Below are positions 1-40,491 of a stretch of DNA of 40,491 bases, piece after piece (position 1 is the stretch's first letter; every line of letters starts with the position of its first letter). The notes beneath the pieces are model-generated. The model saw only the letters and a list, made by a program, of their open reading frames with translations, searched no databases and was not told where the DNA came from. The position numbers and the translations under genes are program-made. Source of the stretch: Chloroflexota bacterium (GTDB taxonomy: Bacteria; Chloroflexota; Anaerolineae; B4-G1); the NCBI GenBank assembly GCA_024232355.1, contig JAAEPW010001302.1:1-40491 (forward strand). Reading direction: 5' to 3'.

Positions 1-1
1 G

Positions 2-3000
2 CCCGCCTCTGCCAGCCAGCAGACGACCGTCCGTTCGTCCCACACGCTCGACGTGGACAAGGACGGCCCGACCAATACCTCGCCGGACGCGCTGATCGAA
101 TACACCATCGACTGGTCGGTGGACGGCAACGAGGCGACCGATAACCTCGTCATCGAGGACAACACGCCAGATAATACCACCTTCTTTAGCGCCGAGGGCA
201 CAGCCAGCATTGATGACCCCGGCATGGGCAACAGCGGCCTGGTGCGTTGGCACCTGGACGAACAACTACCCGGCGCGTCCGGCACGGTCACACTGACTGT
301 GCGCGCAGACACACCGCTGGGTAACGGAACTATCATCGAAAACGAGGCCGCCATCAGCGACGACAACGACGGTGCGACTGACAGCGATACTGTTCTCACC
401 ACCGTCGGCTCGTCCCACGGCTTTGTACTCGACAAGGACGACCACGTGCAGACCACCATCGCGCCCGACCAGGTGATCAACTATACCATCCACTGGCGGG
501 TGACGGGGAACGAACCGGCCCAGAACGTGGCGATCACCGACTCGATCCCGCTCGACGCCAGCTTTGAAAGCTGCGGCGCATGCGTGCTCCAGGGCGATTA
601 CGTGCGCTGGAACCTGGGCGTCCACAACCCCGGCGACGAGGGCGACGTTTTCCTCCAGGTGCGCGTGGATACGCCGCTGCCCGACGGAACCGTCATCACC
701 AACACCGCCTACATCTTTGACGAAAACGACGGCCTGGCGGAAGAGGACACGACCCACACCACCGTCAGCAGTGACCACGACCTGGTACTCGACAAACAAG
801 CGCCCAGCGCGGTGGCCGCCGGAGACGAGATCGGCTATACCATCGGCTGGAGCATCACCGGAGACGAGCCTGCGTTTGGCGTCGTCCTCACCGACACGGT
901 GCCGGTGAACACCACCCTGGTCAGCATCGCCGACGGTGGCGTCGAGACGCCGCCCGGATCTGGCCTGATCGTCTGGAACCTGGGTGACCAGGAACCTGGC
1001 GACACGGGCGCGGTCCACTTTACCGTCCAGACCATCAGTCCGCTGCCCGACGGCACCGACATTGTCAACACCGCTTATGCCTCTGACGACGACGGCAAGA
1101 CGGGCGAGGACAGCGCCGTCACCGAGGTCACCAGTGGTCACGGCTTTGACATCACCAAGAGCGACAGCGTCGATCCGGTGGACGCGGGCGACCCGCTCGA
1201 ATACACCATCGAGTGGTCGGTGACCGGCAACGAGCCAGCCGAGGACGTGATTGTGCAGGATACCCTGCCGGACGACGTGACATTCGTCAGCGCGTCCCCC
1301 GGCGGCGCGGAAACGCCGCCTGGCTCTGGCATCGTCGTCTGGAACCTGGCCGGTCCATACGCCCCCGGCGAGGGAGAGACACTGACCATCACCGTGGACG
1401 TCGACAGCCCGTTGGCGAATAACACCCAACTGCTGAACGCCGTCACCATCGAGGACGCGAACGGCGGTATGCCCGGCTCTGACACCGAGACGACGTTGGT
1501 ACACAGTGACCACGCGCTCCAGGTGAGCAAGATCAGCTTGCCCAACCCGGTGAGCGCGGGCGGCCAGATCACGTACACCATCAACTATACCGTCACCGGC
1601 AACGAACCTGCACCGGGTGTGCGGGTCGAGGACGTGGTGCCAGAACATACCACCTTTGCCTGGGCCACGCCCGGCTACTCGTTGATCGGCACTCTGGTGC
1701 GTTGGGACCTGGGCGACCTGGACCCTGGCGACGATGGCACGCTGATCCTGGTTGTCACCGTGGACAGCCCCCTGCCGAGTGATACCACCATCTACAACTC
1801 GGTCTTTATCGAGGATGAGGATGACGAGTCGGACAGCGATACCGAGGAGACGAGCACCTCTGGTGGTCACACGCTCAGCCTGAGCAAGACCGGTATGCCC
1901 AATCCGATCAACCCGGACCAGATCATCAACTATACGATCCACTGGGAGGTGTCAGGCAACGAACCCGCGCAGAACGTGGTCATCCTAGACCCGATCCCGG
2001 CCAACACGCAGTACGCCAGCGGTGGTGTGCTGATGCCGGGCAACTATGTGCAGTGGAACCTGGGCAGCCACAATCCCGGCGACAGCGGCGACGTAACCCT
2101 GCAAGTGCGGGTAGACACGCCACTGCCGAACGGCACGATCATCACCAACATCGCCGACATCTCTGACGGCAACGGCGGCGCGCCGGACACGGCGACGACC
2201 ACAACCACCGTCGAGAGTGACCACAGCCTGGGCGTGAGCAAGAGCGCGCCTAGCGCGGTGGAAGCCGGTGGACAGATCGTTTACACCATTGACTATGCGG
2301 TCTATGGCAACGAACCGGCGGTTGGCGTGATCATCACCGACCGCGTCCCGGCAAACACCAGCTACACGCCCGGCACCTGCCAGCCCTCGGGCACCTGCTC
2401 CGAGGCAGACGGTGTCGTCACCTGGGACCTGGGCAACCTAATCCCCAGCAGCGGCGAGACGGTCCAATACACCGCAGACGTGATGTCACCGCTGCCCGAT
2501 GGAACCGTTATCACCAACACCGCCTATATCTCTGACGGCGATGGAAAAGAGGACCAGAGCACGGCCTACACCATCGTCACCAGCGGCCACGGTTACTCTA
2601 TCGCAAAGTCTGACGATGGCTACGACCCGGTACAGGCCGGTGGGCAGATCGTTTACGTCATCGATTGGGCGCTCAGCGGCAGTGAGAACGCCGAGGGTGT
2701 GACCATCGAGGATACACTGCCCGGCGACGTCAGCTTTGTCAGTGCCACCGACGGCGGCACACACAGCGGAGAACTCACCGGCGGAACCGTCACCTGGAAC
2801 CTGGGCGACCAGACAGCGGGCGCTTCTGGCACTGTCAACGTGACGGTGGATGTGGACGAGCCGCTAGATAACAATACACTGCTGGAAAACTTGGTACAAG
2901 TCAGTGATGATAACGGCGGCTTACCCTCGTCCGACACCGAGCAAACGACGGTTAACAGTGCGCACACGTTGGATGTGGAGAAATCAGCCAACGCGGCCAC

Positions 3001-6000
3001 CGTCCAGGCAGGCGGACAGATCATGTACACCATTGCCTGGGCCGTGGACGGCAACGAGACAGCACAGAACGTGGTCATCGTGGACAACACGCCCGGCCAC
3101 ACTACCTTTGTCACTGCCGACTCTAGTCCAGCGGCGACCATCCAGACGCCCGGCCTGGGCAACAGCGGCCCGGTGCGCTGGCTCCTGGGCAACCAACTCC
3201 CCGGCGCGACGGGTGTCGTCACCCTGGTGGTGGACGTCGCCGACCCGCTGGACAATGGGACGGTGATACCGAACACAGCCACCATCGGCGACGACAACGG
3301 CGGCAATCCCGATGATTCTGACGCTGACGTCACCGTCGAAAGCGCCCACCAACTGGACGTGAACAAGTCCGGCGAGGGCAGCGTGGTCGCCGGTCAGATC
3401 GTCCATTACACCATCGGCTGGAATGTATCCGGCAATGAGGCGGCCTACTCGGTGGTCATCACCGACCAGGTGCCTGCCAACACGACCTTTGTCAATTGCA
3501 GTGGCGGCGATAGCTGCAACCATGCCCTGGGAACCGGCATCGTGACCTGGCAACTGGGCAACCGTGATCCCGGAGCCAGCGGCAACGTCAACCTCCAGGT
3601 ACAGACGGTCAGTCCGCTGCCCAACGGCACCCAGATCGAGAACACAGCCTATATCTTTGACAGTAACGCGGGCGGCAGCGACGAATCTAGCTGGATTACA
3701 CTGGTCGGCAGCGGCCACACGTTCAACCTGAACAAGGTCGGCGCGCCCGACCCGGTCGAGGCCGGAGGTCTGCTCAACTATAGCATCGAATACGAGGTGG
3801 TGGGCAACGAGACGGCCTATGGTGTGGTCATCACCGACCGCGTGCCGGTGAGCACGACCCTGGACTGGATCGGAGATGGCGGCACCCAGGTGGGCGGCGT
3901 CATTTCCTGGACCCTGGGTGATCTCGACCCCGGCAACACCGGCAGCGTTCACTTCCGCGTGCGCGTGGATACGCCGCTGCCCAACGGGGTGTACGTCTAC
4001 AACGACGCCGTCATCTATGATACGAACGGCGGCTATGCCGAGACGAGCGACGAGACCCTCGTCCACTCGGACCATACGCTGCAAGTGAGCAAGAGCGACG
4101 ATCCCGATCCGGTGCAGGCCGACAGCTTGCTGACCTATACCATCCACTACCGGGTGATGGGCAACGAGCCTGCGCCCAACGTGGTCATCCAAGACGATGT
4201 GCCCGCTGACACCACCTTTGTGTCTGCCTCAGGCGGAACCTTTGATGGCAGCACCGTCCGGTGGGAGCTAGGTAACTTGGTTCCCGGCGACGAGGGCGAC
4301 GTGATTATGGTCGTCCGCACCGACGCGTTGCTGCCCGATGGCACGTTTATCTTTAACCAGGCGTACATCTCGGATGACGATGGAGCGTTTGCCGCCAGTT
4401 TGCAGGAACGCACCACGCTCCAGAGCACGCACGACTTGCACCTGGAAAAGTACGACACCGGCTACGACCCGGTACAGGCTGGCGCAGAGTTGGTCTATAC
4501 GATCCACTATGCTGTCACTGGCCAAGAGCTTGCCGAAGGTGTGACGATCCAGGACGACATTCCGGCCAACACCGGCTACGTCTCCTGCGATGGCGGCACC
4601 CTGTGCTCGATGGCGGGCAATCGCGTCACCTGGTTCATCGGCGACGTGCTGCCCGGCGAGAGCGGCGCGGTGACGCTGACCTTGCAGACGAACAGTCCGC
4701 TGGACGACGGCACTGTGATCTACAACGAAGCCACTATCAACGACGACAATGGCGGCGTGCCCACCAGCGCCGACGAGGAGACCCTTATCTCCAGTGGACA
4801 CGATCTGGCTATCACCAAGGTCGATCTGGAAGATCCTGTCCCGGCGGGCCACTTGCTCACCTACCATATCAATTACGAGGTGCTGGGCAACCAGACGGCT
4901 CACGGCGTGGTCATCACCGACCAACTGCCGAGTGGTGTCGTCTTCCAAAGCGCTTCGGGGACTTATACCGGGCCTGATGCCAACGGTGTGATGACCTGGA
5001 CCTTGGGCAACCTGGCTCCAGGCGCTTATGGGCCAATCGTAGTAACAGTGCGGCCAGACAGCGCCTTGCCCGACGGCACGGTGCTGGTCAACACGGCTGC
5101 CATCTTTGACGATGATGGCTATCGGGCCGAGGTGTCCGAGACCACCACCGTGGTCCAGGCAGTGCTCGACGCCTCTACCAAGATGGTGGACAAAGCGAAC
5201 GCAGCACCCGACGAACAACTACAATACACCATTCGCTTGGTCAACGAGGGCGGAAAGGATGCCCAAGCAGTCAATGTACAGGACGTGTTGCCCGGTGACG
5301 TCACCTACCTCAGCGGCCCGCTGGTGGATCCCCCGGATGCAGGAGACGGCTACTATGACTATACTCACCGTACCATTGTCTGGAACGGCGATCTGAACGC
5401 CGGTGCGGTGGTCAGCTTGACCTATTCTGTGTGGGTCAACAATCCGCTGGACGATGGTACGATCATCGAGAACACGGCTGAACTCAACTACCAGGGCACA
5501 CGGACGTTGGGGCCGATCTCTACCACAATACACTCAGCACCCGACCTGACAAATTCGACCAAGACAGTGGATCGGGCATTTGCTACGGCTGGCGAGGAGG
5601 TCGAGTACACCATCACGCTGGTCAACGATGGCAATATGAACGGCGATGCTGTCTGGATGACGGACACGCTGCCTGCCAACGTCACTTATGAAGACGATCT
5701 ATGGTGGAGCCACGGCATGGCTGCTTATGCCAGCGGCGTGGTCACGTGGACAGGACAAGTGAACGTGGGTGAACCGGCGACCATCCGCTACAAGGTCCGG
5801 TTGGCCGATACGCTCGTCGGCGGCGACGTGATCACCAACGTAGCCACGGTGAACGACGGTTTCGCGGGGCACGCGCCCTTTGAGATCGGCCCGGCGGTGA
5901 CGGAAATCGGCTCTGCCTTCTCGGTGTCCATTGACGACGGACGTGAGACAGTCGTGCCGGGCGAGTTCCTGACCTATACGATCACCTTCCGCGGCGAAGA

Positions 6001-7222
6001 CCCGGTGGACGATGGTGCAGCCACTGCCCTGATTCCCGAGCACACTCAGTTCTACGCGGCGACGGGTAACCATAGCGCCAATGGTCAATATGTGAACTGG
6101 AACCTCGATCCTCTGGGATCTAACTTTGAGGAGTCAGTGCTGCTAGTGGTACTGGTTGATCCGGTTTTGCCAAACCTGACATTGATCGAAAATCACGCCA
6201 CCTTCACTGGTGAGGGAGAAAGCGTCGAGGACGACGATACAACGACGGTGACTTCGGCTCCTGATATGAGCACCTCGGTCAAGCAAGTTGACAAGAAAAC
6301 GGCCTTTGGCGCGCAGACTATAGTCTATACCATCATCCTGAGCAACACCGGGACGATGCACGCCAGCACGGTGATTATGACGGACACCATTCCAGAGTAC
6401 ACCAGTTACGTGCTGGGCAGCGTCTCTGGCGGCAGTTACGATCCGGCAGCACAAGCCATCACGTGGGAAGGGCCGCTAAACGTGGGCGACTCGGTTGGGA
6501 TTCAGTTCAGCGTACTCATCGCCGAACCGGACCTGATACCACCCTATGCGGTTGTCCGCAACGTGGCATTGGTAGATGATGGTTACGATGGTCACAAAGT
6601 ACTCACGCTCCAGGCAGACGACACTGTAATCGAGGGCGGAAACGCGCCTGATCGATACAAGATTCACATGCCGATCATCTTTAGAGCATACGAGTACATT
6701 CTTGTGCCTGACATAGAGTTGGTCATTATGAACTGTGGGGACACTGATGCATTCGGAACCTTCTTGATTGACTTGTACATTGATCCTGATGAAAGCTCTT
6801 CGTACTGGCCTATCAGCTATGGAGAAGGATATCAATGGTTTGGGCAGGAGGGGGCTAGCTTTGATGTTGGCGCGCTTGCTGCTGGTCAAAGTCTAACACT
6901 TTATCTGGATGACGCTAAGGAAGGTTTGTCCAATTCTCTGCCTGTGTCACCCACATTGTACGCTCAAGTGGACTGGTGGAAAGATGCAGTCAGCTCAGGT
7001 GTGGTAGATGAAGGCACAGACGGAGAGGAGAACAACGTCGCTGACAGCAACGGCAGTGTGTGCAACGCCACACCTGGTAAGCCTGATTTGATCGTGGTGA
7101 GTATCAGAAGAGTGTCACGATTGGTAATTGTTTCCAATAAGGATGCGGGTCAACAGATGGACGGAACTCAGTTTGAGGGAATACTACCTGCTCCACCGCG
7201 ACCTCAACCGCCACAACCGTAA
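2..7222 (+). CDS. Giant DUF11-repeat surface protein, 5' end outside the window
   Basis: The frame is open from base 2, and the residues before the GTG at 53 already match the repeat consensus, so that GTG is an internal codon and the N-terminus lies off-window. At least 2406 residues are visible. About 18 tandem DUF11-type beta-sandwich repeats of 120-140 residues fill nearly all of it. Each opens with S-x-H-x-L-x-x-x-K, followed by Y-T-I-x-W/Y, GNEPA, V-x-W-x-LG, PLP-x-GT and ending in TTV-x-S. Repeats 15, 16 and 18 belong to a second subtype (APD...K-x-VD...). The tail after about 6650 is different: a diverged (Y/F)LPLV-like block (KIHMPIIFRA), a CARDB-like domain (PDIELVIMNCGD), the start of a second one (KPDLIVVSI) and a Pro-rich end. 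DUF11 arrays occur in large extracellular stalk or adhesin proteins; the ligand is unknown. No membrane anchor is visible. A hairpin follows the stop. Confidence 0.93.
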   Translation, partial: PASASQQTTVRSSHTLDVDKDGPTNTSPDALIEYTIDWSVDGNEATDNLVIEDNTPDNTTFFSAEGTASIDDPGMGNSGLVRWHLDEQLPGASGTVTLTVRADTPLGNGTIIENEAAISDDNDGATDSDTVLTTVGSSHGFVLDKDDHVQTTIAPDQVINYTIHWRVTGNEPAQNVAITDSIPLDASFESCGACVLQGDYVRWNLGVHNPGDEGDVFLQVRVDTPLPDGTVITNTAYIFDENDGLAEEDTTHTTVSSDHDLVLDKQAPSAVAAGDEIGYTIGWSITGDEPAFGVVLTDTVPVNTTLVSIADGGVETPPGSGLIVWNLGDQEPGDTGAVHFTVQTISPLPDGTDIVNTAYASDDDGKTGEDSAVTEVTSGHGFDITKSDSVDPVDAGDPLEYTIEWSVTGNEPAEDVIVQDTLPDDVTFVSASPGGAETPPGSGIVVWNLAGPYAPGEGETLTITVDVDSPLANNTQLLNAVTIEDANGGMPGSDTETTLVHSDHALQVSKISLPNPVSAGGQITYTINYTVTGNEPAPGVRVEDVVPEHTTFAWATPGYSLIGTLVRWDLGDLDPGDDGTLILVVTVDSPLPSDTTIYNSVFIEDEDDESDSDTEETSTSGGHTLSLSKTGMPNPINPDQIINYTIHWEVSGNEPAQNVVILDPIPANTQYASGGVLMPGNYVQWNLGSHNPGDSGDVTLQVRVDTPLPNGTIITNIADISDGNGGAPDTATTTTTVESDHSLGVSKSAPSAVEAGGQIVYTIDYAVYGNEPAVGVIITDRVPANTSYTPGTCQPSGTCSEADGVVTWDLGNLIPSSGETVQYTADVMSPLPDGTVITNTAYISDGDGKEDQSTAYTIVTSGHGYSIAKSDDGYDPVQAGGQIVYVIDWALSGSENAEGVTIEDTLPGDVSFVSATDGGTHSGELTGGTVTWNLGDQTAGASGTVNVTVDVDEPLDNNTLLENLVQVSDDNGGLPSSDTEQTTVNSAHTLDVEKSANAATVQAGGQIMYTIAWAVDGNETAQNVVIVDNTPGHTTFVTADSSPAATIQTPGLGNSGPVRWLLGNQLPGATGVVTLVVDVADPLDNGTVIPNTATIGDDNGGNPDDSDADVTVESAHQLDVNKSGEGSVVAGQIVHYTIGWNVSGNEAAYSVVITDQVPANTTFVNCSGGDSCNHALGTGIVTWQLGNRDPGASGNVNLQVQTVSPLPNGTQIENTAYIFDSNAGGSDESSWITLVGSGHTFNLNKVGAPDPVEAGGLLNYSIEYEVVGNETAYGVVITDRVPVSTTLDWIGDGGTQVGGVISWTLGDLDPGNTGSVHFRVRVDTPLPNGVYVYNDAVIYDTNGGYAETSDETLVHSDHTLQVSKSDDPDPVQADSLLTYTIHYRVMGNEPAPNVVIQDDVPADTTFVSASGGTFDGSTVRWELGNLVPGDEGDVIMVVRTDALLPDGTFIFNQAYISDDDGAFAASLQERTTLQSTHDLHLEKYDTGYDPVQAGAELVYTIHYAVTGQELAEGVTIQDDIPANTGYVSCDGGTLCSMAGNRVTWFIGDVLPGESGAVTLTLQTNSPLDDGTVIYNEATINDDNGGVPTSADEETLISSGHDLAITKVDLEDPVPAGHLLTYHINYEVLGNQTAHGVVITDQLPSGVVFQSASGTYTGPDANGVMTWTLGNLAPGAYGPIVVTVRPDSALPDGTVLVNTAAIFDDDGYRAEVSETTTVVQAVLDASTKMVDKANAAPDEQLQYTIRLVNEGGKDAQAVNVQDVLPGDVTYLSGPLVDPPDAGDGYYDYTHRTIVWNGDLNAGAVVSLTYSVWVNNPLDDGTIIENTAELNYQGTRTLGPISTTIHSAPDLTNSTKTVDRAFATAGEEVEYTITLVNDGNMNGDAVWMTDTLPANVTYEDDLWWSHGMAAYASGVVTWTGQVNVGEPATIRYKVRLADTLVGGDVITNVATVNDGFAGHAPFEIGPAVTEIGSAFSVSIDDGRETVVPGEFLTYTITFRGEDPVDDGAATALIPEHTQFYAATGNHSANGQYVNWNLDPLGSNFEESVLLVVLVDPVLPNLTLIENHATFTGEGESVEDDDTTTVTSAPDMSTSVKQVDKKTAFGAQTIVYTIILSNTGTMHASTVIMTDTIPEYTSYVLGSVSGGSYDPAAQAITWEGPLNVGDSVGIQFSVLIAEPDLIPPYAVVRNVALVDDGYDGHKVLTLQADDTVIEGGNAPDRYKIHMPIIFRAYEYILVPDIELVIMNCGDTDAFGTFLIDLYIDPDESSSYWPISYGEGYQWFGQEGASFDVGALAAGQSLTLYLDDAKEGLSNSLPVSPTLYAQVDWWKDAVSSGVVDEGTDGEENNVADSNGSVCNATPGKPDLIVVSIRRVSRLVIVSNKDAGQQMDGTQFEGILPAPPRPQPPQP
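35..6640 (+). repeat. Array of about 18 DUF11-type repeats (360-400 bp units)
   Basis: Coding tandem repeats inside the surface-protein gene. Repeats 1-14 are one subtype (opening S-x-H, with the GNEPA motif). Repeats 15, 16 and 18 use a second subtype (K-x-VD-K/R, LVN-x-G). Repeat 17 is the most diverged. Similarity between units is obvious at protein level and partly at DNA level, which makes misassembly or copy-number error possible here. Confidence 0.85.
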
Positions 7223-7260
7223 GGCGGTTTGAAAATGACACCGTGACTTGACGTCATTGA

Positions 7261-7315
7261 TCAAGAGTGTAGAAGCTAGTTGCCTTTGGTAGCTAGCTTC
7301 TACTATCGCTCTTGA
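7261..7315 (+). terminator. Terminator-like hairpin after the DUF11 gene
   Basis: A perfect 11-bp inverted repeat (7269-7279 with 7293-7303, 13-nt loop) is enclosed by a second 7-bp pair (tcaagag 7261-7267 with ctcttga 7309-7315). It lies 38 bp after the stop codon. There is no T-run after it, so it may be a 3'-end-stabilising structure rather than a classical intrinsic terminator. Confidence 0.5.
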
Positions 7316-7378
7316 CAGGGTGGACATCATTGGTATGTTGGTGTATTATTGCCAAGTTATGATCATTCGTACTGGCAT

Positions 7379-7547
7379 CTAGTGCAGTTGGGCGCAAATA
7401 TCCCCACCGTGAACACGTTCACGTGTAATACAAACTTTAACGCCCAACTGCTAAAGTGTTTCGCCGCAGATCAGCATCATAATAGGCGCTTTGCGTTGAT
7501 AGTCGGCAATTTTGAACTGTAGGCTTATTTACGCCGCGAAACACTAG
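7379..7547. other. Structured double-hairpin element bounded by CTAGTG/CACTAG
   Basis: Outer ends CTAGTG (7379-7384) and CACTAG (7542-7547) are inverted repeats. Inside are two long-range stems: gcagttgggcg (7384-7394) with its exact complement at 7441-7451, and agtgtttcgc (7455-7464) with its exact complement at 7536-7545. A third small hairpin (7408-7413 with 7418-7423, loop CACG) sits inside the first. No coding frame fits. It could be a MITE or REP-like element, or a structured RNA. The rest of the 7223-7738 gap shows only a weak gtgcaa/ttgcac pairing (7554-7559 with 7637-7642) and the ribosome-binding site of the next gene. Confidence 0.5.
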
Positions 7548-7738
7548 GTCGTGGTGCAAAACTGTTTCCTATCGCTCGCAGCCCTCGTCTTGGAGGCGGG
7601 TCAAGTATAAGAATCATATCCAAGAGCGGCTGTTTCTTGCACAAACTGCCCCCAGGACGGGGCCATTGATCGTTTGCGCTAGAAACTAACTAGTCGGGCA
7701 AATTGTGGCTCTGACAAGCCTATCAGGAGAATCGATAA

Positions 7739-8131
7739 ATGAGAATATCTATACATTCAGCTTGGTCAATCTTGGTGTTTTTTGTTCTGGTTACGGGGTT
7801 GCTTTTGATGCCGTTAGTGACGGCGATAGCGCAAGAACCGCCGGCAACTCCAGTGCCACCACCGGCAACTCCGGCGCCACCGCCGGCAACTCCGGTGCCA
7901 CCAACACCAGCAGCACCAACAGCAGTTCCGCCAACAGTAGTCCCGTCAGAACCAACTGCTACACCGAAACCACCATCCGAGTCACAATCTCCTGCGGCTA
8001 CAACTACACCTCTAGTCGTGTTGCCAGAGACCGGCGGGATTGGCGGTAGGTTTGTCCTGTTGTTGGCAGGATTGGCCTTTACTGCTGCTGGGATTGTCGC
8101 CAGTGTGGAACGACGTCGGCAAAAGTGCTAA
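7739..8131 (+). CDS. Small LPXTG-anchored proline-rich protein without a head domain
   Basis: A 130-residue protein with ATG preceded by CAGGAGA (7724-7730, 8-nt spacing). It has an N-terminal signal peptide (hydrophobic residues 9-30, cleavage near A-Q-E), then about 60 residues of Pro/Ala/Thr-rich linker containing three 7-residue PPATPVP-type repeats. The end is a textbook sortase signal: LPETG at 95-99, a hydrophobic helix, and the basic tail ERRRQKC. It should be linked to the cell wall by a class A- or E-like sortase, which is not encoded in this window. No globular domain is present, so it may be a spacer, a glycosylated stalk or a mini-pilin-like element (inference). The very last residue is cysteine, which is unusual for such tails. 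Confidence 0.9.
   Translation: MRISIHSAWSILVFFVLVTGLLLMPLVTAIAQEPPATPVPPPATPAPPPATPVPPTPAAPTAVPPTVVPSEPTATPKPPSESQSPAATTTPLVVLPETGGIGGRFVLLLAGLAFTAAGIVASVERRRQKC
7838..7900 (+). repeat. 21-bp tandem repeat encoding PPATP(V/A)P, three copies
   Basis: Three consecutive 7-codon units within the Pro-rich linker of the LPETG protein. The copies differ by few bases, consistent with recent slippage or duplication. Confidence 0.8.
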
Positions 8132-8342
8132 ATGAAGAAATTGTAATTCGATTCATCGATTGTGGTCAGCGTCTGGTCGGTGGCTGCGCTGCCCAAAACC
8201 CGACTTTTCTGCCCCATGTTTAACCGTCGAACCGGCATTGTCCCCAACCGTTGAACCTACAAATGCGCTCAGTATGGATACAATTGATGCTTGAGGTGGA
8301 TTTGCAATCTGCTGCAAGCGTCAGAAAATCAGTCGCTGGTGG

Positions 8343-10283
8343 CTATTGGTTGACCATTACCAGGGGCAAGAATACGTACTGTGTGGTCGGCTGAATGTGG
8401 ATGAAATCGCTGGCGGGCGAGGTCTCAATGTTTCCTTCACCATCTACCGAGTAAGCCTGTATCTGGTGGTTGCCAGGGCTCAAGGTGCTCAGGTCTATAG
8501 TGAGGTCAAAGTCCTCTTGGGGCTCGTCAAAAGTTCCATCATTAGCGATGAGAGATTGCCAAGGACCATTATCGATGCGGTAAAACATATCCGCAATGTG
8601 ACTGACTGCCGATGAACCGTGACCATTGTACACGACGGTCGTCAACTCGTCACCCTCAACCTGCTGCGCCATCCGTGTCATTGTCGTGTCGAGGATGTTG
8701 TCTACCGGGTCTATTACCGAGATGGTATCAATCGTCTGGATCAATTCGTTGCCGGCCGAGTCGAGGACGCGCAGGTCAATGTCCAGATCACCGGTGGGCA
8801 AGGGTTGGGTGGTAACAATAAAACTCTCGGCGTAAGTATCGAATTTGCCGTCTGTGGGTTGGGCATCCATCCACTCACCGCCCGCTATTCGGTATTGTAT
8901 TTGTTCTACTGTGTTGATGGTGACACTGCGGCGCAGGGGTGAGGGATAGGGATCGTCCTGCACGCTGCCGGTAAAGGTCAACACGTTGGATTGAGCTACA
9001 CTGGTCACGATCTTGCTGCTGACAACGCTCAACGTGGTGTCCATCGGGTCGAGAATGCTGTCACCGTCGGAATCGCGCCAGCCGATCTGTCCGCGGGCAT
9101 ATTCGTCAATTCGTCCGTTGGTGTAGGGTGAGATCTGACCACGCATGATGCTAGGTTCGTTCGAGATGCAACTCCCGTACTGACTGTTTTGATTCTCCAC
9201 ACCCAGATAGCCTGATTGAAAGGTGCATGGTTGATGAGCTGCGGTGTATTGGTCTAGAGCGTGAAAGATGTGACCAGTTTCGTGGGCGGCGACGGCGTCA
9301 ATGTTTTCAGGGCCATAGTGATAGTTGTTATAGGTCATCACAAAGAAGGGGCCTCCCAGGTAAGCGTAGGCAAAGCGTCCGTTGGCAAAGCGTCCGTCGC
9401 TGTCGGCGGAACTGTCTACCACAAAGATGGTAAAGGCCCAATCGGTGTCATAGGTGTCGCGCAGGTCGTTATTATAGTTGCGCACCTGGTCGAAATATGA
9501 CGAATTGGTATAGCCTCTGGTCGCCATTATCTCAGAGATCCAATAGGATTGGTCACCATATTGGCGGCTAATCGGTTCGTAGCTGGTGGAGGTGGGGGCA
9601 GAAGTTCCATCGTCGTAGATAAAGGTGATGTGAGCGTTCGGTTCGAGGGTAGCCCACCAATTGAGGGCAGCGGTGATCTCGCTCAACACTTGCGCTCGTT
9701 CGTCTGCTGTCCAGTCTTCAGTGGATGCATCTATACTGCCATTGCTCTCAGGTAGGACAATTCCCACAGCCACGCGACCGATCAGGTACTCGCTGGTCTC
9801 GGCATAGCCGGGAATTGGATAATGGGTGGGGGCGAGGGGCTGCATCCCTTCAGGAGGTGGGGCATCCATCGCGCTGCCAGCCAGGTCGGTTCCGATGGTG
9901 TCCAGGTCCTGGGTTGTGTTAGAGTGAGTCAAAAGCCCGTTCCACACCTGGGCGGCGCGACGCGCTTTGGTGCTCAGTGCCGTCAAGGCCAATTCATCTA
10001 CTATCTGGCGATAAACGGTCAGTTTGCTGCTGGAGAAGGACACTCCAACAGGTACATCGGCAATGAGGGCAATCGATGGGAAGATATGAGTCACATGCCC
10101 ACCAGCCTGCTCAATGACCTCAACGGTTGCGTTGATGTCAGTACCTGGTGCAAGCAGTATCAGTGCTTGGTTTGATGGGGAGGCAGCCAGAGCCTGGTCA
10201 ACCTGAACTAGGGAACTAGCGAATGATAATGTTACAAGACCTATACTAAAGATTGTCCGTAAATTTGAGTTTTTTTCGCCCAT
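8343..10283 (-). CDS. Secreted metzincin-like metallopeptidase with C-terminal Ig-like domains
   Basis: A 646-residue protein. The frame is open further upstream (to 10544), but ATG at 10283 is preferred: it has GGGGAGAG just upstream and begins a proper signal peptide (residues 1-34, ending QALAAS). After a propeptide-like stretch (LILLAPGTDIN...GGHVTHIFPS, 41-70, resembling peptidase I9-type prodomains) comes the catalytic domain with HETGHIFHALD (334-344). The zinc ligands would be H334, H338 and, at the position of the third metzincin ligand, D344; E335 is the catalytic base. SIMRG (378-382) looks like a Met-turn. Two beta-sandwich domains follow (about 415-630). The C-terminus is YVFLPLVMVNQ, a version of the (Y/F)LPLV block shared with other proteins here. 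It probably cleaves extracellular protein. The Asp third ligand recalls snapalysin (M7), but overall family assignment is uncertain. Confidence 0.85.
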   Translation of the reverse strand: MGEKNSNLRTIFSIGLVTLSFASSLVQVDQALAASPSNQALILLAPGTDINATVEVIEQAGGHVTHIFPSIALIADVPVGVSFSSSKLTVYRQIVDELALTALSTKARRAAQVWNGLLTHSNTTQDLDTIGTDLAGSAMDAPPPEGMQPLAPTHYPIPGYAETSEYLIGRVAVGIVLPESNGSIDASTEDWTADERAQVLSEITAALNWWATLEPNAHITFIYDDGTSAPTSTSYEPISRQYGDQSYWISEIMATRGYTNSSYFDQVRNYNNDLRDTYDTDWAFTIFVVDSSADSDGRFANGRFAYAYLGGPFFVMTYNNYHYGPENIDAVAAHETGHIFHALDQYTAAHQPCTFQSGYLGVENQNSQYGSCISNEPSIMRGQISPYTNGRIDEYARGQIGWRDSDGDSILDPMDTTLSVVSSKIVTSVAQSNVLTFTGSVQDDPYPSPLRRSVTINTVEQIQYRIAGGEWMDAQPTDGKFDTYAESFIVTTQPLPTGDLDIDLRVLDSAGNELIQTIDTISVIDPVDNILDTTMTRMAQQVEGDELTTVVYNGHGSSAVSHIADMFYRIDNGPWQSLIANDGTFDEPQEDFDLTIDLSTLSPGNHQIQAYSVDGEGNIETSPASDFIHIQPTTQYVFLPLVMVNQ

Positions 10284-10805
10284 CTCACTCTCCCCATAAC
10301 CCTGGCTTTCACTTGTTATTCTAGTGGTGGGCCATTTCACACACCGTTTCGCCAATCGTGTCAAAAACCGTGTCAAAAAGATTGGGAATTCGAACTTGAG
10401 ATTTAGTTCAAGTGTAGGGAAGGAAACTGCGGTTCTTTGAGATTTCGTGTGGTGCTCGGCTCGGATTCGAGGAACAAAACGATGTTTCTTGGGCTGTGAA
10501 ACGAGTGACAGATTTGGACATCCAAGTTGTGACTCGGAGGACACCGACTAAACTATTAGACTTGTCAGGGATGCTGGTAGAGAGTCAATGTCAAAGTTAA
10601 GGCTTGCAAAGACCTGCCAGGTTTCCACTAGAGCTTTTGTGAGCCAGATTTGACCCGATTAGCAATGTATCTTGGGTGTAACTCTGAAACTGTGAGGTTT
10701 GCTATACCTCCACATATTGAGCCTAATTGCAGTCTAATCCCTAGCTGACTTATTATCACATCAGAGTGGGAGTAAAATGGGACCAAGTCAAAAAGGAGGA
10801 AAAAG
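10284..10805. other. 522-bp intergenic region between divergent genes
   Basis: It holds the probable promoter of the metallopeptidase, a 12-bp direct repeat, and a short palindrome acctgccaggt (10612-10622) of REP-like appearance. No convincing gene was found. The upstream extension of the peptidase frame (10284-10544) encodes no recognisable sequence. Confidence 0.5.
10318..10380 (-). promoter_or_regulatory. Possible promoter (TAGAAT) with a tandem TTTTTGACACG repeat
   Basis: On the minus strand a TAGAAT -10-like hexamer (10318-10323) would start transcription about 28 nt before the ATG at 10283. Its -35 position is weak. Two abutting 12-bp direct repeats (TTTTTGACACG, 10357-10380) lie upstream and could be an operator or an alternative -35 pair. 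This is inferred from sequence only. Confidence 0.28.
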
Positions 10806-11119
10806 ATGAGCAAACGGCCAAGGCACCGACCAGAGCGTAGTTTTCCGAACGCAAGGCGAATGATCGTGGAGTGTGAACTAGAGAAATGCATACACTACGG
10901 GAAGCCGTTGGAGTCGAGCAAGACCTGGCATATGAGAAAAACAGTACAAACAATGGCAGGATCACTGTTTGTGGCGGGGAGGAGCAAGAAATGTGCGAAT
11001 GGAGAGTGTGGTCATGGAGGCGAACATTATCATGCCAGCAAGGTGCTGTTAATCAGTCTGCCATACTGCACATATGGATTAGATGTGTTGGCGTTCATAG
11101 GATGGCAGCATGATCAACG
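10806..11119 (+). pseudogene. N-terminal fragment of a transposase-like protein (Cys-rich)
   Basis: ATG follows AAAAAGGAGGAAAAAG, a strong ribosome-binding site. About 100 residues look like a genuine conserved N-terminus: C-x3-C, G-x-P-L, TWHMRKTVQTM, C-x4-C, YHA, and YGLDVLAFIGWQHDQ. I associate this layout with unclassified (ISNCY-like) transposases, from memory and not by search. After GWQHDQ the frame continues to 11207 with Arg/Trp-rich sequence that does not look native. That DNA is the complement of another gene's start, so the gene is truncated, probably by a deletion or insertion near 11110-11120. Confidence 0.45.
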
Positions 11120-11202
11120 ATCAGAACAGCGATGGCTACGATGGGAATGGCGATCCCGTAGCCGGCTAATACTCCTTCCCAGAATGATGTCAATAATGAC
11201 AT
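11110..11202 (-). pseudogene. N-terminal fragment of a LysE/RhtB-like transporter
   Basis: From ATG at 11202 the frame reads SFWEGVLAGYGIAIP and then IAVLIVD, typical of the first transmembrane segment of LysE-family exporters. It then runs into HAAIL and stops. Only about 30 of the usual 200 or more residues remain. The broken end coincides with the broken end of the transposase-like fragment on the other strand. The same frame is open upstream to 11307, but those residues are not recognised. Confidence 0.5.
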
Positions 11203-11303
11203 CCTGATATTATGATTTCGCCGGACCAGGTTGACCACGTCGCTGTGGGCGGCGGTGTGCTCAAACCAGTCCGCGTGGACGGTACAGAGGGTGGCGCTGG
11301 TTG

Positions 11304-12149
11304 TCACTGGGCCGAATCAACTCCTGATTTGGAAACGACGAGTGTGGCCGTATAATTTGGCTGCTCTTCCTGAGTGTTGCCACCTTTGTCAGTTTTTCCC
11401 GGATATGGGTCCAGGGTGACGAGCTCAAACAGGTATGAATCAAACACGCCTTCCACACTGTTGCTGGTGGGGTCTACCAGTCCAGCCTCCAGCGTCAGCT
11501 CTTGGATACCAAAACCAAGGACATCACCGCTGCTGGAAACTCTGATCAGAATCCTCGCTCGCCCTGCCCAGACACAAACAACGTCGGTTGGGCATCGCGA
11601 GTCTTCGACAACCTCTACGAATTCCACAATGGGACCTTGTGGCTCGATCAATGCCGTTTGACCGACCTCGAGTTGGAACGAATTATTTAGTTCGGTCAAT
11701 GTCTGATCAAGGGCCGGTTCTGAACCCTGCGTGATGAATGTCTCGGTAACGTCGTTCACTAGGACGGTGTACGTTGTGCCAGGCTCCAAATCGCTGCCTA
11801 GGGGAATGTTGTTTTCGACCGTCTCGTACACCTCTATGCATCCAATGTCTGCACGCTCTTGGTTGATGACCGCCACTCGGATAGTGTCGCCCTCACGGGT
11901 CACCGTATACCTGTCAAATTTCACGCAGGCGTTGGGCAGTCCCGACTCGACCAGTAAAAAGTACTGGGGCGGGAAAGATTCCGCTATCAGAATCTCAACT
12001 CTGTCAATGGAGGCTAGCACATCGACTGCCTGGGGAGTGATGGTATCCGCTGGCGCTGGGGACTGATTCCTGGCGCAGGCAGTTATCGCCAAGATCAAAA
12101 GCACATAGAATAGAGTGATGATCGTAAATCGCTGGTTTTTGGTAGACAC
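11304..12149 (-). CDS. Secreted lipoprotein with SRCP-type C-terminal domain
   Basis: A 281-residue protein. Start is GTG at 12149, with GGGAGG 5 nt upstream. The signal peptide ends in the lipobox AITAC, with lipid attachment at Cys25. Residues 45-140 form a beta-rich domain of unknown function with C75 and C104. Residues 155-275 contain F-x-L-x-x-GQ and EDSRCPTDVVCVWAGRA (182-198), a signature of small secreted proteins of unknown function seen in several phyla; C186 and C192 may form a disulfide. It starts 22 bp after the oxidoreductase gene and is probably the last gene of a three-gene operon. No enzymatic motif is visible. Confidence 0.85.
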   Translation of the reverse strand: MSTKNQRFTIITLFYVLLILAITACARNQSPAPADTITPQAVDVLASIDRVEILIAESFPPQYFLLVESGLPNACVKFDRYTVTREGDTIRVAVINQERADIGCIEVYETVENNIPLGSDLEPGTTYTVLVNDVTETFITQGSEPALDQTLTELNNSFQLEVGQTALIEPQGPIVEFVEVVEDSRCPTDVVCVWAGRARILIRVSSSGDVLGFGIQELTLEAGLVDPTSNSVEGVFDSYLFELVTLDPYPGKTDKGGNTQEEQPNYTATLVVSKSGVDSAQ

Positions 12150-12171
12150 TGATCCTCCCTGTTATTGTACG

Positions 12172-13185
12172 CTACTCGTTAACGGTCAATACAATTTTGC
12201 CTTTCACTGCTGCCTGCTCGATGAGGTTATGCGCACGCGCGGCTTCGGCCAGCGGCATCCGCTCCGCGATGACTGGCTTGATCTTGCCCTGTGCCAACAG
12301 GTTGAATAACTCGGTCAGATCCTCGTTGAACCAGTCTGCCTGCTTTTTGCGTAATTGGGTGATCGAGTAGAACGCTGCTGAGCGGCCATTGGGCAGGATA
12401 TTCCACAGCAGAGAAACCCGCATAAAACCAAGCATCACGCTGAATGTGCTCGCCTTGCCCATAGCGACATTGTAAAAGCCATACGCGACCAGTGTCCCGC
12501 CTGGCTTGAGCACGCTAAACGAGCGCTTGAAATTGTCCCCGCCAATGGCGTCAAAGGCTGCGTCGACACGGTCATCCGCCAGCTGCTGGACAAAATCCTC
12601 ACTCCCGTAATCAATGTGAGTTGCGCCCAAGCTGGTGACAAGTTCTTGCTTGGATTTGGACGCCGTCCCATATACCTCGAGGTCGAGCAACTTGCCCAGT
12701 TGGAGCAACGCCGTGCCGACGGCCCCGCCTGCGCCATGCACCAGGATGCGCTGTCCACGCTGTATTTGAGCCGAACGATGCAGCATTTGATAAGCAGTGA
12801 TATACGACAAGATCAGGCTGACTGCCTCCGCCGAGTCCAGCCCGTCGGGCACGGGCGTCAGGCGACTCTCCGGCAGGCAGATGTATTCAGAATAAGCCCC
12901 GATGACCGTGAGGTCTGCCACTCGCTGCCCAACCTTGAGCTGGTCTACACCTGCACCCAACTTGTCTACCACGCCGACTAGGTCATAGCCCGGTGAAGAG
13001 GGTGGCTTGTCCTTCACTTCGGCATACGAGCCTTTGCGGATCATTGTATCCGTAAAGCAGGCGCTGGTGGTCAGCACCTTTACCCGCACCTCGCCCTGCC
13101 CCGGCTCCGGGAGTACCGCTTCCTCGATAACTTTGAGAACCTCAGGTCCGCCAAATTCTGTGATAATTACGCGCTTGTAACTCGT
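12172..13185 (-). CDS. MDR-family quinone/zinc-type oxidoreductase, apparent ACG start
   Basis: An NAD(P)H-dependent medium-chain dehydrogenase/reductase of the quinone oxidoreductase group. Landmarks in the 337-residue frame: N-terminal YKRVIITEFGGPEVL, PGYDLVGVV (about 65-73), the nucleotide-binding GAGGAVGTA (about 151-159), and a C-terminal helix ending GKIVLTVNE. No structural-zinc Cys cluster is seen. The canonical N-terminus is in frame only from an ACG codon (13183-13185) placed 6 nt after AAGGAG (13192-13197). A stop lies just upstream, and the next usable start (GTG at 13089) would remove the first beta strands. So this is either a non-AUG start, a recent start-codon mutation or a base error. 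It starts 22 bp after the upstream lipoprotein gene. The substrate is unknown. Confidence 0.85.
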   Translation of the reverse strand, partial: TSYKRVIITEFGGPEVLKVIEEAVLPEPGQGEVRVKVLTTSACFTDTMIRKGSYAEVKDKPPSSPGYDLVGVVDKLGAGVDQLKVGQRVADLTVIGAYSEYICLPESRLTPVPDGLDSAEAVSLILSYITAYQMLHRSAQIQRGQRILVHGAGGAVGTALLQLGKLLDLEVYGTASKSKQELVTSLGATHIDYGSEDFVQQLADDRVDAAFDAIGGDNFKRSFSVLKPGGTLVAYGFYNVAMGKASTFSVMLGFMRVSLLWNILPNGRSAAFYSITQLRKKQADWFNEDLTELFNLLAQGKIKPVIAERMPLAEAARAHNLIEQAAVKGKIVLTVNE

Positions 13186-13207
13186 TTCTTGCTCCTTTCA
13201 TAGCCGC

Positions 13208-13699
13208 CTATTGGGACGGCGTGATTTTGATGACGAATGTCAGTGCATCCTCAGTGATCGTGACGGAAGTGAACTCGACCTCGCCGGTGTCTGATGCAGA
13301 TTTGGCGAACTCTTTGGTCAGTGTGTCATTGATGCGGGTGATACGCTTGTCGTTGAGGTCGATCCCAGAAATATTCACGGCAGTGATTTCGGCCTCAAGC
13401 ATGCCGTCCTGAGCAGTGAGAGCCAGGTCGCAACTGCCAGGCACAATTGTACCATCCTCACGCTCATATGTGCCGTTTATGCGGATAAAGCCGTCTTGCA
13501 TATCCACACTGCTGACCTCGACCAGTAGATCGTCTGGGCCACTGGTGACCGTCGAGTTTTGAATAATGAGATTGACATCCTCCTCGCTCAACGTGATAGG
13601 GATAGTCGCACTCCCACCACAAGCGAGCGCTAGCACAGCTAGGGTCAGCGGCACGAGCAAGAAAACCAACTTTGCGCGAGATAACGTTTGTTTGTTCAT
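13208..13699 (-). CDS. Small secreted lipoprotein of unknown function
   Basis: A 163-residue protein from ATG at 13699, which has AAAGGAG 7 nt upstream. A longer frame to 13744 lacks a signal at its start. The hydrophobic signal ends in the lipobox LALAC, then G-G. The mature part alternates beta strands (SEEDVNLIIQNS, LLVEVSSVDMQDGFIRI, FTSVTITEDALTFVIKI) and has one further cysteine. It has the look of a small lipid-anchored beta or SRPBCC-like fold, but I do not recognise the family. It is first in a minus-strand run with the oxidoreductase and a second lipoprotein, and is preceded by a palindrome cluster that could be its operator. Confidence 0.8.
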   Translation of the reverse strand: MNKQTLSRAKLVFLLVPLTLAVLALACGGSATIPITLSEEDVNLIIQNSTVTSGPDDLLVEVSSVDMQDGFIRINGTYEREDGTIVPGSCDLALTAQDGMLEAEITAVNISGIDLNDKRITRINDTLTKEFAKSASDTGEVEFTSVTITEDALTFVIKITPSQ

Positions 13700-13717
13700 G
13701 ATCTTTCTCCTTTTTTT

Positions 13718-13758
13718 GTCAAGATTGACGATTGGCAAATCCAATTTGACTTGGTCAA
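13718..13758 (-). promoter_or_regulatory. Three adjacent palindromes upstream of the lipoprotein-MDR operon
   Basis: Three perfect inverted repeats sit nearly end to end: GTCAAgaTTGAC (13718-13729), ATTGGcaaatCCAAT (13731-13745) and TTGACttgGTCAA (13746-13758). The GTCAA/TTGAC half-site occurs four times, in mirrored arrangement. They lie 19-59 bp upstream of the ATG at 13699, where a repressor would block transcription or initiation. Operator function is inferred. Confidence 0.45.
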
Positions 13759-14002
13759 TGTCTACAAGTATGAGAACACTTGGGTCAGATTTTGGTTATG
13801 AAAGAGTAGGTGGCAAACACCCAAGATGCTGATCAATATGCGACAGACAGTGAGGACCCGAGATGTACCTAAAGCCGCTAAACTTGCTGATTTTCCTGGT
13901 CCTGTACTTTCTCTGGATCTGGTGAATGCGATGATCAGATCAATTGCGGCATTGCGAAAGACAATTTGGAAGGTTTTTGGAAGGTTAATGACCCGTTTTG
14001 TA

Positions 14003-14031
14003 AGGCGATTGGAAGGTCGAGGATGTATAAT
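14003..14031 (+). promoter_or_regulatory. Possible promoter of the cNMP-binding/protease operon
   Basis: A perfect TATAAT (14026-14031), preceded by TG, lies 110 bp upstream of the ATG at 14142. The -35 position is poor. The rest of the 13759-14141 gap shows no gene I can support; an 80-codon frame at 13826-14068 has no recognisable features. Confidence 0.32.
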
Positions 14032-14141
14032 GTTGGTAGGCAGAAGGGCGAGTATCATTGAACAATAGATAACTTGTGGCAACAGCAATAGCCCAGAGGG
14101 AGATTGACAGATCCGCAATTTGTTTTTGATCAGGAGGTCAT

Positions 14142-14630
14142 ATGCTTTCAAAAGAAGAAAGGATTATCGTGTTAAAGAGCGTCGAAACTTTTTCCGAGAC
14201 ACCAGACAATGTTTTGGCCGGGGTTGCGCCTCTCTTGAAAGAAGAAAGAATTCCTGCCGGAAAAACCATCTTTGAAAAAGGGGAAATGGGAGATGCGCTG
14301 TACATTGTTGCAAGCGGCAAGATTCGGATACACGACGAGGGCCACACCCTGAATTATTTTGAAAAGGGAGATTCGTTCGGTGAGATGGCCCTCATCGATC
14401 CCTATCCACGCATGGCGTCGGCAGTAGTGGAAGAGAACGCTCTGTTATTTTGCATGGATCAGGACCTTTTCAACAAATTGCTGATCCACCAGGGTGAGAT
14501 TGCCATTAGCATAGCGCGCCACGTCATCAGGCTCTTGCGAGCGCGTGTGCAGGACCTAACCAAGGAGCGCAGCAAGATGGAGGATATGGAACGCACCTTG
14601 ATTGCGCAGCGTATGTCGTCTCTTATGTAA
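14142..14630 (+). CDS. Stand-alone cyclic nucleotide-binding domain protein
   Basis: A 162-residue protein with one cyclic nucleotide-binding domain (about 15-130) and a short helical C-terminus, without the DNA-binding helix-turn-helix of Crp/Fnr proteins. The phosphate-binding cassette is well preserved: FGEMALIDPYPRMASA (79-94), with E81 and R90 at the residues that contact the ribose and cyclic phosphate. It should therefore bind cAMP or cGMP. ATG follows AGGAGG by 4 nt. The next gene, a secreted protease-like protein, starts 29 bp later, so the two are probably co-transcribed. An adenylyl-cyclase-like gene lies on the other side. A C-terminal helix rich in charged residues (RARVQDLTKERSKMEDMER) may mediate dimerisation or partner binding. 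Confidence 0.92.
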   Translation: MLSKEERIIVLKSVETFSETPDNVLAGVAPLLKEERIPAGKTIFEKGEMGDALYIVASGKIRIHDEGHTLNYFEKGDSFGEMALIDPYPRMASAVVEENALLFCMDQDLFNKLLIHQGEIAISIARHVIRLLRARVQDLTKERSKMEDMERTLIAQRMSSLM

Positions 14631-14659
14631 CTCGTTTCTCACACGATGGAGGATATCTA

Positions 14660-17600
14660 ATGAAGAACAAGATTTTTCGCAACCTAACAACTATTCTGGT
14701 TTCACGTCGTCACCTGCTGTGTGGCCTTGGTTTTTTCATCATCCTTTTTTGGTGGTCCACACCTGCCTATGCTGATGAGATCATTTTTGATGAATTCCCC
14801 GACTGGCTTCCGGTTGATGAGAACGATCCATATAGCATTGCTTGGGGAGATGTGGACGGCGATGGCGACCTCGACTTGGCAGTGGGAAATAATGGAGTGA
14901 ACCGAGTATACGAAAATCAGCAAGGCATGCTGGAAATATCTGCCAGTTGGACTGCTGCCGATAATGATCAGACGGAAAGTGTCGCCTGGGGGGACGTAGA
15001 TGGCGACGGTGACCTCGATTTGGCCGTGGGGAACAGGGACCAACCGAATAGGGTGTATGAGAATGTTGGTGGTGTCTTGGATACCACTGCCACCTGGACA
15101 TCAGCCGTCAGTAATACCACGCTGAGTGTGGCTTGGGGTGACGTGAATGGCGATGGCTACCTTGATCTGGCCGTGGGAAACGATGGCGAGAACAAGGTGT
15201 ATGTAAATCTGACCGGAACGCTAGAAACCACCGCCAATTGGACCTCGGTCGAGACTGATACCACGACCAGCGTGGCCTGGGGTGACGTGAACAATGATGG
15301 CGATCTCGATCTGGTTGTGGGGAACCTGGATCAACCGAATGTGATGTATGAGAATTTAGAAGGGAACCTGGAAAACTCGGCCAGTTGGCATTCCCTCGAA
15401 ACTGATCCAACTGAGAGTGTGGCACTGGGGGATATGGACGAGGATGGTGATCTTGACTTGGTCGTGGGCAATGGAGGGGGTACGAGTGGTGCGTCCAATC
15501 GCGTGTATTATAACGAAGGTGGGAAACTGAACCTTGGGGCTAGTTGGAGTTCAGTGGACGGTGATTCAACGCAGAGCGTGGCCTGGGGGGATATGGACGG
15601 TGATGGCGATCTCGATTTGGCTGTGGGCAATATTGGCGCGTTGAACAAAACATATGAGAACATGGATGGCACCTTGTCTCAAATGCCCTATTGGTCTTCG
15701 GGTGAAATGGGCACCTCACACAGCGTGGCCTGGGGAGATATGGATGGCGACGGCAACCTCGACTTGACCACTGCGAATTCCAGCGAACCGGTCAAAGTGT
15801 ACCTAAACAGCGATACGGTTTTGGAAACTATGGCTACCTGGACGTCACCGGTCAGCGATACTACCAGGAGCGTCGCTTGGGGAGACATGGATGGTGATGG
15901 CGATCTCGACCTGGCCGTGGGCAACGACGGTCAAAGCAATAGGGTGTACGGCAATGACAACGGGACGCTAGAGACCATCGCCATTTGGACATCGGTGGTC
16001 AGTGATGCCACCACCAGCGTAGCCTGGGGAGACGTGGATGGCGACGGCGATCTTGACTTGGCCGTGGGCAACGATGGTCAAGCCAACAATGTGTACGAGT
16101 ATGTCAATGGCGTTTTAAACTCCACCGCCGCTTGGACCTCTGCCGCCAGTGATGCCACGCAAAGCATTGCCTGGGGGGACGTGGATGGCGACGGCGACCT
16201 CGACCTGGCCGTGGGCAATGATGGTCAGACCAACAAGGTGTATGAGAACATCGATGGGGCGTTGGAAACCACCGCCACGTGGACCTCTAGCGATAGCGAT
16301 GCCACGCAAAGCATCGTCTGGGGGGACGTAGATAACGACGGCGATCTCGACCTGGCCGTGGGCAACGATGGTCAAGCCAATAAATTGTACGAGAACGTCA
16401 ACGGGGTCTTGGGCAGCACCGCTGTTTGGAGTTGTACCGTGGTGGCCCCAACGTCTGCCCTGGCCTGGGGAGATATGGATGGTGATGGCGACCTTGACTT
16501 GGCTGTGGCGAACGTTCTTTTTCCCAACCAGGTCTATGAGAATGTGGACGGCGTCTTGGCGACTGACGCCGATTGGATGTCTACTGAGAGTTCTTGGACC
16601 TCTGCCATTGCATGGGGTGATATGGATGGCGATGGCGACCTGGATTTGCTGGCGGGCAATGATATGGGCAGCGTGGTATATGAGAATGACCAGGGCGCGT
16701 TGCCTGCAATGGGAACACCGATCGCCCTAGGTCATGATGGGCAAGACATCGCCTGGGGCGATGTAGATAGCGACGGCGATCTCGATTTGGCGATGGGAAA
16801 TGCGAGTCAAAACAAACTCTATTTGAACACCCGCAACATTCGGGTCAGCCAGACTTCGGTCCCCCGGTTGAGTCTGTCCCATCTGCCCTACCAAGCTGAC
16901 TTTTACGCCATGGCCGATGTCGTGGCCGACCCGGTCGTTCCCATTACGTACACCCTCGAGTATCCTGACGGATATCCTCCGGCCTCTAGCGAGGCTTTTT
17001 ACTCCCTGAATGGGGGTGGGCAATGGCTTTCGGCGGTGACTGCCACGGATACCGTCGTCGTCGAAACTGAGATTGTTACTACCACTATGCTGGTCAATAG
17101 GTATCCTCACACGGATGAAATATCGCCATCTTTGGTTATTCCTGAACTCGGCACGATCACCTCGACCCTGGTCCTGACGCCCAGCGACGTCATTGTCGAT
17201 TTGAGCGTGCGGCTGTGGTTCACCCATACCGACATCGGGGATTTGGTAATCGATTTGATCAGTCCACTGGGAACAAAAGTTTCATTGATGAATCAGCGAG
17301 GTGGGCCACAGAATCACTCTGGGGAAATCGTCTTTGATGATAAAGCTGGAGCATCTATTTCTACCAGTTCCCCTCCTTTTACGGGCACATACCGCTCTGA
17401 AGACCCACTGATGATTTTAGACGGACAGCCTCTGACCGGAACGTGGAAACTCGTCATTAGGGACGTCTTTGCTCCCCCTCCATTTCCTCCCCCGCCTCCT
17501 CCATCGACAGGCACATTGATCAATTGGGGGCTGGAGACTGTGGTTGGGCAAAGGGGTGTGCAAACCTCGACCAAAACCACCAATGTCTACCAATGGGACG

Positions 17601-20449
17601 TGTTGGAGAGTGGTGTCCTGGGGCAAAGTGACAACGTTGTCTTTCGAATGCGGGCGTTGCCGGCCATTTCGACTACTGCCAACGCCGTCCCTGGCCCTTA
17701 CCTGTACGGCTCGTATGGTGCTAATGGCTATCCCTTCCGCTTGCGGGGCAGTCAGGTGCGGGTGATGTCTGGCACTAGTCCAATTTCCAATGCACTGGTT
17801 TATCATCTGCCCGTGGGCTACTCTACGGGGGGCGATCTCATCACCGATGATACGGGAACGCCCTTCCGCACCAACGTCGATGGCTACCTACAAGGCCGTG
17901 GTGAGATCGGCGTAGGCGATCAATTGGTGGCCTTGCTTCCCATCACTTGGACCGAAAGCTACACGCTGTACTATACCAACGGCACTCCCACGTCTACCGG
18001 CATAGACGTCTACGAGGTTTCTGCACAGGGTGTGCAGACTATTACCGTCTCTGCCGACAACCCCATCATCCTGTTCGACCTGGATGTCTCTTTGGAGTGG
18101 GACGCTCACAACGACGAAGCGTACTTGGAGCAACTTGAATTCAATTTACGGCGCGCTTCCGAGTATTTGTACGACTTTACGAACGGCCAGGTAGCTGTGG
18201 GAAATATCAATGTCTTTCAGAATGCCGACGAGTGGGTCTACAGCCACATCGTCGTTCAGGCCAACAATCGTCTGCGCCCCTTTGCCGCCCAAGGTGGTAT
18301 CGTCGTTACCGATACGGTCGATCCGCACCACAACACCGTCACCGACACTATCCTTTACAGTCCTGGTCAACTCACGATGGGCTCTAACTGGAACCGGTAC
18401 GGCAACCCTGGCCAATCGTTGGGCGATGATTGGTCCATCATCTTGGCCCATGAATTGGGCCATTACTTGCTCTTTCACGATGACGTCTACTTGGGGATGG
18501 ATGAGAATGGCTATTTGATCTCTGTAGATACCTGTTATGGCAGCGCGATGGGCGATCTGTACAGCGATCCCGACAACACCGAGTTCATCGCCAAAGAGGA
18601 TGTATGGCAGACTCAGTGTGCCGACACGTTGGCCGAGCAAACGTTGGGCCGCAACGAGTGGGAGACTATGCAACTGTGGTATCCCGAGTTGATCACGCCT
18701 ACGACGGTCAATGCAGGCCCTTCCATCATGCCCTTTGACTTTACCGACGTCAGCATCCACGATCCCTACACGCCCACAGACACCTTGATAGACCCAACGT
18801 TTTACATCGACTATGAGGATGGGGGGAGTAGTTCGTCCGAAGCACGCGCTTATCTGGATCGCGATCTGTACGTCATCAATTTGGGCAGTCCCTACGGCGG
18901 ACAGAATCGGGTGGTCGCCCACGGAGCCAAGCCCGGCGACCGGCTGTGCGTCTTTGATCGTTCGCAGGCCCAGTTTGGCTGCGAGACTGTTGAGGAAGGC
19001 GATAACCGCCTGACGATGCGGCAGGACCAAGATTGGAATCCCATCATCCAACTCAACCCGGTCAACTCGACCACGTTAACGATCAATGTGACCAATACGG
19101 TTCCCATTACTCATGTCCTGTGGGCGCGCATCTTTCCTGACCTGAGCTATGGGGAGGATGCCGTCAGCCTGACCCTCTCCGGCGGTGTGTACACGGGCAC
19201 CTTTGACCTGACCTACCCGGCGATGAATGGCAACATTCAGGTATGGGTGGATGAAACCGATACCGAAGCGTACTCCCGCCGGGAGGCGATGGTGGCGTAC
19301 AGCATTGGTGGCAATTCGGGCTACTTGCGGGGTGGCGGTGGCTACCTTCGGGGCGGCGGCGGCTACTTGCGGGGCGGCGGCGGCTACCTTCGGGGTGGCG
19401 GCGGCTACTTGCGGGGTGGCGGCGCTCCCATTGTTAGCCCAGATGGACAAATGACCTTTTTCACGCAGAATCCGGTTGACTTTGAGGTTGGTACTTTTTT
19501 CACCATTCAAGGGATGGCAGGTTTGCCATCCTTGCCTCCGGGGCGCACCTTGGTGGGGCAGGGATACAACCTGGTCACCTCACCGGGAGTCACTATGCCT
19601 ATCGGTTCGGTCAGCATCCAGTATCTGAGCAATGATGTATTGGTGGCTGGCGCTACTGAAAATGACTTGATGCTCTACTTTTGGGATGGTAACGATTGGC
19701 TAGTCCTCAACACGGTACTGGACACGTATTTCAACCTGGCCTCCGCCCCAAGCCAGGGAGAAGGGGTATACGCCCTGATGGCCAGCGTCAGGATCCCACT
19801 CTACGGTCCTGGCTGGAACAACATTGCCTATCCGGTGCAAGAAACACAACCGGTTTCCGAGGCCCTGCTCTCTATCAGTGGTTACTATACCACTGTCTAT
19901 GGTTATGAACCCACCGACGTGACGAATCCCTGGAGGGTGTATGATGTTACCGCCCCCTCGTGGGTCAATGACTTGGATGAGCTCGAGTTTGGGAATGGAT
20001 ATTGGATCAATGTGTCTCAAGGCATCACCCTGTATCTGGCCAGCGACACATCCGCAAGCTCGCAGTCCGTTATGCACGACCAACCACCTCGATCCGCGCA
20101 ATCCGTAGTGTCTCTACCCCCCGCTACGTTTTACGGTATGGTATCGGGCGATCAAATTGACTTTGTCCCAACCGTCGGGATGGAGGTAACCGCCTGGATA
20201 AGTGGCACACTGTGTGGACAGGGCCAAACTTTGGCAGTGAACGACCAAGTCGCATATACGGTCAACGTCTTTGCCGCTGGCGCGAACACACACGCTGACT
20301 GTGGCGTACTCGGACGGATCGTATCTTTTCGAGTGGAGGGATATGAAATGGGCACAACGGCGACTTGGAACAATCATCAGCTGTGGCAGTTGATGTTGAC
20401 GGGTGTCGAAACGAGGGTGTACCTACCACTGGTTATACGTCTTGAGTAG
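14660..20449 (+). CDS. Giant secreted FG-GAP / P-domain / metzincin-like protein
   Basis: A 1929-residue protein; ATG with GGAGGA 6 nt upstream. Domain order: signal peptide (1-39, ending PAYADE); fourteen FG-GAP/VCBS repeats (about 58-730), each with WGD-x-DGDGDLDLAVGN, a calcium-binding Asp loop; a P/Homo-B (proprotein convertase P) domain (about 820-960) interrupted by a poly-Pro loop; a Ca/beta region; and a zincin domain with HELGHYLLFHD (1264-1274), where H1264, H1268 and D1274 would bind zinc and E1265 catalyse. A GYLRGGG repeat follows at 1554-1588, then a YFWDGNDW-type beta domain, a WNNIAYP...YWIN domain (about 1715-1795), and the C-terminal VYLPLVIRLE. P domains usually follow subtilisin-like catalytic domains; none is present. 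It is likely a cell-surface or secreted protease. Co-transcription with the cNMP-binding protein suggests cAMP-linked control. Its last 17 bp overlap the convergent cyclase gene. Confidence 0.9.
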   Translation: MKNKIFRNLTTILVSRRHLLCGLGFFIILFWWSTPAYADEIIFDEFPDWLPVDENDPYSIAWGDVDGDGDLDLAVGNNGVNRVYENQQGMLEISASWTAADNDQTESVAWGDVDGDGDLDLAVGNRDQPNRVYENVGGVLDTTATWTSAVSNTTLSVAWGDVNGDGYLDLAVGNDGENKVYVNLTGTLETTANWTSVETDTTTSVAWGDVNNDGDLDLVVGNLDQPNVMYENLEGNLENSASWHSLETDPTESVALGDMDEDGDLDLVVGNGGGTSGASNRVYYNEGGKLNLGASWSSVDGDSTQSVAWGDMDGDGDLDLAVGNIGALNKTYENMDGTLSQMPYWSSGEMGTSHSVAWGDMDGDGNLDLTTANSSEPVKVYLNSDTVLETMATWTSPVSDTTRSVAWGDMDGDGDLDLAVGNDGQSNRVYGNDNGTLETIAIWTSVVSDATTSVAWGDVDGDGDLDLAVGNDGQANNVYEYVNGVLNSTAAWTSAASDATQSIAWGDVDGDGDLDLAVGNDGQTNKVYENIDGALETTATWTSSDSDATQSIVWGDVDNDGDLDLAVGNDGQANKLYENVNGVLGSTAVWSCTVVAPTSALAWGDMDGDGDLDLAVANVLFPNQVYENVDGVLATDADWMSTESSWTSAIAWGDMDGDGDLDLLAGNDMGSVVYENDQGALPAMGTPIALGHDGQDIAWGDVDSDGDLDLAMGNASQNKLYLNTRNIRVSQTSVPRLSLSHLPYQADFYAMADVVADPVVPITYTLEYPDGYPPASSEAFYSLNGGGQWLSAVTATDTVVVETEIVTTTMLVNRYPHTDEISPSLVIPELGTITSTLVLTPSDVIVDLSVRLWFTHTDIGDLVIDLISPLGTKVSLMNQRGGPQNHSGEIVFDDKAGASISTSSPPFTGTYRSEDPLMILDGQPLTGTWKLVIRDVFAPPPFPPPPPPSTGTLINWGLETVVGQRGVQTSTKTTNVYQWDVLESGVLGQSDNVVFRMRALPAISTTANAVPGPYLYGSYGANGYPFRLRGSQVRVMSGTSPISNALVYHLPVGYSTGGDLITDDTGTPFRTNVDGYLQGRGEIGVGDQLVALLPITWTESYTLYYTNGTPTSTGIDVYEVSAQGVQTITVSADNPIILFDLDVSLEWDAHNDEAYLEQLEFNLRRASEYLYDFTNGQVAVGNINVFQNADEWVYSHIVVQANNRLRPFAAQGGIVVTDTVDPHHNTVTDTILYSPGQLTMGSNWNRYGNPGQSLGDDWSIILAHELGHYLLFHDDVYLGMDENGYLISVDTCYGSAMGDLYSDPDNTEFIAKEDVWQTQCADTLAEQTLGRNEWETMQLWYPELITPTTVNAGPSIMPFDFTDVSIHDPYTPTDTLIDPTFYIDYEDGGSSSSEARAYLDRDLYVINLGSPYGGQNRVVAHGAKPGDRLCVFDRSQAQFGCETVEEGDNRLTMRQDQDWNPIIQLNPVNSTTLTINVTNTVPITHVLWARIFPDLSYGEDAVSLTLSGGVYTGTFDLTYPAMNGNIQVWVDETDTEAYSRREAMVAYSIGGNSGYLRGGGGYLRGGGGYLRGGGGYLRGGGGYLRGGGAPIVSPDGQMTFFTQNPVDFEVGTFFTIQGMAGLPSLPPGRTLVGQGYNLVTSPGVTMPIGSVSIQYLSNDVLVAGATENDLMLYFWDGNDWLVLNTVLDTYFNLASAPSQGEGVYALMASVRIPLYGPGWNNIAYPVQETQPVSEALLSISGYYTTVYGYEPTDVTNPWRVYDVTAPSWVNDLDELEFGNGYWINVSQGITLYLASDTSASSQSVMHDQPPRSAQSVVSLPPATFYGMVSGDQIDFVPTVGMEVTAWISGTLCGQGQTLAVNDQVAYTVNVFAAGANTHADCGVLGRIVSFRVEGYEMGTTATWNNHQLWQLMLTGVETRVYLPLVIRLE
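14834..16835 (+). repeat. Fourteen FG-GAP/VCBS repeats (about 140-150 bp units)
   Basis: Coding repeats with the core S-x-AWGD(V/M)-D-x-DGDLDLAVGN, followed by a variable strand (N-x-VYEN-x-x-G-x-L-E) and W-x-S. The Asp-rich loop is calcium-binding in FG-GAP/VCBS beta-propellers. Fourteen blades exceed a single seven-bladed propeller and would fit two. Confidence 0.88.
19319..19423 (+). repeat. Five 21-bp repeats encoding GYLRGGG
   Basis: Five perfect 7-residue copies. Copies 1, 3 and 5 use TTG for Leu and copies 2 and 4 use CTT, so the array looks like duplication of a 42-bp dimer. It lies between the peptidase region and the C-terminal beta domains and would be a flexible, positively charged Gly-rich linker. 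Confidence 0.92.
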
Positions 20450-23400
20450 ACTCGAGATTCAGTGCTTCCCACTCTTGCACAACCTGTCGGTTGACGGGCA
20501 CTTGTTCCAAGAACGATTGGCGCAAGTTCGGGTCGGTAATTTTCTCCGCCCTTGCCATCACGAGTTTGTGGGCTGATCGCAGCGCCTGATGTGCAGCTTG
20601 TATCTCGTCTGCTGATGCGAGGACCTGATAGCACATAAAATAGTCCTGCTGCGGACACTCGGGCCCTTGGCCTCCACATTCATCGAGAATGTCCAACGCT
20701 TGGCGTGCAAAATTCAGTGCCAAGGCATTTTGCCCGGCTGACCAATGAGCGGTCGCCAGGGTTGCCAGATTGTCCGTCGTCCACACGCGCATATCTAGCT
20801 CGGTCCGCATTGCCAGAGCTGTCTGAGCATAGTCTATCGCGCGCTCCAACCGGCCAGTTCTTAGAGCCACGATCCCCAACTGGCTGAGAAAACCTGACTC
20901 GATGTAACGCTCCGCCGTTTTTTGCGCCAACCCAAGACCTTGGAGCAATAATTGTTCAGTCACGCCCAAATCATCTTGATCGCGCATCACCAACGCCAGG
21001 TTGATGAGAATATAGGCCTGACCGGCTTCGTCACCAATTTCTCGGCTCAACTGTAACCCATTTTGTAGACAGTCCTGTGCTTGAGGGAAATTACCCAACT
21101 CCCTATAGAGATCCCCCAAACTCATCCAAACATTGACTTTTTCCCAACGGTTACCTACCGCTTGCTGGATGAGGAGAGCTTGAGAAAAGTGTGTTTGAGC
21201 GTCGTCATAGCTTCCTGCTTCGTGCATTGCCATAGCCAGGTTGTACAAACTGGTTCCCTCTCCCGCGCGATCGCCTATGGTTTGACGTATCTTTAACGCT
21301 TGTTCGTGATAGTTCATAGATTCAGAGAAAAGGCGTTGGTAATGGGCCGTGACTCCCAAACTATTCAAGGCTTCTGCTTCCCCTTTGCGATTCTCCCCCT
21401 GACGGCTCAGCGTCAGGGCCTGTTGGTAACAAGCCTTGGCCTTTTCAAAACTCCCTTGCTGACGATGGATGATTCCCAGGCCGTTGAGAGCTTGTGCGTA
21501 GACAGTTGCTTCTTCTGATGAGTATGTTTGATCCTTGTGAAACAAAGTCAATGTTTGTTCGAACCAGCTTTTGGCCTGTTCGTAATCGCCCTGGCGGCGA
21601 GCGATCAAACCCAGTTGGACCAGGCTGTTGGCCTCGTTCATCCAGTCGGCGTGCCCTCGACTGGCGGCGAGGGCACGTTCGATAGCGCTCTGTGCCTGAG
21701 CATAGTCGCTCACCGCTTCGTAATACCGTCCCCACAAATAAGCAACCTCATAAGTGGGTGCTTTTGGCATTGCTTCCAACGCAAGCAAAGCCGCTTGCTC
21801 TGCCTCTCGACGGCCCAGAATATGCAGGATCTCAATTTGACCTTTGCGCCACTCCCAGTGATCCTTCAAGGCCAACGCCTGGTTGTAATAATTGAGCGCG
21901 GTCTCGTTGGCATATTCCCGTTGGGCCTTGCGCGCGGCTTTGTTTAGATAAAACAGGGCTTTGTCCTGCGCCTCTGTACCGCCCCGTTGAAAATGATAGG
22001 CCAGTTGTTCCACAGCCTCGTGTTGGATAGATTCCAGTACGGTGCCGACTGCTTGATGCAGATTGCGTTGCTGTGCCGTAGGCAGCATCTCATACACAAC
22101 CTCTTGGGTGACGTTGTGCTTGAACCGGTACGCTTCGTGGGGTGGAGAAGACTCTGGCTGAATAAAGTCACGCTCGACAAATTTCTCTTGCTGCTTTTGT
22201 AATTTTGTGGGACTGATGCGGGATGGATGCGCACGGGCCAGCACTGCCAGTTCGAACACGCGCCCAATGACGCTGGCTACCTTTAACGTGAGTTTGTGGA
22301 GTTCGGGTAAGCGATCCAGGCGGGAGAGCACGGCCCCGTGAACAGAGTCGGGAATACCCATAGACACGGTCGAAAGCTGTGCATCGCTACACAGTGCCCA
22401 CTCCTCGCCGGTGGGGTGCTTGGTCAGACAGTTGGCCTCGCGCAACGCGTTGATCAAACCTTCTGAGAGCGTCCACACATCGTCTACATAAATCAAACTC
22501 TCGGTTTCGCGCAGAGCGTCCACCAATTCTTGGGCAAAGAATGGATTTCCCTGCGATTGATTTTGAATCACAGCTAGCGCCAGGATAGAAATCTGACCGT
22601 CCAGCCGGTTAGCGACCAACTCGGCGATTTCGTCCCAATGGAGTTCATCCAAGTCGAGTTGATGATAAAGAGATAGTTGATTCAGTTCAGGCAAGAACAT
22701 CTTGCCCCCACGGACAGATGGACGATGAACGAGCATGACCATAGCTGGCACCCTTTTGATGATGCGTCCCAAGGCCAACGTCAACCCCAGCGATGCCTCG
22801 TCCATCCAGTGTGCGTCTTCGACAATCAAGAGCAGAGGTTGGACACGGGCATAGGTCTGTAACAACTCTATGGCCATCGTAAAAAGCGCCTCTTGGCGCA
22901 GGCGGGGATCAAAGGCCGCGGTGGTGGCATTGTCGGGGATCGGCAAACCCAATAAATCACCTAGCAAAGGCAAGCGAACCCAGTCCGGGTTCACGGGCTG
23001 GATGATGGATTTCAGTCGTGCGATCTGGTGGGCCGTGGTCAACTCGTCAGTTTGCAAGTCGTCGGCGTCGAGGGCCAGCAATGCGCGAAATATCTGTCTC
23101 CAGGGGGAATATGCGACGTGCTGGGTTGTACTTTCGCACACACCAATACATACCTGCACATTTTGTTGAAGGGCCTTTGCCGCAAAGGTGGCCGTAAGGT
23201 GACTCTTGCCTATGCCTGTCCTACTTTGTAGACCTAGAATTTGTCCCTCACCTTCCCGGGCAAGTTCCAGGACTGACCGCAAGCGCGCCAGTTCCACCTC
23301 GCGGCCAACCAGTGCATTGCTGTAATGATGGAGTAAATCGCCCCCTGCGGATAATAATTCCCGTTTACTCAGCAATCGTGCCACTGGAATAGGCTCGCTC

Positions 23401-24755
23401 TTACCCTTTACAGCGATAGCTGGCAGTGTTTCCCAAATAAAGGTTTGAGCAGTCGCCTTTTGAACACGTTGGCTGACCAGCGCTTCACCTAATCCCGCAT
23501 GCTGCATCAGTCGTGCCGCCAGGTTCACCTCGTCGCCTATGACGCCATACGTCCGGCGCGTCTTCCCACCATAAGCCCCCACGCGCATTTTCCCCTGGCT
23601 AATCCCGATTTGTACTTGATCAATAAAACGTAGGTCTGCCGGGGACTTGCGTAACTCTAGTGCGGCACTCAGCATTCGCTGGGCGTTATTCTCGTGGGCG
23701 ATGGGAGCACCAAAAACAGCATAAAGAAAACTGCCCTTATCACCAATGCTAAGCTGGAGAAGTTGACCTCCGTAGCGCATCAATATCTTTTGGACCCATT
23801 GGATATAGGCATCAAGTTTCACCCCAGCTGCCTCGTCGCCATCATAGTCAATCTCTCCAAAACGCAGAAACAACGACGCTGCCGGGCGACGTTCTGTCAG
23901 AAACTCGCCTAGCCCTTCGCGCAGCCGTTCATAGACCGGCGGTAACAGCCAAGAGCGCATCTGAGACTCGCTCAAGGCCTCTAACGATAGAGGTGGCCAG
24001 GGGGCTGGTTCTATCTTGTGCACCAGTTCTTCCACCAGGAAAAAACGCGCGCTGTCACTATCTTTTTTCCCCGAACGATCTACGTTTGTCTCTATCTCCC
24101 TCACTTGAGCTTTTTCGCCTAAAAGCGCTGCGGTCTGTGCATCTATGATCACCTCTCCCTTGTTTGCCAGATGCTCAGCCTCTGCCATACGCATCAGCGT
24201 CTCGCCCGCCAGCACGTCAATGATCTGGATAGCAGAATCCCCCACGAGAAAGCGACGCGCTGGACCACTGGCCACTGCTACTTTCATCGCCAGCGCGATT
24301 GTATCTCCGTTGGGCAGTGACACAGTCGCAAACTGTGCCATCTCTTGTTGCATAGCCAACGCACATACAACCGTGTGCGCGCACACCGAGGGTAGATCAT
24401 CCTGCGTATCTACGGAGAACCAACAGGTAATGGCATCCCCGGCAAAACTGATCACGCTACCACCATAGCGGTGTACTTGGGCAATCAATGGGTCATAGAC
24501 CAGGTTTAGCTGCCGCGTCAACTCTTCTGCTCCACGCAGGGGACCGAGAGAACGTGTTAATGCTTCTGTCAGAGGCGTAAAACCAGAGATGTCGGCAAAT
24601 AATGCTGCACCGTTTGTCTGTTCAGGCAACGTCAGCCCCTGTGTCAAGGCATGACGCCGATCTATTGGAATATAAACACTTGTGATGTCAGTTATGACAG
24701 TAATCCTTTCTTTTGGTATGCTCAAACGCTGTCCAATCTTGACGGCTTGATCCAA
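20433..24755 (-). CDS. Soluble-adenylyl-cyclase-like (C1-C2) / AAA ATPase / TPR signalling protein
   Basis: 1440 residues at maximum; cytoplasmic. C1 cyclase domain (about 45-215) has the metal-binding motifs FADISGFT (D55) and FAGDAIT (D107) but lacks the Asn/Arg pair. C2 (about 290-460) lacks the first Asp but has GDKGSF (K340) and GDEVNLAARL (N411, R415). The active site is therefore composite, as in mammalian sAC (ADCY10), with the same following order: an AAA/NACHT-type ATPase (P-loop SRTGIGKSH near 511-519, Walker B LLIVEDAHW) and a long TPR region (about 950-1400). It should make cAMP or cGMP under control of an ATPase/TPR sensor. The start is unclear: the first codon after a stop is TTG at 24755, which overlaps a TATAAT, and the next candidate is TTG at 24725; no ATG or GTG is available before the first domain. 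The gene is convergent with and overlaps the secreted protease gene. Confidence 0.92.
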   Translation of the reverse strand: MDQAVKIGQRLSIPKERITVITDITSVYIPIDRRHALTQGLTLPEQTNGAALFADISGFTPLTEALTRSLGPLRGAEELTRQLNLVYDPLIAQVHRYGGSVISFAGDAITCWFSVDTQDDLPSVCAHTVVCALAMQQEMAQFATVSLPNGDTIALAMKVAVASGPARRFLVGDSAIQIIDVLAGETLMRMAEAEHLANKGEVIIDAQTAALLGEKAQVREIETNVDRSGKKDSDSARFFLVEELVHKIEPAPWPPLSLEALSESQMRSWLLPPVYERLREGLGEFLTERRPAASLFLRFGEIDYDGDEAAGVKLDAYIQWVQKILMRYGGQLLQLSIGDKGSFLYAVFGAPIAHENNAQRMLSAALELRKSPADLRFIDQVQIGISQGKMRVGAYGGKTRRTYGVIGDEVNLAARLMQHAGLGEALVSQRVQKATAQTFIWETLPAIAVKGKSEPIPVARLLSKRELLSAGGDLLHHYSNALVGREVELARLRSVLELAREGEGQILGLQSRTGIGKSHLTATFAAKALQQNVQVCIGVCESTTQHVAYSPWRQIFRALLALDADDLQTDELTTAHQIARLKSIIQPVNPDWVRLPLLGDLLGLPIPDNATTAAFDPRLRQEALFTMAIELLQTYARVQPLLLIVEDAHWMDEASLGLTLALGRIIKRVPAMVMLVHRPSVRGGKMFLPELNQLSLYHQLDLDELHWDEIAELVANRLDGQISILALAVIQNQSQGNPFFAQELVDALRETESLIYVDDVWTLSEGLINALREANCLTKHPTGEEWALCSDAQLSTVSMGIPDSVHGAVLSRLDRLPELHKLTLKVASVIGRVFELAVLARAHPSRISPTKLQKQQEKFVERDFIQPESSPPHEAYRFKHNVTQEVVYEMLPTAQQRNLHQAVGTVLESIQHEAVEQLAYHFQRGGTEAQDKALFYLNKAARKAQREYANETALNYYNQALALKDHWEWRKGQIEILHILGRREAEQAALLALEAMPKAPTYEVAYLWGRYYEAVSDYAQAQSAIERALAASRGHADWMNEANSLVQLGLIARRQGDYEQAKSWFEQTLTLFHKDQTYSSEEATVYAQALNGLGIIHRQQGSFEKAKACYQQALTLSRQGENRKGEAEALNSLGVTAHYQRLFSESMNYHEQALKIRQTIGDRAGEGTSLYNLAMAMHEAGSYDDAQTHFSQALLIQQAVGNRWEKVNVWMSLGDLYRELGNFPQAQDCLQNGLQLSREIGDEAGQAYILINLALVMRDQDDLGVTEQLLLQGLGLAQKTAERYIESGFLSQLGIVALRTGRLERAIDYAQTALAMRTELDMRVWTTDNLATLATAHWSAGQNALALNFARQALDILDECGGQGPECPQQDYFMCYQVLASADEIQAAHQALRSAHKLVMARAEKITDPNLRQSFLEQVPVNRQVVQEWEALNLESTQDV

Positions 24756-24844
24756 TTATACTACTGCTTTGGCCTTTTGCGCAACAAAGCTTTGCACCTA
24801 TAGTCGCGCTTTTCATAGTGCGCGGTATGGAAACTGCGACTATA
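24755..24844 (-). promoter_or_regulatory. Promoter and palindromes between the cyclase and histidine kinase genes
   Basis: On the minus strand TATAAT (24755-24760) is a perfect -10; the -35 (TTGCGC, 24779-24784, 18-bp spacer) is weak. Overlapping the -35 side is the 10-bp palindrome CAAAGCTTTG (24785-24794). Next comes a 9-bp inverted repeat TATAGTCGC/GCGACTATA (24799-24807 and 24836-24844). These could be operators controlling one or both divergent genes (inference). Confidence 0.4.
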
Positions 24845-25002
24845 TTTTTACTTTCTTTTGCAACAAGATAGTGATGTGCTGGCGTGTCCGGGAAAAATGA
24901 GGTAAAATCGATCATTGAGAAATCGAGTTAGATTTCGGGAGACCATGTTAGCTTTTTTTTCTTTCTGCAAGCTCTACTTGTGTTCAAGGAGGACGTTAAC
25001 GA

Positions 25003-26838
25003 ATGAGTAATGTAAAGGTACAACTACGGCGGATGGAGCGAATTTTGGAAATTGGCCGCGAGCTGACTTCCACGGCGTCTCTGGAGCACCTGTTGCACAA
25101 AATTGTGGGAGCAACGGCTGAATTGACCAACAGTGAAATGGGAAGTATATTGTTGTTGGATGAGCATACCAGCGAGTTGCGTTTCATAGCGGCCAGTGTA
25201 TTCCCCGACCAGCTTGCCGATATCCCCGTACCTATCGCGAGTTCCATTGCAGGTAACGTCTTTTCCTCAGGAAAGCCACTGATTGTCTATGATGTCCGTA
25301 ACGATCCCCGCCACTACAAGGCAGTGGACTACCATGTCGGCTTTGAGACGCGCTCGCTGCTGGCAGTGCCGCTGCAGTTCAAGGACTGCCGAATCGGTGT
25401 GCTGGAGGCAGAGAACAAACGTGGCAACACAGAGTTTGGACCGGAGGACGTAGAGATGCTGACCGCGTTGGCCGCTCAGGCGACGGTGGCGATCGAAAAC
25501 GCGCGGTCGGTGGAGACACTGCAAAGAGCACGCGATATGGCCAACGCCTTGAGCAAGGCAAGCGCTGCATTGAGCAGTACCTTGGATTATGACCAAGTGC
25601 TCGACCATATCTTGGAACAGATAAGCCACGTAATCTCTTATGATGCAGCGAACGTCATGCTGATCACAGGTTCCGAGGGAAAAGTAGCACGTGTCGTTCG
25701 CGGGCGCGGCTACGAACGATTCGGAACCGCAGAGACACTCACATCCACCAGTCTGCAAGTCGCGGACACGCCCGGTTTGCGCCAGATGCAGCAGACCGGG
25801 CAGGCCTTGGTCATCCCGGACGTAGAACACTATGATGGGTGGGTATATTCCCGGCCTGAGCATACCTGGATCAAATCGTACATTGGTGCGCCTTTTCGCA
25901 TTCGAGATCGGGTTCTCGGCTTTTTGAACGTACTCAGCGCTACTCGTGGCTTTTTCGATCAGGCCGATGCAGAATGCCTGTTGGCTTTTGCCGATCACGT
26001 CGCCATCGCTATTGAAAATGCGCGCTTGTATCGCCATGCCCGGCAAGAGATCGTCGAACGCAAGTGGGCGGAGGAGGAATTACGCCGACATCGTGACCAC
26101 CTCGAAGAGTTGGTAGAAGAACGTACTGTCAAATTGCGCCAGTACACCGTCGAGTTGGAAGCGCGTAACCAAGATTTAGACGCTTTTGCTCATACCGTGG
26201 CCCACGACCTTAAAAGTCCGTTGGGGCCTATGCTTGGCTATGCCCAGGTGTTGGCAGAAGACTATGCCACACTGCCGGATGAGGAATTGCGCGGCTATCT
26301 TCACACGATTGTACGGAGCGGAAGCAAAATGGTCAGCATCATTGACGAGTTGCTGCTGTTAGCCAGCGCCCGCCAGACGACGGATGTTGGCGTGAGTCCA
26401 CTGGATATGGCGGGCGTCGTCGAGCAGGTTCTCCAGCGGTTAGATTACATGATCGCCGAGCATCAGGCCGAGATTATATTGCCCGAAACCTGGCCGGTAC
26501 CGTTGGGCTACGGTCCTTGGATCGAGGAGGCATGGGTGAACTATGTAAGCAATGCCCTCAAGTACGGCGGCCGTCCGCCGCGCGTCGAGTTGGGTGCGAC
26601 AGAGCAAGAGGACGGTAGTATCCGCTTCTGGGTACACGATAACGGCCCCGGTCTTACACCTGACGAACAGGGCCGACTGTTCACACCATTCACGCGGCTC
26701 GATCAGATTCGCGCCAAAGGGCATGGATTGGGATTGTCCATCGTGCGGCGCATCGTGGAGAGATTGGGCGGACAGGTCGGCGTGGAAAGCCAGACAGGGC
26801 AAGGCAGCGTTTTCACTTTTACCCTGCCACACGCATAA
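25003..26838 (+). CDS. Cytoplasmic GAF-GAF sensor histidine kinase
   Basis: A 611-residue protein; ATG with AAGGAGG 10 nt upstream. It has two GAF domains (about 26-168 and 195-343), a coiled coil (about 345-392), a HisKA dimerisation domain with AHTVAHDLKSPL (phospho-acceptor H401), and a HATPase_c domain with N-box WVNYVSNALKYG (511-522), G1 DNGPGL (546-551) and G2 GHGLGLSIV (573-581). No transmembrane segment or signal peptide is present, so it senses an internal ligand, possibly a cyclic nucleotide, small molecule or redox state through the GAF domains. It autophosphorylates and passes phosphate to a response regulator that is not encoded here. It is divergent from the cyclase gene and may share control sites with it. 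Confidence 0.95.
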   Translation: MSNVKVQLRRMERILEIGRELTSTASLEHLLHKIVGATAELTNSEMGSILLLDEHTSELRFIAASVFPDQLADIPVPIASSIAGNVFSSGKPLIVYDVRNDPRHYKAVDYHVGFETRSLLAVPLQFKDCRIGVLEAENKRGNTEFGPEDVEMLTALAAQATVAIENARSVETLQRARDMANALSKASAALSSTLDYDQVLDHILEQISHVISYDAANVMLITGSEGKVARVVRGRGYERFGTAETLTSTSLQVADTPGLRQMQQTGQALVIPDVEHYDGWVYSRPEHTWIKSYIGAPFRIRDRVLGFLNVLSATRGFFDQADAECLLAFADHVAIAIENARLYRHARQEIVERKWAEEELRRHRDHLEELVEERTVKLRQYTVELEARNQDLDAFAHTVAHDLKSPLGPMLGYAQVLAEDYATLPDEELRGYLHTIVRSGSKMVSIIDELLLLASARQTTDVGVSPLDMAGVVEQVLQRLDYMIAEHQAEIILPETWPVPLGYGPWIEEAWVNYVSNALKYGGRPPRVELGATEQEDGSIRFWVHDNGPGLTPDEQGRLFTPFTRLDQIRAKGHGLGLSIVRRIVERLGGQVGVESQTGQGSVFTFTLPHA

Positions 26839-27050
26839 CGGTAAGCGAAATTCTGTGGGTAGCGACCTTATGGTACTGACCCATTACAATAGGTCCTGGC
26901 CTTGCCCGTTCGATTTGATCAAGGTGTGCTAATGATCAAACAAACACAAGTCACCCGCGGGCTTGCTCCAAGAACCCCCCGCCCACACTGAGGGCCTCGG
27001 CGACATCATCTTGGCTGACCGGCGTGATGCATAAATAGGAGGATAACGAA

Positions 27051-28487
27051 ATGCTAAAGCTCAAATTATTTGCTACTGGTTTGATGGTCCTGATCCTGGG
27101 AACACTTCTAGTCACAGCCGCAAGTGCCCAGACAGGTGTCACCGTCACCCCATCCCAACTGACCATAGCCGGAATACGCGGCGAGACCGAGACCCGCACG
27201 TTGCTTCTCCGTACCACCGGCACTATCACCGGCCTGCACGTCATTTCCCTTGACCTGTCTCGTGCCGATGGCGACGTTGTTCTGCCCGCTGATGCTGTCC
27301 GCGTGACACTGCCCGCCGATCAAGCCTCAGCGGATACCCCGCTCACCCTCCTGGTCCAGGTCGATCTGCACGGCGCGCCCAGCGGCAGGTTCAGTGGCGA
27401 ACTTTTGATCGACTACCACGGCGGCTCCCTGGCTGTCCCAATGACGGTCACCATCAAGGACCCGTGGGCGCTGCCGCTGTTGATCCTGGTCGCGGGTGTG
27501 GGGTTGGGGGTGGGTGTCTCCGCCTATCGTACCCAGGGCCGCCCGCGTGACCAAGTGCTGGTCCGCGTGGGGCAACTGCGCGCCCAGGTGCGAGGCGACG
27601 CCGAGCTAATAGGGCAAGCGAAACCATTCCACACGCGGATCAACGCCCACCTGGTAGACGTCGAGGCCGCGCTCCAGGCCGAGAAATGGCAAGATGCCGA
27701 ACAATCTGTTCTGCGAGCGGAGGCGGTCTGGCTCAAGTGGCGCAGGGGACGTGCCGATTGGCTGGAACAGCTCGCGTATCACACCGAACTGTCCAAGCAC
27801 CTGGAGGACGAGCCTAACGTCCCCTACATCCAGACCATGCGGCGTGACCTGGCGGGTACCCTGCGGAGCGCCCCCACGCTGGACGGTCCCGACAAGTTGC
27901 GCGAACGGCTGCACGCCCTGGCCCAGCAGATCAACCGCTACGCCCGGCTCCAGGCCCGGCTGGACGAGCTAGGCGCGTTGCGCAACCGTGTGTCGCACAA
28001 CCAGGCTGAACCCTGGCGGATCAAGGCCCAGGGTTTCCAGCGCCGCCTGAACGATCTCAATCCCGGCGACGATGCCACATACCGGACCCTGCAAGGTGAG
28101 GTCGAGACGGCCATCACCGAACTGACCCAACTGGCGGCGGAACAGCCCGAACTGGAGGTCTCCTTTTCAACAAAAGGAGTGCGCGATCTGGGCACAACCG
28201 TACTCCGGCTGCTCGCCCCCGCGCCATCCGTCCGCCCGTTGACCCCCGAACAGCAAGCGACCGGCGCGCGCACCCGTCTGTGGTGGTTTACACGGGTCAG
28301 CTATGTCATCGCGGTGGCGCTGTTGGCCGGGGCCGGGTTCGGCGAGCTGTACGTCGCCAACGCCGTCTTTGGCGCCAATACCTGGGGGGACTATTTCGCG
28401 CTGTTGGCTTGGGGCTTTGGAGCCGAGGCCACCCGCGCTGCCCTTGCCCAGACAATGCGCAACTGGGGGCTGCCGGGCTTGACCTGA
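27051..28487 (+). CDS. Membrane protein with exported beta domain and cytoplasmic coiled-coil region
   Basis: A 478-residue protein; ATG with AGGAGG 8 nt upstream. It has a signal peptide (1-26, ASAQT), an exported Ig-like domain (about 27-137, GVTVTPSQLTI...LAVPMTVTI), and a transmembrane helix (139-158). A long Arg/Leu-rich helical region (160-400) is predicted to be cytoplasmic, and two hydrophobic segments lie near the C-terminus (about 413-455). I do not recognise the family. The layout resembles a membrane-spanning scaffold that couples an outside beta domain to an inside coiled coil. By eye its DNA is markedly more GC-rich than the kinase gene before it. A strong hairpin about 285 bp downstream probably ends transcription. 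Confidence 0.85.
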   Translation: MLKLKLFATGLMVLILGTLLVTAASAQTGVTVTPSQLTIAGIRGETETRTLLLRTTGTITGLHVISLDLSRADGDVVLPADAVRVTLPADQASADTPLTLLVQVDLHGAPSGRFSGELLIDYHGGSLAVPMTVTIKDPWALPLLILVAGVGLGVGVSAYRTQGRPRDQVLVRVGQLRAQVRGDAELIGQAKPFHTRINAHLVDVEAALQAEKWQDAEQSVLRAEAVWLKWRRGRADWLEQLAYHTELSKHLEDEPNVPYIQTMRRDLAGTLRSAPTLDGPDKLRERLHALAQQINRYARLQARLDELGALRNRVSHNQAEPWRIKAQGFQRRLNDLNPGDDATYRTLQGEVETAITELTQLAAEQPELEVSFSTKGVRDLGTTVLRLLAPAPSVRPLTPEQQATGARTRLWWFTRVSYVIAVALLAGAGFGELYVANAVFGANTWGDYFALLAWGFGAEATRAALAQTMRNWGLPGLT

Positions 28488-28817
28488 GCCCGGCACAATC
28501 TATGTTTGGATTTTTGAGCGGGGTTGGGTGACGATATGGCATCAGATGAAAAAAAAGTGGCCAAAAGAATTATCAAAAGGCTTGTTTGCTCTGGGAGCCG
28601 AAACGTCTATGTAAATGTCAGGAAACAGTTGCACGGTTCTAGCCTATCCGCACACAGATAGTGCAATGTGAGCATTTTGATCCCCACAAGTACGAGTTTT
28701 TGCACTGTAACCATACCTCTTGTGGAGATTCAAGACGAACCGCGGATTGGGATTTTCAGACAGAAACAAGATAGGGGCAGATCTCGTCACGATCTGCCCC
28801 TACTTTGTGCCTTATCG
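28488..28817. other. 330-bp convergent intergenic region
   Basis: No gene can be supported here. The only clear element is the strong hairpin at 28772-28802. Confidence 0.6.
28772..28802. terminator. Bidirectional terminator between convergent genes
   Basis: A perfect 12-bp stem (taggggcagatc at 28772-28783 with its complement at 28791-28802) and a 7-nt loop. Read on the minus strand it is followed by T-rich sequence (tcttgtttctg) and lies 16 bp after the stop at 28818. On the plus strand the T-run is short. Confidence 0.7.
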
Positions 28818-31800
28818 TCAATGGTTTCGTAGTACCAGCGGCAGGTAAATAAAATGCTGCTGCTCGGACAGTGCTGCCCACAAGCTAAAGTGATCGGGTG
28901 TGGCGGTGATGGTATTGGCCTCGGCATCTACTATGCTGGTCGGCTCCTCCATCCACGCGTTGCCATCCCAGTAGTATAGGGCCAGGTCGGCCTCATTGAC
29001 CTCGGGTGGCACATCTTCTTGCTGGTAGGTTACAGTGATCGTGTATCGCTGCCCTGGTGACAGTTGCGCCGGCAGCCCATTGGACAGGCAAGTGCCGTGC
29101 AGCTTGTAAAAGAGGCCGACGTTCTTCAACGATCCAGTATCGGTGACGGGTTGCTTTGCATAATGGATCACCACTGTGTCAGTAAAAGTGCCACCGAGAA
29201 TGGTGATCGTTATCCCGGGCGATGGCGTGACACTCCCACCAGACGGGGGTATAGTTGCGACGACCGTCACCACAGTCGTGGTCGTCACCGTGTTGATCGA
29301 GTTGGTGGCAGTGACCAGGGCCGTGTAGACGCCAGCATATTGGTAGATGTGCGTCACGACGTCTCCGCTGGCTGTCTCCTCATCGCCGAATGCCCAGGTG
29401 TAGGCCACGTGGGTACCGGTTGTGACGGTGGCCGTCAGTATAGTGGGCTGGCCCAGATGTGTGGGACTGTCGTTGGTTGCCGCAAGTCCCACAATAGGCT
29501 TTTCGGCAATGGCAGCAGTGGTGGTAAAGCTCCACGTCGGCCCGACAACCATGCTGATGCCATCGGTGGCTGTGATGACCCAATAGTAGATGTTGCCGGT
29601 GATGAGACTGGGCGTGTAGCTGGTCAACGTGGTCGTGTCAACAACCGGTGGTTGACCGCTGGTGTTGATGGCGATGGTATAGGTCACTGTGTCACCGATG
29701 TCGGGATCGCCGCCTTGCCAACTGAGGGTTTGAGTAATGGGTATGTCGCTTGCGCCGTCGATGGGGATGGGGTTGGTGGGAGTGTAAGGAGCCTGGTTGG
29801 GCAGCACGATGAAGGCAGTGGAGACCTTGGCATAGATGCCTGTCGCACCTTCTACAGTTGTGACCTGTACTACATTGGTCAGCGGTCCGGCATAGCCCAG
29901 CTCCACGGTGACGGCGAACGTATACGACCAAACATCTTTGGGCACGATAATGACCGGTGTCCAGGTGAGTGTCCCACTGGGCACGATCAACGTCCCACCG
30001 GGGGTTTGGCCCTGCGTGATGTTATCAGGCAGGGTGTCGATGACAGTGGCAGTGAGCGTCATAGTGCCGGTGTTGGTGATGTGGATGGTGTAGGTCAACT
30101 GACCACCAGACTGCACTGGGTCAGGTTCGGCCTGCTTGGTGATGACCAGCGCACTCATCGAGAGCTCGTCTGCGCCGATGTCGGGATACCCATCGGTGCG
30201 TGGGTCGCCGTCCATGTCGTCGGGCACACCTGCGTCTACACCTGCGTCGACTGCCGCGCTGTCAAGGGTAATGTGATAATCCCTTGCGTCGGGGTTCACA
30301 AAGGCCGGGTCGCCCCAGAGGTCGACTGTGCCTGTGATGATTGTGCCATCACCATCCCAGTCAGTTTCGTTGGCCCAGGCTCCGCTGCCCCACAGGGTGC
30401 CTTCCAGCTTGGCCTCACCATTGGCGACGTAGACGCCCACGGTGTGACTGACCAGGATTGTGTTGGTCAAGACCGCACTGCCATCGCCTATGTGCATCCC
30501 ACTGCCATCGCCGCCAGTGTTGCGGGCAATGGTGGTATGCAGTAGGCGGGCCGAGGCGCTCTGAATGTACAGTCCACTCCCGTTGTTGTTTGCTTGGTTG
30601 TCGGCGATGACGTTGTTAGTCAATGTGGCGTCACCCCCCTCCAGGAACAGCCCGCCGCCCTGGTCAGCGGTGTTGCCGGAGATGATGTTCCCAATCAGTG
30701 TACCGCCACCGTGTACTCCACCGCCGTTACCGTAGGCGGTGTTTGAGGTCACTGTGTTGCCGATCAGTGTGCCCTCGCCGTGCACCCCACCGCCATGGCC
30801 ATTGGAAGTGTTAGAGGAGATGGTATTCCCGTTGAGCGTGGCAGTGCCATCATCCAGGAACAGCCCCCCGCCGTCACTAGATTGGCCGGTGACGGTGTTG
30901 GTGGAGACAGTATTCCCTTGGAGCGTGGCGACGCAGTCTTCTAAATACAACCCACCGCCGCCGCCAACATACTGGTTTGTGGTAGTGTTGAGAGTAACGG
31001 TGTTTCTACTGAGAGTGGCGTCGCTGGACCTCAAGTACAGCCCGCCGCCGAAAAAGATAGCGGTGTTGTTGAACACTTGGTTGTCCCTGATGATGGCCGT
31101 GGCGCTGATGACGTACACCCCGCCACCGGCATGCTCCCACTCATACGGACCACCGCCCAGCCCGTCTGCATCGCCACCGGTGATGCGCAGGCCCTCGACC
31201 GTGGAGCTAATGCCTGCACCAGGCGCAGGTGCCGTGACATACAGCACCCTACCTTGTCCTTGTGCATCCAACGTTGTCGGGAAACTGATCACGTTCCGCT
31301 GCGTAAAAGTGGTATTCCAGCCACCCTGAAGGGTGAGTGTTTTGTCGACGTAAACAATCTGGGCCACACCGGCCCTAGAGGTCACCCCCGTGCAATAGCC
31401 GGCTACCTTGACTACATCGCCCGACTGCGTGCTGGCGTCCACCGCTGCCTGGATAGAGCCATATTTGATGGGGCTGTCATTGAGTCGGACGTGACAGATC
31501 GATGTGTCGGCATAGGCGGTGTGGCTCGTCGTTTCGGTGGCGGTCACCCAAGCAGTGTTCCGCATCAGCCAAAGTAACTGGGCAGGTGGTGTCGTCGTCA
31601 CCTGAGCAGTGAGGGTGACGTGGGCGCTGTAGCCTGGTGCCAGCGTGCCCAAGTCACAGGTAGAAACACCGCCCCAGCCCGTGCCGACCACACAACTACC
31701 CTGGCTGCTGGTGATATCAACCGCGCGCTGTAAGGCGGGCAGAGTGTCGATGAGTTGGACGTGGGTCGCCGTATTTGCCCCGACATCGGTGATGACCAGA

Positions 31801-34800
31801 GTATAGGTAAAAGTCTGACCAGTGTTGAGCCCAGACGGCCAGACATCTTTGTGCAGGCGCAGGCTGGCACCAGTCCGTTCGTCGGCGCCGATATCATAGC
31901 CGAAGGCTGCTGGGCGTGGGTCGCCGTCTATATCGACAGTGATTCCGCTAGCGATGCCCGCATCCACAGCCAACGATCCTGCGCCGATGTGATAATCGCC
32001 GCTCGTTGGGTTCACGAAATCCGGATCATCCCAGAGGTTGATCGTGCCGGTGACGACCGTGCCATCACCGGCACAGTCGCTCTCGTTGGCCCAGGCCCCG
32101 CTGCCCCACAATGTGCTTTCCAGCGTAACCGTGCTGCCCTCGGCAACGTGGACGCCCACCGTGTGGCTGACCAAGATGGTATTGGTCAAGGCTACGGTGG
32201 AGCTACCCCAGTAGTCAAAGACATAGACTCCGCTGCCGTCGCCGCCGGTGTTGTGAGCGACAGTATTGTGTAGCAGGTAGATGGATGAACCCCGGAGGCA
32301 TAGCCCACTGCCGCCGGCATTGGCCTGGTTGTCGGCGACGATGTTGTTGGTCAAAGTGGTGTCATTCGAATTCAGGTACAGTCCACCGCATTCGCCGTTG
32401 CTGGTGTTGTTGGAGATAGTGTTTCCTCTGATCGTGGGGCCACTGCTCTCCAGGTACATCCCGCCACCACTGTTATTGGCGGTGTTGTTGGAGATAGTGT
32501 TGTTGATGATCGTGGCGCCGCTGTCTTTCAGGTACATCCCACCACCACTGTCATTGGCGGTGTTGGAGATGACCGTGTTGCCACTGAGCGTGGCGTTGTC
32601 GGTGTCCTCTAGGCACACCCCGCCACCACTGCCATTGGCGGTGTTGGAGATGACGGTGTTGCCACTGAGCGTAGCATCACTGCCGATCCCCAGGTACACT
32701 CCGCCACCACTGCCATCGGCGGTGTTGGAGATGACGGTGTTGTCACTGAGCGTGGCGTTGCTGAATATCAAGCACAGTCCCCCGCCGTTGTTATCTCCCC
32801 AGTCGGTGGCGGTATTGGAGGAGATAGTGTTGCCACTGAGCGTGGCGTCGCTGCCTTCCAGGTATAGTCCACCCCCGTCACCGGCAGTGTTATTGGAGAT
32901 AGTGTTGCTGATGATCGTGGCGTCGCTGCCTTTCAAGTGCAGCCCACCCCCCTCGTTGTTGGTGATAGTGTTGCTGATGATCGTGGCATCGCTGCCTTCC
33001 AAGTGCAGCCCACCCTCGTGGTTGTTGGTGATCGTGTTGTTGATGATCGTGGCGTCGCTGTCTTTCAGGTACAGCCCAGCTCCCTCGTCACCTTCAGGGG
33101 GGTTGTTGGTGATCGTGTTGTTGATGATCGTGGCGTCGCTGTCTTTCAGGTACAGCCCATTCCCAGCACCTTCATCGGAGGTGTTGTTGAACACTTGGTT
33201 ATTGCTAATGGTGGCCGTAGCGGTGATGATGTATATTCCTCCTCCAGCATCGACATCATAGCACCAAAGGGCACACGCAGTGTCGCCGCCCAGCCCGGCT
33301 GCGTTGCCTCCAATGATACGCAAGCCCTCGACCGTGGGACTAATGCCTGTGCCTGGCGCAGGCGCTGTGATGTACAGCACGCGCCCCTGTTCCTGCGCGT
33401 CCAATGTGGTGGGGAAACTGGTCACGTTCCGCTGCGTGAAGGCGGTATTCCACCCCCCCTGAAGTGTGAGCGTCTTGCTGAGGTAGGCGATTTGAGTGAG
33501 ACCATCCCGCGATGTCACCCCTGTGCAGGTTCCGGCCACTTTGACTATGTCGGCCGGTTGAGTACTGGCGTCCACCGCTGCCTGGACAGTTTCATATTCG
33601 ATGGGGCTGTCATTGAGCCGGACGTGACAGTCGTGCAGCGTGGTATCGACGTAGGCGGATCTGCTCATCGTTTCGGTGGCCGTGACCCAGGCGGTGTTGC
33701 GCATCGAAACAGGTAGCTGTGCGGGAGGCGTCGTCGTCACCTGCGCGGTGAAGGTGATGTGGGCGCTGTCGCCCGACGCTATCGTGCCCAGGTCACAGGT
33801 GGTAGTGTCACCCCAGCCCGCGCCGGCCGTACAACTGCCGTGGGTGGTAGTGATGGCCACCGCTCGTTGCAGGGTGGGCAGGGTGTCGGTGAGCCAGACG
33901 CCCGTTGCCGCCTCCGCCCCGGTACTGGTGATGTCCAGGGTGTAGGTGAGGGTCTCACCGGGGTTGAGCGTGAGCGGCCAGACGGCCTTGCGCAGGCGTA
34001 GAATGGTATCGGCCCGTTCGTCGGCGCCGATGTCATAGCCGCTGCCCTGGGGGCGTGGTTCGCTATCTATGTCGTCGTCCACATCTGTGGTCACACCTGT
34101 GTCAAATGCTGCGCTGTCAGGACCGATGTGATAGTCTCCGTTGTAGGGATCCACAAAGTCCGGGTCATCCCATAGGTTGACCGTGCCTGTGATGATCGTG
34201 CCATCGCCGCCCCAGTCGGTGTCGTTAGCCCAACTCCCATTACCCCACAGGGTACCTTCCAGCGTGGCCGTGTTATCCGTTTCGACAAAGATGCCCACGG
34301 TTTGGCTGACCAGGATGGTGTTGGTCAGGGCTACGGTGCTGTAAATACAACCCATTGAGCAGTACCTTGTCACATACACCCCGTTGCCGCCACCGGTGTT
34401 GCGAGCGATGGTGGTATGCAGCAGGCGGGCTGAGGAGCCCTCGATGTACAGCCCGTTGCCAGCGTTGTCGGCAATGATGTTGTTGGTCAATGTGGCGGTG
34501 GTCCAGTAGTATAGGTATAGCCCATCGCCAGCGTTGTCGGAGATGATGTTGTTAGTCAATGTCGTGTCGCTAGAATATAGGTACAGCCCGTTACTAGCGT
34601 TGTCGGTGATACTACTGTCTTTCAGAGTCAGGTTACCTCTGCACGAAATGCCGGTTGACCCATTTTGAACGACAAAGCGCTCAATAATGACGGTCACGCC
34701 ACTGTTCACAGTAATACCCGAGCGCCATCCCTCGCCATCAATGGTAGAGGCGCCACTCTGCGTGGTAAAGGTGTCATCCCACCCACCGGAGAGACTCGCA

Positions 34801-35078
34801 CTCTTGTCGAGCAGCACCACCTCCCCGCCGTCGCCAGTGTAGGTTCCCATAGCCACCAGGATGGTATCGCTGACCACAAAGCCGGGCTTGGCGAGTGCGC
34901 CATTGATGGTGGCGCAAGAGGTAGTGGTGCTCAAGCAATCGTCGTCGTTGTCCCCATCGGGGGCCACGTACCATGGCCCGGCAGCGCGTCCTACACTGGG
35001 GCTTTTCAAAAGCCATAACAGGGCCAGGATCAGTCCCAGGCCCAAGATGAACAAAATGCGCAAATGTCTGTTTTTCAT
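28818..35078 (-). CDS. Giant three-module beta-helix / DUF11 / PKD surface protein
   Basis: A 2086-residue protein; ATG with GAGGAGG about 8 nt upstream. Signal peptide at 1-33. Three modules follow (about 34-480, 480-1195, 1195-1640). Modules 1 and 2 combine a right-handed parallel beta-helix of NosD/pectate-lyase type (rungs like LSGNTVISNTA, TIINNTISNN), a closing segment G-x-DIGADE and a DUF11-like domain. Modules 2 and 3 share a header (CHVRLNDSPI, LQGGWNT, TLDAQ). The C-terminal part has a canonical DUF11 repeat (about 1640), a Fn3-like domain (about 1760-1860), a PKD domain (WAFGDEE...YQYAGVY, about 1865-1945), a YYWDGNAW-type beta domain and the C-terminal IYLPLVLRNH. It is exported and likely surface-attached; beta-helices of this type bind or cleave polysaccharides, but no catalytic residues are evident. 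It lies downstream of the small gene at 35201. Confidence 0.92.
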   Translation of the reverse strand: MKNRHLRILFILGLGLILALLWLLKSPSVGRAAGPWYVAPDGDNDDDCLSTTTSCATINGALAKPGFVVSDTILVAMGTYTGDGGEVVLLDKSASLSGGWDDTFTTQSGASTIDGEGWRSGITVNSGVTVIIERFVVQNGSTGISCRGNLTLKDSSITDNASNGLYLYSSDTTLTNNIISDNAGDGLYLYYWTTATLTNNIIADNAGNGLYIEGSSARLLHTTIARNTGGGNGVYVTRYCSMGCIYSTVALTNTILVSQTVGIFVETDNTATLEGTLWGNGSWANDTDWGGDGTIITGTVNLWDDPDFVDPYNGDYHIGPDSAAFDTGVTTDVDDDIDSEPRPQGSGYDIGADERADTILRLRKAVWPLTLNPGETLTYTLDITSTGAEAATGVWLTDTLPTLQRAVAITTTHGSCTAGAGWGDTTTCDLGTIASGDSAHITFTAQVTTTPPAQLPVSMRNTAWVTATETMSRSAYVDTTLHDCHVRLNDSPIEYETVQAAVDASTQPADIVKVAGTCTGVTSRDGLTQIAYLSKTLTLQGGWNTAFTQRNVTSFPTTLDAQEQGRVLYITAPAPGTGISPTVEGLRIIGGNAAGLGGDTACALWCYDVDAGGGIYIITATATISNNQVFNNTSDEGAGNGLYLKDSDATIINNTITNNPPEGDEGAGLYLKDSDATIINNTITNNHEGGLHLEGSDATIISNTITNNEGGGLHLKGSDATIISNTISNNTAGDGGGLYLEGSDATLSGNTISSNTATDWGDNNGGGLCLIFSNATLSDNTVISNTADGSGGGVYLGIGSDATLSGNTVISNTANGSGGGVCLEDTDNATLSGNTVISNTANDSGGGMYLKDSGATIINNTISNNTANNSGGGMYLESSGPTIRGNTISNNTSNGECGGLYLNSNDTTLTNNIVADNQANAGGSGLCLRGSSIYLLHNTVAHNTGGDGSGVYVFDYWGSSTVALTNTILVSHTVGVHVAEGSTVTLESTLWGSGAWANESDCAGDGTVVTGTINLWDDPDFVNPTSGDYHIGAGSLAVDAGIASGITVDIDGDPRPAAFGYDIGADERTGASLRLHKDVWPSGLNTGQTFTYTLVITDVGANTATHVQLIDTLPALQRAVDITSSQGSCVVGTGWGGVSTCDLGTLAPGYSAHVTLTAQVTTTPPAQLLWLMRNTAWVTATETTSHTAYADTSICHVRLNDSPIKYGSIQAAVDASTQSGDVVKVAGYCTGVTSRAGVAQIVYVDKTLTLQGGWNTTFTQRNVISFPTTLDAQGQGRVLYVTAPAPGAGISSTVEGLRITGGDADGLGGGPYEWEHAGGGVYVISATAIIRDNQVFNNTAIFFGGGLYLRSSDATLSRNTVTLNTTTNQYVGGGGGLYLEDCVATLQGNTVSTNTVTGQSSDGGGLFLDDGTATLNGNTISSNTSNGHGGGVHGEGTLIGNTVTSNTAYGNGGGVHGGGTLIGNIISGNTADQGGGLFLEGGDATLTNNVIADNQANNNGSGLYIQSASARLLHTTIARNTGGDGSGMHIGDGSAVLTNTILVSHTVGVYVANGEAKLEGTLWGSGAWANETDWDGDGTIITGTVDLWGDPAFVNPDARDYHITLDSAAVDAGVDAGVPDDMDGDPRTDGYPDIGADELSMSALVITKQAEPDPVQSGGQLTYTIHITNTGTMTLTATVIDTLPDNITQGQTPGGTLIVPSGTLTWTPVIIVPKDVWSYTFAVTVELGYAGPLTNVVQVTTVEGATGIYAKVSTAFIVLPNQAPYTPTNPIPIDGASDIPITQTLSWQGGDPDIGDTVTYTIAINTSGQPPVVDTTTLTSYTPSLITGNIYYWVITATDGISMVVGPTWSFTTTAAIAEKPIVGLAATNDSPTHLGQPTILTATVTTGTHVAYTWAFGDEETASGDVVTHIYQYAGVYTALVTATNSINTVTTTTVVTVVATIPPSGGSVTPSPGITITILGGTFTDTVVIHYAKQPVTDTGSLKNVGLFYKLHGTCLSNGLPAQLSPGQRYTITVTYQQEDVPPEVNEADLALYYWDGNAWMEEPTSIVDAEANTITATPDHFSLWAALSEQQHFIYLPLVLRNH
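32390..33200 (-). repeat. Tandem beta-helix rungs (about 60-80 bp units)
   Basis: About a dozen closely similar coding units of the type ATLSGNTVISNTA-x-GSGGG-x-YL and DATIINNTITNN-x-GG-x-L. Several are near-identical at DNA level, so copy number may vary between strains or assemblies. Confidence 0.8.
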
Positions 35079-35167
35079 TGGTTATTCCTCCTCTGTTTGA
35101 ACAAGTTGAAAACTATGGACTAGACATCACTCATCGCGAATTACGTTTCACGCATCACGTTGTTGGC

Positions 35168-35178
35168 ATCACCTCCTT
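35168..35178 (-). promoter_or_regulatory. Orphan perfect Shine-Dalgarno sequence
   Basis: AAGGAGGTGAT on the minus strand is an 11-nt perfect complement of the usual 16S rRNA 3' end. It lies in the 122-bp gap between the 70-residue gene and the beta-helix gene. Only 4- or 5-codon frames follow it (ATG CCA ACA ACG stop; then GTG ATG CGT GAA ACG stop; then ATG AGT GAT GTC stop). The beta-helix gene has its own separate site. Confidence 0.55.
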
Positions 35179-35200
35179 TTTGATCGCTCGGTTCCTTTTC

Positions 35201-35413
35201 TCAGTCAGGCTCGACGCGATTGACGGAAATTAACGGCAGGCCCAGGTTGCGGATTTTGACGAGCAGGCCGTGCAATGCGGGTTGATCGGCGATGGGACCT
35301 GTCAGCACCGTGGTGCCGTCATCTTGGTGAGCGATGGCAAGCCCGTCAAACCACTCTGACCAATGGCTATCGAGATGTCCTTTGACCCTGATCTGGTAGA
35401 TTTCTTTACTCAT
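35201..35413 (-). CDS. Conserved 70-residue small protein of unknown function
   Basis: A soluble protein of 70 residues: YQIRVKGHLDSHWSEWFDGL, then a DDGTTVLTGPIADQPALHGLL stretch, a helix (LVKIRNLGLPL) and ISVNRVEPD. I recall this layout as a small family of uncharacterised proteins common in Chloroflexota and some other phyla (from memory, not searched). The alternating strand-helix pattern resembles a ferredoxin-like or ACT-like fold. No cysteines or catalytic motif are present. It lies between a MalT-type regulator gene and a giant surface-protein gene, all on the minus strand, behind a good promoter with a leader of about 134 nt. Its own ribosome-binding site is weak. Confidence 0.85.
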   Translation of the reverse strand: MSKEIYQIRVKGHLDSHWSEWFDGLAIAHQDDGTTVLTGPIADQPALHGLLVKIRNLGLPLISVNRVEPD

Positions 35414-35553
35414 ATCCCGAGCTCGAGTTGTTTTTTCTAGGGAATTGTCAGATATTCGATACAGTGATCCAGTCGGTCCACATCACGTACCTGGAATTCT
35501 GTTTACCTGACGAGGACTCTATGTGGAAGTGATTGGATGACATATCTAACAAC

Positions 35554-35582
35554 ATTATAACCATAGTGGGCTGAGATGTCTT
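35554..35582 (-). promoter_or_regulatory. Sigma-70-like promoter for the small gene (and possibly the beta-helix gene)
   Basis: On the minus strand AAGACA (35577-35582) is followed after 17 bp by a perfect TATAAT (35554-35559). The predicted start near 35547 leaves a leader of about 134 nt before the ATG at 35413. Confidence 0.45.
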
Positions 35583-35621
35583 CACCCCAACGGGTGATTT
35601 GAGGGAAGATTATACAGTCAA

Positions 35622-35656
35622 AAGAAACCGACGTTCATCAAGAACGCCGGTTTCTA
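35622..35656 (-). terminator. Intrinsic terminator of the MalT-type regulator gene
   Basis: On the minus strand, agaaaccggcgttc pairs with gaacgtcggtttct (14 bp with one G-U wobble) around a 5-nt loop, followed by a T-rich tract (tttctttt). It lies about 32 bp after the stop at 35688. Confidence 0.75.
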
Positions 35657-35687
35657 CAAAACTTCTTTGAACAAGCAAAGATAGAAC

Positions 35688-38522
35688 CTACATAAGCCTC
35701 AACTCTCTGGCCCGTCCAGCGGCCTGAACGCGATTATGCACGTTCAATTTGCCATAGATGGTTTTGACGTGGGTTTTGATCGTGTTGATGGAAACGCAGA
35801 GTGATTCGGTGATCTCGCGATTCGACAGCCCCATCACAATTAGACGTAGCACTTGCATCTCGCGCTCGCTGAGCGGTTCTATCAATGTCTCACTAATGGG
35901 TGATGATCTGTCCTGCTCCGCTTCCAACGCCGCCAACAACTTGCACACATAGTCCCAAGCAACCCAGCGGGTTGCCGTAACCCGCCGGGTTGCCGTAACC
36001 CAGCGGGTTGTCGCAACACTACGGGCGGCCACTTGTCGCAGCAGATGGATCATTGGCACACCCTCATCCACAAAGACGCGGACGTAACCTTCTGGCTCGG
36101 CAAGAGTGAGAGCGCGTTCCAACGCTGCAAGCGCCTGATCGGTCTCGCCTTGCGCTTGCAGTGTCACTGCCTGCAACACCAGAATCTCGATGGTGCTCCC
36201 AATTGCTCCCAATGTCTCCGCTATTTCTAACAATCGCGCCAACAAATCTAGGGCTTTTTCCGTTTTTTTCTGAGCGATGAGGAGTCGCGCCAGCGCAAGG
36301 TACAGAAACTCGTACTGAAATGTGACGTCGTCCTCAACATCCAACCCATTCCTCTCTGCCCAGCGGGCTGCTGCTGCCACATCCCCTTGTGCCAACCGTA
36401 GCCATGCCCCAAGCGCGTCTGCGTGGGCAACGGGCCAGAACGATATGCCACGCGCAATTTGCATAGATTTCCAGCACGCATCGAGCGCGCCGTCTGCATC
36501 CCCGCGTTCTTGTAGTATTCGCGCCAATTCGTTATAGCCAATTAATGTGAACTCTACCTGTCCCCATTGATCGCACAACTCGATACCCTGAACCACTTGT
36601 CGAGTCGCGGCTTCCAGTTGGTTCCAGTGACGCAGCACCTTGCTTTTTAGTATGTGGACAAACCCCGAAATCGGCAGTTGTCCCCCAGCCTGCCCGGTGA
36701 CTTTCTTGGCTAGTCGCTGCGCCTCTTGGCAAACGTCGGCTGCCCTATAGAGTTGCCCTTGCACGATGAGTAGTTCAGCCAGACAGCACTTTGCAAGTAT
36801 GGTTATGTGACTGTTACCTGCCACCTGGTTGATGGCGCTGGCCTTGGTGTAGGCTTGGGCTGCCGCAGCGAGATCACCATCCCAGCGAGAGGACTTTGCC
36901 AGGTGTAATGCAGCAAATCCGCGTGCCATCAGATCGTTTTCGGGTAAAAGTTCCAAAGCCTGGCGGGCAAGCTCCCTGGCCCAGGACATCTCTCCCTGCC
37001 AGCCCATGCCATAAGCACGAATGGTGGCGATATGACCCAAGAGATGCTGCTCCTCGGCTTGGCTCAAGATTGAACCTAGAGTCTGTCTTTTGACGTTTGC
37101 CAGCGCCTTTTCGGCCTCTCGCAGCCACAATTCGACAGCATCCACCCGAGCAGCATATGCCAACGCCCAGGCACGCAAGACACAAAGCCAGGGCCTGGAA
37201 CGCACGACATCGCCGGGCAGCGTGTCTAACCACCCAAGAATGATGGACTGATCGCCATGGCCCATCATAACAAGCGCATTTTCCTCGACCAGGTGCACCA
37301 TTCTTTCTATATCCTCAGCCGCCAGTGCGTGCCGCATCGCTTTGAGAAGCAATCCATTCTCCTCATACCACTCACTGGCCCGTCGGTGCAAGATGGGCAC
37401 GAGCTTGGGTTGTGTCCTGCTCAATTGTTGACGCAATAATTCGGCAAAGAGATGATGATAGCGGTACCAGCATCGATCATCATCCAGCGCAGTGACGAAC
37501 AGATTAGCCGCTTCTAATTGGTCTAATATGCCTTGACTACTGTTTGGCGTTTCGGTGCAGTGGAAACACGCGGCAAATCCTTCAGAACTGCTTGGCGTTT
37601 CGGCTGCGCCGAAACGCACGGCATCGCACAGTGGGCCTGTCAAGTGGTCAAGGATGGACGTTTGCAACAAAAAGGTTCGGACATGCGCGGGCTGATGGCG
37701 GAGGACGTGTTCCGTCATATAGTCCATAATGTAACGGTGGCTACCGCTAAAGGTCTTGATAGAGTTGTGAACGACCTCTTGTCCGTGCATTGAGAGTGTT
37801 CGTTGCAAAGTAAGAGCGGCCATTTGCAGGCCCGCAATCCAACCTTCCGTGCGAGCTGTCAATGTTAGTAAATCCTCATCAGAGAGATTCAAACTCATAA
37901 CTTGGTTGAGGAAGACGTTTACTTCGTCAAACGTAAAGCGCAGATCATCTGTTCCTAGTTCATTCAACTGGCGCTGACTCCGCAAGTGGCCAAGAGGTAA
38001 AAGAGGTTCAACTCGTGTGGAAAGGATCAAGTGCAGTTTCGGCGGCAGATGATCGAGCACAAAAGCGAGGGTGTCGTGGATAGATTGAGACTCGATCACG
38101 TGATAGTCATCAAGAACAAGTGTTAGCGCATCTGTTTCCTCGGCAATCTCGTTGATCAAGGTCGCCAGAATTGGTTTGATGGGCAAAGTCTGAGATGAGT
38201 GGAGCAGTGCCAGAGCAGTTTCTCCCATACTTGCCCGAATTGTCTGCAAGGCCGTGATCAGACCAGCCCAAAAGCGAGCTGGGTTGTTGTCGTCTCTATC
38301 CAACGAGACCCAAGCAACGGGTCGTTCGACGCTACTGACCCATTCGCTGAGCAACTCGGTCTTGCCAAAGCCCGGGGGAGCAGAGACAATGGTCAATTTG
38401 CGGGAAAAATCATCGTTTCGCCAGAGACCAGCATTCAGTTGCTCAATCAACCGCGGGCGTGAGATCAATCCCGGTCGAACAGGGGGGATATAGAACTTGG
38501 TTGTCAGGAATGGCACAGTCAT
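35688..38522 (-). CDS. MalT-type LuxR family transcriptional regulator (STAND ATPase)
   Basis: A 944-residue protein. ATG at 38522 is preferred over the longer frame to 38564 because AAGGAGAG lies just upstream and the family usually starts near LLTTKFYIPP. Residues 10-300 form a STAND/NACHT-like ATPase: P-loop APPGFGKT (48-55), Walker B LTLVLDDYH. Helical TPR-like repeats follow (about 350-850), and the C-terminus is a GerE/LuxR DNA-binding domain (LSEREMQVLRLIVMGLSNREI...INTIKTHVKTIYGKL). Such regulators bind an inducer, use ATP to assemble and activate transcription. Two tandem repeats rich in palindromes interrupt the coding sequence in frame (35961-36014 and 37540-37635). The gene is followed by an intrinsic terminator, so it is a single-gene unit. 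Its targets are unknown; the adjacent downstream promoter is a candidate. Confidence 0.93.
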   Translation of the reverse strand: MTVPFLTTKFYIPPVRPGLISRPRLIEQLNAGLWRNDDFSRKLTIVSAPPGFGKTELLSEWVSSVERPVAWVSLDRDDNNPARFWAGLITALQTIRASMGETALALLHSSQTLPIKPILATLINEIAEETDALTLVLDDYHVIESQSIHDTLAFVLDHLPPKLHLILSTRVEPLLPLGHLRSQRQLNELGTDDLRFTFDEVNVFLNQVMSLNLSDEDLLTLTARTEGWIAGLQMAALTLQRTLSMHGQEVVHNSIKTFSGSHRYIMDYMTEHVLRHQPAHVRTFLLQTSILDHLTGPLCDAVRFGAAETPSSSEGFAACFHCTETPNSSQGILDQLEAANLFVTALDDDRCWYRYHHLFAELLRQQLSRTQPKLVPILHRRASEWYEENGLLLKAMRHALAAEDIERMVHLVEENALVMMGHGDQSIILGWLDTLPGDVVRSRPWLCVLRAWALAYAARVDAVELWLREAEKALANVKRQTLGSILSQAEEQHLLGHIATIRAYGMGWQGEMSWARELARQALELLPENDLMARGFAALHLAKSSRWDGDLAAAAQAYTKASAINQVAGNSHITILAKCCLAELLIVQGQLYRAADVCQEAQRLAKKVTGQAGGQLPISGFVHILKSKVLRHWNQLEAATRQVVQGIELCDQWGQVEFTLIGYNELARILQERGDADGALDACWKSMQIARGISFWPVAHADALGAWLRLAQGDVAAAARWAERNGLDVEDDVTFQYEFLYLALARLLIAQKKTEKALDLLARLLEIAETLGAIGSTIEILVLQAVTLQAQGETDQALAALERALTLAEPEGYVRVFVDEGVPMIHLLRQVAARSVATTRWVTATRRVTATRWVAWDYVCKLLAALEAEQDRSSPISETLIEPLSEREMQVLRLIVMGLSNREITESLCVSINTIKTHVKTIYGKLNVHNRVQAAGRARELRLM
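35961..36014 (-). repeat. Three 18-bp palindromic repeats inside the LuxR-type gene
   Basis: Units aacccagcgggttgccgt, aacccgccgggttgccgt and aacccagcgggttgtcgc encode ATRWV(T/A)/ATRRVT on the minus strand. Each unit can form an AACCC/GGGTT hairpin. The block sits in the linker before the DNA-binding domain. Confidence 0.85.
37540..37635 (-). repeat. Two 48-bp palindrome-bearing repeats inside the LuxR-type gene
   Basis: Two adjacent 16-codon units give AVRFGAAETPSSSEGF and AACFHCTETPNSSQGI. The upstream-read copy (37588-37635) contains the perfect hairpin cgtttcggc-tgc-gccgaaacg. They interrupt the usual spacing after LTGPLCDAV, where family members normally run straight into ILDQLEAANLF. 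Confidence 0.78.
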
Positions 38523-39104
38523 TTTACTCTCCTTATCACCAAAGCGGCACCTGAGATGACCCAATCATAAAGCGATCACAATGCTATCTTGTGGGTCCTA
38601 AACTCTACCGTGTCCAGATTAACAGATCACATCTGCCAAAACAAGAGAAACAACTGCCAAAAAGTACCAATCTAGGAAGTTAGGATCACCTCTGATTTCT
38701 GCTTCCGAGTGTTGGTCTTGGATGAGTAGGGGGAAACGGGAACGCCTGCCGTGGTTGGCAGGATGTGACGTAGATTGTGTCGCGTGTTGGTGTCTCGTCG
38801 GTCGTTCCAAAACAAAACGGCCAGCCTTTCCTACATGCGTGAAATATGGCTAACCGTCAAGAATGGCCACGGCGTATAGTTCTGCGGTGGAAAAACTTGA
38901 CCACCGTGCGGTCAACGATGATTTGTAGGTGAGTCAGGTTACACAATGCGCAGCCTGGCCCGATGCCCTCCCTTTACGCCGAGCAACAATAGTATTATAC
39001 CACTAAAACATTGTAGTGTGATATCAAGATGGAGGGGATATTGCTTTAACATGATGCAGATAATTGACCATCCTGCATCACTTGTGGCAACCTCCCCCCC
39101 GCCT

Positions 39105-39159
39105 CATCGGTCTTTCCCCGTGAGAAAACCTGGTAATGGACCCCGGGCAAAGACCGATG
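39105..39159. other. Large stem-loop in the intergenic region
   Basis: catcggtcttt (39105-39115) pairs perfectly with 39149-39159; after one mismatch three further C-G pairs extend the stem. The loop is about 25 nt. No T-run follows on either strand. It may be an RNA structure or a repeat-element end. Confidence 0.45.
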
Positions 39160-39252
39160 GAATGCGAGGTAGGGAGCGGGCGTGGGGGGATTGGGATGTG
39201 GGTGATTTTACATCGTGAGGGGGCACTGCCGATAATTCAGTACCGAACGAAA

Positions 39253-39298
39253 CAACATATCCCTGACCTGAAAATCGAGGCAGACCAGGGATATGTTG
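39253..39298 (-). terminator. Hairpin terminator after the Ig/PKD gene remnant
   Basis: A perfect 13-bp stem (caacatatccctg 39253-39265 with 39286-39298) and a 20-nt loop, starting 18 bp past the stop at 39316. On the minus strand the stem is followed by tttcgttcgg, a short T-rich stretch. Confidence 0.6.
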
Positions 39299-39315
39299 CG
39301 TTTGTGTGATGGGGA

Positions 39316-40221
39316 TCAGTAATTCTTGAGCACCAGTGGCAGGTAGACGTCGTAGCCGCTCTCGACGGTGAAACCGTCATCAGACGCAGTCAGGATGGCC
39401 GCGCCATCGCCACGGTAAAATGCAGTGTTGACCACGGTACCACCAGCCCCTGCTCCGACGGTGGCCGTAAAGACGAGCGTGTACTCGACCCCCGCACCCA
39501 CGTTGCCGCGCCAGGCGAGGGTGTCTGGCTCGGACAGAGTGACGGTGACCACCACCTCGTCCGGCGCGCTCGCCAGCCCCAGCGCGTCGGTAACGACGAG
39601 GGCAAAGGTGAGGACGGCGTCGGACGGCGGGGCGGTGAAGGTCGTGGACAACGCGACAGCGTTGTTCAGGAGAACCACAGGTTCTCCTTCTATCTGACGC
39701 CAGCGGTAGGTCAGGGCGTCGCCGGCATCGGCGACCGGTGCTTGGTTGGTTGCGGGTACGGTGATGGTAAAGGTCTGGGTGTCGCTGCCCTCACCATCGG
39801 TGACTTGCAGCACGATAGGGTAGTCATCCGCGACAGTGGGAACGCCGTTGAGGGTGGTCGTGCGGGTGGTCACCTGGGTCAAGGTGAGCCAGGGAGCAGA
39901 GACTGGCGCAGTGATGGTGAGCGCGTCCTCAGGATCGGCGTCGTGGGCAGTGATGGTGTAGGTGCAGGGCAAGCCAATGACAGCCGTCTCGACCGGGACG
40001 CTGGTGAACTCGGGCGGGCTGTTGGCGTCCACCGCCAACACAAAGGTGTCGTAGGCGGTCAAGGCGCCATTCGGAAATGGCGTACCGTCGCTGACGGTGA
40101 TGGTGATAGTCGCCGTGCCCGTCAGTACTGCTGTGGGGGTGACCGTCACGGTGCGCGCGCTGCCGCTTCCGCCCAGAACAATGTTCGCTGGTGGCAAAAG
40201 GGTTGGGTTTGGTGAATGCAT
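39316..40221 (-). CDS. 5'-truncated Ig/cadherin-like/PKD surface protein with C-terminal YLPLV block
   Basis: A 301-residue frame from ATG at 40221, with no signal peptide. The sequence starts inside a bacterial Ig-like repeat (ANIVLGGSGSARTVTVTP...ATITITVSDG), then a cadherin-like or putative-Ig domain (PPEFTSVPVETAVIG...LQVTDGEGSDTQ), a PKD-type domain and a DUF11-like fragment (TVVNTAFYRGD), ending VYLPLVLKNY. The PKD domain is shortened: PVADAGD runs directly into ALTYRWRQ, skipping the usual strand and DPDG segment. The frame is open upstream to near 40300, but without start or signal. It is most likely the 3' remnant of a larger secreted-protein gene; whether it is expressed is doubtful. 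Confidence 0.7.
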   Translation of the reverse strand: MHSPNPTLLPPANIVLGGSGSARTVTVTPTAVLTGTATITITVSDGTPFPNGALTAYDTFVLAVDANSPPEFTSVPVETAVIGLPCTYTITAHDADPEDALTITAPVSAPWLTLTQVTTRTTTLNGVPTVADDYPIVLQVTDGEGSDTQTFTITVPATNQAPVADAGDALTYRWRQIEGEPVVLLNNAVALSTTFTAPPSDAVLTFALVVTDALGLASAPDEVVVTVTLSEPDTLAWRGNVGAGVEYTLVFTATVGAGAGGTVVNTAFYRGDGAAILTASDDGFTVESGYDVYLPLVLKNY

Positions 40222-40277
40222 GTGTTGTGGTTGGGTAACACAAAGAAGGGGAGAGTGCGTCCACAGATTGCTAGAGT

Positions 40278-40421
40278 CTATCGCCCTGCCTCATCACCTC
40301 CGCCGCCGATGCGACCCCGCTCTGCTCCCTCGCCGACTTTTCCTGTTCTACCCAGGTCTATGGGGACCCGGTCGGGTTCTTGATGGGCCAGAGCTGTGAG
40401 TGTTCGTTCACGCGAGTTCAT
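40278..40421 (-). pseudogene. N-terminal fragment of a URO-D-family methyltransferase-like protein
   Basis: From ATG at 40421 the frame reads MNSRERTLTALAHQEPDR and then VPIDLG, the characteristic start of uroporphyrinogen decarboxylase-family (corrinoid methyltransferase-type) proteins. After about 24 residues it becomes Gly/Arg-rich and stops at 40278. More than 300 residues are missing, so this is a gene remnant next to the truncated surface-protein remnant. Confidence 0.6.
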
Positions 40422-40491
40422 CATTCTTCAGCGATGACGGCTTGCAGTACAATGTGTTCCCGACGTTGGAGCAGTCGTGCCAGAGGCTTGA

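Follow-up and report, generated by a model that had tools for sequence, protein, structure and literature searches.

Four genes in one stretch of Chloroflexota DNA (40,491 nucleotides of contig JAAEPW010001302.1, hereafter the window) encode proteins with unrelated ectodomains that end in nearly the same residues, which raises the question whether this ending is a sorting signal and, if so, what reads it. All four tails follow the form [VI](Y/F)LPLV plus three to four residues. On the forward strand, VYLPLVIRLE (20417-20446) closes a 1929-aa exported FG-GAP/P-proprotein protein (14660-20449). On the reverse strand, VFLPLVMVNQ (8346-8375) ends a 733-aa zincin-like protein (8343-10544) with an export-like N-terminus and a weak Reprolysin_5 match under the cut-off, IYLPLVLRNH (28821-28850) ends a 2086-aa exported protein with beta-helix, DUF11, PKD and choice-of-anchor Q features (28818-35078), and VYLPLVLKNY (39319-39348) ends an Ig/PKD gene (39316-40221) that is truncated at its 5′ end, preceded by stop codons and lacking a signal peptide. 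The first-pass annotation had reported these endings at the same places, apart from one limit, 8378, which takes in one residue beyond 8375. In a six-frame scan of the window, terminal boxes closed four open frames of more than 300 codons; the other seven matches lay in frames of 2-179 codons and were poor likenesses. A related genome contains LPLV 24 times in 340,785 residues. At this rate a dozen window genes should yield about 0.004 terminal cases, compared to the four observed.

A de novo search for C-terminal enrichment in the related genome recovered the same motif. The search was performed with 711 proteins after removal of C-terminal homologs, as copies of one transposase-like protein otherwise dominate the result. 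The top ten residue triples were all parts of VYLPLVxR-stop, with a best p of 1.1e-11 (138,508 tests) compared to 4e-7 at best for internal windows; the block is thus not equally common inside proteins. Its consensus is [RK]-V-Y-L-P-L-V-x-[RK], with N-[YHF] frequently coming next, giving a VYLPLVLRNY-like box of about ten residues. A basic residue that is near-invariant elsewhere (96 of 99 boxes have R or K there; this set was chosen by a pattern requiring Y, F, W, H, I or V at the tyrosine position) is missing from the window box at 8346-8375, and three proteins (P0009, P0013 and P0026) are exceptions with an extension beyond the box. The strict DNA form was found in 45 stretches among 84,980 species genomes, every one with a title naming Chloroflexota or its groups; at high stringency the motif is restricted to Chloroflexota. 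The form ending in R, K, H, Q, N or S was matched at 32 sites, spread over 16 of the 161 Chloroflexota genomes, compared to two sites for the backward motif and none for a permuted one. Two viral-contig matches of the strict pattern were set aside as chance, as no called gene ends there and the genes on the opposite strand look phage-like.

We have to correct the earlier statement that no described system is known. NCBIfam already lists the motif in NF050076 (sort_motif_YLP) and NF053834 (ultrashort_CTERM), both called YLP-box putative sorting motif. These entries cover the same motif: NF050076 was the top match of all four window tails, and matches were also obtained in box-rich Chloroflexota genomes. 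The family names point to a C-terminal position on exported proteins, which is where the box is found. When the last 40 residues were scanned, the tail at 20417-20446 scored over both cut-offs (NF050076, 18.7 bits, cut-off 15; NF053834, 15.6 bits, cut-off 10) and that at 28821-28850 over NF053834 alone (13.4 bits; NF050076, 13.7 bits), whereas two stayed under both (8346-8375, with NF050076 as sole NCBIfam match at 12.5 bits, and 39319-39348, with NF050076 at 12.9 bits). At full length, for which the cut-offs are set, one of the four window proteins was reported (14660-20449, 13.7 bits) and none passed NF050076. The entry details seen give a putative function and name no enzyme. The motif is catalogued without a mechanism, and what we add is a candidate enzyme, put forward as a hypothesis; we found no paper on the motif and recognised none in which protein sorting in Chloroflexi is tied to C25 or PorU.

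In the samples analysed, the box is C-terminal, goes together with export, is independent of the preceding domain and does not overlap with lipoproteins or LPXTG-like proteins. By simple hydropathy and pattern rules, which were used for all signal-peptide, lipobox and LPXTG assignments, a signal-peptide-like N-terminus was present in 61 of 70 carriers compared to 163 of 480 comparison proteins; the box is accordingly not equally common in proteins without an export signal. Genes were called by codon bias and not with Prodigal, so that some N-termini are wrong, and the carrier pattern used in genome G167 also admits one unlikely member (482 aa, ending WLPVYH). A lipobox was found in none of the 61 exported carriers and in 23 of the 163 exported comparison proteins; likewise, neither of the two window proteins that start with a lipobox-like sequence (11304-12149 and 13208-13744) has the box. 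Among 837 distinct proteins, 115 of them boxed, none of the ten LPXTG-like proteins carried it. The absence of a helix of the LPXTG or PEP-CTERM type, pointed out in the first-pass annotation, was confirmed for the last residues of all four window proteins. Judged from sequence, these findings support the reading as a sorting signal, and we infer that the box acts in sorting or retention: it is probably an ultrashort sorting signal at the C-terminus of Chloroflexota proteins that are exported by Sec and not lipidated. As there is no membrane helix, reading of the box has to follow export and take place beyond the cytoplasmic membrane, and the box would retain its carrier in the outer layers of the envelope. 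Although Chloroflexota count as monoderm, outer layers and protein layers are visible in tomograms, and the composition of some of these is unknown (PMC13319060). With 13 of 118 secreted-like proteins in a sampled fifth of one genome bearing the tag (about a tenth; 11 of the 13 signal-peptide-like), this probable address label for the cell surface offers a direct handle on surface attachment in the phylum.

A co-distributed candidate peptidase, of the kind proposed earlier as a check, was indeed found. Of the 22 genomes that have two or more boxes, 18 contain C25 peptidases, compared to 9 of 139 others (OR 65, p 9e-14); the same holds for 20 of 25 further genomes chosen by the box alone. All six C25s scanned had NF033707 (T9SS sortase PorU) as best curated family (E 9e-50 to 4e-79); the equivalog cut-off of 420 bits was passed in none of the 161 genomes, the top score being 289.7 bits. 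Weak matches to the C-terminal part of NF033707 in further genomes and in G106 (E 1e-7 to 0.01) were left uncounted. H749 and C796 (numbering of L181), which we take from gingipain motifs to be the catalytic His and Cys, were each present in 19 of 20 aligned proteins; in a larger set H749 was invariant in 33 and C796 conserved in at least 90%. The likeliest reader of the box, proposed tentatively, is a secreted PorU-like C25 cysteine peptidase, which would cleave or transpeptidate the box much as PorU processes type IX tails. Unlike the type IX C-terminal domain, which is a beta-sandwich, the YLP signal comprises only about ten residues. Both are C-terminal signals without transmembrane segment on exported proteins, an enzyme of the PorU group is present in most box genomes, and PKD-bearing relatives of one window protein carry the Bacteroidota-type domain, whereas the Chloroflexota C25s score under the PorU cut-off. 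Por_Secre_tail (PF18962), representing the type A/B C-terminal domain of type IX substrates, was not detected at E 0.1 in any of the four window proteins, and SprA (PF14349) was found in 0 of 24 genomes, though no control genome gave a match either. If a PorU-like enzyme reads the tag, PorU-type anchoring would operate without the type IX translocon, and it would become testable how surface attachment of the type IX kind arose.

Since C25 is absent from 9 of the 47 box genomes, some of them box-rich, and most C25s carry the box themselves (15 of 20), the enzyme link is kept as a hypothesis. Both facts would also fit another possible reading, in which the box docks non-covalently: as a basic-ended beta strand it would insert in a receptor of the outer protein layer, or bind to polysaccharide of the envelope, without cleavage, the C25s being ordinary degradative cargo. 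The extreme shortness of the box, its alternating hydrophobic residues and its basic residues argue for such docking. Gingipain (C25) is among the common extracellular peptidases of MAGs including Chloroflexi (excerpts of PMC8359207), and Litorilinea has a lattice-like protein layer above an outer layer (PMC13319060). For the grappling-hook protein GhlA of Litorilinea, the peptides reported extend to residue 6,566 of 6,596. However, no receptor emerged from all-against-all clustering of 750 box-locus proteins, in which the clusters present in at least three loci were cargo-like families and common enzymes only. Docking also leaves unexplained why the box is followed more closely by C25 than by the cargo domain DUF11, which gave an OR of 18-25 at 5 or 9 copies in the same co-distribution test, and why one C25 type has an altered box of its own.

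The gene of this type, whose protein has about 860-920 aa, adjoins both box genes and LPXTG-like genes; in 8 of 12 loci an LPXTG-like gene immediately precedes it, and a ninth locus has MPQTA there. Its own box is aromatic at the tyrosine position in 10 of 35 proteins, compared to 45 of 55 comparison proteins (p 6e-7) scored by the same rule and picked independently of the box. The 45 comprise 31 of 31 relatives of the 28818-35078 C-terminal region, 5 of 5 C25-gene neighbours and 9 of 19 signal-peptide-bearing G167 proteins, of which about seven look like chance matches. A comparison with the 99-tail set (10/35 vs 97/99, p 6e-17) was discarded as the pattern that selected this set constrains the tyrosine position. 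Speculating from gene order, the LPXTG-like wall protein encoded beside C25 in this conserved arrangement could serve as acceptor or platform. A rather unlikely but specific elaboration of the C25 hypothesis would be a stand-alone, helix-free surface sorting system, in which a secreted PorU-like C25 transpeptidase without type IX translocon joins YLP-tailed proteins to an envelope acceptor, in some lineages maybe the LPXTG-like neighbour that sortase has set in the wall. Anchoring would then be two-tiered, and the tyrosine of the enzyme's own tail would be altered so that it is not consumed.

It is doubtful that a classical sortase reads the box itself, with LPLV standing in for LPXTG. Sortase (PF04203) is present in 45 of 47 box genomes, both motifs are C-terminal on exported proteins and contain LP, and several C25 genes are adjoined by sortase or LPXTG-like genes. 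Nevertheless, 68 of 115 genomes without box match have a sortase too, and it is missing from G169, with six box matches, and from G176. The YLP box lacks T and G, its basic end is not preceded by a hydrophobic helix, none of the window proteins ends in LPxTG followed by such a helix and a basic tail, and separate, unboxed LPXTG-like proteins are encoded in the same loci. In Thermoflexus (L026) a box gene has a sortase as neighbour, but this lead was rejected, as only four sortases were found in 990 proteins, two of them in C25 loci.

That the box is merely the last strand of a domain common to its carriers is very improbable, in spite of its beta-prone sequence. The 99 distinct tails stand behind many different sequences. 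Upstream of the box of the 28818-35078 protein lie the last folded domain and a spacer (28851-29270, reverse strand), and homologs have the box after spacers of differing length. For one terminal domain, seven homologs showed 5-11 unconserved spacer residues before the box, and in P0056 the same domain is internal and without box. In the one good predicted model (mean pLDDT 86.8) the box forms a coil-like tail with lower confidence (mean pLDDT 65 at residues 901-910 and 47 at 911); the AlphaFold model of the small GGFW family (mean pLDDT 50.7) was too poor to decide. PEP-CTERM-like processing by an exosortase, suggested by the position of the box behind choice-of-anchor ectodomains, as in one window carrier, has a negligible probability, as exosortase is present in 11 of 161 genomes and just 1 of 22 box-rich ones and the box has neither C-terminal helix nor transmembrane segment.

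Among 82 relatives of the C-terminal region of the 28818-35078 protein, many related via the PKD domain alone, 31 fit the box rule and ten carry Por_Secre_tail, two of these being named Saprospiraceae; a Halorubrum protein in the same set ends in a hydrophobic C-terminal tail.

The four near-identical C-termini described in the first-pass annotation were all found in the sequence, at 8346-8375 (-), 20417-20446 (+), 28821-28850 (-) and 39319-39348 (-), and a six-frame scan detected box-like ends on these four long open frames of the window only. The differing architectures of the carriers were borne out by domain matches, comprising a weak zincin match; FG-GAP with a P-proprotein domain; beta-helix, DUF11 and PKD, together with a hit to choice-of-anchor Q; and Ig/PKD, respectively. 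The Ig/PKD gene (39316-40221) is 5'-truncated, with in-frame stops upstream and no export signal, its box end being still intact. The FG-GAP protein contains five tandem GYLRGGG(G) units (19316-19423). An open frame (2-7222), 2389 aa or longer and extending past the window start, carries no box, and its final residues differ in look from the repeats before them.

Taken as a whole, the analysis indicates that the box probably serves to sort or retain proteins, as a signal read outside the membrane. That it is simply the last strand of one homologous domain, one of the outcomes named at the outset as refuting a signal, was largely ruled out by two findings. Spacers of 5-11 unconserved residues (counted by eye) separate domain and box in seven homologs of the terminal domain of the 28818-35078 protein (P0003, P0007, P0008, P0018, P0027, P0028 and P0029), and P0056 carries the same terminal domain internally, without a box. 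Among the matches listed, 82 proteins are related to the C-terminal region of this protein, many through the PKD domain only; 31 of their tails fit the box rule, Por_Secre_tail (PF18962) is present in 10 (two of these named Saprospiraceae), and a Halorubrum relative has a hydrophobic C-terminal tail. Such swapping of tails behind related ectodomains is a behaviour shown by sorting signals. In the relative P0026 a box-like VYLPLIVKGW is followed by an extra domain of ~140 aa ending in YNNILGPV; similar ends recur in P0001, P0002 and P0069, possibly representing a second kind of C-terminal module.

The consensus derived from 99 distinct ends is [RK]-V-Y-L-P-L-V-x-[RK]-(N-[YHF]), the second position after V being R in 79 and K in 17. 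Proline occurred in 99, Y in 90, F in 6 and W in 1, counts that are partly by construction as the selecting pattern required P and, at the tyrosine position, Y, F, W, H, I or V; the set includes one or two chance members (e.g., L063; L169, 16212-16652). The proposed C-terminal position was supported by two tests. In the single-contig genome G167 (1.2 of 5.8 Mb sampled, 826 called proteins), 6 of 19 occurrences of [YFW]LP[LVIMFP][VIL] were terminal versus 0.42 expected, and in a motif-free test of 711 C-terminally non-homologous proteins, run on their final 12 residues, the top ten enriched residue triples all fell within V(-8)Y(-7)L(-6)P(-5)L(-4)V(-3)R(-1).

The expected co-occurrence with export signals was likewise observed, a signal-peptide-like N-terminus being present in 61/70 complete box proteins compared to 163/480 other proteins of the same loci. 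Among proteins with such an N-terminus, a lipobox was found in 0/61 box proteins and 23/163 others (p 8e-4; in G167 alone 0/11 versus 32/262, not significant). Among 837 distinct proteins, 115 of them with a box, none of 10 LPXTG-like proteins carried the box, and two of the 115 had a C-terminal hydrophobic stretch. A very small exported protein family (~88-105 aa, TVGQPDAG...GGFWGGA...) ends in a near-perfect box (L005, L013, L016, L019, L020, L030, L031, L042 and L043); these smallest natural carriers would make good reporters.

The first-pass annotation knew of no described system. A literature search on the motif and on C-terminal sorting in Chloroflexota found no paper on the motif; the motif itself is not new, since NCBIfam release 20.0 contains the 11-position model NF050076 (sort_motif_YLP) and the 10-position model NF053834 (ultrashort_CTERM), both annotated "YLP-box putative sorting motif". 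With the last 40 residues scanned, NF050076 was the top match for all four window ends, one scoring over the cut-offs of both models, one over that of NF053834 only and two under both; with full-length carriers at E 1, one of four was reported, under the cut-off.

A search of 84,980 species genomes with VYLPLVx[KRHQSN]Nx-stop yielded 45 stretches, all titled Chloroflexi/Chloroflexota or subgroups (Anaerolineae, Anaerolineales, Thermoflexia, Thermoflexales, Thermoflexus, Ardenticatenales). NF050076 matched 46 of 161 sampled Chloroflexota genomes at E 0.3 (44 over cut-off), against a background of 1/14 control genomes at E 0.3 and 5/14 at E 1. VYLPxVx[KRHQNS]-stop gave 32 sites in 16 of the 161 genomes (backward motif 2 sites, permuted motif 0). 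With the NCBIfam model, counts come out too low for variants such as FVPMTTR, found in Herpetosiphon-like genomes.

Candidate machinery was compared between the 22 box-rich genomes (at least two box hits) and the other 139 of this sample. C25 peptidases were present in 18/22 versus 9/139 (OR 65), and at a threshold of one box hit in 24/46 versus 3/115. A PorU-like C25 peptidase is the best single candidate for a putative reader of the box, an assignment that we make tentatively. Nearly as likely, the box would dock passively, with C25 as cargo; 15 of 20 C25s themselves fit the box rule. DUF11 in at least five copies, the cargo control, occurred in 17/22 versus 22/139 genomes. The C25-box link persisted where genomes have nine or more DUF11 copies (14, 0, 5, 4; p 0.014) and was not significant within those of 5-8 copies (2, 1, 2, 11; p 0.14). 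Reading by a classical sortase appears improbable. Sortase was found in 21/22 versus 89/139 genomes. Within 17 genomes sharing a high-scoring sortase type, hand-picked among the matches listed, the C25-box link was seen as well (5, 1, 1, 10; p 0.005). Exosortase was found in 1/22 versus 10/139. In a second set of 25 genomes, chosen solely by strict box pattern match, C25 was present in 20 (two of them, G172 and G173, with weak matches) and sortase in 24. Box genomes without C25 numbered 5/25 and 4/22, at least 85% completeness having been requested for the sample and actual completeness not being given. SprA gave no match in 24 C25 genomes, in a search in which no control genome gave a match either.

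C25 peptidases of Chloroflexi are already mentioned as extracellular peptidases in a passage of PMC8359207; neither their statistical link to the box nor an LPXTG-C25-box gene arrangement was found in print by the literature search. Twelve of 20 fetched C25 loci are of one type (context A, with a C25 of 762-919 aa), and relatives of its L181 member are named Chloroflexales, Oscillochloris and Chloroflexaceae. Directly upstream on the same strand lies an LPXTG-like gene in eight loci (LPxT in L179, L181, L182, L185, L188, L190 and L191, LPGAG in L178); the upstream protein in L189 has MPQTA, a helix and a basic tail, L194 has, on the other side of C25, a sortase-like gene and a protein ending in LPETGRR, and no such partner adjoins C25 in L186 and L187. 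From this gene order one may speculate that the LPXTG-like partner would serve as acceptor. Large box-like proteins adjoin C25 in L179, L181, L185, L186 and L187 (the last ending in FAPMTTR, missed by the script's pattern), and convergently in L182.

An own box was recognisable in 35 of 36 close homologs of the context A C25. Only 10 of these 35 are aromatic at the tyrosine position (A 10, S 7, F 5, Y 5, M 3, V 2, L, N and T 1 each), compared to 45/55 by the same rule in exported proteins not selected by box. Box-bearing C25s of the Anaerolineae set retain F or Y; those of L212, L213 and L215 in this set have no box. C25s of the second type (context B) have as neighbours several gene kinds from the set PqqD-like, radical SAM, HPr-kinase-like and signal-peptidase-like, in some loci together with a sortase; these functions were assigned from motifs and not by scan. 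C25 genes of 997-1185 aa in L180, L183, L184, L192, L196 and L197 lie within clusters that hold several, not necessarily all, of the PqqD-like, radical SAM, HPr-kinase-like and S26-like kinds and that, judged by motifs, look like peptide-maturation clusters; that of L197 additionally holds a sortase.
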